A stretch of DNA of 64,000 bases from positions 186,971,725 through 187,035,724 of the forward strand of contig NC_080671.1 of the NCBI RefSeq assembly GCF_030247195.1. The letters are read 5' to 3'. Of the stretch, positions 1-64,000 are shown piece by piece. Origin of the DNA: Topomyia yanbarensis. Taxonomy: Eukaryota > Arthropoda > Insecta > Diptera > Culicidae. Numbering within the stretch: position 1 is the stretch's first letter; each line of letters opens with the position of its first letter. Both the position numbers and the translations under genes were made by a program. The notes below the pieces were generated by a model. The model worked only from the letters and a program-made list of their open reading frames with translations. It was not told the origin of the DNA and did not search any database.

Positions 1-660
1 CGTGTGGGGTCAAGCGAAATATTGATTGAAATCTATGGCCTAGAGCTGTTATTGATTGAGATTGCGATCGGCAGATGGTCGCTACCATAGAGATCAGGAT
101 TTCCTTTCATGTGCAATTTAACCGCAGCGAAGTTGAGCAGAGGGACAAGTCTAAAGCGCTCGGGCGCGCTAGGGCAGTAGGAATCCGTGTCATTTCACAC
201 ATATTTAAAAATATCATATTGAAGTTATCGCAAAAATCGTGAATTAAGAAAGACCGGTTATCATCATAGAGGCAACCCCACACTGTACCGTGAGAGTTAC
301 AGTCTCCTAAAACTAGTCGTGATGCAGGTAGGGATTCTAAGATGTCTTGTAGCCGTCGGTGCCCAACCGCGGTGTTGGGGAGAATATATATGGAAGCTAT
401 GCATAGACTTTTGACAAGCGACAACTTCAATACCTGTTATCGAGGGAAGGTTAATTCTGTTGAAGGAATACCACTGCTCCATAGGGGGTGTCTCGATCTA
501 GGCGAATATTATTAAAATCGTGGAAGTTGAGATCTATATAGGAAGTTAACCAAGTTTCAAATAACGAAAATGCATCGCAACTCAAAATATTTATTAAAAT
601 GTTGAAGGAACCGATTTTCGGGATGACACTTCTGCAATTCCATTGTAGAACAGTGATCAA
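1..660 (-). pseudogene. ORF2 endonuclease (APE/EEP-type) domain, frameshifted
   Basis: The domain starts at 660 with MITVLQWNCRSVIPKIGSF, the typical opening of the apurinic-like endonuclease domain that nicks target DNA in non-LTR retrotransposons. LVLGDCNSHG and ALDLS follow in a second frame (430-107). The catalytic motif GSDHLPI is encoded at 86-66 in a third frame. At least two frameshifts therefore break the reading frame. ORF2 begins about 230 bp downstream of the ORF1 stop. The reverse transcriptase would continue left of the window. Confidence 0.75.
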
Positions 661-892
661 ATCCGTGACCTCGTGGATGACTTAGCCATCAAAGAATACA
701 ATCGCTGAAAGGAGGGGCCATTTCGCAGTCAATTGCTTTAAATTGTTCCAATTGTATGCAGTAGAGCTAACAAGAGACTTTTAATAGGATCAATTATATT
801 GAAAGTTTTTCGGTTTGGTTGAAACACGAGACACGAGACCTGTCACTTTTGGAGCCCCGTCAAGGGACAACTTCTGGCCTTTATAAGGAAAT

Positions 893-1761
893 TTAGGAGA
901 GGATAGTAGATGTAGCTTCTTGTGGGTCATCAGGCTCGCCATCGTTGGGAACCAAGAGAGCATAACGGTTCGTTAAGGATGGTGGCGTAGCTTTCTTTAA
1001 CATTTCTGCGAAAGAACGCTGGGAACGTTGCGCAAAAGAACGTTTTAGATTATCCCCGCGTAGTTTGTACACGGGACTTCCCGAGATCTCATGCAGGATC
1101 TCTGCACAGTATTCAGCATTTTTACTGCACGAATCATCAACATGATTCTCACCGCATTTTCCACAGCGGGCCTTATTGCTACAATGGGTGGCTGTGTGAC
1201 CCAATTGTTTACACTTAGTGCAATTCATGACCCGCGGTATAAACAGACTGACAGGAAGACGAACCTTGTGCAAGAGGATGTAGTTCGGTAAAGCTGTACT
1301 AGCGAAGGTCACCTGATAGGTATTTGATTGGGGATATGTTTTCTTACCATCCTCCGCGACTAATACTGAATGCAAATGTAAGCGGTATCTAAAACGGCCA
1401 ACCACGAACTGCAGCAGATTCTTGCATGTCAAACTCTTATCGGTGACGACGCCTTCAGACTGTACCTTTACAGCTGGAATATACATGTTATAATCCCGCG
1501 TAAAGTGCTCACAGCAAACAATATCGTTTGCCTGCTTTGAGTTGACTAGCAACACCCTTATCCTGTCCGAAATTTCGGTCACGGCCGAAAACCATTCTGT
1601 CAGGTCTTTAGAAATCCGAGGAAGATTCAGCAATTTAGTCTTGGGTCGAAAGAAGACCACAAATGGACCAGTTGAGAGTTCCGGGTAGCATTTGGACCAG
1701 GGGGAGCCTTAGGAGTTGAACCGGATTCAACCTCCATTTGACCATCCGGAGAGGGAACCAT
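893..1761 (-). pseudogene. gag-like ORF1 (nucleic-acid-binding protein) of the I-like element
   Basis: A 255-codon frame is open from 1,660 to 893. It holds two CCHC zinc knuckles at residues 147-160 (C-x2-C-x4-H-x4-C, CTKCKQLGHTATHC) and 166-178 (C-x2-C-x3-H-x4-C). These are the usual RNA-binding knuckles of retroelement ORF1 proteins, which package element RNA into a ribonucleoprotein. The motif VVFFRPK opens the conserved N-terminal region just around the first methionine, so the real start lies upstream. An ATG at 1,761 in another frame opens a plausible N-terminus (MVPSPDGQMEVESG), which implies a single-base indel between about 1,690 and 1,720. In-frame translation upstream of 1,660 reaches a stop near 1,712. 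I call it a frameshifted copy. Confidence 0.75.
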
Positions 1762-1900
1762 CGAAATCGTCAACGCACGGAATCAGAGTAACACCGACAA
1801 GCGCCTAATCGCACACCGCCGTAAAACAGAAACACAACCGAACTGATTGAATCCTGTCGACAACTGCCATAAAAACAATAACCAAAGCCACTCAGCAGCC

Positions 1901-2685
1901 ATGGGAAGATCGATGGGCGCAACTTAGGGAGCCTGAATTCCTACTGGAGAAATCTTCACCACGGGTTTGTGAATGCTGTGGAACGATAGTAAACGTTCGT
2001 CATCCTATTCTTCGATGCAGAAAGTTCGAGGCATTAAGAAAAATTACAATATCCATCCAAAAATCTTGTGCGTGGCATTATGCAACGATGAAGATGACGA
2101 AAAGCGATTGATTGAGTTCCTGAAAGTAGCCAATTTGTATGGAAGATTGTGAAAAACGAATGAAAAAGACTGATAAAGCAAGATCACGAAAATACTGATA
2201 CTAAAGGAGGCAGTTGTGAAGTGAGCTGAGCAGAAAACTACAGAGAAAGAAAAAATGGCGGAAACAAACGTGCTGAAATTAAAAATAGTGGAAGAATAAG
2301 AAGTATACAGAGTGAACTAAAATAAAAAAAAACAATTCAGAAGATATGAAGAAAAAAGGCCAAACGTTACTATACAAACAATTTACAACAAGTGTGTCAA
2401 GAGAATCGAAACCGTATGCAAAATGACGTAAGATGCAGAATAAGAAAAAGTGAGAGCTGAGATAACTGCGAAACAGAACGACAAAAACAAGGAAACCAAG
2501 ATAAGTAAAGTTATTATTTTTTATTATTGATTTAATGTAAAAAATGTAGCACTGAATTTCTTTTCCCGACATGAATGCACCCTTTCGGTATAAAATGTCG
2601 CCAAGAAAAAATAATTAACCTTCTTAGAGTAAAAACAATAATGTCATTTTAAATCTACACTCCGCCCAATTAAAATAAATTCAGG
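1901..2685. other. Unassigned sequence with no recognisable gene
   Basis: Mostly AT-rich, with long purine-rich runs after 2,150. A short open stretch on the plus strand near 1,950-2,090 contains a cysteine-rich phrase (RVCECCGTIV), but it has no start or splice sites I can defend. I could not match it to a family. Confidence 0.3.
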
Positions 2686-4757
2686 CCTAATTTGGCTGAA
2701 AATTACACATTAACCCATTCATGCCCATGTTGTTTGTGGACAACAACGTTTTTGTGCACCTATAACTTTTGATTGAGGCAAGATTTGCTCACACAAACAA
2801 GTAAGGCTAATAAATGTGACTATTGGATTTCATTTGAGCATTAACAGTTATAAGGATCAGCTCTAGAACTGAAGTTATTGCAATTAGTCTGATTGAACTC
2901 CAATGGAGCAGTGCTGCCAGGGACCGTTTACGTTTACGACGGAAAATGAATTTTTCATATAACTTCGTTATGTTGCAAAATTAGTGAAAACTGATAAAAC
3001 TTATCAATTTAGACTATTTTTGGCTACGTTTTTCACGCAGTTGGACTATTGTAAATACTCTCTCTCTGCTTCTAGCACTGCAGGGAAAGCACCTACCTTT
3101 CTGAAAAAGGTTTTTCGAGTTTCTTGACCCCACCGTTTTCAAGGAAAAATAGTTTTGAAACCCTACATGCACTAGAAAAAAGTTGGGCATGAAAGGGTTA
3201 AGGTAATTTTGGGATGCTGAGCTCATTTTTAATGTTAAAAATTATAAAAGATGAAATAAATTTGCCCATACAGTGCTATCGAACCTTTATTATAAGCATA
3301 ATATCGTTTTTATGAAAAATCTTTTTTTACTGATTAGATATAACTGAAACTAGATATAGCAACATAATAATTGGATAAAACTTCTTTCAATCTCTACAAA
3401 AAGTGTTTGTTTACGTTTTATTTAGTTGTTATTTTGCACTAAACCACCATGCTCCTCCATGGCAGCAAACATTTTAAAATGTCGATTTTAAACCCCTCCG
3501 GACAAAAAGAGGCAAAACAAGACCTTAAAATTCAAAAAGTAGAGATGATTTCCCATAGAATGTATATTAAGTGACCGTTCCGAACTATTTCACCTGATTG
3601 TACAAAATACATTTGTGAAAAAAAATTTAATGTCAACCTACTTTAAATATATTTGTATTAATATTACATTGTTAGAATCAGATTTGGCAAACATGTTGAA
3701 ATGACCAACAAAATTCTTTAAATGCCCTTTAAAATGAAACTAGCTGTGCTCAAATCGGATTAAAATTGAAAGAGTTACAGGTTTTTGAAGTGAACATAGA
3801 TACTCTGATTTAGAAAATGAATTTCATTAGTATTGTCTGACACAGCGATGTTTAAATTGCTAATAAAAATCTAATTCTCATTCTCACAAAATTTCGAGAA
3901 TGTGTCATTCAATACATAGGAAACCCAGAAAAAATAAAAAAAAGCATCAATACTTGAAACATAGGTTTTGTCCGGTCACCGGCCACTGTGCGTCGCGCAG
4001 TAGCTGGAGGCTGGCCAAAACCTCAAAAAATTGTTTTTCAAATATTGATATTTTAAATTTTTCCTAAACTTCTCATCTATTGAATGATGTATATTCAATA
4101 TTTTATGATCATTGGATAAGAACATGATTTTTAACATGAGTTTAAACGTAGCAAAGTCCGGACTTTTTAATGATTTTCATTTCACCACCATTGCTCAACT
4201 AGTTTCATTGTGTAGAAGAACGAAAGAACTTGGTTAGTGAATAAAATACATTTGGTAAATTTGTTTGCAACTATGACTTTTTAGTTTAAATATGTTTGAG
4301 GTGGTCAGATCAAAAATACTGTTTTAACTAATGTATTCTGTACAAATTTCGGAATCATTTCGGAACGGTCACATAGTACAGATTCTATGGGAAATAACCT
4401 CTACTTTTCGAATATCATGGTCTCGTTCTGCGCCTAGGTGCGCAAAATTTTTAAGGAGATTTTGAAACTTTGTTGCTCATATGGAGGCGCATGGTGTTTT
4501 GTTTAAAATAGTTAGACAATCTACAGTAAAACAACACGTTATACAATGGATTTGAAGTAGTGTTCTTCATTTTTTATGATATTGCTGACATTGGTGAACA
4601 GTAACGGAAAATCTATCATGAAAACGGGATCATAGTTATAAGAAAGGTTCAATGACACTGTATGGAAAAATGCATTCAATATTTGACGACTTTTGACATC
4701 AAAAATGAGCTCAGCACCTCAAAATTAGCTTGAATTGTGATTTTCAGCCAAATTAGG
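2686..4757. repeat. Large imperfect fold-back (palindromic) element, left arm interrupted by a MITE
   Basis: The left arm begins at 2,686 (CCTAATTTGGCTGAAAAT) and its inverted partner ends at 4,757 (TTTTCAGCCAAATTAGG). Matching arm segments include GATGCTGAGCTCATTTTT near 3,219 against AAAAATGAGCTCAGCACC near 4,703, the gene-free stretch 3,437-3,620 against 4,320-4,505, and the CCGTTCCGAA segment near 3,576 against TTCGGAACGG near 4,358. No protein is encoded. The arms line up only if the 492-bp TTAA element at 2,710-3,201 is removed. Confidence 0.7.
2710..3201. mobile_element. piggyBac-type MITE, copy 1 (TTAA target site)
   Basis: The ends read TTAACCCATTCATGCCCA and TGGGCATGAAAGGGTTAA, an inverted pair with one mismatch. 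TTAA at both ends is the signature target duplication of piggyBac-like transposons, whose termini usually begin CCC. The body is non-coding. A second copy is at 9,799-10,318. The insertion point is confirmed internally because the opposite arm of the host fold-back lacks the insert. Confidence 0.8.
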
Positions 4758-4920
4758 TAACTTTTGAGGTTTTGTCCGACTTTTGTTTGAAGACCCGCCA
4801 CTGTGCGTCGTCATGAAGGCTTTAAACTCCAAAAAAGTTTATAGTTGTCTTTGTAAAAGTGTGATTGAAATAGTTTTTATTATTCGACCGGGTCGATTCG
4901 ACCCTACCTTCATCCTAAAT
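4758..4920. other. Short spacer between two fold-back elements
   Basis: It contains a partial repeat (GAGGTTTTGTCCGACTTTTG, then CGCCACTGTGCGTCGTCATG) related to the centre of the preceding fold-back near 3,966-4,000. No gene was seen. Confidence 0.3.
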
Positions 4921-6670
4921 CGTCGCTGTTGTGCTATCTTATGGCATTTAGCACATTTCGAGAAAAACGATTTTTAGAGCTTGAGATTAAATATCTTGAA
5001 ACTTATAAATGGTATAAACATTTCAAAGAAGACAATTGGTGCTTTTATCTATTCTGTATTAATCTCTCTAATATTACGAAGATCGGTTGACTATGTTGCG
5101 AGTTTTTACTATAAATGTAAACAAAAGTCGCACTCACACGTGTCATAGGTGTGTATTGATGACAAAATTTGTACGACGTGTCATAATCGTGAATGGAAAA
5201 TTTTCCATTGAAAAAATGATCAATTATTAACTTTTACTTATGGGTCATTCCACGCGAAGTGATCAAGGCACGTGTAATCGACCTTCACGGATTTGAACCA
5301 AATTTGGAAGAATTGTTCATCTAGGGACAATATATGAAAACCCAAATTTTTGTGTCAATTGAACCACCCCTCAGGTCATGGGAGCGCCCCCGTTTTGACA
5401 AATTGCCAAAACCCTTGATTTTCTTTTGATCATATCTCCGGTTCTATTAACTCTAGTGTCAAACCGCTAGATGGATTTTGAAGAAAATTATTCAAGGAGT
5501 CTAGAAAAAAATATATTTTTTGGCATCTGTTCTGCCAACTATGCGATTTTTCAGTTAAATATTAAAAGGTAATTTTTCTCCTAATACATATATTTCAATT
5601 TTGAAAATTCTAATGCCATCGCGTTTCTCAGTCAAATTTACATAAGGAACACTTATAATCTCAATATGATTTGAGCGGATCCTCAGATACACCGTTCTGA
5701 AAGGAAAAACTCGCATTTTCTCATATAAAAATCCATTTTTATTGCCCGAAATTGAGAAAATCTTCAAACGGTAATAAAAATCGACCCTGATCTGCTAGAA
5801 ACAAACCAAAAACGTAGTTTTTTATCATTTCTCGTCTACTTCACGAAAAATCATGTTTGAACTCAGAATACCCGAGTTGGTTTTTAGTGTTGTGCGCTTG
5901 TGATTTTATATGGGAAATTGCGAGTTTTTCCCTTCAAAACGGTGTATCTCAGGATCCGCTCAAATTATATTGAGATTATAAGTGTTTCTTATGTAAAAAT
6001 GTCTGAGGAACACGATGAAATTAGAATTTTTAAAATTGAAATATAAGTATTGGGAGAAAAAATAATTTTTATTATTTAACTGAAAAAATCGCATAGTTGG
6101 CAGCACTGCCGCCAAAAATTTATATTTTTTTCTAGACTCCTTGAATAATTTTCTTCAAAATCCATTTAGCGGTTTGATTCTAGAGTTAAAAGAACCGGAG
6201 ATATGATCAAAAGAAAATCAAGGGTGTTGGCAATTTGTCAAAACGGGGGGTGCTGCCATGACCCGAGGGGTGGTTCAATTGACACAAAAATTTGGATTTT
6301 TATATATTGGCTCTAGATGAACAATTCCTCCAAATTTGGTTCAAATATTTCCAGTTTAAAACTTAAATTGCATTTTTCTCACAATTCGTGTATTTTTCTT
6401 TAGAAAATGATTATGCCACTGTGTTTCTCAGACATTTTTACACTAAAAATCGTCTTATACATCAAGATAACTTGAGCCAATCACCAGACACAATCATTTG
6501 AAGCAAAAAATTAAAAATTTCTCAGCACGTTTCTCGCTATATCTCAGTAACCAAGCAGAATATCAAAATTCTGAAAACGCCACTTTGTAGAGATTTTTCG
6601 TAGTGATGTGGCATATCTAAATCAGTTTACCCCAACATGGCGTTTGTCATAAGATAGTACAACAGCGCCG
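4921..6670. mobile_element. Inverted-repeat element with CGTCGCTG termini, expanded copy
   Basis: The left end CGTCGCTGTTGTGCTATCTT pairs with the right end AAGATAGTACAACAGCGCCG. It is flanked by the 4-bp direct repeat AAAT (4,917-4,920 and 6,671-6,674), read as the target duplication. The outer parts align in inverted orientation with the smaller copy at 58,122-58,840. The middle differs, holding the palindrome at 5,242-6,346. There is no transposase, so it is non-autonomous. Confidence 0.7.
5242..6346. repeat. 1.1-kb imperfect palindrome inside the CGTCGCTG element
   Basis: It opens with GGGTCATTCCACGCGAAGTG, then a left arm of about 480 bp from 5,291. The inverted right arm ends at 6,346. 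Clear arm pairs are TTGTGTCAATTGAACCACCC with its complement near 6,270, and CTCCGGTTCTATTAACTCTA with its complement near 6,180. The right arm lacks the outermost 50 bp. A second, right-arm-only relic is at 10,481-11,483. It is non-coding. Confidence 0.7.
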
Positions 6671-6674
6671 AAAT

Positions 6675-9370
6675 GTGATTACAGGAGTCAAGACAAATGA
6701 CATTTTGTGACAAATGTTATGTGTACATTCTTGTATCGATTGGATTCAATTTTTTTCTACGGAAATTCTTGTGCTACAGAAATGAAATAATTTCAAATTT
6801 AAAATCCAGTTCTGCTTTACTGAATTTAAAATCGCAGTTTACGTCACAGTGACGCGTAAAAATCACAATCATGAATAAGAATATATTTTCTCAAATAGAA
6901 CGTTCCCCATATGTATTCGAGGATTTATATCCCACTGCAACGTGCATTCCATGTGTTTTCTATTTCGACTGGCATTGAAATAAATTGTGCCACTCATATT
7001 AATAGGGACGAGCAATTTCGATGTTTCATTATGAAAACTTTTTCAATTTTGGTTACGTGGTGAAAATGCTAAATATCGTTATTATTCACATTTATTTACC
7101 ATTGGTCTCTTTCGCACTGAGTGTCTACCACCAACACCAGAGAGGCAACTCCTTCGTATGAACCATAATCTTGCCACTTAACCACCAGCACCGTTTACGA
7201 AATATCAATTTGTTGATTATAGAGACTGTTATTATTACCTAACATGTAGGATAAAGTGCCTATTTCCACCCTATTGGGGAAGGTGACTCACTCATTCATT
7301 AATTACTCTGCTTGCAATGGATAGGATGCGTACAAATTGGCATCAACAGCTTGACTTTGTTGTTAAGAACCAAAATAAAAACAATAAATGCTATGAGAAA
7401 GACAAAACCAGGTTAATCGATATTTCAGCAAAAACCTCAATTTCGGCTTCAAAGTGCTACGAAAAATTCAAAACTCGAGCAAAAAGCAAAAGCTCCCGTG
7501 GTTACCTGGGGAATGAAAAAAATTTCAAACGATTGTTCTAGTAGATTTTGAATTGTGATGCACAATTTTCAGTAATTTGAAATGAAATTTTGAGAAAATA
7601 TTGTTCAATTATGACATTATTCTATGCAAATCGAATGAATATACATACTAACAATCTCTGTATCGTCACGTTTTTTTAAAATTTTTGTTTTTCACCGAAT
7701 TAACCTTACTATCCATAATTAGTCAATTGAGAATATTCTCTATAACTCAAGTAATATAATATTAGCAAAAAGGTCTTATTTCGAGTTTGTAGGATCTAAT
7801 TGATTTAGACCACGGATATTGCAATATATCTTAGCTTTTATTTTTTTTGAATTTTCAATTTGATAATGATCTAAAAAAATGACGTCTTGAATATAAGCCA
7901 TATTTCTTGTTGCTAGGCTGGTATTGTCAGGAGAAGGTTTGAAATATGTTTCGCCTAACAGCTGAACTTCCAAATATTTAGCTTTGGTAGCAGCTGTTGT
8001 ATGACAACTTTTTTTTCGAAGACTAATTTATCAATTTACTCCAAACTTGCACCGGCTCACTTTTCAACATCAGTTCACCTGATCGCATTTTTTCCAACGA
8101 TATCATACCCGACCTTGGAGGAAACGTGCAACTTTCTCATTTCACTTTCGTCGACTACATTTTTAATCCTATCGCACACAACCAACCTCTCGAATGCACA
8201 GTTGTAACCAAATGGAAGCAATAAATTCGACAGTGACACATATGTGGTTCATCCTGTGAGCTTGGCCAATCGACATCCGAAAAGTGAAGGCGCGCAATTC
8301 TTTGTTTTAATTAAACCTGTGTCGAGTGGGTTGCGGGGTATCTTCTGCGGATACGGTTAGGACTATTGATGAGGGTCGTCGTAAGCCGCAGCAGTCACAG
8401 ATGGCCCATTGCCGAGGGAGAATTTTTCCATGTTCCAACTTGAGGAAACATTTGTCGCTCCAAGCAGCACGAATCCAGGCTCAGGATATTAAGCAAAGGA
8501 GCGTCAAAAAGATGAAGGAGAATCCAACGTGCCATAGGGACTATAATTAGAGTGTGTCCGTCTTTTTCGGATCCTGCTTCTACCTGAAATTTGCAGTTCA
8601 AATGTGTTATTGCAATGGCAACAGGTGAATTTTCGCTTTATGGTAGCGATCCGTTGCTATTTATTTGGGTCCTGCAATCGTTGACCGAGAATAGGCACAA
8701 ATCCAAAACTATCATAATATCCACTTGAAAAAAACAATGAAACTCGAGAGGTATCATAAAACTAACACCAAACGTACAAAGAAGACGAAAAACGGATTTC
8801 TGCGAGAGGATTATTATTGGTCTTTTCTGTGCTACAAGCTGACCTGTCGGATCACGATGCGAAACCTGAGAGCAATATGGGGACATCAACGGTTCGTAAG
8901 GATCGAGAGTAATAAACGCAAGGGACTGGACAAACGAGCTTATAAATCATAAATTGTGTACCTTGCAGAAGGTGATGAAAGCTGGCACACAACCAATCCC
9001 ACTCCAAGCAGATCCCTTAAACTATGCCAAGGCAAAACAACATGGTAAGTATGGGTGAAGTGGAAAGCGAAAACGGGAACGCCTCTTGGTCGGATGGAAA
9101 ACCCCAGGTGCTATGAATGGGTACAGGGATAAGCCTTTGCGTGGCGAATGGGATGGAAGTTGGGGATGGGATATGCTATCGAAGGTAGCATTGTTTGCGT
9201 AGGGCACCATTTTTGAAAATAATTTCTAAGTTGTAATTCGGGTGAGAGCCACAGGCTGAAATATCTAGTTCGGTCAAATCTACGAATATTTCAAACTTTA
9301 GTTTGAATACAGTCCCTGGCCATATTATATTAAACTATAGAATCCTCATTCTATTTTCGTCGTTTGATCA
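6675..9370. other. Unassigned 2.7-kb interval, no confident gene
   Basis: Several frames of 60-75 codons occur (for example 7,317-7,541 plus and 8,725-8,952 plus), but none shows a recognisable domain. A short stretch near 8,967-9,047 translates to a plausible exon-like phrase (KAGTQPIPLQADPLNYAKAK) followed by a GTAAGT donor-like site near 9,044. I have no second exon to join to it. I cannot assign a function. Confidence 0.3.
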
Positions 9371-9391
9371 ATCTATTCGTCAACAAAATTA

Positions 9392-9780
9392 TTGCGTGAT
9401 TCATCAAACATGTTTGTTGGACCAGAATCATTTCTAGGCATATCTACTTGTGCCATCAAACTAGAACTTTCGGCTTGGGAAAGAGACCAACTACTAAACG
9501 ACTGGCGTGACGTAGCAAGCGCTCGACAATCCAAGAAATTTATACATCCGGATACTACGAGAACCAAAAAACTAATAGATCTAAAACGAAAAGTTTTTCG
9601 TATAATCACAGGTTTATTTACGCGACATAATCTTGATAAGTATCATCTGAAAGAAATTGGCAAAAACCAAGATGGGCTCGGAACATATTTTCTGCCATTG
9701 TGCAGTACTATTTTCTTCGAAGGGGGTGATACTTCGGAGGGCATCTTATGACGCCTCACGAGGCATGGCATACCTGTACC
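9392..9780 (+). pseudogene. Retroelement ORF2 C-terminal tail (post-RNase H), truncated and frameshifted
   Basis: A 119-codon frame runs 9,392-9,751. Conserved tail blocks are FVGPESFLGIS, SARQSKKFIHPDTTRTKKLI and GLFTRHNLDKYHLKEIGKNQ. Beyond KEIGKNQDGLG the conserved Cys/His tail continues in the neighbouring frame (the frame open at 9,657-9,854, with HIFCHCAVLF), so there is a frameshift near 9,680. RT and RNase H are absent. The copy is dead. Confidence 0.7.
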
Positions 9781-9798
9781 AACGGATCCTCAGCTACA

Positions 9799-10318
9799 TT
9801 AACCCATTCATGCCCATATTGTTTGTGGACAACAACGTTTTTAAACAGCTATAATTTTTGATTGAGGCAAGATTTACTCGCAAAAACAAGTAAGGCTAAT
9901 AAATGTGACTATTGCCTTTCATTTGAGCATTAACAGCCTTAGCCTTAGAACTGAAGTTATTGCAATTAGTCTGATTGGATTCCGATCTAGCAGTGCTGCC
10001 AGAAATAGTTTACGTTGACAACGAAAAATGAATTTTTTATATATCTTCGTTATGCTGCAATATTTTTGAAAACTGATAAAACTTATCAATTTAGACTGCC
10101 TTTGGCTACGTTTTTCATGCAATTGAACTATTGTAAATATTCTTGGAGAATTGTATTGAGCATAGGAAGGTAAAAATTGAGTAGCTTCTAGCACTGCTAG
10201 GGAAGTACCTAACTCCATGCAAAAAGACTTTTCGTGTATCTTGATCTCACCGTTTTCAAGAAAAAATAGTTTTGAAACCCTACATGCACTAGAAAAAAGT
10301 GGGGCATGAAAGGGTTAA
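9799..10318. mobile_element. piggyBac-type MITE, copy 2 (TTAA target site)
   Basis: It has the same termini as the 2,710-3,201 copy: TTAACCCATTCATGCCCA on the left and GGGGCATGAAAGGGTTAA on the right, with TTAA at both edges. Most of the body aligns to copy 1, including the GGACAACAACGTTTTT block and the final CTACATGCACTAGAAAAAAG. It inserted into an older retroelement 3' end, so it is the younger of the two. Confidence 0.8.
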
Positions 10319-10480
10319 TAATGTACTACCCGGTTAGGACGACACATGTGGACAAACAAACAGCTCGCTGACATCTACATCGGATTTGTAACATGAAGAG
10401 GAAACAGGAGCAGCCACAAAAGATAACCTGAATGGTGGTCGCAGTGGCAAGGTTTCCCCAAACAAAAAAGATGTAAAGAT

Positions 10481-11483
10481 TGAGAGAAAAAATTAACTTT
10501 TAATATTTAACTGAAAAAATCGCATAGTTGGCAGCACTGCTGCCAAAAACTAATATGTTTTCTAGAGTACTTGAACAATTTTCTTCAATCTTGTAGCTTG
10601 ATTCTGGAGTAAATACCCAGTGCCAAACGGGGCGCTTTTTTGCCAACTCGGATGCGCTAATTGCCCTTCAATTTGCTGGCAATTAGAAGGCTATTTCTAA
10701 TGCAACATTTGGGCGATTTGCCGCCGTAATTTTTTTGCCGCTCTACCCGCCTTTAAATCGCCCCCAAGTCGCCTGGGAAACGCGCTATTTAATCGCCCTT
10801 AATTGCCTAATATGAAAATCACAAATAATACTTATTTTTGGATTCATTGTCTACTCCCATGAACTTATCCGTATACTAGGTAATCACCACCAAACTATAG
10901 GAATGGTGAAATTGGGATTGCACACCAAAACTTACCACAATCTGACTTTCATTAAGACTTTAGGTCAGAGATCTTGTTCCACTATACTTACACACGATTC
11001 CACAATTTCCCACATTCGTTGGCTAAATGAAGTGCACCAGACAAATAAATTACAAGCGAGAACACGCCAATTGTTAAAAAAAAACTATTTTAAGCTAAAG
11101 TAAACATGAACCGCCACGTTTGAAAAACGCAAAAATCAACAAAGTCCACTTCAGCCGTAAAAACATTTGTTTAAGTATTGAAATTTCCGTTAAATCGCAT
11201 TCGCAAATTGCATTTGTTCCTAGGGGCAATTAGCACAGTGAGTTGAGTCAAACGTCAAACTGTTTAAATCGCCTGACCATGTTCGTCCGCATATTTTTTG
11301 ACTGGGTAGAACCGTAGATATGATCAAAAGAAAATCAAGGGTTGTGGCAATTTGTCAAAACGGCGGTGCTGCGATGGTCCGAGGGGTGCGCTTCAATTGA
11401 CACAAAAATTTGGGTTTTCATATATTAGCCCTAGATGAGCAATTCCTCCAAATTTAATTTAAATCCGTAAAGGTCGATTACAC
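10481..11483. repeat. Relic arm of the 5.2-6.3 kb palindrome, split by a TA-flanked element
   Basis: 10,481-10,613 (AAATCGCATAGTTGGCAGCA near 10,517) and 11,309-11,483 (GATATGATCAAAAGAAAATC near 11,315) are collinear with 6,050-6,346, apart from the insert at 10,616-11,306. Only one arm of the palindrome is present. The right edge extends to GTCGATTACAC near 11,483. Confidence 0.65.
10616..11306. mobile_element. 691-bp TA-flanked non-autonomous element
   Basis: The short inverted termini CCCAGT/ACTGGG are flanked by TA on both sides (10,614-10,615 and 11,307-11,308). Removing it restores collinearity of the surrounding palindrome arm with the intact copy near 6,180, which fixes the boundaries. 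The interior has several short reiterations of an AATTGCC/GGCAATTA motif. It is non-coding except for a 66-codon frame at 10,903-11,103 of no recognisable kind. Confidence 0.6.
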
Positions 11484-13357
11484 TACCATTTTCAATGCTT
11501 GGAAATTTAAAAAAATGCAGTACCGTTTTCAATACTTGGAAATTTCCAATAATTCTAACAAAATGTATGCTCTTGTTATGTTGTACCGATATTGATAGCA
11601 AGGGACTGGAAGGTTTGAACTATTTTTTAATATAAAGATCCAAAACCCGGTTTATTTTGTAAAATCACGAAAAAACTAATTTTTCAAACGACCACAAAAC
11701 TGTCAACTGGTGTAATGCCACAAACAATTTTAAGCTTTGATTACAATCTCTGAGAACAGCGTAAGTGAACGCAATGCAGACTACAACGAAATCGATTGAT
11801 CGTTGTGCAAGTGAGAAGACTTTACCAGATTCCTCTTTTCATTGGAACTCGTTTCGTTGTCAGCACTTGGTACGAGACCCGAAAAACCTGCCCAATAACG
11901 ACAGTTTAAATTTATATTTAGAGACACCTCTTTGTGTAACCAGCTGGAGTTGATTGACTGTCTCGCACTTGTCCCACATGCGCATTGGATGAACGAATGA
12001 TATTCGTTGAAACTTTGCGCTAGTGCCTGCGGGACACGTTCCGCCGGCTGTTGGTTGAGCACAAATATGAAGATCGATCAACACATGTGTTGTTCGAAAG
12101 CTGGAAGAGTTGTTCCTTGTCGTTGGATTGCGTGTGGATGGAATTTTCCCAAAACATGCATCACTGAAAGTAAGCACTAGAACAGGCGGGTTCAACTATT
12201 GGCACACCGGAACGGGTAGTAAGTGGTACTAATTTCGTAACAACTGTGCGAATATGTTCACGGTCATGCTGGATTTCCCAGCTCAACTTGATATGAACGA
12301 CGAAGCCCTTCGCAATGCCCAAACAAAGCCGGTCGGACAGTAACTTGTTTGCTCGATTGGTTAGCAGCGAAACTGTTCTATCCGATATTTGGTAAACCTT
12401 GATACGAACTTCCTAGGTAATGTTAACTACCTGATTGAACCAATCTACCGTGGGACGTAAAAATATTTACTTTATTTTTCGTGCATCATATTCTACGCAC
12501 TTTTAAGATTTCACTGATGGGAAAAAATGATTCACCCCCGTTAGGGATCTAATCCTCAACCTTTCCAGATTAGCAATCAATATAAGCTTCAGCCACGCAA
12601 GACCCAAATCTCGAAATGCATAAGTGATCGTCAAGAAAACAACCTCTTGAGTAGACAAAAGGAATCTGCTTGTACCTTGATTTGTACAATCGACTGTTTA
12701 TGACTTCCACCGGCAGGGGGTATCCTATTTTTGTCTCTTTATAATCTCACCATCCACATCCACCCACATCCCTGAGACAGGTATGTAGTGTTGAAACTGA
12801 ACTGCTTTCGGTAGGCCACAAACTACATGCACAGGTGCTTGAAGGCAGGTATCACAATCCATAAAAAGAAAAGTGGTGTCTTTTCGAATGATATACGGTG
12901 ACGACTATGACAATCCCTTTTTTCAATGCCTCACTAACATTTCGAAATCTGCAGCATGTCTGTTGAATTTTAGTGGATTATGGTAGTAGGTTGATGTGAC
13001 CTGCTGTATCAAATTCCAGTAATGGGCACAGGTCCCTTAAGGGGGTCTCCTCATCAGTCACCTTCTAAAAATCGTTTTTTTTCTTTGCGTCAATCGTTAG
13101 AATTATTATTTCAAAATATTATTTCGAAGTTCCAGTGTACAATAACTGATCAACATGTCTGCAAGTTTTCTTTAATTTGGTTTTTGTTCTTCTAAAACCT
13201 TTAAAACCCAGGTTTTGTTAAAGCTCCGCGAAAACTATAAAAGTTATGTGTACAAGTAAAATATATTTTATGAAGAATTTAATTGTGCACAGACTTAACT
13301 AAAAAATATATTTTTTTTTTATTTTTAGATGTTATTAACGCACTTACTCCTAAAAAA
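11484..13357. other. Unassigned interval with a degenerate open stretch on the minus strand
   Basis: Overlapping minus-strand frames at 11,781-12,440 have a less AT-rich composition than their surroundings. They can be read as a stop-interrupted stretch (for example TVSLLTNRANKLLSDRLCLG), but no family is recognisable. Near 12,530-12,610 a minus-strand segment has a tRNA-like look (GGGTCTTGCGTGGCTGAAGC) and may be a SINE head. I call no gene here. Confidence 0.25.
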
Positions 13358-13358
13358 G

Positions 13359-15400
13359 GCCAACACGGTGTTCCTAAAACCGTTATTAACTAAAAAAATG
13401 ACCATAAATTTGGCATACGGCATTCGAAAGATACAGTATCCAAGCATCTTCTCAGTGAATTTCAAAATGATCCATCGAGGGATTCGAGATATATGGCGAT
13501 TTGAAGTTTTATGATACGTTTCATAAGGCTACCAGCAAACACCCACGGGTTTGGTCCAATCTCTATGAACAAAAAAATATTTGTCTACTTATTTAGCACA
13601 TGGAATTCGAAAGATATAGTAATCAAGTATATCCCCTGCAAGTTTGAAAATATTTCATTGACGGAATCGAAAGTTATAACGGTTTGGATGTGGTATGCGG
13701 TCATAGATGGGTTTTCTACCAGACTTCAAGCGTGAATCCATGTTTGCCCATTGACTATTTAGATCGTTTATACGTGTCGCGACTTTTGAAGGAAAACCTT
13801 ACTATTTTATTACATAAATATAATGCACGAAAGGTGTTATTTATATGGTGCACTGAAAAAATATGGAAATAGGGTTGTCTACCAAACGTTAAATATAATG
13901 TGTAAATTTAAAAAAAAAGATGAAAGTTGGAATGTTTACTTCAAAAGGCCATATCTCAATGGTATGTTGACCGATTCTAATTCTTTTTTCATTATTGAGC
14001 AGGTAGACGTTTCATCGTTAATTTTCATCAAGAAGAATATAAAATAGAGTTGTCTACATAAATAAATAGACAATATAATTGGTCTCAACTATATGTATTA
14101 TAATTATTTAGTGATTATTGTTGTATTAAAAATAGCGGCCTATCAATTTTTATATACTAGTTCATTGCAATTGCTGTTTACTACAAATTATGGATATATG
14201 AAATGTTAAAACTAACACAGTCGTGATTCGCTGGTCGCTCAATTTTTAACAGGAGCCGCTTTTTAGTTGGACCTCCGCGCTAGTTGGTCCATTGTCGACA
14301 TCTGAATGTCAAATTCTCATGTTAAATTCAATTCGACAATCAAACTAACAATAGTTAGAGATATGAGCAGATGAACTTGTACTAATAACATCCCCTTTGA
14401 TCCCCCTACTAATAACATCCCCCAGTTTTAACATCTGTCAACCCAACCAGCGAATCACGATTGTACAAAATTTCCAACAAAAACCGTATCATACCATAAA
14501 TTAATCTGAATCAGCAAATACCTTTATATTTTTGAATATATGTATTGAATTTATGGTATTATTTTTCCATGATTTATAGTTTGCGTTCGTTGCATTCAAC
14601 TAATGTATAGAAATTGATAGGTCGTCGTTTTGAATATAAAGATATTTACTAAATAGTGATAATACATATAGTTGAGGATAATTAAGTTGTCTATTGTTTG
14701 AAGTAGCAAACTCTATTTTATATTCTTCTTGATGAAAATTAACGATGAAACGTCTACCTGTTCAATAATGAAAAAATAATTAGAATCAGTCAACATACCA
14801 TTGAGATATGGCCTTTTGAAGTAAACATTCCAACTTTCATCTATTTTTTTTAAATTACACGTTATATTTAACGTTTGGTATACAACCCTATTTCCATATT
14901 TTTTCAGTGCACCATATTAATAACACCATTTGTACATTATATTTATGTAATAAAATGGTAAGGGTTTCCTTTAAAAATCGCGACACGTATAAACGATCTA
15001 AATAGTCAATGGACAAACATGGATTCACGCTTGAAGTCTGGTAGAAAACCCATCTATGACCGCATACCACATCCAAACTGTTATAACTTTCGATTCCGTT
15101 AATGAAATATTTCCAAACTTGCAGGGGATATACTTGATTACTATAGCTTTTGAATGCCATGTACTAAATAAGTAGACAAATATTTTTTTGTTCATAGAGA
15201 TTGGACCAAACCCGTGGGTGTTTGCTGGTAGCCTTATGAAACGTATCATAAAACTTCAAATCGCCATATCTCTCGAATCCCTCGATGGATCATTTTGAAA
15301 TTCGCTGAGAAGATGCTTGGATACTGTATCTGTCGAATGCCGTATGCCAAATTTATGGTCATTTTTTTTAATTAATAACGGTTTTAGGAACACCGTGCCA
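13359..15400. repeat. 2.04-kb fold-back element with arms over 700 bp long
   Basis: The left arm runs from CACGGTGTTCCTAAAACCG (13,364) to about 14,060. It is repeated inverted from about 14,695 to 15,396 (CGGTTTTAGGAACACCGTG). The arms are highly similar, so near-identical frames appear on opposite strands at 13,511-13,735 and 15,025-15,249; these are shadows of the repeat, not genes. Weaker pairing continues inward (14,080-14,180 against 14,610-14,690). Each arm also contains two diverged tandem modules, both built around ATTCGAAAGATA. A small MITE sits in the central loop. Confidence 0.75.
14221..14460. mobile_element. 240-bp MITE in the loop of the fold-back
   Basis: The 15-bp termini TCGTGATTCGCTGGT (14,221-14,235) and ACCAGCGAATCACGA (14,446-14,460) form a perfect inverted repeat. 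The body is non-coding and includes a short direct duplication (CTAATAACATCCCC twice near 14,384-14,418). No clear target duplication was seen, so the superfamily is left open. Confidence 0.55.
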
Positions 15401-15877
15401 AAAAATCACGTACTTTTTTATAGAAATGACTGAAATACCAACAATTTCATTTTCAATCACCTTAATAGCCAATCATGTGCAAGAAAGCATTACGAATAAG
15501 TAAGTATTACACTTTTTCTGTTTTAGTTGGAAATTGCGGGCTGAATCTTGCACGGAGTTTGATTTGACCGAGGCGAACTGCAAAAGCTTTGTTCAAAAAT
15601 ACCCAATAGATAATTTTTTTCTCTTGTTGTTTTCGTGTTCAACAAAAATCATTGCAAACTACCAAAATCATGGAAATTCAAGTTTTCTCGTTCGAAAAAG
15701 TAGTCTATCGATTCGCAATCAGTAAATTTTATATTGTAGCTCACATATCGGTGAACTGGATATAATACTGTTTTTAGTTGGAGTACATTGTACGTTGACG
15801 TTTCGGCCCAAACAGTCGTTCCTGAAGGTGAGGGCCGCTCACACACTTGCTATGTATGGCTATTTTCTATCTAATAT
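15401..15877. other. Unassigned spacer
   Basis: AT-rich, with a 63-codon frame at 15,534-15,725 that resembles nothing I know. I see no repeat or gene signature. Confidence 0.25.
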
Positions 15878-16979
15878 TGTAACCCGTCAGGGTAACATTT
15901 TAGCACTGGGTGAAAATATACCTATTTGTGTCTACTCTCTCCGTAGAGTGTATTGTTTACGAATATTATGCTCACCGCTGTTTGGATACCGTTCACGTTT
16001 AGTTTGTAAATTTTTGTATAGTTTCGCGTTTGTGAAAGGTGTTATGCGTTCAGATAGGTGTAGTAATTTTTGTTTTATGTTTGTATATAAGAAACATAGG
16101 GTTTAGGTAGGCCACCGCTCTCCTCTCGCTGTAAAAGTGATTGCTAACTATGCTGTACCATGGCAATGACAGCTATGCGGCGGTGTGTTTTTTGGTGGTT
16201 GTTTGGTGGAGTGAAAAAGGCGGCCATCGAGATAAGGCAGATAGTGACGAACCACGAAGATAAACAGACGTCCGTGAACAAGTTTTTTCGGGACAGTTTC
16301 CCGCCATGTTTAACCAGTGAGGTGAAGTGCGACAGATAAAATACCTGTCGAAAAGTGCCGGCTCGTGGTTCGGGCACAGTAGTAAGTGTGGTGCTGGATC
16401 GCCGTCGGGGGAAGCTAATTACCAAGGAGCTTTCGCTTCCCCGGCTAACCGCAAAGGATCCAGACGCACCAATCCGCCCTCGCTGGGAAGGATAAGCCGA
16501 ACGAGCCTTGCTCTCCTTCCCAGCTAATAGCCAAGGAGGGCAAAGCAGGGTGAACAACGGCTCCCCCGGGGAAGATCACTGTGGTGTCTTCCGGAATTCT
16601 TTGCTCCCCGGTGATTCGTCACCACCGTCGCTAGGGAGGTTCCGACAAAGGAGCAAAGCTCACCTCCCTTGCTAATTGTTAAGGACCGCTGCCGGAGCAG
16701 CCAACGTAAATAAGGAGAACTCGGCCGTTGCTGTCCCGGCCGGTCAGAAAAAAACCTCCGCCTTCCCGCCATCGCCAGCAGCAGTGAATCTACAATCGAC
16801 CAGCAGTGAACAGTAGTGGGAAAATAAAAGTTGGTAAATTTATTAATTTATTTTGTTTGTTTACCCTTTGGTTTGTGTTACGAAAATCCGAAATTCTGAT
16901 AGAAGCACCTAGGCCGCCCTGAAAAGAAGGGTACGCCGGGCAAACAAGAACCCGAGTAGTGGGCAAACCCCTACTTACA
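15878..16979. mobile_element. Solo LTR of an LTR retrotransposon
   Basis: It begins TGTAACCCG and ends CTTACA, so it has the TG...CA boundaries plus a 5-bp inverted terminus (TGTAA/TTACA). The 4-bp direct repeat ATAT flanks it (15,874-15,877 and 16,980-16,983). A TATA-like TGTATATAAG lies at 16,082, and an AATAAA signal lies near 16,825. No primer-binding site, gag or pol follows, so this is best read as an LTR left by recombination. The GC-rich block 16,330-16,780 gives long but meaningless frames on both strands. Superfamily (gypsy or BEL) is undecided. Confidence 0.65.
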
Positions 16980-17149
16980 ATATATATTTCTTGCGCAAAT
17001 GTATATTATTGAACGTATTCTTTTTTCGAAAATTCTAGTGTAAGTGACATGTCTCTACCTTGAAAGTTGATCAAGCAATAAGGGATTAAGAAAAAAACGG
17101 TACATTGCGGTCGGAAAGTTAAAAAATCGTGGAAGCAATTATTATTTTT

Positions 17150-17400
17150 CGTTATAGAGTAATGGTGTCTTTGAAAAAGTTGCTTTATGACACTTGGCGC
17201 TTTATTTGGTTGAATCATACTAGTTCGGAATTCAGTCGCTAGGGCGCTGTCATCAATATTTTAATAAAGCTAGATAGAAATATGGTGTCTTCAAGAAAGT
17301 TGTAGGTCTGATCATTTTAAACATATCTTCTGAAAATGCAAACTTTGTAGGTCCTGTATGTTTCGAGATAGAGAAGGTTTTTTGACGTAGGACTACGTCT
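17150..17400. repeat. Left arm of a split inverted repeat (partner 20,213-20,488)
   Basis: Segments such as TAATGGTGTCTTTGAAAAAG, CGCTTTATTT and GTAGGTCCT recur in reverse complement at 20,213-20,488, about 2.8 kb away. The internal motif GGTGTCTTCAAGAAAGTTGT is repeated within the arm. The spacer is filled by LTR-like sequence, a hAT element and a MITE. Confidence 0.6.
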
Positions 17401-17721
17401 TTGTTTTCGATATGGGGGTACACTTTTCAAATTCTACAAAAATAGTATGTAACGAAAAGTGGTCCAATTTCAAACGCATATACTTCAGCCAGCTCGCAAG
17501 AAATTTTCAAATTTTTGCACATATCGTCCCGAAATACTTCTAAGAGTACATTCCAATAGATAAACCCAAATATATTTGATGTCATGGCATTCAAAATTTA
17601 AATAATGTACAACCTAGTCAAAATATTTTATTTACACCCAGAAGATAGCGCTTCCCAAGTCCGGCACGACAGATTTTTGTACCTAGCGCGCTACGCTTCT
17701 ATGAATGATGTCATCATCGAC

Positions 17722-17792
17722 TATTTAAAGAAAGGATTTGGCCGGACAAGCTCAGTTGCCTGTTGAACGGCAACAGTTCACTGCGCTGTGTG
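17722..17792 (+). promoter_or_regulatory. Core promoter, probably from an LTR (TATA box plus initiator)
   Basis: TATTTAAAG at 17,722 is followed, with the start-site A 32 bp downstream (17,754), by the arthropod initiator TCAGTT (17,752-17,757). An ACGGCAAC stretch about 15-20 bp further on resembles an MTE-type downstream element. This TATA+TCAGT arrangement is common in insect LTR retrotransposons. The downstream transcript region is cut by the hAT element at 17,793 and resumes at 19,236. Confidence 0.5.
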
Positions 17793-19235
17793 TAGAGCTT
17801 CCATTTCCCGACGGTTTTCAGCTTCCCGGGATTCGGGAAATAAATAATAAATTTCCCGGGAAATCCCGGGATCCCGGGAATTCAGAAGAAAAATGAAAAG
17901 GTGAATGATTTTCTTGAAAAAAAAAAAAAGAATAAATTGAAAAGTTTCCAAACCCGTTTGATTGCATGTATATCTGTCCTAGAAGCAGTTGTCAGAAAAC
18001 GGCAATTTGGTGTCCTACAAATCATTCAATCATTTGATATCTCGTCAATAAGTTTACGCAACATCAACTTCTTTTGATGATTTTTCTTGGCTATATGTGT
18101 AACCTAAATTTTGGTAATTACGATTACAATTGGACGATATACTAAACGCAGCTGCTGAAGTTGCTGACCAAAATTGGAATTCGTTGTTCTGATACGATCA
18201 ATTTAATGCAAAGCACCTTCTTTGGTAATCTTGAATGAAAAGATTGAGCTGCTTCAGTGTATTGTGCAGTTATTTCTGATCAAATGAGAAAATGTGATAT
18301 ATGGAATCCACTTCCGTCGCAGTAGGACCAGCAGCATTCCGAATTAAGTGTGAATCAAAATCTACCATCGATTTCCTGTTACGGGCGAGTATCTGGATTG
18401 CTTGATCTTATCCCTTCAAAAATCCTGCCAGCATCCTGGAAATCGACATTCAAAGAGTTTGGATGCGCATGATATTGGACAGCTACAGCGTTATGCATTT
18501 CTTTTCATGCATCCAAACATTTACAGATATTACAGTTGCGGTATAACAAATTAGACGAAATATGCATTCGATGAACCGACAAAATATTTCTGCGGACGTT
18601 CTAGAAACATTTCTTATTTTAAATAGCGTTTGCGTTAAGATATCACTACAAACCATCCCAAGTTTTGAAACAAAACCTCATTGATTTTTTAAGAAATTAC
18701 CGCTATTTCAATTACTAATTTGATTGCAAGCCCTTTCATTCAAGATATAATTATTAAAATAAACTATTAAAAGCACTGTAAAATCATCATTAATCAGATA
18801 AACGGTTGCACAGATATCGCATCACTAACGCTACTGTAAGGAAATGCTTTGGTACAACGGCCGGCAAATTAATCCATTTTTGCATGAAAATATCAACATT
18901 TTTAGCAGTGTTTTGAGTAAGGCTTGGACTATATACATAAAAAAAATCACGAAAACATATCAGCGAGCCTAAGGATATTTAGTCCATTGATTTGCAAATC
19001 AGTTGGAAAAGCACAATCTGTTTTCATTGCTCACTCCAAATATTTGCCGGTAAAGATATTTCCTACAGAATTTCTTTCGAAGAACCGAAGCCTTTTGGAA
19101 TAAATTAAAAATTGTTTTTCCCGGGATTCCCGAATCCCGGGAATGAGAAAACCCAATTTCCCGGGAATCGGGAATCCCGGGAAATCCAAAAATCCCGGGA
19201 TTCCCGGGAAATAAATTCCCGGGATGGAAGCTCTA
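17793..19235. mobile_element. hAT-superfamily element, 1,443 bp, with CCCGGG-rich subterminal repeats
   Basis: The termini TAGAGCTTCCAT and ATGGAAGCTCTA are perfect inverted repeats. A perfect 8-bp target duplication GCTGTGTG flanks them (17,785-17,792 and 19,236-19,243), the length typical of hAT transposons. Both subterminal regions are packed with reiterated TTCCCGGGAAT-type palindromes (17,825-17,885 and 19,115-19,220), which could be transposase-binding sites. The interior is AT-rich with only short frames, so it is non-autonomous or fully decayed. Confidence 0.8.
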
Positions 19236-19243
19236 GCTGTGTG

Positions 19244-19581
19244 TCTTCGCAGCCAGTGTAGCTGAGTTAGAAGTCCGTTACACTGGTTGTGGAGGTACGC
19301 TACCCTGATCCGTCCAACACGCGATTGAGCTTGTCCGTTCAAACACTATACTTTCTTTTGTGTTATGCTTATTTCCAGTACACTTTTATCTAAAATCTCG
19401 AACACAATTATTCGTACACAAAATCGCTTGTACATTCGAGCTCCATTTGCAAACACGGTTAACATAATGTCGTGGTACTAGTTGTCTTTTTCGCTCTATC
19501 CATCATCGTCAGCGTTGACTCATTTTGCATTGTGCGTTTATGTTCAATATTTGAGGCGAATGTGTAGGTAGGTATATCCAA
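19244..19581. other. Continuation of the LTR-like sequence interrupted by the hAT element
   Basis: It carries on from the promoter at 17,722-17,792 once the hAT is removed. The start is GC-balanced (CAGCCAGTGTAGCTGAGTTA), with no coding frame of note. The right boundary is not defined. Confidence 0.35.
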
Positions 19582-19589
19582 TTTGTTGG

Positions 19590-19837
19590 CAGGGCTACCA
19601 TATTCACAGATTTTTCTGTAATGTCACAGATTTTTTTTCACAATTTTTTATCACAGGTTCTTTTTTAAAGATGGCAAATTATTGACATTTTGATAAAAAT
19701 TTCACAGATTTTTGGAAATATTGTGAATTTTCTCAGATTTTTCGGAAATTTATCAGAGATTTTTTTTCGGTTTCAGTTATCACATATGGTAAAAAGATAT
19801 TTTTGACCGAAACACAGATTTCAATGTGGCATCCCTG
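19590..19837. mobile_element. hAT-type MITE, 248 bp (family copy at 47,599)
   Basis: The termini are CAGGGCTACCATATTCACAG and an inverted GTGGCATCCCTG. The flanks are TTTGTTGG (19,582-19,589) and TTTGTTAG (19,838-19,845), an 8-bp target duplication with one mismatch. The body carries repeated CACAGATTTTT motifs. A shorter relative with a perfect 8-bp duplication is at 47,599-47,764. Confidence 0.7.
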
Positions 19838-20212
19838 TTTGTTAGCGGTTGCATGCGTAACCTGCATGATAGCAATCTTTGGTTTCGTTGTGCAAAGATG
19901 AAAACTTCCTTAGCAACAAATTTACGTGGATCGATGAAATGCACAACGAAAGTTCATTATTTACGTGCGATCAATTCATTGGTGCCTTTCCACTTCACGT
20001 GATTCATTTCTACTCTTTCTTCAGTCCTTCTCAAAAAGTTTAATCGGATTCGATCAGCTACTACAAATGAAATGACCTGACAACCAAGAAGGTTTGGTTC
20101 AATATGTAACATTTGATGTTGATTGTTTGTGTTTAAACTATACGTAAGAAATATATTTAATTTAATATTACTCTGAATGTACTAAGAAAATAAATGTTTT
20201 ACATTAAGTAGT

Positions 20213-20488
20213 ATAGTCCTACGTCTACAGTTCGTCAACCCCCTTGTAGTTTTTTCAAAAATGCGTCATATTTCAAAACTTGTAGGACCTACTAAGTTAA
20301 TATCTTCAAAAGATATATTCATAATTACCTGACATACAACTGAAGACACCATCTTTCTATCTCATTCCATTAAAAAGTCAATAACAGCGCCGCTCTAGCA
20401 ACTGAATTCCGAACTAATATGAAATGATCAAATAAAGCGCTAGATGTCACACAACAACTTTGCCAAAGACACCATAACTCTAAAACGA
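20213..20488. repeat. Right arm of the split inverted repeat (partner 17,150-17,400)
   Basis: Reverse complement of the left arm, with CTTGTAGGACCTAC, GAAGACACCATCTTTCTAT and CAAAGACACCATAACTCTA in the matching order. It was one fold-back element before its spacer filled with insertions. Confidence 0.6.
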
Positions 20489-21649
20489 AAGACAAGAAAA
20501 GTACGCGTGAATTATGGGTTAGCCCCTTTTTGACGTTAGGTACCCCCGGGGTTACCCCCTCGAATTACGAAAATGCTCGTGAATTGAAAAATAGTATATG
20601 TGATGATCTTATTTTTTCTAAACAACATGAGTTAATGAACTACTAATAAAAACGTATATTTTTGCAATAAACACAATGCTAATTTGGAAATGCGGATTTT
20701 TTTTTTCCATTTCCTGTACAAAATTATAAATTTGGGTTAGCCCCTTTTGGACGCCAGCCATTCATATGTTGAAGATATTAACAATAAAGTTCAATAAATA
20801 GAAATATATTAGGCTTACGGGAAAACCAGCACACATCAAGCGTTTTCCTCGACTTCAGAGGAAACCAGGACAGTCAGTGAAAAACCAGAACATGTCCTGG
20901 GAAACCAGCACGTATGGTTCAATTAATTAATCACTGCAAGAAGTCATATGAGTAAAAATGCTCAAAAAAATAACAGTTCAGCGAGCTTGTTTACAAGGTG
21001 TTAGAGTTTAAAAGCAATTCGAACCAAGTTTCTTATATTGTGTGAAATCAAACATTTTCTAATGTCGTTTTCGATTGAGAACCTAGACACTAACCCAGAT
21101 TTGTTGCTTCAAACAAACGTTTCTGATGGAACTGAGTTGGGTTCTCGCAAAACAGCGGTGGTGTGAGCGAACCCGAAATATATTTCAGGTTGGAACCCAA
21201 CTCGGTTTTCATTTCAGTGGCCCATAACCTAGGTTCGAAATTGGCTTCAAACAAACGGCTTGACAGCAGTTAGGTCCGAAACTGAGTTAGTTTCTGCCTC
21301 AAGCAAAAACGACAAAGTCCATGTAAACAAACTCCCTGAACTGTCAGAAAAGTGAGGATATACATTTTCATGCAATGTTCTACATGATTTTAAAGCTATC
21401 CCAAGTGTGGTCCAATCTAAATACCGAGGTCCCCGGCTCTAGCCCAGTGTGCCCATTAGCAGGCCCGGCAAGAGGGGGTCAGGCAGAGCAACTGCCCTGG
21501 GACCTGGGTCTATCTTGGAGGCCCGCGTTTTTCCCTCTAAATAAAATTGGATGAAGAGTGCATAAAATTTAAAAAGAATCATGTGAGGCAAACATTAAGG
21601 ATTTCTAATACCTTGCTTATCTGAAATGTTTAGAGCCAGCTTGCGGTTC
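20489..21649. other. Unassigned interval with short repeats and a MITE fragment
   Basis: GGGTTAGCCCCTTTT occurs twice in direct orientation (near 20,515 and 20,734), possibly the ends of a small element. 21,315-21,358 (GTCCATGTAAACA through CTGTCAGAAAAGTGAGG) is a fragment of the TA-flanked palindromic MITE seen whole at 48,624-48,800. Between 21,080 and 21,300 several GAACC(C/T)AAC-like motifs alternate in both orientations. No gene. Confidence 0.35.
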
Positions 21650-21680
21650 AATTATATTCCGAAAACTTGGTGACAAATTC

Positions 21681-22258
21681 GTGTTATTTTTATCCCTAAA
21701 GCCAACAAGAAGGACAAGACGAGTTTAAAATCTTTTAGACCAATTAGCCTTTCGTCATTTCTGCTGAAATTGATGGAGAAGCTGATTGATGACTACATTA
21801 AGTCTAATCACTTAAAATCGGTGCCATTAAGTAAATATCAATTTGCATACCAGCATAAAAAATCAACCATAATAACACTCCATACTCTTGTAACAAAAAT
21901 TGAAAAATCACTAGAATCTAAAGAACTTATGCTAGCCGTGTTTTTAGATATTCAAGGAGCATTTGACAATGCATCCCATACTTCAATGAAGAATGTCATG
22001 ATTCAACGAAATTTTGACAGAACAATTGTGGATTGGATTTCCGAAATGTTAAATAAAAGAGAAATAATATGCAGCCATGGAAGTTCAACAATCATTGCAA
22101 GGGCTGTGAAAGGATGTCCACAAGGAGGGGTACTCTCACCTCTGTTGTGTTCGTTGGTAGTTGATGGACTATTATCACAACTGGAGGCAAACGGATTTGA
22201 AATACTAACGCCATCTCAGTATTCTAAAAGAGTTCAAAATCAATCCGTTATTAAATGA
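21681..22258 (+). pseudogene. Reverse transcriptase domain lacking the YADD catalytic block
   Basis: Conserved blocks are present in order: VIFIPKANKK, KSFRPISLSSFLLK, YQFAYQHKKSTI (Q-hybrid-binding region), FLDIQGAFDNA (first catalytic aspartate) and KGCPQGGVLSPLLC. The frame then runs from LLSQLEANGFE into unrelated sequence and stops at 22,258. The block with the two adjacent catalytic aspartates (xADD) and the thumb are missing, so this RT cannot polymerise. The first ATG of the longest frame is at 21,770, but homology begins upstream. Confidence 0.8.
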
Positions 22259-22268
22259 AACTGACTGG

Positions 22269-22840
22269 ATGAATAGCAAATATAACTTTGAACGCCTATT
22301 CAACGTGTCTGAACCAAGCCGCACTGAATGGGAAACAGGAGGACCTACTGTTAAACCAGGATCAATATTTTTCTACACTGATGGTTCTAAACAGAGCAAC
22401 AAAGCTGGGGCTGGGGTAACTGGTCCTGGAGTTAACGTGTCAATATCTATGGGTAAATGGCCAACTGTATTTCAAGCGAAAGTACAGGCAATTATTGAAT
22501 GTGCCACGATTTGTTTACAACGCAACTACAGACATACGAATATATGCATCTTCTCTGATAGTCAAGTAGCCCTTAAAGCACTGAAGTCAGCTACGTGTTC
22601 CTCTAAATTGGTTTGGGAATGCATTCAATTGCTACAGCAGGTGGCTAGCTAAAGTACAGTGGATCTTTTCTGGGTACCTGGGCACTGTGGAATTGAAGGC
22701 AATGAAAAAGCAGACTTACTAGCAAGAAATGGATCATCAAAATTATTCGTAGGGCCTGAACCATTTTTTGGGGTCTCAGAATGAACCATAAAAATGGAAT
22801 TGAAGAACTGGGAAAATTCAATTCTAGAGGACATTTGGAA
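22269..22840 (+). pseudogene. RNase H domain of the same ORF2
   Basis: The frame 22,269-22,652 contains FYTDGSKQSNKAGAG (first catalytic Asp), AKVQAIIECATICL (Glu) and FSDSQVALKALK (Asp). It continues after a stop with FWVPGHCGIEGNEKADLLA (the His/Asp end of the active site). In living copies RNase H removes the RNA strand after first-strand synthesis. One in-frame stop near 22,652 and later ones near 22,780 inactivate it. Confidence 0.8.
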
Positions 22841-23175
22841 AAATAATACTACTGTCTGGCAATCTAAAAGATTTTCTCACCAAATAAAATAATAACTCAA
22901 CGGCTGCTTAGTATGTCTAAAAAGGATTTAAGTACTTTCAGTGGTTTAGTAACAGGGCACTGCCCGAGTAAATATTGCCTCAAGCAGTTAGGAAACATAG
23001 AAGATGATACCTGTCGCTTCTGCAACCTAGATAAGGAGAACTCAAAACATTTATTATGGAACTGTATAGCACTTTTCCACAAAAGGAGCAAATTCTTCGA
23101 TAAGGGGATAATACAACTCTTAGATGTATGGACGACTGCACCCAGTAAGGCAATAAAGTTTACAACACCCTGATG
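22841..23175 (+). pseudogene. ORF2 C-terminal Cys/His tail
   Basis: The frame open from 22,913 has LVTGHCPSKYCLKQLG followed by DDTCRFCNLDKENSKHLLWN, a C-x2-C-x7-H-type zinc-binding tail typical of I-like elements. It ends at 23,173. Stops just upstream (about 22,880-22,910) separate it from the RNase H part. Confidence 0.7.
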
Positions 23176-23253
23176 TGGCATACAATAAAAAGGGGCCTGC
23201 CACAATAGATCAAAACACTGGTCGCAGTGGAATATGCACCCAACAAAAAAAAA

Positions 23254-24192
23254 TCCTTATACTCGTTAGCTCCATTGAAAATGTGTCGATTGAAGCGTAA
23301 AATATGAAAATATGAATATTTTTTAATTATCTTTCGATGAAATAAAAGTTTAAGTTATCTTCGCTAAAAAGAATTTTGCTGTGTGCACAGTATTACCAGA
23401 TTGAATCTTCACAAACATAGCAACAAAATATAGTATGTTACTATATAGCAGAGAACGTTGGAATATTAGAATTAAATAAATTGAGTTTAACCCTCCAGAA
23501 GTCGCGCATATGGCTCACTGAACGAGCAGCCGCCCTACAAAAACAGTTTTCTCCGTACAGTTTTTTAGTGTGATTTTTCTCACAAAAGTACTCTTCAGTG
23601 TGCTTTTAGAGCATGGTTAGGGGCAACTTTTGCCGAACAAAAGAAAATAATTTTTATCGTGTCTGGTTCAAAAGTTATACATAATTTTCACTGACAAAAA
23701 TACGCCATTTTCAAATGTCGGCAAAGGGCAAGCGAAAATTGATAATTTTGATTGCATTTGAAAGATTGTATTTATGGCTATAATATATTAAAAATTTTAT
23801 TTTTCTCAAATAAACCAATATTACGCAGAAGCATTTTTACATACATTCCTACAGCGCTCATATAAAAAAATATTTGTTTTACGCAGATTCTGTGAATTTT
23901 TGCCAAGAATTTTCAAGGACCACATACATTTGCAAGCTAAAAAACTGTACGGATAAAATTGTTTTTTTGAGAGACACCCTAAGCTATGACATGGAACTCA
24001 CTAAAAAATGAAAACTGTTTGAGATACAAAGTTAGAATCTTCAACAAAATTGCTCGGAATTGTTCTAGAATATTGCAGAGGAAAATATCATTCTATTTCA
24101 ACTAAAATTTGAAATAATTTCTACAACTTTGACATTTTAAGGACCACCCTAAAACCGTTTCAACAAAAGACGCAGTTTATCACGCACAATAA
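23254..24192. repeat. Probable fold-back repeat with a lone TTAACCCTCC end; no gene
   Basis: TTTTCTCCGTACAGTTTTTTAG near 23,548 is repeated inverted near 23,938 (AAAAAACTGTACGGATAAAA). TTAACCCTCCAGAAGTCGCG at 23,489 looks like a piggyBac-type left end, but I found no matching right end nearby. The rest is AT-rich. Confidence 0.4.
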
Positions 24193-24239
24193 ATGTTTCT
24201 AAGACATCAAATCTCGAAATCCAAAGATGAAAGCGTAAT

Positions 24240-25310
24240 TAATTGTTTCCCGCTAATTTCGCTTACTGGACCACTGTGCAGTGTTGCAAAAGCCTTTGCC
24301 GTTGTTGCAGTGATGTGGTCGGCGAAACGAAGTTTTCTGTCGAACAACACTCCCAAGTCACGGATAGAGTCCACCATTTCGATGACACAGGCTTAAAGGG
24401 TACATTCGCAATACCCGACAATTGGCGAGCACCCAAAACGTATCACCGTACATTTATCGATATTGATCTGCATGCCATTTAGTAAGCACCATTCCTCTAT
24501 ATTGTCTATATCATCTCGAAACACAGCAGAGTCGAGTCCTGAGGCAATTGAGCGAAAAATTTTCAGATCATCAACGTAGAATAGTTTTCCAGACTTGTTG
24601 CGGGTGCAGAGGTCGTTGATGAATAAGAGAAAGATAAGTGGCCCTATGTGACTTCCATGAGGCACACTGGTTGGCGTTTCGAACGTGCTTGAACGTGTGG
24701 TACCAATTCTAACTAAAGCGGATCGCTCGGAGAGGTAGGAATGTACCCATCTGGTTACCCATCCAGGAAAACCGAATCGCTCCAGCTTCAAAACAGCAAT
24801 GTTGTGGGGCACCTTGTCGAATGCTTTCGCGAAATCAAAATATATTGCGTCCACTTTTTGACACTTCTCGACAGCTGGAACCAGAAAACTTGTGTACGTC
24901 ATCAAGTGGCGGAACGCTTTTTTACAAATCCAGACAAACTTTTCCAGAACTTTAGCTAGACAGTTCAGCAGCGAGATTCCTCTGTAGTTTTCGATATTGT
25001 GGATGTTTCCAGCTATATGGATGGGAACTATATCAGTTTCTTTCCATACACTTGGGAAAACATTTTCCGAGATTGAGAGCTGGAAAATTATGCTTACTGG
25101 TGCAGAGAGAGCTCGGGCACAATGTTTTATAAACGCAGGAGGCAAGCAATCCGGACCAGGTCCTTTCAACGGATCAACGCTGGATGGAGCGCTGAATACA
25201 TCGACATCATTAACGTTAGGACGAGGAACGTTGATAGTATACGTTGGTAATGTTTCAAGGTACCGTTGCAACGGATAGACAGGAGGTGAGTATAGATGTC
25301 GGAGGCTCAA
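24240..25310 (-). pseudogene. CR1/Jockey-like reverse transcriptase, degenerate
   Basis: A 305-codon frame (25,310-24,393) carries the RT series: LKGPGPDCLPPAF, ENYRGISLLNCLAKVLEKF, IYFDFAKAFDKVPHN (catalytic Asp), SVPHGSHIGPLIFLLFINDL and LFYVDDLKIFRS (the xxDD pair, here YVDD). Downstream of the stop near 24,393 the thumb continues (DSIRDLGVLFDRKLRF). VPHGS replaces the usual VPQGS. A segment is missing after KKAFRHLMTY compared with typical family members. In a live element this enzyme copies RNA at the nicked target. Confidence 0.8.
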
Positions 25311-25975
25311 TCAGTTCGAACACGTCCGTGTCGTTGACGAAGGCTAAATCAAGTGTCCGTCACGTTGCTAAGAAAGCAGATTTGATACAAACCACCAGCG
25401 ACCAGCGTTTCTGTGGTAGCTATCTCTTGTTCCGATGTTGCAGTTTCAGGAATGTAGCACTTGAGGTCGTCATCGAAGATCCACCGAAGATGAGGGAGAT
25501 TGTAATCGCCTACAACAAGTACATTGTCTTGTCGGTTGGTCTTCTCGAGAATATTCTAGACCGAGTGGAAGTTATACATGTCAAGATCGCTGTTCGGTCT
25601 CAGATAAATGCTGCAAACATATAAAGATCGGCCTGGCAGTGAAACACGTAGGACAACTTGTTCCAAATGTTCACATACAGGTAGCTTTGGTACAGTTCCA
25701 GTTAGATTTTTCTTTATCGCTATAAGAACACCACCTCCGCGACTTAGATGACTGGTGCGATCGCATCGGTAGATTACGTAGTTCGTCGATAGCTCAGCGT
25801 TTAATATGTCATCACTTAGCCAGGTTTCGGTGAGAACAATAATACCGTAGTCGCAGGAGGTGAAGGCAAGCAAGAAGGCCTGCGTTTTAGTTTTCATTCC
25901 GCGAACGTTCTGGTAGTAGACGGGCAGGAAATCATATGCTGTATGCGGCGGTGTGTCGCCTGAGGAGGGAGTTCA
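25311..25975 (-). pseudogene. APE-type endonuclease domain of the CR1/Jockey-like element
   Basis: Open from 25,897 to 25,556, preceded in frame by PVYYQNVRG, the usual start of this domain. Then come SCDYGIIVLTETWLSDDI (metal-binding Glu), SRGGGVLIAIKKN and YVCSIYLRPN. The catalytic histidine end (SDHxP) is not in this frame; the stretch 25,310-25,556 is shifted. It joins the upstream linker frame 26,145-25,894, which contains a PVFGGREGVF-like module also seen three times in the relative at 46 kb. Confidence 0.75.
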
Positions 25976-26379
25976 GAAGACCCCCTCACGGCCTCCGAAC
26001 ACAGGGTCGGGACGACTGATCTGGTCGCTGGCTGGTAGCGCGACTGCGTCGGACGAGCTTGTAGACGTAATCTCGATGATGGCATGGCTGTTATGCTTTG
26101 TTCAAGAAACGACGGATTGCTCGAACGTATTGTAGTCGATGACATGCTAGAAACCGAGAAAGCGGAGTACGAAAGCCGTCTGCGCCATGTGCGTTCTCAG
26201 GATTACGGACTCGATGATCGGTAACACCAAAAGTAGCGTTGAGGTGGCATACGATAACATTATCATAAAGAGGAGTATGCTATAACACGGAGTAAATGGG
26301 TGACGGGGTTGTGAAAAAATGTGTGTAATACTCGCCTGAGATGGGAACCCGAGGGTTCCCACAGTCCGTTAAAGAACGC

Positions 26380-27245
26380 GTGCGAAATTTTTGAGCAGAA
26401 TATTCCTTGAATTGACGAAACAAAATCCCTTCCGGTCAGGTCGATGGATCCAATCCGATCGTTTCCAAGCCAGGGTCCAGGCCGACTTTGGCAACTAATT
26501 TAACCACCTCCGGATTCTGCGTCATATTTAGATTGGCCCGTCCCATTGCGATAATTTTGCCGTTGGTGATATCTGGTCGTATGCGGGACAAGTAAAGCTA
26601 CAATTTACTCGCCGGCCTCGCAGATATTGGAACGGACACAAAATTTTCCCCTATCTGTTTCGAGCCAGACAGGCATTCTTATGCTTTTTGTGTCACGTCT
26701 GGTCCACGGGGCCGTTTAGCTGCTCGGCGAAAGTCGATTGGAAGCCAACCCGATCAGAATGAAATAACAAGATTATAACAGAACACAATTTTTGTAACAT
26801 ATTGTGTTATAAATTTGGTCTCGTTAGTAGTTAAAATAACAGAAATTTATAACAAGTAACAACGTGAGATAAATTTTTGAAATATTTCTGTTATGTGTTT
26901 CTGATCGAGAACGGTTAACTATCAGTATCGAAACGGATGCAGTTGATCTAGACAACTGCTTTATTTCGGTCTGCAAGGTGCTGATTGCATCCGTGAGTGA
27001 TACCAGAGATGACTTTTCATCAACTACTTTTGTGATTGAGCGGAGATGCGAATTTTCAAATAATCCAGCACAATTATCACACATACAAAATAGTTTTTTT
27101 CCGATGGGTAGTAAAGTAGCCCAGCAGAGCACGAGTAACTTCTTAACAGGCCATATAAAACGAGTATCCACAGTACCCACGGCAGACAACTGAGTCGATC
27201 CCGGTGATTAACTAGTTGCACTTAGCGCAATTTTTCTCCATGCTC
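26380..27245 (-). pseudogene. ORF1 relic with PHD-like Cys-rich region
   Basis: The readable part (27,221-26,900) has NHRDRLSCL, KKLFCMCDNCAGLF and a helical tail SLVSLTDAISTLQTEIKQLS. The layout of a Cys-rich finger followed by a coiled segment parallels the clearer copy at 47.2-47.6 kb. Further downstream, GRANLNMTQNPEVVKLVAKV (near 26,545) keeps some coding character. Multiple frameshifts are present. Confidence 0.5.
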
Positions 27246-27394
27246 ATTTTTCCCAGGAAAACCACTCAAATGGCAGCACGACGAAATTATCTGCTTGTTA
27301 TTAATAAATCGAATATCGATTCAATTCTCAACTGGACGGTGATGATATCACATGAAAATACTTAGTCTCAAAAGAACACAAAAAACTCAAGTTG

Positions 27395-27499
27395 TTTTCT
27401 GGATTTTTAATTTGTTTTTCTTCTTGTTAATATATAAAAGTCCCACGGTTCCGTTAAACTAATGCATTAAGCCTTGTTAAATAAATGAATTATATTAAA
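27395..27499 (+). mobile_element. 3' UTR relic of the ORF1-only retroposon family
   Basis: ATATAAAAGTCCCACGGTTC and the following GTTAAATAAATGAATTATATTA match the 3' end of the intact element at 31,722-32,960 (GTATAAAAGATCCACGGCTC then GTTAAATAAACGAATTAAAA). Only the last 100 bp or so is recognisable. Confidence 0.6.
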
Positions 27500-27687
27500 A
27501 ATAGCTTGATTTAAAAGGTTCGTACAATATGTCCCTAATCGATATTCTAATAAAAAGTCTTCTAAAGTAGGGCCCGTCAGTAATGTAAGCCCCGGGGCCC
27601 GGCACGACTCTCGACGGCACTGCCCATTGGAGTGACAAGAAAAAAATGACCCCTATCTGTCCACCTCTGAGTCTATTCCTAGACGCA

Positions 27688-28623
27688 CCAGGAGTACTTG
27701 CTCCAAATTTGAAGCAAATCGGACAAGTCTAGCTACCGGACCAACGTACTTGAAGTTTGCATAGGATTTTTCGACAATTTACATAGAGAAAACCCACTAG
27801 CTCACATTTTCGCCGCTAGGTGAAACTATATGCAACGTATTATCACTGCAAGTGAATTTGTCTATAACTTTGTCGAAGTATACAAGTCAGTCCGGCTTTG
27901 TTAAAAGAAGTTATTAAACTTTTAGCGAGGTGATGTCTGAATCAGTTTTGTATGGGGCTTAGCAGTTGGTTGTGTTACTTGATTCCTTCGAACTAAACAT
28001 TTTTTTGTGTAAAAGTGGTTGGGTTTAGCTCAATAGCATGTTCAGAAGAATTATTGTAAATAATACAAGCCATGTGTCGGTTAGAAAATTTTAGTTCCAC
28101 TTGTTACCGCATAGAGGGCGTCAATACTAACTTTTCAACGAAGAGAGATAGAAATTAGGTATCTTCTACAAAGTTGTAGAACAGGCATTTTACAGTAATT
28201 CTTCCGAACATTTCGATATTATATATCTCTTCTGTGAAAAGTTAGTGCTGGTGCCCTCTATGCGGTCGCAAGTGGAACTAAAATTTTCCAACAAAAACAT
28301 AACTCGTATTATGTATTACAATTCTTCTGAACATACTATTCAGCTAAATCTAACCATTATTTCACAAAAATGTACAGTTCATGAAAATAGAGTACTGATA
28401 CACAACCATGCACCGCTAGGCCCCATGCAAAACTGATTGACTTGAATAAAGTTCACTTACAGTGATAATACGATGCATACAGTGTCACCTAGCGGCTAAA
28501 ATGCGAGCTAGTGGATCTCATCCATGTAGTTTGTCGAAAAATTCTATACAAACTTCAGGCACGTTCGTCCGGTAGCTAGACTTGTCCAATTTGTTTCAAA
28601 TTTTGGAACAAGTACTCCTGGTA
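27688..28623. repeat. 0.94-kb imperfect palindrome
   Basis: The left end CCAGGAGTACTTGCTCCAAA is mirrored by the right end near 28,604-28,622 (GGAACAAGTACTCCTGG). Inner pairs include CCTAGCGG, GAGGGC against GCCCTC, and AACTTTTCAC/GTTAGT around the centre near 28,180. A segment in the left arm (27,860-27,930) has no counterpart on the right. Weaker pairing may continue about 30 bp outward on each side. No protein. Confidence 0.65.
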
Positions 28624-31503
28624 TGACAAGGAATCGGCTCGATTGAGTTTTCGAAAATTCATTATTTTTCTGGGCAGTCTAGTGCCCATGCGTAAAGTCA
28701 ATACTTTACTGTCCTGGATTGGCGCCACTAGGTGGATGCGTGTTCCTTCCCCAGCTCCCTACATTTGCAAAACAACCGACATAAAATATACAGGATTTCC
28801 AAATAGTAAAATTATGCCAACATTATAATTCTACAATAAAACAATAAAAAACATGACTATGCTAAACCTTTGATAGGTACATATCAAATGTTACAATTCA
28901 TAAGAAACGACCGATTCCAGATCCAAAATTTGCCAAAACTAAGACGAGAACCTAAGCTCTGGTGCACTTATTGGAAACCGATTGTTAACATCTCTCCTAA
29001 CTTTGTATATCTTAGACAACACACCATTGTTAACCTGATTCGAGCGATTTGTTTTGACCCTAGGTAGTCACTCGCTGGTCTCGAGGGTCCTCGAGATGAA
29101 CGTTTCCCATAGCCAAATGAAAGCTGCTGCGCTAAGCCATAGGAGGCAGGGAAGAATACTTTTGAAGAAAAAAAAACACGGCAAATTGACGCACCTGAGC
29201 TAAAAATAGCGAGTCATCGTTCAACGAAAGCAAAGTACCCACGCAGAGGAATCGGGGAAAAATGTACCTATATCTCCAAAACAGCCGTCTCATCCTCTCA
29301 GGTGTTAACACAAGTGTGCAAGAGCAAAGAAGCGACAAAAGAACAATCTCATTTGTCTTTACCTTGGGACCTCTCGAAGGTTTGGCGCCGAATCCGCCGT
29401 AGGAGGGCGTTGAAATTCTTTTACTTTTCGCCTCATCCCACCAGTCACTTGGTGTAGCAGCAGCGGTTGAAATATATCGTCCAAGCTGTGGATCCGAACA
29501 TACGATGACTTTTTTCACATATTTCGGAGGTTTTATGATTATTTATCTCCGTCAATATTACGACCGTTTTACACCTGAACGCTGGTGCCAGAGAATGGTT
29601 TATTTTTGTATTGTTGGTTTGGGAAGCGTCTGTCCAGCACACGGAGGAGAAAAAAAAACTTGACAGTCGGTGTCTTCAAATGCGGACTGCTATTGGTAAG
29701 ATTGGTCTGAAGCGCCGCATGCAAGTCTGAAGTCGTTATGCGTCTGTTGGGATCACTTTAATTTTCCCGTAGCGTAGGCAGGGTCATAGACAATCAGTTT
29801 GATTAATTTGATGGTTGTTCGAGTAGACTTCACAGGTTTCAGACACGATTAGAGATCCAATGTAGACTCAACCTCATGACCAAGCGGTCAGAAACCAAGT
29901 AAAGAGATGCATCATTGTTTAACCGTTTGAATCATAGGGCCTTCCGTAGTTTTAATTTTGGAACTGATTCTAATGAGTTTCAGCTCCGGTTTTAATTTAA
30001 CTCTGTCGTTAAAGGGAGTAGTGTTTTACAAAATTGAAAAGTTCGAGTTTCTTTATTCAAACTCAACTGATTGATTTATAAGTATTTTTGGATTACTTTT
30101 AACGAAAAGAATTGTTTGAACTTTTCAAATCAAAATACAAATGTGCCAGAAATTTCACAAAGCCTGCTTTACTGTTAACATCGCAAAAAACTCCTTATTT
30201 TTGCCTCCTTAAGCAGTTCACCCCCTTAACGAATCGTCTACCTCTTCAACCCTAACTCATTACGCTGCGATCAACAAAACGATGAAGCAGTTTATTACAC
30301 ACGCTAAATCATATTAAACTTTCATTATAGGTGTTAATAAATTGATCTCCTGATCACGCCGCTGGGAAAAAATCCAAACCCACAAACTGCGCATGAAAAG
30401 TAGTGTGGGGTTCTCGAAAATTAAACCTGGCGGTGGACTAGATTGAGTTGCTGCGCGAGCGAAGCCAGAATGTGATCTGGCTGGGATGGAATGGAATAGG
30501 ATCTCTCGAACTGATATGATGTGATGCTGATGATCATCATAATTTCTCATTAATTTGACAGCGACTTGCAGAAGACCTTGAACTTCCAGCACATAATGAT
30601 TCTTTGAGGTGGAAGAGAGTGAAAAAAACGTCGAAAATAAGTCGAGGAGTGGACAAAACACGCAAGGCACTCGGTTCGAATGCAACCAGCGACGGAAACC
30701 ATCCCCAGCATGCGGCCGGGTGAGCGCGAAGGAACTTGAAATTAGTTTCGCTAATGGTTTCATTAGAAATTTAGCCAACCCTCCGGAAAAGGCAGAACCT
30801 CCTGTACCGAAGATATGACGGCATTTGAGTGAGGGCAGATGTTTCCACTTTGCCATGTACATACCTACATTTTAGCGGTAGTGCGTGGAGAGGAAGGTCT
30901 GCCGTCTGATGATGTTCGCTTGCACTTGCTGTTTGACGTAACTGATACTTATTCCAACGCCAAGTCAAGTGCGTGTTTGTGCAATGGAACATAAAAAGTG
31001 TAGATTATGATCCGCCGCCATCTGCTAGTTTCATGCTTTAGGGACAGACAGTGTTTAGGATGTAGGTTTTCTATATATAATTATTCTGCAGGTTTCGGTG
31101 GGTTTGCAGCGAAGCCACGACAGTGTTCCCGTTTGTAAGTCGCTATTTTACTTTAGCAGGATACCATAAAACCGTAGGTATGTCTTAAAAGATAAATTTA
31201 TTTTGTGATCCGCTGGATGGATTAACCTCATATCATTTTCCTTTGTATATTAGCTTCAAGTACGTCGTAGCTTACTCGCAGCCCATGGGCACTATTGGAT
31301 TAAAGTGCACCTCTCATTCAACAGGAGTAAACGGTAGTAGAATCACACAGGGGTGTCTCGCACACAAAATGCATGCGTCTGAAATTCTCGATGCATAATT
31401 TTTTTTGTTCAGGTACAATTTTTTTGCATTAAAATTTGAAATTATTTTTATATTGACATATTCACAACTCAAAAAAGGAATTCAGATGGATATACAAAAA
31501 TTA
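28624..31503. other. 2.9-kb interval without a confident gene
   Basis: It is less AT-rich than most of the window between 29,100-29,700 and 30,400-31,000. A 182-codon ATG frame lies on the minus strand at 30,862-30,314, but its composition is not protein-like and I know no relative. A better exon candidate lies at 29,518-29,363. This may be single-copy DNA near a host gene outside the window. Confidence 0.3.
29363..29518 (-). other. Possible host exon or exon relic
   Basis: The minus strand reads KYVKKVIVCSDPQLGRYIST, then a run containing PSDWWDEAKSKRISTPS and ending GAKPSRGPK at a good splice donor (AAG|GTAAAG at 29,362). The amino-acid usage is protein-like, and the frame is open for about 55 codons before the donor. 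A stop lies just upstream, with no clear acceptor between. I cannot name the protein. It is either a 5' coding exon with an unusual start or a captured exon fragment. Confidence 0.3.
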
Positions 31504-31721
31504 TTAACCCTCTAGTGCCCAATTTTTTTTGGCTTGAATAAACTTTTGGAGGTGGACCTCGTGATGAGAAAAATGAAAATAATGTTGAAAATTCTTGGAA
31601 GTAATGGGTTTTTCATTAAGGCCTTAAAATAAGTAGGCCGCCTAGAGGCGGTGTTGGACATCTGGGCGAATAAAAAACAAAAACTTTTTTTTCTTCTAGT
31701 TACTTCAACATAAGCGAATAC

Positions 31722-32960
31722 TGAGTCTACTTTCTACTTCTGCCGCAGTCAGACGTACAATCGAGCCAAGTGAACAACAGGCCTCTCGATCTAGTGTGCA
31801 TTGTCTCGAGAACAAAGGAAATATCGGATTATTCTTGTCATCATGAGTAAAGTTGACGAAAAAGCTCTACTCCGACCCAACGCTGCGGTCGTTGACTTTA
31901 AATTTTGTTTAAAACGACCGAGTTTTAGTGAAGTGGAATACCTTCTGAAGGTAAAAATGCAACTTAGGCTTGCGGAAGTCTTGTACCTTCAGTACCATCA
32001 TCTTCGCTATGTAGTGTTAATATCATTCAACACGTTAGCACAAGCCGAGCGTTTCGTTTTGAAGAACAACTTAAAACACGTGGATGAAAGTGACAACGTT
32101 GTAATTAAGATTCCCGTATACATTGAGAATGATTATATAAATTTAAGGTTATATGACCTATCACCTCGTACCCCTCCTGAGCCAATTGCAAAATGCATGT
32201 CGCAATACGGAGAAGTAGAATCCGTTACACCTGATACTTGGAGAAACTTCTTCCCGGGTACTCCTAACGGCGTTTTTGTAGTGAGGATGCGGGTTGAAAG
32301 GCCTATACCCTCCTACTTGGCAATAAAACTCAATACTCACGGAACTACAATTATGCAAACTACGCTATGCACCCATGAGGGGCAAACTCCAACGTGCAAG
32401 TATTGTAATCAGACAGCTCATCATGGACAACCTTGCGCGGAGGATGCAGAGGACAATGCATCTCAACCGATTGCCAACTCATCTACGGCAAACCAACCTA
32501 AAACAGAGTTTTCAATACCAATGCCTGATCCACAAACAGTGGTCAAATTTGTGGCAGCTGTTCAGACCATAATGACAAACGCAAAAGAATCATCCAGCAC
32601 CCCAAAAGCAACTGTAAGTAACATCGACAACGAGTGCAGTAACAATGACGACGGATTTACACTGATCAACAATAAGTGCAAGAAGCATGGGAGAACATCT
32701 GATCCCGGATACCAAGCCAGCTTCGCCGGGACGTGAAAAACAGGAGAGAATTAAATGACCCCCTTGACGCTGTTTGCCAACAGACCTCGCGAGAAAAGGT
32801 CTCCGCTCGCAATAAAAAGTTGCGCGCACGAGATCCAATTAATTAATTCTTGATTGTATTTTTATTTTTACATGTATTATTGTATTGTAAACGTATAAAA
32901 GATCCACGGCTCCGTTAAGCTACCGCTATGAGCCGAGTTAAATAAACGAATTAAAAAAAA
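31722..32960 (+). mobile_element. ORF1-only non-LTR retroposon (half-LINE), complete with TSD and poly(A)
   Basis: A perfect 12-bp direct repeat ATAAGCGAATAC flanks the element (31,710-31,721 and 32,961-32,972). Inside are a 121-bp 5' UTR, one intact ORF, a 224-bp 3' UTR and an A-tail at 32,953-32,960. No endonuclease or reverse transcriptase follows the ORF. Because one TSD encloses the whole unit, the absence of ORF2 is a property of the inserted RNA, not later damage. It must have been mobilised by enzymes of another LINE. The 3' UTR is shared with 27.4 kb. Confidence 0.85.
31843..32736 (+). CDS. Intact gag-like ORF1 protein of the half-LINE, 297 aa
   Basis: I place the start at the ATG at 31,843 (MSKVDEKALLRPN); upstream in-frame sequence is 5' UTR. 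Residues of about 15-160 have the alternating pattern of an RRM-like LINE ORF1 domain (YVVLISFNTLAQAERFV, VVIKIPVYIENDYINLRLYD, PEPIAKCMSQYGEVESVTPD). A zinc knuckle, CKYCNQTAHHGQPC (C-x2-C-x4-H-x4-C), follows at about residues 185-198. The C-terminus is low-complexity and polar. Such proteins bind element RNA in the cytoplasm. There is no frameshift or stop, suggesting a recent insertion. A diverged second copy is at 33.56 kb. Confidence 0.8.
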   Translation: MSKVDEKALLRPNAAVVDFKFCLKRPSFSEVEYLLKVKMQLRLAEVLYLQYHHLRYVVLISFNTLAQAERFVLKNNLKHVDESDNVVIKIPVYIENDYINLRLYDLSPRTPPEPIAKCMSQYGEVESVTPDTWRNFFPGTPNGVFVVRMRVERPIPSYLAIKLNTHGTTIMQTTLCTHEGQTPTCKYCNQTAHHGQPCAEDAEDNASQPIANSSTANQPKTEFSIPMPDPQTVVKFVAAVQTIMTNAKESSSTPKATVSNIDNECSNNDDGFTLINNKCKKHGRTSDPGYQASFAGT

Positions 32961-33559
32961 ATAAGCGAATACAGATGGTTTCTTATATTTTGGACTCCAT
33001 CAGAACGCAAAATACCTAAGCTGCAGGGAGTATTTCTCTAGTGCTTTGGTTGTTTAATTATTGACTTCTAATTTATAGTAGGGGAGTCCAGGGTCTGCTG
33101 GCGATGGTTTCACTTATCATGTTTTATGTTTTTAATTTAAGAAGATCGTGTAAAAGTGAATGCGTTGCATAAAAGAGCGGACTCAGGTACGTAGCCAGAG
33201 GGGGGGCTAGGGGGCTAAAGCCCCTCCCGAAATTTTTCAAAAATAAATTTAAAAAACCGGCGACTTTTGACAAAATTTGTTGCTCATTTGGTTTGAACAA
33301 ATTATTGAGAAAAAGTTGAAGGAGGCTATTTCTAACCACCGAAGGCAATGGTCATGAAATTCAGTGTGCTTTATGCTTTTGCTCGAGCCAGTGCGAAGCG
33401 AACGACAAAAACAGTAACTTTTATATTGTGTGCCTTGTCTGAAGAATACAAGAAACTATTACTTTAATTGTAGCTGTAGTAATCTTTCGAGATTAGTGAG
33501 TAACAGAAGCAAGAATTGGTGCTCCAGCCAAATACGGTGATTATAAAATTATTGATGAT

Positions 33560-34150
33560 TCGCATAGGACAGAGCATTCATAATGTCGAATGTTTCCTGA
33601 AGGTGTAAATGGAGACTAGACTTTCGGAAGCCGCCTTTATCGAGTTCTACCATTGCAGGCATTTAGCGCTCAACAAATTAGCCCAGACGAAACCATTCAT
33701 TTTGCATAACTTAAAGCACAAGGTTATGTGTGACAATACTATAATTAAAATCCTCCTGTATATGGACGATGAGAAAATGAATGTTCCGCTACAAGATCAG
33801 ATACCGCTTACTCGCAGATTAATGTCACATTTGGGAGAAATGGGATCTAATTGGAAAGGCAATTATTGAGGGCGAGAAGCAAGGAAGATATTCGCGAACA
33901 TAAAGGCAGCAACTACGATGAAGACATGGAAATGTACAATAGCGAGATAGAAATGAACCACTCCCCCCCCCCCCCCCAAGAGATATTTGGTGAGGAAAAA
34001 AATATTTCCTCGCCTCGTAAACAGGTTTCCACATGCAATGGCTAAGCGCTTACGCGAGATCTGTAGGACAACCATTTAAACTCGTTATATTATTTTTATT
34101 GTTTACATAAGGAAATATATAAAAGACGGGTCGTGGGTCTTTGTTATTTT
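33560..34150 (+). pseudogene. Diverged second copy of the half-LINE ORF1 with 3' UTR
   Basis: The phrase METRLSEAAFIEFYHCRHLA aligns to MQLRLAEVLYLQYHHLRYVV of the intact ORF1. Aligned stretches continue through LAQTKPFILHNLKHKV and IIKILLYMDDEKMNVPLQDQ. A stop precedes METRLSE, and the knuckle region is missing. The 3' part (ATATATAAAAGACGGGTCGT near 34,111) resembles the family 3' UTR, again with no ORF2 between. The run of 11 Cs at 33,964 follows the coding part. Confidence 0.65.
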
Positions 34151-35192
34151 TAAATGATAAGTTTTTGAATAGCACACAATTTTGAATTTCTGTATTAGGT
34201 TAGTGCACACTGTACACTCTGTTCTCTGTACTGTGCTACACAAAAAGTATTTCAATTTGTCTGAGAACGATTGAGCCGAGAAGAAAATTTTTGTTTCGCG
34301 TCATTTTAACGCAATACCATTTTTATTGACGCTTCATTTCATTGTTACGAGGAATTCGTTCCGCACTAATACACTGTTGATCCGTAAATCCGTGATATCT
34401 GCAACAAACGTGTAAAAGAAAATTCTTTTAAAAGTGGACCGGGCAAAAACAATAGGCAATCACGAAGAGGGACTAAAATGTTGTGACTGATTGAATCTAT
34501 AAGCCAATAAGTTGGGATAAGAGTTTCGATTTCATGTCTTCAGTATGTGACAGTCTTTCGTTCCGTTTTTGCTCGTCATGGAATAAAATGAGAGAGATAA
34601 TCTTAAATAAGAGAGAAAAGAGAGGAAAAAATCAACCAATCGAAATCGACTCAAGATCACTCTTCTATCTTTACTATACACTCAACACGAGTTCTTTCCG
34701 AATTGCGCTCTGATCTTCTCATTTCGTCTTCGTTGCGTTAGGTGCAACAACTTGAAACATTTTTCCCAAATAGTGGTAAAACAAACATGTAATCAGACAA
34801 ACATTACAACTTTCTTCAAGAAATCATACATCATCTCTTCCAATCTTGATGATGATTGAAAAAAAATCAAGAGCTAATTATTTTTATTCATAAACCAACC
34901 TATTACTGATCAGATTAGTGTTCTCATATTTGTTTAATGAATTGACAAAAAGTTTTGCAAAAGTTTCACAGGAAACGGATAATTTGCTGTAATTTAAAAA
35001 CAGACAACTCTAAAAGAAAGCCTCTTCGGCAAATTAGATGCAAGGGCGATGTGTTCTCTTCCATGTGTCGGAAGCAAGTGATGCTGAAATTATTATCTAT
35101 GTTTATAGTTTCTAGTTATTTTGATGGTGTCATCAATGTTATATTTACCAAATTTTACGTAAATTAGAAGCATTGACTAATCATTGCTAAGT
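34151..35192. other. Interior of the hAT-like element, no gene seen
   Basis: AT-rich, with short frames only (for example 34,955-35,167 plus). No transposase motif was recognised. Confidence 0.3.
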
Positions 35193-35211
35193 AATTTTCT
35201 TTCGTACTATG

Positions 35212-35286
35212 TTGCGTTTCGGCTTCGCCTCATCAGAAACCGACACTAACGTATTGTCGGAATAGATTAGCGCCGGCTTGACGCAA
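35212..35286 (-). ncRNA. Hammerhead ribozyme, unit 1
   Basis: A complete 75-nt hammerhead reads on the minus strand. Helix III is UUGCGU with ACGCAA. The cleavage triplet is GUC. Helix I is AAGCCGGCGCUAA with UUAGUGUCGGUUU (13 pairs including G-U). The core is CUGAUGA. Helix II is GGC with GCC around a GAA loop. The second core element is GAA plus the A of helix III. Every invariant core base is present. The open end is at helix III (type III topology). Predicted cleavage is 3' of the C in GCGUC. Confidence 0.85.
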
Positions 35287-35555
35287 ATCCCTTAAAACTA
35301 AAACACACTATGTGTTTCAAACAAACGACTGATCAAACGTGATGTCCCGTTCGAGCAGAAGTTCTGTTTATGCCGATGAGACACAAGTGAAGCCGAAACT
35401 TGTCTTGGCTTAGCAGGCCTATGCGAAAGCACTATGCTATATTTCACCCTAAGGAGGAAAATTTGGTAAAAACCAAAATTTCTCACTAGGGTGAAAATTT
35501 GTTGGTAAAAACCAGTCTTTGTACAGGAGGGCACAAATCCTTATTTCATACTATG

Positions 35556-35630
35556 TTGCGTTTCGGCTTCGCCTCATCAGAAACCGACACTAACGTATTG
35601 TCGGAATAGATTAGCGCCGGCTTGACGCAA
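35556..35630 (-). ncRNA. Hammerhead ribozyme, unit 2
   Basis: Same 75-nt motif as unit 1, exactly 344 bp further on. Two successive cleavages in a minus-strand transcript would release a 344-nt RNA monomer. Confidence 0.85.
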
Positions 35631-35899
35631 ATCCCTTAAAACTAAAACACACTATGTGTTTCAAACAAACGACTGATCAAACGTGATGTCCCGTTCGAGC
35701 AGAAGTTCTGTTTATGCCGATGAGACACAAGTGAAGCCGAAACTTGTCTTGGCTTAGCAGGCCTATGCGAAAGCACTATGCTATATTTCACCCTAAGGAG
35801 GAAAATTTGGTAAAAACCAAAATTTCTCACTAGGGTGAAAATTTGTTGGTAAAAACCAGTCTTTGTACAGGAGGGCACAAATCCTTATTTCATACTATG

Positions 35900-35974
35900 T
35901 TGCGTTTCGGCTTCGCCTCATCAGAAACCGACACTAACGTATTGTCGGAATAGATTAGCGCCGGCTTGACGCAA
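35900..35974 (-). ncRNA. Hammerhead ribozyme, unit 3
   Basis: Third identical motif, again spaced 344 bp. The unit is truncated beyond about 36,128, where the orientation switches. Confidence 0.85.
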
Positions 35975-36354
35975 ATCCCTTAAAACTAAAACACACTATG
36001 TGTTTCAAACAAACGACTGATCAAACGTGATGTCCCGTTCGAGCAGAAGTTCTGTTTATGCCGATGAGACACAAGTGAAGCCGAAACTTGTCTTGGCTTA
36101 GCAGGCCTATGCGAAAGCACTATGCTATATTTTTACCAACAAATTTTCACCCTAGTGAGAAATTTTGGTTTTTACCAAATTTTCCTCCTTAGGGTGAAAT
36201 ATAGCATAGTGCTTTCGCATAGGCCTGCTAAGCCAAGACAAGTTTCGGCTTCACTTGTGTCTCATCGGCATAAACAGAACTTCTGCTCGAACGGGACATC
36301 ACGTTTGATCAGTCGTTTGTTTGAAACACATAGTGTGTTTTAGTTTTAAGGGAT

Positions 36355-36429
36355 TTGCGTCAAGCCGGCGCTAATCTATTCCGACAATACGTTAGTGTCG
36401 GTTTCTGATGAGGCGAAGCCGAAACGCAA
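36355..36429 (+). ncRNA. Hammerhead ribozyme, inverted unit 4
   Basis: Same 75-nt motif on the plus strand: TTTGCGTC at 36,354, CTGATGAGGCGAAGCCGAAA ending at 36,424, and helix III closing with ACGCAA at 36,429. Confidence 0.85.
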
Positions 36430-36698
36430 CATAGTATGAAATAAGGATTTGTGCCCTCCTGTACAAAGACTGGTTTTTACCAACAAATTTTCACCCTAGT
36501 GAGAAATTTTGGTTTTTACCAAATTTTCCTCCTTAGGGTGAAATATAGCATAGTGCTTTCGCATAGGCCTGCTAAGCCAAGACAAGTTTCGGCTTCACTT
36601 GTGTCTCATCGGCATAAACAGAACTTCTGCTCGAACGGGACATCACGTTTGATCAGTCGTTTGTTTGAAACACATAGTGTGTTTTAGTTTTAAGGGAT

Positions 36699-36773
36699 TT
36701 GCGTCAAGCCGGCGCTAATCTATTCCGACAATACGTTAGTGTCGGTTTCTGATGAGGCGAAGCCGAAACGCAA
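36699..36773 (+). ncRNA. Hammerhead ribozyme, inverted unit 5
   Basis: Same motif on the plus strand, 344 bp after unit 4. Plus-strand transcription would release one 344-nt monomer between these two sites. Confidence 0.85.
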
Positions 36774-36910
36774 CATAGTATGAAATAAGGATTTGTGCCC
36801 TCCTGTACAAAGACTGGTTTTTACCAACAAATTTTCACCCTAGTGAGAAATTTTGGTTTTTACCAAATTTTCCTCCTTAGGGTGAAATATAGCATAGGAA
36901 TTTTCTTTCG

Positions 36911-38032
36911 ATTAGTGAATAAATTCTGAGCAGTTTCGCTCAGTAGATTAAATTCTGGGTAGTTTGCATTAGTAGATTGAATCATTGAAATATATATTTG
37001 ACATTGTCCAAAAACCTACGAATTCCGAAATAAAACCTTCAAATGCTCAAATAAATAATTTTTACTTAATCTAGGTAATCTTCTCAAGTTACACCGGCTT
37101 TGCAAGATTGTTAAAAGTCAATAGAGCTAAGGTATTCTTGCTTTGTAATGAAATTAGTAGTTTTTTGTACTCATTTTACATTTTGACTTTTACTATAGTT
37201 TCAGGGATCTAGGAAAATCAGTCTACGATATTTTTAATTCGTAAGTGCAATGATATAAAAAGTACCTAAAAAGAATCTACTTAAATAGATAAAAAGATAG
37301 TTATTCTAAGTTGCCTGATAATATTGTCGAAGATAGTCTTTGACCCATTCCCCATGAGAGTCAACTGAAAAAACATGTGTTTTTCTCAGGATTGTTTTGA
37401 TTACGACATGATCTATATCATTTAAAATTTCATAAAGTCGAGTTAACGCAAACTTCGGATAAAGTCACAGAACTAGTAATAGTAGAAAGACGCCTGATCA
37501 TGAAAATAGGAGTTGAACCTATTTTCTGCATCTACAAATCGCCTGCTTTATTAGACGATTAGAAGCAAATTTCGACATTGGTTTCGTTCTCCTGATTAGC
37601 GAATGCGTGTAAAGTTTCGTGAGACGGGGTTTTGGATATTTTTTACTCATTCCAATTTGGCGTCTTCTACAAATTGTAAAGGTGTAGCGAATGTGTAGCA
37701 TTTTCAAGCAGCGTAGCATGCAGCGTAGCATTTTCAAGCAGCCCTAAATACTTTGAACTCTTGAATATTCATTTTTGCAACTAGAGAAATTTCTAACTTG
37801 TAAATTAAAAATAATCAAATTGAATTCGTCGATGCACTAAAGCCTTTCTTGTAACAGGCAACATATTATTAGGGTTTTTTAGTGTCTATTGTCTTAGTTT
37901 TGGAATTGTTTTCACTAAGAACTTTTCATAATTACGTTCAGTTTCCAGTGATTATTTCAAGTCATCAGAATTAATACATTTATGCAATAATTTTTAAGCC
38001 CTTCCCGAAACAAAATCCTGGCTACGGGCCTG
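36911..38032. other. Right part of the hAT-like element, no gene seen
   Basis: AT-rich. A minus-strand 72-codon frame at 37,737-37,519 has no recognisable domain. A short duplication GCGTAGCATTTTCAAGCAGC occurs near 37,710-37,741. Confidence 0.3.
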
Positions 38033-39599
38033 AGCGGACTGTTGTTTGCATTACAGAATTTTAAAAATGTGACGCGGAAATCTCGCCAATTTACGACTAT
38101 ACGCACAATGATGCCACCTGGCCACTTTTGATGATAAAGTATGGATCGCGTGAGATGTTTTTTGAATAAAACTGCAAATCAATGATACTTGTTATTATTT
38201 ATCATCCTCAATTCTTCTGCATTTTAATTTCGGCGCACAATTTGTATTCAAAAGTTAAATTTGCGAAATTTTTCGGGTGAAATTCCGAAGTAAACAAACA
38301 AAAAAAAACAAATTTTGCTTGTGTATACGTACGTATATTACATTTACGGCCAAGGAAATACGGCGCGCTATCGAAAAATCTAGTCATTCGTGAAATGGCT
38401 TTGAACTCGCCCTAAATAACAAAAATGCTGAAATTTAAGAAGTTACCTAGGGTAATGAGCCTATTTTCGTCATAACCATGTAAAACCGTTGGAAAGAGCG
38501 GCGTTAGCCATCTTTGTTCAACGTATTGGTTCAAATGGCGATTTTTGATATCATAATGGTTCATAAGAAGAAAGCAAAGATATTGGTGCCAATTCATACG
38601 TATTGCATCAATTGTATTCCGAGTAATTAATGAAATTGTGAGGCTTCCTAATACGACTAAAAAGGCTCTTCACTCTAATACGCTCGAAAACTATCAATAT
38701 CACTTACAACGTGTACGAAACAGAAATTAATGCAACATAAACACATTGGAGAATGGATTAAACAGTACTTGAAGTGCAGAACTAGAGACAGCGCCATCCC
38801 AACAAACATTAGGAGCTGAACTATAAGACTACTTGCTGATTAAAAGCAGATTAAAGGCTATTTAAGCTGAATAATACTTTCGCTGAACTATTTAAATATT
38901 AACAGTTTATTCAGCCTATTTAATCTACAGTATTCGCCATTTCAAACTAAGCTGAACTATACTACTAACAAATGTTGCAGCGACAGCATTAATTCTTTTA
39001 TTCAACCATCTTAATTAGACTGAATTACGGGTTGAATAAATGATGCTGTTACCAATGCTATTACTTTTAATCATTAAGCTGCACTACATGTCTTCAAAAG
39101 GTTGATTCTACCTATACATTTGCTCTTATACCACCTTTGACTTTTAGCTGAATTATGTGTTTAACAAAGGTAATTGTACCTACTCCAAAATTGACACGAT
39201 TAGCCAACTATTACGAATGGTAACCGACCTGGGTTCGAGTCCCAATACACGCACATTATTTTTTTTACTTTTAAGTGAAATACTTCTCACTTAGAACCCT
39301 TTTCTTATTCCATTTGTTGCTTCAACGGTTTGCTCTAGTAGCATTCAAACAGTGTTTTTTTACAATTTCATGCAGTTAATTTGCAATTTCAATTTCGGCC
39401 TGAAAAAATGTCTGCTAACAAAAAGAAGTTATCAAGTTGGTTCGATGCATTAATAAACCTAAAAACTAATTCATACCAAGGACTTGCATATACATACATA
39501 CTTAGTTGAACCCAGCCAAATCCTCGCACAGTCGAGTAAAAAGTAATGTTTTATACTGATATCTCGTAAAATTCTCGATTTTTCGAGACAAAAAGATCG

Positions 39600-40640
39600 A
39601 TTGTAAGAAAAAAACCTGTTTAATCCACCTAGCGGTGCAATTATGCCTTTCTTATTTCTCTAAACTATGGCACGGAGGCTGTTCATGTTCAACATAATTG
39701 TGGAAATGTCCATTAGATTCTTAGTACACTTTGCACTTATACGCAATGGCTTGCCAGCCACGAACTTGATGAGCTACGTGTCGACGGTGAAACACTTGAA
39801 ACAAAAAAAAATATCATACTTCATTAGACTAATCAGCATTAGGTCAATGTTATCTGCTTGCTAACTCATTTTGTCATGCGGGGGTAGGTGTGTGAGGAGG
39901 GCGAAAGTCCCATGAACGAACGACTCCCCATCTTAAATTGGTATGCTTTGTGATATAGTGGTGGTTCAAAGATGATGGAGTTGAAAGGGAGGGGTATGAT
40001 GGCTGGATGGGGTGGTGGTCTGAGGGGTGATTTAAGGAGATTTTAAGAGAGGGGAGAGAACAGTAGAGGGGGGGTGTAGCCCCTCTCCGTAAACCATCAA
40101 CTACGCCCCTGTTAAAATCCAGAAACCTTATGCGAGTCAAAAAAAAAATTGGCCTGGATTAGGTTGACGTTTTTCAAAGTGATTGCATAACCTTTCTATA
40201 TGAGAAAGGCAAAAATGTGCCAAAATCCAAAAAAGTGAATCGTCGTCAAATTTTTTTTCGAGTTTGTACCTAATCTCGACGTTTCATGCACCTTGAAGAC
40301 ATTTAGCATCAAAAATAAAAATTCTATTTTTAATTTTTCCTATAGTTTATATGATAAATTTCTGTGTGGCCTCACTCTTAAACCCGTTATTCCGGAACCG
40401 AATTCCGATCGATCCAAAATTCAATAGCAGCCGATTGGAAGGTTGCACCTTTCATTTGAGACTAAGTTTGGGCAAATCGGTCCAGCCATCTCTGAGAAAA
40501 ATGAGTGGCATTATTTGACACATACGCACATACATACACACACACATACACACACACATACATACATACACACACATATACAGACTCATTGAATCTCGAT
40601 TCAATGACAATTTTGAAACAAAAATCGATTTTACCAGATC
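39600..40640. repeat. Dispersed repeat with microsatellite, nested in the 3.1-kb element
   Basis: It contains CCACCTAGCGGTGCAATTAT, CCTTTCTATATGAGAAAGGC and GGTCCAGCCATCTCTGAGAA, followed by a (CA/CATA)n tract at about 40,520-40,582. I recall such segments as abundant in Aedes genomes, but boundaries are not visible. Within it, 39,880-40,115 ends in AACTACGCCCCTG, which looks like a hAT right end, but no matching left end or target duplication is present. Confidence 0.4.
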
Positions 40641-41335
40641 AATTTTTTTAAGTTAACAACATCGATTTTGAAAAATTCGTTTCTACATCGCCCATTCCTT
40701 TTTCGAAGTAAGTGCCTATCTGTGGACTATAAAGTCCCTGGAATAACATATGATTATTACATTGGCGACAACTGTACTCGTAAATCTTTCAACCGAGAAA
40801 ACAGTATATTTTCGAAGTGTTTCGGTATATTCCAATCGAAATGTTTTCATATATTATGGTTTAGAAGCAATAACAACAGCAAATTTATTTTGTTCTTTGA
40901 TATCTACTGAGTTTTCAGCATGTGATACCAACGATTTACAGTTTTTCAATGTAAAAGCTTGCCAAATCATACGCGCCCTTGTTTACGTAAATTTACCGTT
41001 TAATTCAAAATGGTCTGTTTACTTATTGAACACAAGAGAAAATTTTTGTTCGAACGATGCTGTAAATTTTTGACACCACAATTGTTTCCATGGACCATTT
41101 GCCAAATGGTATGGCAAATAAATCAAGGAGATTGCCACCTTAGAATTATAAATGGCTTCAATCCATCATTCAGTTACCACCACTTTCATATGACACTCAT
41201 TTTTACTTGTCTAAAAGTTTTGTGAAATCCGTAAGTCCTCATCTTGGATACAAAAACGTCTACAATCATTAGTTTTTGGAATTAGTAAATTGTCTAATTT
41301 AAAATTTCCGAATGTTCTAAAAATTATCGCATAAA
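40641..41335. other. Unassigned part of the 3.1-kb element
   Basis: A 107-codon frame at 40,750-41,073 and overlapping frames have no recognisable domain, and the composition is AT-rich. I do not call a gene. Confidence 0.25.
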
Positions 41336-42517
41336 AAATAGGTTGGGATTCGAACCCAAGCCAACTAGATTCCTCAAATCTGTAAAAGGCTCGTGTAGTC
41401 TTTGTACAGACTCTATTCAGCAGCCTAGACTTTTCGGTACATCGGTGAAATCTTAAGCATTCGATGTATGCAAGATTGGTGCAGACAGTAAGGTAAGTGC
41501 TTAGTATTCAACAGGTTGCTGGTTCGGATCCAGGTACGTGATATGACTTCCAACAAGGTAATACAATTTTTCTCTAATTATAACGTAACACTAATTAAAG
41601 TATATGGCTTCCAAAGAGATTGATAGCGTGTGTAACTTGAAATAAATGTCTTTTTTAATAATTTTTCTATGATAATTTTCTTAGCTGAAAAGCGGTAATG
41701 AAAAGGTTTATTGATGAAGCTGAACTGTGGCTTTCTTCAGGCTGTATACATGCTGAAGAATTGTTCTTTAATGTGTCTTAATCAGACAAGCTGAATAAAT
41801 TCTCCAAATCCCGGATGTTTAAGGGTGGAATCAACGATATATGATTACACGTATACTTCCAATGTTCAGCTAGAGCTGAATAAAGCAACTGTTAAAACGT
41901 TAAAAAACCACGAAATGTTTGTTGGGATATGTTTAATACAAAAGGAGAAAAAAAGATTCTACCAACTAGCCCCAGACTCCCTTAAATATTATTAAATGAT
42001 AAGAATATCCATATTCTAACTGCAACATTCACCCAAAGTTTTTAAAACATAAGTTTTTTCAGCTAAAATTGCACATAATGCTGATTTAGGTACGATAAGT
42101 AATCACTAAAGACTGAAAAAAAATTTTCGCTCGGGTGCCCAACACCGCCTCTAGGCGGGCAAAGTATTTTACCAAAAAGCCTAAACTTCCGAATTATTCC
42201 ACTAAACCAATTCACATCTACAGTGAAATGCTAGTAACAGGCTACTCAAAAATAAAATTTCCAAAAAACAGTTAAAATTTGTTTAATGAAGATTACCACT
42301 AAACACAAAATAGTTTTTTCCACGTTTTCCTCGAATTTTCAACTTTGAGCTTCAAATGCCTTTGACAGAAAGCTACGAATATTAAAATAATGTGTGTGTA
42401 TGAAGGGTGTGAGCGTTGGGAAGAAATGCTAGTGCGGATAACAACATACAATTTAGTAGTTTTATTTAGAATTTTATAGAGACCGCCTAGAAGCGGGGTT
42501 GGGAACTAGAGGGTTAA

Positions 42518-42849
42518 AGCAATTCTATTCAGACTAAAAAATGCAGTTAGAAATACTTTTAAAAACTAAATATACCATTTGTAATTTTTTAACATGAACC
42601 ATAATTTGATTAAAAACACTGGCGGCTCGAGGGGAGGCACGGAAATCACGTGCCCCCCTCCCCCTATTCAACCGGAAAGTTATCTAGTAGAAATGCATGT
42701 ATATGCAAATCTTTCGCGAATACTTATTTTGTGAATCATTATAATGTATTAAGGTCGTGTACATCGTAGCTAATTGAATCAATACTATTGATAAATAAAA
42801 CGGATACTAGTAGTCCTTAGAGATATTGTCTCTTTGTTGCAGATACGAC
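42518..42849. other. Short spacer before the BEL/Pao relic
   Basis: It contains a G/C-rich stretch CACTGGCGGCTCGAGGGGAG near 42,619 that resembles a transposon end, but no partner was found. No gene. Confidence 0.3.
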
Positions 42850-43139
42850 CGTAGACGTTACTGGTTTCCAGTTTACAGGAGAAGTGTAAGTACCTGGGTA
42901 CACCACCACTCGAAGATTACCGCGATATCAGTCCAAGACTAATTGCCCTGGATTACGCGAATGTCGGGACCGGAATCAAAAGTCATGAAGGTAGGCGAAA
43001 CGAACCAATACCGGCAACGGGGACGCCGGCGAATACGTAAACTTTCACGGTGTGGGAAGATGTGAGTGTACGCTGGAGAATGATAATGATCTTCACAAAA
43101 GCGATGATAGCATGGGAGTCATCAAACCAAACAAGCTGC

Positions 43140-43990
43140 TTCTATCTCAGGAGGATCAACGGGCTAAGTTATTGTTAGAATTCCTAACCCGTCCATTGCT
43201 TAATCACTTCGAATCCGACCTGCTCTGAAGACGCGATCACGTTTGACTTCCGGACAGTGAAGCGATGGCTTTCAACCGATGGAAATGTCCCGAAAACCGT
43301 ATGAGCAGGGATCTAGCACTAGCCGAGGCTCTTGAGCATACGATCCAAGAACTTGTCAAGAAGGGTTACATCAGAAAGCTGACTTCGGTAGAACTTTAAA
43401 AAGCGTGCGCGTATATATTACCTACCTATACTCGCTGTGGTGAACCTAAATAAGCCGGGCAAGTTTCGCCTAGTGTAGGACGAAGTTATCACCGTCTATG
43501 GTGCTTTTTTAAACGCAGTCCTCCTGAAAGGTCCAGATCAGATAACATCACTGTTATCGGCGCTAATCCGTTTCCGTGAGTTCCGAATGGAAGTATGTGG
43601 GGACATCAGGGAGATGTTTCACCAAATGGGGATGAGAGACGAAGACCAACATTGCCAGCGCTTCTTCTGAAAAGGTGCCAACGAGTCGAAACTCAGTATT
43701 TACGTCGTTCCGGTGATGACCTTCGGCGCATGTTGTTCACCGAGCACTGCACAACACGTCGATGCAATCATCAAGCAACACTACGTTAATGATATGCTTG
43801 TTAATACTGATACAGAGGAAAACGCAGTGAAACTCGCACAGGAAGTCAAAAAGATTCACGAGCAAACTGGGTTTGAAATTCGAAAGTGGATATCTAACTC
43901 TGAAATGGTCATGGCAAACTTGAAACAGACAACGCTCTCAGAGAAGAACGTAAACATCGATGACGAAACTACTACAGAAAATGTGCTCGA
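43140..43990 (+). pseudogene. BEL/Pao reverse transcriptase remnant
   Basis: Recognisable blocks are LLSQEDQRAKLLLEFLTR and EALEHTIQELVKKGYIRKL upstream, then PNKPGKFRLV-like and LLKGPDQITSLLSALIRFRE (near 43,526), CGDIREMFHQMGMRDEDQHC (catalytic Asp) and VMTFGACCSPSTAQHV. After an apparent deletion comes IIKQHYVNDMLVNTDTEENA, followed by HEQTGFEIRKWISNSEMVMA. The catalytic YVDD pair is altered to YVND. The frame changes several times, so it is inactive. Confidence 0.75.
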
Positions 43991-44039
43991 TCGTTAGACA
44001 GACCGATTCCCTTTCAAAATATTCTCCCGTTTCGATGAA

Positions 44040-45010
44040 AATCTGCTCTCCGGCGGTCGCGGCCGACCATACTAAACGCGAAGTTCTCTGCACATTGACG
44101 ATACTGCACGATGCATTGGGTTTGATTATGCACCTGTTGATGCTTTTGAGTAGGATCTTCTGTAAGAAATATGAAGAACATCAATGGGCTGAAATGCTCC
44201 TATAGAAGACACGCAGTTCGAGAAATGGTTGACGTGGCTGGCCGTTTTTCGGAAGACACGATCTGTGTAAGAAACGAAATGTTGCCGAACGTCAACGACC
44301 GTTAAGGCAGAGGTGGACATGCACACATTTGGATGCGAGTGAGAACAGTATAGCGGCGGTCGTCTATCGCTTACGCTTGAGAGCTACTTGACGAGAGTAG
44401 CGTCATTGAAATTCCTGTCCATCCCGATATCCGAGCTGAAAGCGGCCTTACTCGGTGCCCGATTAGCGGATACGATAATGGCATCACTGTCCATCACGGT
44501 TAGCAAGCAGTACTTCTGGACAGATTCCAATGGCTGATCTTCCACATTCTCGTCTAGCCGCTTTCAGCCGCTCGTTCACCTACGTGGGGGGGGGGGTGGA
44601 TTATTTTGGCCTGATTCTGGTTTTGCTTGGATGACACTTGGAGAAAGGGTGACATCCGACTCTTGAGTAATGGCAATTCGAAACATCAAGGCTAGGAGGA
44701 GGAGCGATCGCGGAAATAGCTTCCAAGTTACAAGCAAGGTGATCAAACAGATGATCGATTAGCTTGATTTGGAAAACCTAGCTGGTGAATTTACCTTAAG
44801 TCGCACCCAGTAGTGGAGCTACAATTTGTCGTGCTCGCCCCACTTAGAAACGTCTGATCCGCAGCGTGAAGCTGAATTTAAGCAAGCTACAACGCGTTGA
44901 TCTAGGTAGGAAGCGTTGTCAACTCGTGATCTCTGACCGACATTCCCCTGAATAACGACTGAAAACCTGTGTTAACACCTAATATGGTAGCGGGAGCGAC
45001 TTGTTGTAGT
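44040..45010 (+). pseudogene. BEL/Pao RNase H and integrase remnants
   Basis: HTKREVLCTLTILHDALGLI at about 44,070-44,135 is the post-RT block. FLSIPISELKAALLGARLA and SITVSKQYFWTDSN near 44,410-44,530 are from the RNase H region. SRSFTYVG-, then VDYFG- with an interrupting poly-G (44,587-44,597), and MAIRNIKARRR near 44,670 belong to integrase. Frameshifts occur throughout. Confidence 0.6.
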
Positions 45011-45036
45011 GGAAGGCTCTCATCGGACAAAACGCT

Positions 45037-46000
45037 TTAAAATTTTTCGAAGAAGAGTTGGCAAATTTTAGTAGTGTCGGACCCTAATACTCCATTAAAC
45101 GTCATACAGGATGGCAAACCGGATTCTTTTCGCTGCTCGTTCACATACTTCCAGAACGACTTGGGCTTAGATTTCAGTTGACACTGGTATCTAAGTTTCA
45201 GCGCGTCTGCTTTGCTGTTTGCATTCGTGTTTGAATTGAAAGTAATGGTTTTGTAATGCAAGTGTCTAGTGTTTCGAAATTTTTTTTAAAATGCAGCTCG
45301 GTTGGCAGTTTTTTAACAGTTGATTGCCAGGTGCTGATTGTTCTTTTTGGCACATGACGGTCGATTAGGTAGTTAAGAATATTAGAAAACGTCTTCGCTG
45401 CTCCGTTCGCGTCGTCATTGTTAATATTTTCGTCCCAGTTTATATCCAACAGCGTGCTAACGATACTGTCGTAGTCAGCGTTTTTAAAATCGTAGACTAT
45501 AGAGCTTGAGACGTGTTCAAAATCCACTCCTAGGTTACCAGCGAGTATAAGATGTAGTGGGTGATGATGACGCACATGCTGGACTAAAGGAGTCGGGACA
45601 GTGTGGCAGTACGGGGCGTAGTCCCGGGCATATACAAAACAGAGGCCCAATGTACGTCCATTCTCATTCATTCATTCTCCATTACTTGCTGGAATCACGA
45701 ATTCTGTCAGGTGGAAAATACACAACACACAAGAACAGATTACGATCGACAAGTTTCACTGATATCCACACTTGCTCGGAGCTCACCAACCGGTCGTCGT
45801 TGATCACTCGGGCTTTTATACCGTGACGAACAGCGATAAGCACACCACCACCGGAAGTCTTTTGACAATGTCCTTAGCTCACAGCGGTAGACATCGAATG
45901 TTGAACCAAACACCTGGCGAGACAAAGCCAAAGAATTTAAGCTACCAACATTCTTGTAGTAAACCTCGATGTTTTTGGAGGACGGATCAGGTTCAGTACA
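45037..46000 (-). pseudogene. Endonuclease domain and RT-proximal linker, frameshifted
   Basis: EVYYKNVGSLNSLALS (about 45,970) is a drifted form of the domain start YYQNVRG. The middle runs in shifted frames (a GGGVLIAV-type block near 45,840). HHPLHLILAGNLGVDFEHVS (near 45,530) holds the GDFN-like block, mutated to GNLG. SKPKSFWKYVNEQRKESGLP (near 45,160) is the typical linker before the RT domain. Inactive. Confidence 0.65.
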
Positions 46001-46710
46001 CAGCGAAGCCATGTTGCCGTTTTGAGCGCGTTGGAATGTTCTTTCATCAATCCCACAAACAGTACCGGAGCGGCTGACGGTCGCTTGGTCGACCATGGTG
46101 AGGGATTCGAGGCATCCCGAATCATCTGCGTCACGACCCAGAAAACGACGATCGTCGTTAGCGAAATACATGGTTGACATTTGGTCACAAGATGTCGTAG
46201 CGAAAGGCAAATTGCTGGAAACGAAGAATGCATCAGCGCTCCTCGGATCAGATGAATACTTGCCACTCGTGGCTGGTTGGAAGACCCTTTCACCCATCCT
46301 ACACACAGGACGAACGATGACCATTGGCTACAATTGCTCGACTGTGGCGTGGGGCTCGAGGGCTTCCATAGTGCCAACTGCGGTGCGTCCCAGTATGCGT
46401 TGAACCCCGATGGCGCGATGCCAAGATCAGGAACGAGACGGTAGTAGCTTACGGCGAGAGTCAGACGGTGCGTGAATCGGTTCAACCGTTGTATCGATAC
46501 AATTTGTATAATACTTGCCGAGAAAAGCGGCTTGGAAGACCCCTTCTCCACCCACACATACAGGACCGAGACGACTGCTGAACGCTGGCGGCATGTAGCG
46601 GAGAGATGTAGCGAAGAGATCAAGCGCTTTCATAGTCCCAACTGCGTTGCGTCCCAGTATGCGATCAGCATCGACACTCCTTCACAATGGCGGTGTAGCT
46701 TGGTATAGCG
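46000..46710 (-). repeat. Three tandem ~250-bp modules in the 5' region of the CR1-like element
   Basis: Modules with the phrases GPVCVGGEGVFQ, RPVCRMGERVFQ and GTVCGIDERTFQ lie about 250 bp apart (near 46,545, 46,297 and 46,048). At DNA level GCGTCCCAGTATGCG repeats near 46,387 and 46,650. One comparable module is in the relative at about 25,980-26,070. They sit between the finger ORF and the endonuclease. Confidence 0.6.
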
Positions 46711-47211
46711 GGCATTGCCAATCGTTGCGGAGTCCTCTGCAGGACCATTGATGAGCCGGATTGTATTAGAGAAGGACATGATTCTTCTGAAGGCGGAAGA
46801 AAATCAGTCGGCGGGCTCCAAATGTTCTGGGTACGGCTATTCTCAAATTCCCTGAACAGTATGCCTTACGGCCTTGTCTCAGGGTTAAGAGCTGCATCAT
46901 GGTACTTTGGGTGAACTCGAACTTTGAAGAATATGAAGTTCAAAGTACTGACGTCTATGCCTTTTTTAACAAGCGGAATAACCTTCATCTCCTCGTTACA
47001 ATTTAGTCCTTCTTTGGACATTTTTTCGACAGTCTCTTTGCTAAAGCTGGGATGAAAGCGGAAAAGATGCAGCCAGAGCAACGGCGGGAAGTTGAAACGG
47101 TGGCAATTTTGCTATTATTGACCGCCAACAAGAGTATTGCTCGGATCAGGGTCATCCTCGCGACGACGTTTATGAGGTGGTACCGGAGTTTGAACGGACT
47201 GGAGTAGCTGT

Positions 47212-47581
47212 TTAAACTTTTCTAACGAGGTGCGAAATCTGCTGGTTATTTTTGGATAACTCGGCCTTTAGTTCAGCACAGATGTCATCCGTTTTACCAG
47301 CGATAGCAGCGATAATACATCCAAGTGAAGAAACAATGTCGCGAAAGCGAGCAAACTTCATCAGTTTGAAACATTCATTGCACATCCAAAATAAATTTAG
47401 GTTTTCCCAAGTTTTTTTTAAAAAACGGCTTCTTAAGTTGTTTCCCACATTGCATATGCACCACATTTTTGCAAAAGCCCATGCATTCGAAAAAGTCGTC
47501 GTCCGATTTGACCGCAGTGATGAAATATAGATGGCGCTGCGTTCGGTGAGAAGCTTTGGTGGTTAAGTCACAGAAGTTCAC
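47212..47581 (-). pseudogene. ORF1 with PHD-like zinc finger and coiled tail
   Basis: Reading two overlapping frames: SDDDFFECMGFCKNVVHMQC (47,520-47,460), then NLFWMCNECFKLMKFARF (47,390-47,330) and a helical stretch DICAELKAELSKNNQQISHL. The Cys/His spacing is that of a PHD-type finger, known in ORF1 of CR1-like elements. One frameshift separates the finger halves near 47,410. Confidence 0.65.
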
Positions 47582-47598
47582 TTGATTGCGTTCTTCGC

Positions 47599-47764
47599 CA
47601 GGATTACCATATTCACCGATTTTTCTATAATATCACATTTGTGGCATTTCAATGAAAGATTTTTTGGAAATTTATCACAGATTTTCACAGATTTTTTCCT
47701 ATTTTAGCCAACACAGATGGTAAAAAGATTTTTTTTTACCGAAACACAGATTTCAATGTCCCTG
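47599..47764. mobile_element. hAT-type MITE, 166 bp
   Basis: It is a shorter copy of the 19,590 family (CAGGATTACCATATTCACCG ... ACACAGATTTCAATGTCCCTG end). The perfect 8-bp target duplication TTCTTCGC (47,591-47,598 and 47,765-47,772) confirms the hAT assignment. Confidence 0.8.
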
Positions 47765-47954
47765 TTCTTCGCTGGTTTTTTCACAACACAAAAACAAGCA
47801 GGAGATACTTTTAAACAGCACAATAACAACTGCAAAAAAATCTCATTTGAATTAATACGATAAACAACGATAAAAACTTCACAAATCTGGTCAAAAATTG
47901 TAAATCGTTGAAGCGATTGATGTAAACAACTAACTCGGTAAGAATCGCTATCGC

Positions 47955-47999
47955 TAAGTTAGTGTCGGATTCTGATAAGAAGAAGTCGAAACGCAAATT
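47955..47999 (+). ncRNA. Hammerhead ribozyme relic, 3' half
   Basis: It carries the helix I 3' strand (TTAGTGTCGGATT), core CTGATAA (one change from CTGATGA), a weakened helix II and GAAACGCAA. The 5' half with the cleavage triplet is absent. Confidence 0.6.
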
Positions 48000-48621
48000 C
48001 CATATCTAATTTACTATCTATGATCGCATAGTTGTCCCGTTTTCTATGGGATTTCCTATCTTTATGGGACTGGTATGTGATTATGGGCAGTTTAGTTGTC
48101 TTCAAACATTTCATTTATAAAAATAATGATTCTCTAATCGGCATTATTCTACCAATCACACGGATTTTGAGAAAAATAAATATTGGTACTTAAAATCAAT
48201 AAATGATTTTTTGTTTTTAATAAATTTAATGGACACGATTTTTTCATTTAACTGAAAAAAAAAATCACAAAATTATCGACACTATAATTTATATTATTCA
48301 CTGCACACTTAATTTTTTCTACCGAATCTCAGCTTTTTGCATACTTGGCCAACAGCTGAGATTCAGCAAACATTATTTTTTGCTGAGATCTCGGTAAAAG
48401 TGATGTTTGAGTGCTGAGACTCGGAAAATTTTTAACCGAAAATCATCAAACTAATCCCACTTTACTGAGATATCAGTTTCTAAATTTGCTGACTACACAG
48501 CTGTTGGGAAATTACCGAACCAAATTGAGTGTGTGGGTATCCTCCAATCTTCACGAAAGTTTTTAATGCGCATATGAAAAATATATTGTATTTTTAATGA
48601 TGATGATTTAATCATTTAAAT
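48000..48621. other. AT-rich spacer
   Basis: No gene. CTGAGAT/ATCTCAG-type motifs recur in both orientations at 48,330-48,480, hinting at a decayed fold-back. Confidence 0.25.
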
Positions 48622-48623
48622 TA

Positions 48624-48800
48624 GGTTCTTAACTGACACAGTTAACCTCACTCTTTTTGACAGTTCACTATAGTACTGTTTACATGGACTTAGAAAATTT
48701 TTGTGGACGACTAGATTCGCTCGAAGCAAATTGTAAGTCCATGTAAACAGAACTATCGAACTGTCAAGAAAAGTGAGGTTAACTGTTTCAGTAAAGAACC
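48624..48800. mobile_element. 177-bp palindromic MITE, TA target
   Basis: The termini GGTTCTTAACTGACACAGTT and the inverted AACTGTTTCAGTAAAGAACC lie between TA dinucleotides (48,622-48,623 and 48,801-48,802). Inner arms (GTTTACATGGACTTA with TAAGTCCATGTAAAC) make the whole element a hairpin. Relatives are at 55,694-55,848 and a fragment at 21,315. TA targets suggest Tc1/mariner-type mobilisation. Confidence 0.75.
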
Positions 48801-48802
48801 TA

Positions 48803-50640
48803 ATAAGAATACCAGTGAAAACAGTGGTCTACAAACTTTTGAAGAAATTTAATATCATTTCACCTAAGAAGCTGACGGCGAAGTGCTATGGAACATTTCA
48901 ATTGTGGACAATTTCGGGTTAGATCAAAGAACAAACCCAGCTTCTACCAAACTAAACGGTACCGTACGTTGTAATTTTCGCTATAAGTTTCAAGCAATTA
49001 AGTGGAACATCACAGACGAAATAAACAGAATACCAAAAGCGTCGATAAATCATAATGAGCGATCGATTTATAGCTTAAAATCGAAACAGGTAACACAAGT
49101 AGCGTCGAACATTCTAAATTGGACTCCTTCATCGACTGACCATGTTTCCAGCTTATCGCGTCACATAAAATGGCACAAATCACCCGTCTGGACCGAAAAC
49201 GAAGTTTGCCAATTTGTTTTAATATGAATTAAATTACGGGGGGATTGGAAAAAATTAGGAAAATTTACAGTGAAATCAGAAAATTATATACCAAAGCTCT
49301 GCTGGGCAAGCCAAGACCCCGTCTGGGGCCCTTCTGCGAGAGAGCGACCGACCGACGTGAAGCTGATGGTTGTGGAAAGAGACCCTTTTCTGTACGCCCC
49401 CGAGCGAGCTGCGGCGTGTCTGTCAGCGAAACGATCGTTCCATCGAGTCCCAGAACAAAGGGGGCGCTTCTTCTTGGCTGCCGCTGCTGATATACAATTA
49501 ATTCTTGTCTAATCTGTTTTTGGGCACCGATTTGGTCTGCACCGCCGTCACGACAGGCGGGAGAATCGGCACAAATTTTGGTCGCCCTGTGCCGTTTTGA
49601 TGATGAGCAGCAATAACTCTCCGAAAAAAAGGGTCTTGGTGCTGTATTCAAATGTAATTATTACTACAGCATCGCACTGTGGGATAGTCTCGGTTGATCG
49701 GTCATCGAAAATTGCGAAATGTTTTTTCGAAGCTGACTGGCATTATTTCCAATTGGTGGTTTTGTAATCTTTTAGATCGGTACTGCCACTTTCTTGACCT
49801 TGAAGTCATCAAGCTTGTACATAACCCAATGTGCAGGAAAGAATCAGTTCCACTCCAAGTGGTTCGAATATAGTAAAATCCTCCAAAAAGTCACGAGTTC
49901 CCAGAGGGCCTATCTTAGCATCATAGCCCGGCTGGGAAAGGTGGCTTCTTACAACCGTGTGATCCGTGAAGATATTTTTGCTGTCGAAGCGATGCATCAT
50001 GGAAGGACGATAATGGTGGGCTCGCATTCTATTCGTTTTATGAGAGCACATCATCAACTGACTGGTAAAATGAACCAAAAAAAAACACACTGCTCAACAG
50101 TTCAGATCGTCTGGCGAAACAAGATTCCAAATTGGTCTTTGATTGTGGGAACATTTGTTGGCGGGCAGCTAAAAGAATGGAGTGAACAAGAACGCCACTC
50201 TGCCCAGCAGCTCCTATTTTCTATTTCTCAACCTTACGCGTGTTTCGTGAGCGCTGCCGGGGGTTCTTTCCGACCGTTTGCTTCGTTCGTTGGTTGGCCG
50301 CTTCAAACATCTGAATTAAAGTCTGCAGCATAGATGTTCGCTCCGATGAATGCACTAATTTATCCTTCACCGCCAATGCTCCTACGGGCTGATGTGATCG
50401 TGTTTCTGGGAGAATTTTTCATCGTCACAGCCACAGGCACTACAGCTTTTAACATTCGAATCATTCATGGATACAGCTCGCAGGTGCTTTTCGGTGATAT
50501 TTTAACATTAGTGTTTGAAAAGATGGGAAAGTGGAAATGTGATTCTGAGACCAATTTACAATCAGTTAAAATTCGATTCTGATAAAGCGTTTGGTCCTCC
50601 AGTGTACTGATGCAAATTATAACCATCCCTTCTTCCTTCT
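48803..50640. other. Unassigned interval, possibly single-copy DNA
   Basis: It is GC-richer between 49,300 and 49,620. The longest frame (179 codons, 49,794-50,333 plus) begins at a TTG, has its first in-frame ATG about 65 codons in, and shows no domain. A 114-codon frame at 48,883-49,227 is also unrecognised. I do not call a gene, but this is one of the few stretches without transposon signatures. Confidence 0.3.
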
Positions 50641-51238
50641 TTGCTTCTTGCTTCTTGCTTCTTGCTTCTTGCTTCTTGCTTCTTGCTTCTTGCTTCTTGC
50701 TTCTTGCTTCTTGCTTCTTGCTTCTTGCTTCTTGCTTCTTGCTTCTTGCTTCTTGCTTCTTGCTTCTTGCTTCTTGCTTCTTGCTTCTTGCTTCTTGCTT
50801 CTTGCTTCTTGCTTCTTGCTTCTTGCTTCTTGCTTCTTGCTTCTTGCTTCTTGCTTCTTGCTTCTTGCTTCTTGCTTCTTGCTTCTTGCTTCTTGCTTCT
50901 TGCTTCTTGCTTCTTGCTTCTTGCTTCTTGCTTCTTGCTTCTTGCTTCTTGCTTCTTGCTTCTTGCTTCTTGCTTCTTGCTTCTTGCTTCTTGCTTCTTG
51001 CTTCTTGCTTCTTGCTTCTTGCTTCTTGCTTCTTGCTTCTTGCTTCTTGCTTCTTGCTTCTTGCTTCTTGCTTCTTGCTTCTTGCTTCTTGCTTCTTGCT
51101 TCTTGCTTCTTGCTTCTTGCTTCTTGCTTCTTGCTTCTTGCTTCTTGCTTCTTGCTTCTTGCTTCTTGCTTCTTGCTTCTTGCTTCTTGCTTCTTGCTTC
51201 TTGCTTCTTGCTTCTTGTTCCTTGCTTCTTGTTTCTTC
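50641..51238. repeat. 7-bp minisatellite (TTGCTTC)n, about 80 copies
   Basis: Uninterrupted CTTGCTT/AAGCAAG heptamers run from 50,641 to about 51,212, then degrade (TTGTTCC, TTGTTTC). The unit is not a multiple of three and has no stop in any phase, so long frames with period-7 peptides (LLASCFL or KKQEARS) open on both strands. These frames are artefacts. Confidence 0.95.
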
Positions 51239-52041
51239 CTTCCGACTTTGTCCATCCATCTACAGGTAAATGCAAAAATAGCACAAAGCGCCTGGGAAAC
51301 GAATTCATTGTGCACTTTTTTTAAAAGTATACATTATGTTTCTGAGCATAAATAGCACATACAATTTCCATTCCAGTCAAACGTTCTTTACTCGATCATA
51401 CCGATGATGATGATGATAATGATGATGCTCCAAAGGAATGCCGCGGCAAAAGGTGATAAGCATGCAGTTACACCAGGATCAACAGCTTCGTAAAATCGTC
51501 AAAAGCTGTATGTACACCGAAACGAACACGCCTGAACATATTGAAAATGAAACATAAATCATCGTGACACCCCCGAGCGGAATTGGCTCTCTGAAGGAGC
51601 CACTCTTGAACCTTGATTGCGCTTGGCTGGGAAAGTGGAACCAGTTTCAGGACCATTTCGCAAAACTTCATGGTGTGAGCTTGAGTATGTTGTACACGGT
51701 TGTCTTTAGTGGTACAGGTAACCCGATCAGGAGATCATAACAAGGCTGTATCTTCCGATGATATTTATTTTATTACATCGATGAGCAGAACTAACGTTAT
51801 AACGTGACCTCGCCTAGACAGGTTTGGATAAACTCTAAAGCTACTACAATACTATTGCATCCAATTAATCTTGCCCTACGACGTAATAGAAGACATAAAT
51901 TTTCTATCCATCTATGGGAGAAAATGGAACTAAAATTTTCCATCAGAAAAAATGGAACTATAAACTTATTCAAATTCAACAAATCGAATAAGGTCGTGAG
52001 CTATTAGGTCCCACCCACAACTGCTTCTCTAAAAGATTATC
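51239..52041. other. Unassigned spacer with a short GAT microsatellite
   Basis: (GAT)n at about 51,402-51,426. Short frames only, with no recognised protein. Confidence 0.3.
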
Positions 52042-52188
52042 TTTTGATTTATAGAGTTTTCAACCTTATTGTCAGTCGCCTCTATTTAGGGATTAGAAAA
52101 ATCTCTAATCCTATGAGCTGTGTTGAGAATTGAACCCAGGTGAGCTGCGCACACGGCCATCGACTTACCAACTACGCTATGCGCGCCC
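52042..52188 (-). mobile_element. tRNA-derived SINE (Feilai-like type)
   Basis: The minus strand starts GGGCGCGCATAGCGTAGTTG, with an A box (TAGCGTAGTTGGTAAG) and a B box (GGGTTCAATTC) at 52,130-52,141, spaced as in a tRNA promoter. A tRNA-unrelated body follows (GATTAGAGATTTTTCTAATC). RNA polymerase III would transcribe such an element. Flanking TAGAAAGATT and TAAAAGATT may be a decayed target duplication. Confidence 0.65.
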
Positions 52189-52287
52189 TTTAGAAAGATT
52201 CATAACATCTAAAGGAGAAAGCAAAATGCATAAACCGAAATATTGGATAAGGGTAGATAAAGCTTTGTTTTTCTGCACCAATGCGTG

Positions 52288-52365
52288 CCAACGTTTCGAG
52301 TTTCTCTCATCAGAATCCGACCCTAAGTTATTGACAGGAGTAATCTAGCGCCGGATTGACACTAG
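52288..52365 (-). ncRNA. Hammerhead ribozyme, diverged copy with compensatory helix changes
   Basis: The core CTGATGA and GAAA are intact. Helix II is GAG-AAA-CTC instead of GGC-GAA-GCC, so two pairs changed on both sides. Helix III is CUAGUGU with ACGUUGG, all pairs or G-U. The cleavage triplet is GUC. Helix I is AAUCCGGCGCUAG against its 3' strand with one mismatch. It could still fold and cleave. Confidence 0.75.
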
Positions 52366-52395
52366 CTCCAAAAAACGAAAACACAAATTGTGTTT

Positions 52396-52699
52396 GGGAT
52401 CATCCATAAATGGCGTAGCATTATATGGGGGAGGGGGGAGCTTTGTATATTGTGATGATGTGTGACGACAGGGGGAAGGGGGTCATGTCAGGCTACGTAG
52501 CTTTTTCAAAAGGGAATAACTAACATCGTTTATTATTTTTTTTTCAATTTTACGGTGACAAGGAGGGGGGGGGGGAGAATTACCGTCAAGCTACGTAATT
52601 ACCAGGGGGGTATTTAGAGGTTTGTGACAAAATGCTACGATGGGGGAGGGGGGTGTTAAAAATCACTCAAAAAATGCTACGTCATTTATGGATCGTCCC
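52396..52699. mobile_element. 304-bp MITE with GGGA(T/C) termini
   Basis: The ends GGGATCATCCATAAATGGCG and the inverted CATTTATGGATCGTCCC are flanked by TTT on both sides (52,393-52,395 and 52,700-52,702). A 3-bp target would fit a PIF/Harbinger-type element. The body has G-rich runs and a repeated GCTACGT motif. Confidence 0.65.
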
Positions 52700-52714
52700 T
52701 TTCTGAGTAAAACC

Positions 52715-52944
52715 GAAGACGCATATCAATAAGACTGACAACTCTGTCCAGAATCTGGAGATAGTAACAGCAACGCCACTTACGGGTAAAGGTGGTACTT
52801 CACATAGTGATGCACACACACACATATACATTTTTACATTAAGCTTCCTACCTTCCTCCAATAGAGGCGCTGTAACCTCTGTCGCTTCACATTTGTATGG
52901 GGGAAGGAAAGAGATATCAGTCTTCCTAATATGTAGTCTTCGGC
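52715..52944. mobile_element. 230-bp MITE with GAAGAC termini
   Basis: Inverted ends (CCGAAGACGCATATCAATAA against the complement of AATATGTAGTCTTCGG) are flanked by AAAACC (52,709-52,714 and 52,945-52,950). The true target may be only AAAA, with CC belonging to the terminus. It contains a CA microsatellite at about 52,813. Confidence 0.6.
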
Positions 52945-52995
52945 AAAACCCTAGTCCCACGTGACGTTCCGCAAGAAAAGAAGTTCTGATTTAAG

Positions 52996-53221
52996 GACGA
53001 TTCAGACGATACATCAGCTTCCGTCAACGTCAACGGAACGTCACCGTTCCGTCAGGATAAGTTACATGCAGTTAAATGGAGGCATTCACACACAACATCA
53101 ACGGCACGGAACGTTTTGACGTACAGCACGTGTGAACGGGCGCAAGAGAAAAGTATTTAACTTATCCTGACGGAACGGTGACGTTCCGTTGACGGAAGCT
53201 GATGTATCGTCTGAATCGCGC
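52996..53221. mobile_element. 226-bp palindromic MITE
   Basis: Arms of about 70 bp (GATTCAGACGATACATCAGC ... CGTCAGGATAAGTT) are mirrored to ATCGTCTGAATC at the right end. TTTAAG direct repeats flank it (52,990-52,995 and 53,222-53,227). The sequence can extrude as a near-perfect hairpin. Confidence 0.7.
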
Positions 53222-53480
53222 TTTAAGCTGATGGGCAGATATGCCAGAGCTGCAGACACGTCTGCAAATTCACAGCCTTTATATTATCACGGGGGTTTTT
53301 TGCGATCTCGCAGATATTTACAGATTTTTTAGTTTGGTTGCAGATATTTACAGATTTTTGAAAATAAAGGCTTTTGGTTACACTAGTTTCAAATCTACTT
53401 TAGGTATTTCCTCCATAAGCTATTTCTCTCTACTTACCTTGGGCTATGAATGCACTATTTTCATTTAATACAACACATCA

Positions 53481-53854
53481 CGAGGGGCAAGCACTACATC
53501 TTCAATACGACGCAGTGCCAAAAGTCTACCATAATTATTTACTTTAAGTACCATAAAGTACATTAAGTATCGCAAAGATTTAAAAAAAGTATGCGTCAAG
53601 GTCGTTATAATTTCATTACTGAAACGATTTTAAATGCAGCGCCTTCGTATTTCAAATACGCAAAATATTTTAATTGCCGTCAAGATGTCCTTTAAATTCT
53701 TTAAGTACGTACACATCGACATTAATTACATTAAGTTCCTTATTAAGTACAACAGAAGTATTTTTAAATACTTTCATTATTTACTTTAATTATATTCAAA
53801 ATACCTTGGTATTTTCAATACGACGCACTCAAATCTGCTAGTGCTTGCCCCTCG
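53481..53854. mobile_element. 374-bp MITE with 8-bp target duplication
   Basis: The perfect 16-bp inverted ends CGAGGGGCAAGCACTA and TAGTGCTTGCCCCTCG are flanked by perfect ACACATCA repeats (53,473-53,480 and 53,855-53,862). 8-bp duplications point to hAT-type mobilisation. The body is rich in TTTAAGTAC motifs in both orientations. Confidence 0.8.
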
Positions 53855-54675
53855 ACACATCATCAATTAATAGTTTTTGATCAAGAATAGTTTTCTGACA
53901 TTTTTTGTTCTTCCCAGACTTTTAAAATTATTATTTCAGGCATTTGAAAAAAGTATCTGGCATCTCTGCTGATGAGAATTAAGGGGTTATATATGTTGAG
54001 ATGCGGAAAAAAGGGAAAAGTTTCAATTTTTAAAAAGGTATGTAGCCAAATGTTTATGAAACACTTGTTATACGTTTAGCGTAGTACAATGTCCAATTTG
54101 CAAAATCCACTTGAGAAAATAAAAAAAAAATATTAATAATTGTCGAAGCTGTAGCAATTTCCGCAAAACGTTTTGTTTTCAAAGAGGTTTGCCGTGACTA
54201 CGATTCCAGCCCAACAGCTCAACAGAAATCATCAAACTAAAAAAATCATTAGTATATGTACCTGTGCTGTACGATCGATTAAAAAAAATTCTTCTTTTTG
54301 GAAACGGGGACGATTTTTACAAAAAAAATCACTATTTTCACCTAAAAAAAATAATTAAAAAAATCATAACAATAATATGAAAATTTTGACGAAAAATGGA
54401 ATCGTTCAAGGCAGTTAAATTACGAACAAATCAAAAAAGTTTTGAGAACGGTTGAAAACTTTTCTGGCACCTCCATAAGGGAACGATATGAAAACCGCTA
54501 TAACTTTGCATCCACTGCTCTGGTCTATATAAAAATTTGCGGTAACAATCTTAAGTACCTGAGCTTTAAGATAGAAGAATAAAAAAAATCGATTTTTTGG
54601 ACGACCTCAACATATATAAACCCTTAATAAACTGAAAGTTGGCTTAGCAATCCAATGCAAAATGCACTCTGCTAT

Positions 54676-55461
54676 AGGGGAAGATGGGGTAAAACGCACC
54701 CCGGGGCAAAATGCACCCCTTGCTTATTTCGAAAACAGCTGAAAATTTCTAGAAAAGGGTAACACCAGTCGGAAGTCCACCATAGTAAACATACACTGTC
54801 AAAGTTTGATAACCGTACATCAATAGCAGCTCGAGTAATAAACAAAAAAACAATAACGTGCTCTTCTCATGTGATTATTGTGGCTCATGCAATAAAGATT
54901 TTCAGCTCTTATAAATGCTGTTTTACTATTATATCAGTGCATTCCAGTTCTATTTATACCGTAGCTCATTATTTTGTGGCACAATGTACGAAAAATCTAC
55001 TAAATAGTTCACTTTTTGCTAAATTTATATCGCTGCTCCATCGGGGGCAAAATGCCCTGTTCTTTGATTTTGCTGGTTTTTTAATCGAAAAAAGAAAAAT
55101 CGTTCTGAAAACCTACTAATTGCATAGCCGAAGGCTATTTTATGGCACACTTTTGTGAAATCTCGTCAGAAAACAAAACTACATGCTTGTTCGCCGAGCA
55201 TTATGCCCCGTTGTTGCGGTTCATTCTGCCCCGTTGTTGTGATGCATTTTACCCCGCTTATTTTTCAAAAGGTATGTTTTAATGATTTTGAAAAATTGAA
55301 TTATTTGCGCATTTTTGAATATTTTGCAAAGCGTTATGATTGCGATTACGGAGGAAAATGTTGTCTAAACGATATCATTAATTGAATTCTCCCAATTGAT
55401 GTTCTACAGCTGAGTTATGATCATATTAAGTTAGGGGATGCGTTTTACCCCATCTTCCCCT
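54676..55461. mobile_element. 786-bp inverted-repeat element with AGGGGAAGATGGGG termini
   Basis: The left end AGGGGAAGATGGGGTAAAAC (54,676) is mirrored by GTTTTACCCCATCTTCCCCT (55,461) with no mismatch over 20 bp, flanked by AT (or TA, depending on phase). The interior repeats GGGGCAAAATGC/TGCCCCGTTG-like motifs. No transposase. Confidence 0.7.
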
Positions 55462-55693
55462 ATTTCTCTTTGGTGCCAAGCGAGAGCCAGTTTCCAGAGC
55501 TTGGAAAACGAATCAGCTGAAAAAGAACGAACACTTCATTCGTTCTTCGCTTCACGAACATACACCCTATTGAACCATTCACCACTGAGTTGCGGAGTTG
55601 ACGGCTTTGGTTCACCACCACCGAGGCTGGTGAAACATTGCTGTTCTATTGAATACTTTACGGTGACGTCACAAATGAACTGAGTGTTCATTG

Positions 55694-55848
55694 TTGACAG
55701 TTCGCTTGTACTGTTTACATGGACTTAGAAAAATTATTTACGATTTGCTTCGAGCGAATCTAGTCGTCCACAAATTTTTCTAAGTCCATGTAAACAGTAC
55801 AAGCGAACTGTCAAGAAAAGTGTGGTTAACTGTGTCAGTAAAGAACTT
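55694..55848. mobile_element. Palindromic MITE, second copy (family of 48,624)
   Basis: It has the same hairpin arms (TGTTTACATGGACTTAGAAA and the mirrored TTTCTAAGTCCATGTAAACA) with the loop inverted relative to the 48.6-kb copy. The right end keeps TCAGTAAAGAACTTA. The left end is truncated. Confidence 0.65.
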
Positions 55849-58121
55849 AATAGTGTAGGTATATGAGCATAGCGTAATAGTACCCGTTGCTCATTCTCTC
55901 TCCCATTCGAAGAGATATCAACTGCTATGCATCATTCTCTCTCCATAGCAAGCTGTACATATATAGGCACCCAGATTCTCTTTGCTTGCTGGGTGCGAAT
56001 GTAGGTACGAAAAATGATGCCGCCCAGCTGCCCCGGAGAACAGCGCTCATAACGAGAATGTGTTTGTTGTCTTTTATTATTTTTGTTCTAGATAGGTAGG
56101 TACATGTTCTGTGCGCTTTTCATATGCAATATTTTTTAGTTTTGTCTTCAACCTATTGAATTTGTCGAATTGTGAAAATACAAATAGGGTTAAGGGAACA
56201 TGGGGAGACTTTACCAAGCAGGAAATTCAACAATTATTAATAACGTGTTCCATTTTTTTAATATTTTTATATTTGTTTCGATCCCATCAGCTAATTTTTC
56301 ATCTTCTTCATTTCGTTTTTCATCTTGCTCCCTTACGCTTATATTTAAAACTTTAAACGCGATTATCACGATATTTGAGGTGACTACGAGTGCCGAAAGA
56401 GTTTGCAACGGATTTCAAAACTTTATTTTTGCTTGTTCGTAATTTAACTGCCGTGTCCTTGAACGATTCCGTTTTTTCGTCAAAATTTTCATATTAATGT
56501 TATGGATTTGTTAATATTTTTTTTTTCAGGTGAAAATGGTGTTTTTTTTTTAAATTGTTCCCGTTTCCAAAAAGAAGATATTTTTTTTTCAATCAATTGT
56601 TCAAGAACACTACAGATAGATACACTAATGATTTTTTATGGCTGATTTTGTGACACGTGAACCTGCAATGTAATCAGCACAGTTAATCCAAAAAAGCAAT
56701 GCATTAAAAAAAAATCAAAGCTCATGAAATACAATCGTTTTATATATTTAACTAGTACTAAGAACCTCAACAATATGGGAAGAAAAGATAACAACATGTT
56801 ATATGCCATTGTTTTTTGTTCTGATATTTTAAAATTCTCTTGGTCAAGCTCTCCAAGCCTTGGTCAAGGCTCCCGCGGTGGATAGACTTGACCAGAAAAA
56901 ACGATCACAGAAAAACATTTGTAACTTTTGATAAAGTAAATTATCAATTCTGAAAAAATCATTAATACGCAGAATACTTTTGCATATTACATTTCAACGA
57001 GTTTTGGAAGACATTCAATTATTAAACCAAAAACAATTTGTCTTATGGAATACAATATATTTGTAAATATTCATAAGCAAGTCGTTGTTCAAGTTCAACT
57101 CAGGGGTTTTTTTAGTATTACACAGAACTAGAAAAATCGTAAAAATTTACGTGTTCTGCCCCTGATATATACGAGCATCAAAAATGTTTTAGATTTAATT
57201 TTAATTTCACATGACTATGAATTTCGTAAATCATGTTTGATTTAAATGTCAATGAATGCAATTTGTGTCAAGTTTTTATTAACCAGTTGACAAATTTTGA
57301 ATGATAGGATAGTAATATTGATTGAATAGAAAAAATATATAGTGTGATTTTTTCCATTTAAACAAAATTTGAAAACATTTTTGTTTGCCTGGTTGCAATA
57401 AAAATCTCGAGTAACTTAGAATAAAGGCATTAAAGTCAACTGTCAAGATTCATTTGGAGGATATTCCGAACAAAACTTTATTCGCCAAGCTCGGAATAAT
57501 TGCAGCGAACTAATCTGTTCAGATCACTAAAGCATTAAAGCGGGATACTAATGTCTTCCCAAAGATTGAAAGGCATGAGTAATTTTGCTATTCCTGCTCA
57601 ACTTTAGACGAAGCTCGAAGTAATTTTTTGATTATTAAATATTCCACAATATGCCGTACATTTTAAACACTTCGTTAGTAGGTATCATATTTAATCAGGA
57701 GTCATAAATCTTGCTCATCGAATTTGTGGTTAATATTATATTTGTTAACATTTAACCTGTCTGTACAACATTTAGGAAAAGAATGTAGTACATCATAGTT
57801 TGAAACATATATTGTCCTTGTTAAATGCGAATAACTTATAACCAAGCTTAAAACCACTTCGTTTTGGTTCACGATTATAAAATTCCAAATGTTCATAAGC
57901 TTTAGATACAATGTTAAAAAAATGAACCTATATGTGTTGGGCTGAATCATCTGAGGAACCAACATCCAAAAAACTGATAAATTCATATCGATGTTTGAAT
58001 ATCCACGATTTCCCTAAATTTATAATGCATCGTGAACACAAGTTCAAATTTTTTCCCCTCAAACCTCAGCAGAATCAAATAAGCGGTACCTGTTGCCTAA
58101 TGTCCGCTCCACAAGCCATAC
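55849..58121. other. AT-rich interval, no gene seen
   Basis: Apart from the inverted arm at 56,380-56,625, I see only AT-rich DNA with short frames, such as a 94-codon minus frame at 57,986-57,702 of no known type. Confidence 0.3.
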
Positions 58122-58840
58122 CGTCGCTGTTGTGCTATCTTATGACAAACGCCATTTTGAGGTAAACTGAGTTAGATACACTTTACTTGTTTGAAAAATC
58201 TCTACAAAGTGGCGTTTTCAGAATTTAGAAATTATACTTGGTTACTTAGATATAGCTAGAAACATGTTTTTTGCTTCAAATCACTATATCTAGGGATTGG
58301 CTCAAGTTATATTGAAGTTTTAGAAGGTTTTATGTGTGAAAATGTCTGAGGAACACAATGGAATAAACATTTTCGAAAAAAAATTATACGAGTTGTGAAA
58401 AAAACACGGTTTTAGTTTTGAACTGGAAATAAAAGATATTTGGCAACACTGTAATCAAGAATAACAATTTTTTCTAGATTCCCTGACTCATTTTTATATG
58501 AACCCAAAGATATGAAAAAAAGTTAAAAAGTGATGATTTTTTTCTATGGAAAATTTTCCATGCACGATTATGACACGTCATACAAATGTTGTCATCAATA
58601 CACGCCTATGACAAGTGTGAGTGCGACTTTTGTTTACATTCATAGTAAAAACTCGCAATATAGTCAATCGATCTTCGTAATATTTGAGAGATTAATGTAG
58701 AATAGATAGAAGCATCAATTGTCTTCTTTGGATTGTTTATACCATTTATAAGTTTCAAGGTATTCAATCTCAAACTTTAAAAATCGTTTTTCTCGAAATG
58801 TGCTAAATGGCGCTTGTCATAAGATAGCACAACAGCGACG
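58122..58840. mobile_element. CGTCGCTG-terminus MITE, compact copy
   Basis: The ends CGTCGCTGTTGTGCTATCTT and AAGATAGCACAACAGCGACG are perfect inverted repeats over 20 bp. The flanks ATAC/ATAT are near-identical 4-mers. It aligns in inverted orientation with the outer parts of 4,921-6,670 but has a different, shorter centre. Confidence 0.75.
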
Positions 58841-59366
58841 ATATGTTCTTAACTGACGTAGCGAAAGACGCTGAAAACCGCTATTATGGCCAGAAGAATT
58901 TTATATTAGGATTCAGCGTTACACAATGAATCTGAATGATTCAACAGCTTGTATGTTCTTGAACCAATTTCACTAAATAATCAACCAAGCAAAGAGGAAC
59001 CACTATTCCAGAGAGAAGAGAATACTGATATCCTCTCTCTCAATGATACTCACAACTGTTCATCATTATAATGATACGTGCTTATGCAAGCGTGTGTGGA
59101 TATATTCGTTCCTGTTTCTGTTTCTGTTTCCTCGTGTTGTTGCTTCGGTATCCATAGCGGCAATTCATTCGGTTGGGGTGAACGCAAGCGTTTTACTGAA
59201 CTGTATTGTGGTTCGTTCGGATTGAATTTGAATGAATGGTGAAAGCTCTGCCAGTTTCATTTCATTAATTCTTATCAGTGTAAACCAGAACTTCTTTTCT
59301 TGCGGGACATCACGTAGGACTAGGGGTTTGCTCAGAAACGCAAATTGTGTTTTCGTTTTCTGAAGC

Positions 59367-59443
59367 AAGCGTAAATCCGGCGCTAGCTTAGTCCTGTCAC
59401 TAAATTAGATTCAGGTTCTCATTAAAGGAACTCGAAACGCCTC
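59367..59443 (+). ncRNA. Hammerhead ribozyme relic, inactive
   Basis: Helix III (AAGCGT with ACGC) and most of the helix I 5' strand are present. The core reads CTCATTA instead of CTGATGA, so two invariant G residues are lost. The triplet is GUA. The same defects occur in the copy at 62,357-62,432. Confidence 0.65.
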
Positions 59444-59790
59444 TCCAATAACTAAATTAGAAAGTTTTACCATTTTCTGATTCGGGGGGGAGTAGGGTTG
59501 AATAACCTACCCGTCTTAATAACCTCGGATTCCTCAAGTAAGATAATTTTCATTAATCGCTTTCACCGCCATCTTTATAGCTTTCTTCTTCCGCCAGAAG
59601 AGTTTTGGCGTCTTCTGAAATTCGTTTGGGCCTTTTTTTTGGGACATCCCCGCGCTTTAGTCATGAAAGGATCCGAAGATACTAACAACCAATGCATCAG
59701 ATCTTCGTTTCTTCCTGGTGTGATGTCCACGATATCTGCGAATTGTGATTACATTTGTGCTTTTAATTACCTTTTCTATTATTTATTTTT

Positions 59791-60166
59791 CTACTCCTGA
59801 GCTTCTTCTGAAAGTTGCCCAATTGGGACCAACAGATGTTCCATAACATCAGATCCATGTATTAGAATTTTATGTGCACCTAAAAGAGGGCGGCCCCATG
59901 GATATAATTGAACGCACAAGCGAGCAGTATCTCCGCATTTTGTTTTGATTATAACACTTGGAAAGTTTCGGTTCGACCAACAGAGCACCCTGTCAAATGA
60001 GCCTCCCTTCCTATCAACTCTTATTTTGTAAAATGCATTGGGCTTATATTTCAATGTTTCTATTTGAGAAAACTCAATTAAACTTATCACATCATAAAAT
60101 TCGAACTTGATTTTTTTGCAAGATTAGCTGCAATGTTTCGTTTTCGCAATAAATAAATTGCGTTAT
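59791..60166 (-). pseudogene. Exon-like conserved frame, copy 1 (unknown protein)
   Basis: Reading the minus strand, a splice-acceptor-like CCTTTCATAG ends at 60,167. The frame is then open for about 125 codons to TAG at 59,791 (NAIYLLRKRNIAANLAKKIK, then YKPNAFYKIRVDRKGGSFDR, then FPSVIIKTKCGDTARLCVQL). The second copy (62,799-63,180) differs by three amino acids and a 6-bp in-frame insertion. Composition is protein-like. The FPSVII...GDTARLCVQLYP region vaguely recalls beta strands of Rel-type DNA-binding domains, but I would not assign it. It is probably a captured host exon. Confidence 0.4.
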
Positions 60167-60472
60167 CTATGAAAGGTGAGTTACAAATAACAGTTATAAT
60201 TTTCTTGGAGATGAAATTCCGGAGGGTACCCTTTTCAAAAAAAGAGCTGAAGACTAAAAAATGTTGACCGGATATTCTAGCCAGACTGGAAGAAATCTAC
60301 CATACGATTTGCACAAAGGCAAATGCGAACTAGAAAGGAATGTGTGAGAAACAAAATTACATAGAATATTGTATTATTTCCACTCGTTCTCAGATTATTG
60401 GATGATGGCTCATAGGACAATGTTTCAGTTTAATAAGAAACTCAAATTTTCATAAATTAGTTAAGGAATATA

Positions 60473-62104
60473 CACTGCTGGCCAATAAAATAGGTGTGTG
60501 ATTGATTATTTTGTTTTTCCTTCAATTACGCATACCAAGTTGCAGCAGTCTCAATTACACCTACCGCACACAGAAGCCTTGGGATCTGTCAAGTTAGTAG
60601 TGGGTTGTTTGCGCTGATTATATTTGCAATATTTGTCAAGATGCAAAACAAGACTACCGCAGGCCTTTTCGTGTGGTCAATATAATAGGTGTGTGAAATA
60701 TATTAACGTGTTATTATTTTACATAATTCCATTATACGTTTTATTTGGTGAAGTTTGAATTCTGCGTGTTAATAAATGTATTTAAATGTTGAATAAGTCA
60801 AAAATTTGTTATAGAATGGGTCGAACATCTCACTGTACTCAAGTGGAGCGAGTTTTGCTAAGAAATTTTGTTCAAGAAGACAAGACGTATAAATAAATCG
60901 CGAATACACTGCGGCGTTCCAAAAACTTCGTTATAAAAACCTTAAAACCTTTGAAAAAAGGAAACACGCTAAAAACCCAAGAAAACATCTACAGCAGCTG
61001 ACCATCGTATTGCAATTTTAGCGAAATCTGATCCATTCGCGTCATATAAGACCAATTCAGCACAAATTGGAAAAGGTGTAGGTCCGAGAACAGTTCGCTG
61101 TAGGGCGTAAAATTCCAATCTTCCAAAAAGAATTGCTAAGAAGGTTCCACTATTTCGAAGCCAAAGCCTTTGAAGAAAAATGCAATTTGCTTTTCAACAG
61201 CGTTAATGCGCCTGGTTCAGAAGGAATCAAAAAATGGTGACATATCCTTCGGAGGGACGAATCAAAGGTAAACCTGTTTTCCTCCGATGCACAACGAAAC
61301 GTTAAACGTCCAAAGTACAAACAGTTTGATCTGCGACACACGCAAAATATGGTAAAACACGGAGGTGAGAACAATGAGGTTTGGGGCTTGCTTTTCGTGG
61401 AATGGCGCAGGTCCTATTCTTCACAACACCACTATAATGGCAAGATTCGAATGCAAGGCTAAAGGATGGACATCCTAAAGGATGTCATGCAGTCCTATGC
61501 CAAAGATAACGTGCCTTTACATGACAGTTTCAGCAAGATATTGACCAAAAACACACATCGAAGCATGTAAAGGAATGATTTCGGGATAATAAAGTGACTA
61601 TAATTTCGGACCATGCCGATCTCCTGTCATTAATCCCGTAGAAAATTTACGGAATGTACTTAAAAAGAAGTTATTCGATTGAAATTTCACAAATAAGGAT
61701 CGTTTGTGGGAAGCAGCTAAAAAGGAATGGTACCCTATACCAACGGAAATTTATCAGCGTTTGAATGACTCAATGCCAAGACAAATGGATGAAATTTGGT
61801 TGAATAAGGGAGCTTACACAGGTTACTAGTTGTTAAAAATGTTGAAATCTTAAAATCATTGGATTTGAAAAATTTTAATGCAATAGATTACAACACACCT
61901 ATTTCATTGACCAGGTACTTTTTTGGATTTCATGGAGAAGAAAGAGTTACGACAAAGCATAACATTTAATTTACAAATAAAAGTGTTCTTTTTCATATTT
62001 ACGACTGTGCCTAACTATAAAATATTTGAATATAAAAATGTTTTTAGAGAAAACTCAAAATTTCATGTATTTTTATCTCACACCTATTTTATTGACCAGC
62101 AGTG
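60473..62104 (+). mobile_element. Tc1/mariner-like transposon, 1.63 kb, defective
   Basis: The termini CACTGCTGGCCAATAAAATA and inverted TATTTTATTGACCAGCAGTG are flanked by TA (60,471-60,472 and 62,105-62,106). It encloses a broken transposase gene. It lies exactly between the two 1.37-kb direct repeats. Confidence 0.85.
60816..61829 (+). pseudogene. Tc1-like transposase, multiply frameshifted
   Basis: The start ATG is at 60,816 (MGRTSHCTQVERVLLRNFVQ), followed by helix-turn-helix sequence interrupted by a stop (IANTLRRSKNFVIKTLK). Next come DESKVNLFSSDAQRNVKRPK (first catalytic Asp region, near 61,257), QQDIDQKHTSKHVKE in one frame (second Asp, near 61,533) and INPVENLRNVLKKKLFD with KEWYPIPTEIYQRLNDSMPR near the end. 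At least five indels or stops occur. In live relatives this DDE enzyme cuts and pastes the element at TA sites. Confidence 0.8.
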
Positions 62105-62356
62105 TATATTCGTTCCTGTTTCTGTTTCCTCGTGTTGTTGCTTCGGTATCCATAGCGGCAATTCATTCTGTTGGGGTGAACGTTTTACTGAACTGTATTG
62201 TGGTTCGTTCGGATTGAATTTGAATGAATGGTGGAAGCTCTGCCAGTTTCATTTCATTAATTGTTATCAGTTTAAACCAGAACTTCTTTTCTTGCGGGAC
62301 ATCACGTAGGACTAGGGGCTTGCTCAGAAACGCAAATTGTGTCTTCGTTTTCTGAA

Positions 62357-62432
62357 GCTAGCGTAAATCCGGCGCTAGCTTAGTCCTGTCACTAAATTAG
62401 ATTCAGATTCTCATTAAAGTAACTCGAAACGC
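62357..62432 (+). ncRNA. Hammerhead ribozyme relic, inactive (copy 2)
   Basis: Same motif and same core damage (CTCATTA) as at 59,367-59,443, so the ribozyme was already dead before the 1.37-kb segment duplicated. Confidence 0.65.
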
Positions 62433-62798
62433 CTCTCCAATAACTAAATTAGAAAGTTTTACCATTTTCTGATTCGGGGGGAGTAGGGTTGAATAACCTA
62501 CCCGTCTTAATAACCTCGGATTCCTCAAGTAAGATAATTTTCATTAATCGCTTTCACCGCCATCTTCATAGCTTTCTTCTACCGCCAGAAGAGTTTTGAC
62601 GTCTTCTGAAATTCGTTTGGGCCTTTTTTTGGGACATCCCCGCGCTTCAGTCATGAAAGGTTCCGTAGATACCAACAACCAATGCATCAGATCTTCGTTT
62701 CTTCCTTGTGTGATGTCCACGATATCTGCGAATTGTGATTACATTTGTGAATTATATTAATTAAAAGCTTTTAATTACCTTTTCTATTATTTATTTTT

Positions 62799-63180
62799 CT
62801 ACTCCTGAGCTTCTTCTGAAAGTTGCTCAATTGGGACCAACAGATGTTCCATAACATCAGATCCATGTATTAGAATTTTATGTGCACCTAAAAGAGGGCG
62901 GCCCCATGGATATAATTGAACGCACAAGCGAGCAGTATCTCCGCATTTTGTTTTGATTATAACACTTGGAGAGTTTCGGTTCGACAAACAGAGCACCCTG
63001 TCAAATGAGCCTCCCTTCCTATCAACTCTTATTTTGTAAAATGCATTGGGCTTATATTTCAATGTTTCTATTTGAGAAAACTCAATTAAACTTATCACAT
63101 CATAAAATTCGAACTTGATTTTTTTGCAAGATTAGCTGCAATGTTTCGTTTTCGCAATAAATAAATTGCGTTATCTTTAT
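62799..63180 (-). pseudogene. Exon-like conserved frame, copy 2
   Basis: Counterpart of 59,791-60,166, open from the acceptor-like site at 63,181 to the stop at 62,799. Substitutions are Trp to Leu, Phe to Ser and Gly to Glu. A CTTTAT duplication adds two codons without breaking the frame. Further along the minus strand, a Lys/Arg-rich frame (GCPKKRPKRISEDVKTLL, near 62,620) is open here but shifted in copy 1 by one extra A. Confidence 0.4.
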
Positions 63181-63485
63181 CTATGAAAGGTGAGTTACAA
63201 ATAACAGTTATAATTTTCTTGGAGATGAAGTTCCGGAGGGTACCCTTTTCAAAAAAAGAGCTGAAGACTAAAAAATGTTGACCGGATATTCTAGCCAGAC
63301 TGGGAGAAATCTACCATACGATTTGCACAAAGGCAAATGCGAACTAAAAAGGAATGTGTTAGAAACAAAATTACATAGAATATTGTATTATTTCCACTCG
63401 TTCTCAGATTATTGGATGATGACTCATAGGACAATGTTTCAGTTTAATAAGAAACTCAGATTTTCATAAATTAATTAAGGAATAT

Positions 63486-63560
63486 ACGTTTCATTTTCGT
63501 CTCATCAGAACCAGACAATCACTTAGTGACAAGACTAAGCTAGCGCCGGATTGACGCTAG
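63486..63560 (-). ncRNA. Hammerhead ribozyme-like motif, degraded helix II
   Basis: The minus strand has CTAGCGTC, the helix I 5' strand AATCCGGCGCTAGC, core CTGATGA and GAAACG. Helix II (GAC...AAT) no longer pairs well, and helix III is shortened to about four pairs. Activity is doubtful. Confidence 0.6.
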
Positions 63561-63675
63561 CTCCAAAAAAGGATAACGCAATCTCTGTTTCTGAGCAAAC
63601 CCCTGGTGATGCGTGATATCCCACAAGAAATGGAGTTCTGATTAAGCTGGTGAGTGGAGAAATATTTAGATAAAA

Positions 63676-63724
63676 ACTGTCACTAAGCTAGTGGCGGATT
63701 CTGATGAGACGAAATCGAAACCCA
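63676..63724 (+). ncRNA. Hammerhead relic, 3' half
   Basis: CTGATGAGACGAAATCGAAA with the preceding helix I 3' strand (CTAGTGGCGGATT). No 5' half in this orientation. It forms an inverted pair with the motif at 63,486-63,560. Confidence 0.55.
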
Positions 63725-64000
63725 ATTTCCCAACTGATTTAGATATAAGTTTTGTGCTTTTCACGCGCAAAGATAGTTTTAAATAATGTTCTTCTTAGTG
63801 GAGAAAAAACAGTTTTTACCTAAATTTGTCTTCACTAAGGAGAAATGAAGCATAGTGCAAATTTTCATGCATGTACGTACGCGGTATCGTCTACGTTTCC
63901 TCTTCCTATTGCTCTAGCTCCCATTCAAACATAAATTTAAATGGCAACGATAATAGACAAACCATTCAAAACAAGTATCAAGGTTTTTCTCTGAAGTCAT
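63725..64000. other. Tail of the retrozyme-family repeat, then unassigned sequence
   Basis: CTTAGTGGAGAAAAAACAG and CTTCACTAAGGAGAAATGAA at 63,796-63,848 form a hairpin like that of the 344-bp unit, ending in GAAGCATAGTGC, which corresponds to GCACTATGC of the array. Nothing is recognised beyond 63,860. Confidence 0.4.

Follow-up and report, generated by a model that had tools for sequence, protein, structure and literature searches.

The window, a 64,000-nucleotide stretch of the Topomyia yanbarensis genome, contains at positions 35205-36897 an insert of 1,693 bp that is accounted for entirely, with 0 mismatches, by a single 344-nt unit. The array consists of repeated units alone. They are read first in the antisense direction (2.70 units, 928 bp, 35205-36132, with the hammerhead sense on the minus strand) and then in the sense direction (2.23 units, 36130-36897, plus strand). 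The two arms meet at 36130-36132 in three nucleotides that they have in common, TTT, where unit position 180 (m180, counted from m1 at 36362) is joined to m113. The outer end of the left arm is m75 and that of the right arm is m192; these positions belong to what are called below site A and site B. A perfect 12-bp target-site duplication (TSD), AATTTTCTTTCG, flanks the insert at 35193-35204 and 36899-36910; 0 of 200,000 random position pairs share 12 bp ending there. A single G at 36898 belongs to neither unit nor TSD, and a G following GCATAG is also found at several other loci. The unit has a GC content of 41.9%, and no stop-to-stop frame of at least 110 aa is listed in 35205-36898. The TSD-bounded array with five identical hammerheads that the original prediction described is therefore real. 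Its count of three units plus two inverted ones holds for the complete hammerheads, but not for the true lengths of the arms.

Three of these hammerheads lie on the minus strand (35212-35286, 35556-35630 and 35900-35974) and two on the plus strand (36355-36429 and 36699-36773). Each is built from UUGCG-UC, a closed helix I of 13-14 bp, CUGAUGA, GGC-GAA-GCC (a 3-bp helix II with a GAA loop), and GAAA-CGCAA, with cleavage predicted, in the first of them, 3' of the C of GUC. As had been claimed from the letters, all invariant core bases are present in all five copies, and helix III is the open helix in every one of them, giving a type III topology. A relaxed hammerhead rule is satisfied 6 times by the true sequence of the window, 5 times in the array and once in an older relative, B, versus 4 times in 60 dinucleotide shuffles taken together. 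The Rfam scan that had been proposed as a check gave no match in the window at gathering cut-offs. At a loose threshold Hammerhead_3 did appear, but with 18.7 bits against a cut-off of 48.5 (E 1.1) and in the wrong register, which is why the array escapes detection at the gathering cut-off. On the opposite strand no second ribozyme was recognised. The antisense CCGAUGAG...GAAAC resembles a minus-strand hammerhead because it pairs with the core, and that candidate was dropped.

Folded as a circular monomer, the unit has a predicted energy of -113.7 kcal/mol (z -7.0 versus 200 shuffles), with 68.6% of its bases paired. Here, the catalytic core (m44-64) is predicted to pair with a blocking arm, m225-251 (36586-36612, plus strand); forcing the hammerhead costs about 10 kcal/mol. 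A stable hairpin occupies m126-182 (36487-36543, plus strand). The motif GAAA-N5-CATAGT occurs on the plus strand at m60-74 (36421-36435), directly before site A, and at m179-193 (36540-36554), at site B; two such motifs arise by chance in 2 of 200,000 shuffles of the unit, a figure to be read with the fact that the motif was chosen after the sites were known. A weak tRNA-like stretch with possible Pol III boxes lies at 36195-36265 (plus strand), with 16.6 bits (E 0.53) in the tRNA model, under the 29-bit cut-off; ARAGORN gives no tRNA there.

About 1 kb on either side of the insert (34205-37910) recurs at five other places in the genome, with an identity of at least 99.29%; at one of them, L014, the left flank was matched over 330 bp only. 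The number of units in the insert differs in two of the recurrences, L011 and L016. All six places have one TSD and flanks in common, and therefore represent one insertion that was duplicated along with its surroundings. A 1,694-bp composite serving as the mobile unit, suggested by its recurrence at about full length at three further places, is ruled out by the same observation, as those three and two others have the same TSD and flanks. Thus, the "recent insertion" of the original prediction stands as a retroelement insert with a TSD, but the insert appears to have travelled within a larger repeat, and may have been carried to its present place rather than inserted there. A separate locus, L015, has the same m180-to-m113 inner join as the window copy, yet another TSD and other variants; the common join is possibly a hot spot caused by the hairpin.

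The genome searched comprises 1,168,131,283 bases (1.17 Gb), and the three contigs met in the search measure 217.8, 470.2 and 428.6 Mb. An exact 23-nt hammerhead core occurs 1,791 times on the plus strand and 1,808 times on the minus strand, 3,599 in all, with 0 and 0 for a reversed-pattern control. Two sets of loci were analysed. The first held the window locus and 39 further loci picked by similarity to the insert; 25 remain once 5 copies that duplicate the window insertion and 10 edge-truncated loci are left out. The second took the first 40 of 69 clusters of listed cores on contig C1, consecutively and without regard to arrangement. It requires at least one exact core per cluster and so favours young copies. 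In viral and bacterial contig collections, searched with one pattern each, no related locus was found, and a 21-nt core was matched exactly once (L001).

The interspersed copies have their own TSDs and multi-unit arms. The proposed search for other TSD-bounded arrays thus succeeded, and a plain satellite without insertion-site duplications is not what the genome contains. In the second set, 24 clusters read antisense-then-sense, 0 read sense-antisense, and 16 are one-directional; among the 100 cores listed, the two-strand clusters are minus-then-plus in 21 of 21 cases. The inverted half is, therefore, the commonest insertion product (24/40) and not an oddity of the window copy, and the idea that it came from a one-off twin-primed insertion was dropped, the same geometry being found at many loci.

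The outer ends, where cDNA synthesis would start, are not scattered. In the second set, 59 of 64 fall at one of two unit positions, A (m66-86, mostly m75-84) or B (m186-201, mostly m191-198), windows that together cover 37 of the 344 unit positions. For the 24 two-armed insertions this amounts to 43 of 48 outer ends. Nineteen of these insertions have one end at each site, 0 use the same site twice, and 5 have one end elsewhere; different-site ends in 19 of 19 give a sign test value of 3.8e-6. The first set (25 loci) behaves similarly, with 17 A/B or B/A, 1 A/A, 2 with one end off site, and 5 one-directional. The A/A case, L035, has no TSD that could be found, and one of the edge-cut loci, L019, reads sense-antisense-sense. 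One-directional copies keep one fixed end only, while inner joins and arm lengths vary among loci.

The target sites carry a signature of their own. TSDs measure 11-13 bp in 16 of the 19 A/B insertions of the second set (one has 7 bp, two have none) and 10-14 bp in 16 of the 17 A/B loci of the first set; of 400 mispaired ends, 0 gave 11 bp or more. When 32 sites are oriented with the A-primed strand on top, the consensus is AAAC|TSD|GTTT. Its GTTT side is the clearer (T3 in 28/32, G1 in 20/32), and the mirror AAAC side is weaker (C in 18/32, A-3 in 20/32). This consensus fits the nicking of both target strands at about T/GTTT. The A-side primer ends in T at 25 of the 32 sites, and could pair with the AAA of m78-80.

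What template was copied can be asked of the arms themselves. Among 37 complete two-armed loci of both sets, 38 of 74 arms are longer than one unit, the longest having 1,849 nt; the one-directional L020 has 3,005 nt. A variant carried by every unit of one arm recurs in its partner arm 55:4 (25 loci), whereas arms of different loci agree 806:2457 (Fisher p 2e-28). The two arms would thus mostly have been copied from one circle or from identical circles. Rare variants alone give a between-arm agreement of 10:3. At L017, L036 and L047 the variants differ between arms, so there either two circles would have been used or units changed later; L017 suggests that two circles can serve one insertion. 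That the 344-nt RNA was closed to a circle is what these multi-unit, same-variant copies point to. Taken together with the TSDs at interspersed sites, the matching template variants bear out the earlier proposal of a multimeric, hammerhead-bearing, non-coding retroelement.

Of 37 inner joins, 16 have two or more bases in common (16.6% expected) and 9 have three or more (5.4% expected), and 16 have unaligned bases instead; under a stricter exact-match count, 6 of 25 joins have two or more and 3 of 25 three or more. Inner ends are scattered, with groups, judged by eye, near the foot of the m126-182 hairpin. They are enriched at the cleavage site (7/95 versus 1.9 expected), which makes it probable that some templates were linear. 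For the window copy, snap-back of one cDNA was considered and rejected by reasoning: with the sense arm starting at m113 and the antisense arm stopping at m180, a loop of about 280 nt would be needed, and the two fixed outer ends would go unexplained.

Relatives of the unit occur elsewhere in the window. B (52279-52379, minus strand) has an intact hammerhead core, C (59352-59454, plus) and its tandem duplicate D (62344-62446, plus) have damaged cores, and G (47904-48008, plus) has lost the 5' strand of helix I. E (minus) and F (plus) form another antisense-then-sense pair, at 63468-63857. Its TSD, CAAATTTTCAT, stands at 63858-63868; the left copy (63457-63467, 11 bp) has one mismatch, and is exact in the tandem duplicate at 60443-60453. 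A hammerhead model, R1, was built from A-E, where A is the array, so the recovery of these five is expected; it adds F (E 1.8e-4) and G (E 1.4e-4). A and B each retain the hammerhead fold with changes on both sides. Across A-E, 5 hammerhead pairs have changed on both sides versus 0-2 in slid controls, a number reached in 8 of 500 shuffles. From these diverged relatives, the family is judged to be old and the window array a member of a young subfamily.

A 21-mer of the older copies occurs 263 and 318 times on the two strands of the genome (581 exact), and among the first 100 places listed, counted by eye, pairs less than 1.5 kb apart are minus-plus in 4 cases and plus-minus in 0. Older copy F keeps GAAA-N5-CAUAGT at the B site, and E is without CAUAG at the A site. 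The blocking arm in relative C is significant when scored with the family-consensus core (3/1000 shuffles), but not with C's own damaged core (178/1000) or with that of A (125/1000); in D the figure is 45/1000. Template variants fall in the 12 core positions at 0 of 26 distinct sites against 0.9 expected, a count that is not significant as a measure of selection on the core.

C and D lie in the two copies, 95% identical, of a tandemly duplicated stretch of about 1.4 kb at 59108-63487. A DNA transposon that looks Tc1-like by eye (about 60478-62105) is inserted at the joint, and each copy holds a 110-aa frame that resembles repeated aphid and spider proteins. A MITE-like element with terminal inverted repeats GGGACGATCCATAAATG (judged by eye) was inserted into B at 52402-52930, and a tRNA-like SINE head adjoins B at 52130-52206, with A-box- and B-box-like stretches by eye and no tRNA from ARAGORN. 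A weak fragment at 54639-54693 (E 0.023) resembles unit positions 183-219 and keeps TATAGCA.AGTGC and TTGCTAAGCCAA. CTTCTTG is repeated 87.6 times at 50629-51242. Two decayed non-LTR-like reverse transcriptases lie at 21674-25972, one of them 49% identical to a Culex pipiens protein; two frames of the window match proteins of that species, at 49% and 36%.

A GIY-YIG search of the genome gave at least 5 matches, with 150 of 439 candidates scored, and one of these sits in a 465-aa open frame with reverse transcriptase and GIY-YIG domains, which by domain order is a Penelope-like element (PLE). Its relatives number 4,881 first-look candidates, 40 of which were scored. Among those scored, counted by eye, a common 3' end (query 1617-1629) stops 38 of 57 matches; opposite-strand pairs less than 3 kb apart are minus-then-plus in 8 of 8, with the 3' end on both outsides in 5 of the 8. 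At C2:169421907-169426787, two long Penelope-like matches are arranged back to back, each with its 3' end facing out. The original prediction had looked to a Penelope-like reverse transcriptase sharing the ends of the array. Such an enzyme and such outward pairs were found, but the 3' end (L090, about 3221) is unlike site A or B. Equating it with site B was tried and rejected, as most copies stop at a 3' end that is 38 nt beyond the CATAGTG of L090. The PLE of the same genome would be a likely source of the enzyme.

The ends, TSDs, targets, order of the arms and their agreement can all be read directly in the DNA. The reading that we consider probable is that of a non-autonomous element of the retrozyme kind, in which both nicked strands of the target prime reverse transcription of an RNA circle, each at its own site. 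Here, transcripts would be cut by their type III hammerheads, and the 344-nt RNA would be closed to a circle. A reverse transcriptase-endonuclease, likely supplied by the PLE, would then nick both strands of an AAAC|11-13 bp|GTTT target. Of the two 3' ends, one would prime on the circle at site A and its partner at site B, a GAAA-N5-CAUAGU motif lying at either site. The cDNAs would each travel round the circle, for part of a turn or for up to several turns, and the two cDNA ends would be joined inside, often at a few common bases, to leave a TSD-bounded antisense-then-sense array. A one-directional array would result when a single end primes. Cleavage, ligation, the enzyme and its possible dimer are the steps that we infer.

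A more specific version can be put forward, to which we give about an even chance. The circle might be a two-headed integration template, in which each of the two GAAA-N5-CAUAGU motifs (m60 and m179) seats one subunit of the reverse transcriptase-endonuclease. The dimer would nick both strands of the palindromic AAAC/GTTT target, and both subunits would roll round one ring. If this is true, twin priming would be the built-in route and palindromic arrays the normal form.

Other histories might, of course, leave similar DNA. In a foldback DNA transposon or a satellite, units would vary by recombination and the hammerhead would be incidental; the array is indeed a near-palindrome, and the window copy recurs at six places. 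Those six, however, go back to a single insertion that was duplicated together with its flanks, the other loci differ in arm length and inner join, and one-directional copies keep one fixed end, which leaves this account scarcely credible. Template switching, in which one cDNA begun on a sense circle jumps to an antisense circle with no second priming, would likewise give the antisense-sense order, and plant retrozymes show RNAs of both polarities (PMC4918200). It predicts a random second outer end, yet 43 of the 48 fall on site A or B, and the T/GTTT nick is visible on both sides of the target; we regard it as very unlikely.

The two remaining alternatives retain the circle. One supposes an autonomous viroid-like RNA of the insect, repeatedly captured by a host reverse transcriptase, with the genomic copies as by-products and not as source. 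A hammerhead-bearing RNA of 344 nt that would form a strongly self-paired circle, its core blocked as in viroids and plant retrozymes (PMC7229834), fits this description, as does the fact that two-armed insertions, followed inward, represent cDNA of no RNA but the hammerhead-sense one. Against it, 3,599 exact cores and 581 older-subfamily 21-mers fit a long-resident element, and the other strand has no second ribozyme that we recognised; the proposal is unlikely. The other keeps the same life cycle but draws the enzyme from a LINE with an APE endonuclease instead of the PLE. L1 TSDs are of a similar size order, peaking at 14-16 bp, L1 inversion is common (639/2068 insertions; PMC2912911), and reverse-transcriptase remnants lie within the window. 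The PLE of this genome has outward opposite-strand pairs, 5 of 8 with the 3' end at both outer ends, however, and SINEs mobilised by L1 rarely invert (one case for Alu, 4/477 for SVA; PMC2912911). A LINE enzyme is thus a possibility of some substance, if a doubtful one.

If the two-strand, two-site reading is correct, these insertions would record the re-entry of a hammerhead circle into DNA: target-primed, on both strands, from two fixed sites, mostly on the same or an identical molecule, and into a palindromic target. The reaction would become testable in vitro with the 344-nt RNA and the Penelope-like protein of the same genome. Palindromic loci would also arise naturally from the element, and their transcripts could pair into double-stranded RNA.

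How does this element compare with those already described? The hammerhead repeats of Schistosoma, known as Sm-alpha, are type I. The Schistosoma repeat carries a tRNA (PMC4918200); the tRNA-like part of the array is weak. In Aedes aegypti, interspersed repeats likewise place hammerheads in a mosquito genome (PMC3088659). There, loop III is closed and palindromic, the ribozyme may work in dimeric form, and the RNA that was assayed showed no activity, whereas helix III of the array is open. Type III hammerheads in insect genomes are already in print (PMC7936874, PMC7761336), the elements named in PMC7761336 being described as in preparation. The HDV-like circles and the termite and dipteran hammerheads of PMC7936874 resemble the array in type, in their long helix I and in their insect setting. 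Those hammerheads, however, have a 5-bp stem, an internal loop, and a pseudoknot to the loop of a 6-bp helix II, where the array has an unbroken helix I of 13-14 pairs and closes its 3-bp helix II with GAA, and the termite copies are isolated motifs.

Two other kinds of reverse-transcribed element bear comparison. In L1 twin priming (PMC2912911), both target ends prime on RNA and an inverted join with common bases is left between TSDs. The RNA there is linear, the second end anneals internally, and inversion affects 30.9% of insertions; the array would use two fixed sites on a circle, in 24 of 40. A Penelope-like element would carry an ORF with reverse transcriptase and GIY-YIG domains, which the array unit lacks, having no frame of at least 110 aa; the PLE is separate in the genome. 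PLE retroelements have been proposed as helpers of retrozymes (PMC7229834, PMC7761336).

The retrozymes themselves offer two parallels. Among the open-licence papers listed, none describes twin priming from two sites of a circle, or a retrozyme of an animal whose hammerhead is type III. The metazoan non-LTR retrozymes (Cervera and de la Pena 2020, PMC7229834) are multimeric, non-coding hammerhead repeats of 150-450 bp, with GC below 50% and TSDs of more than 4 bp, and the array unit resembles them in its 344 bp, its GC content, its TSDs (mostly 11-13 bp) and its lack of a frame of at least 110 aa. Their RNA occurs as linear and circular monomers, and the circles are self-paired, as the circle predicted here would be. 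Their hammerheads are type I, whereas all five copies here are type III. A blocked core, as predicted here, is reported in PMC7229834 for plant retrozymes and viroids and not predicted for most animal circles. The same paper asks for a "properly primed" circle, names target priming as one option, and leaves the enzyme open; in its main text the word "inverted" occurs 0 times, and we saw no account of two-site outward arrays. Plant LTR retrozymes, defined among other features by LTRs with a PBS and a PPT, have the type III hammerhead, the blocked core and the circular template in common with the array (PMC4918200), but are about 700 nt long with a 4-bp TSD, against 344 nt, mostly 11-13 bp and a GC of 42% in an array of unit repeats alone.

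Thus, judged from its sequence, the element is outside the type I metazoan retrozymes, by its hammerhead type, and outside the plant LTR retrozymes, by the length of its TSD. In the wide sense, a retrozyme is a non-autonomous retroelement with a self-cleaving ribozyme and a circular template. The multi-unit arms, common template variants, TSDs and fixed start ends point indirectly to RNA-templated multimeric insertion, and the hammerhead has its invariant core bases and pairs that covary. The element would be a new variant of the retrozyme in that sense, and appears to work like one in which reverse transcription on the circle starts from two strands at two fixed sites.
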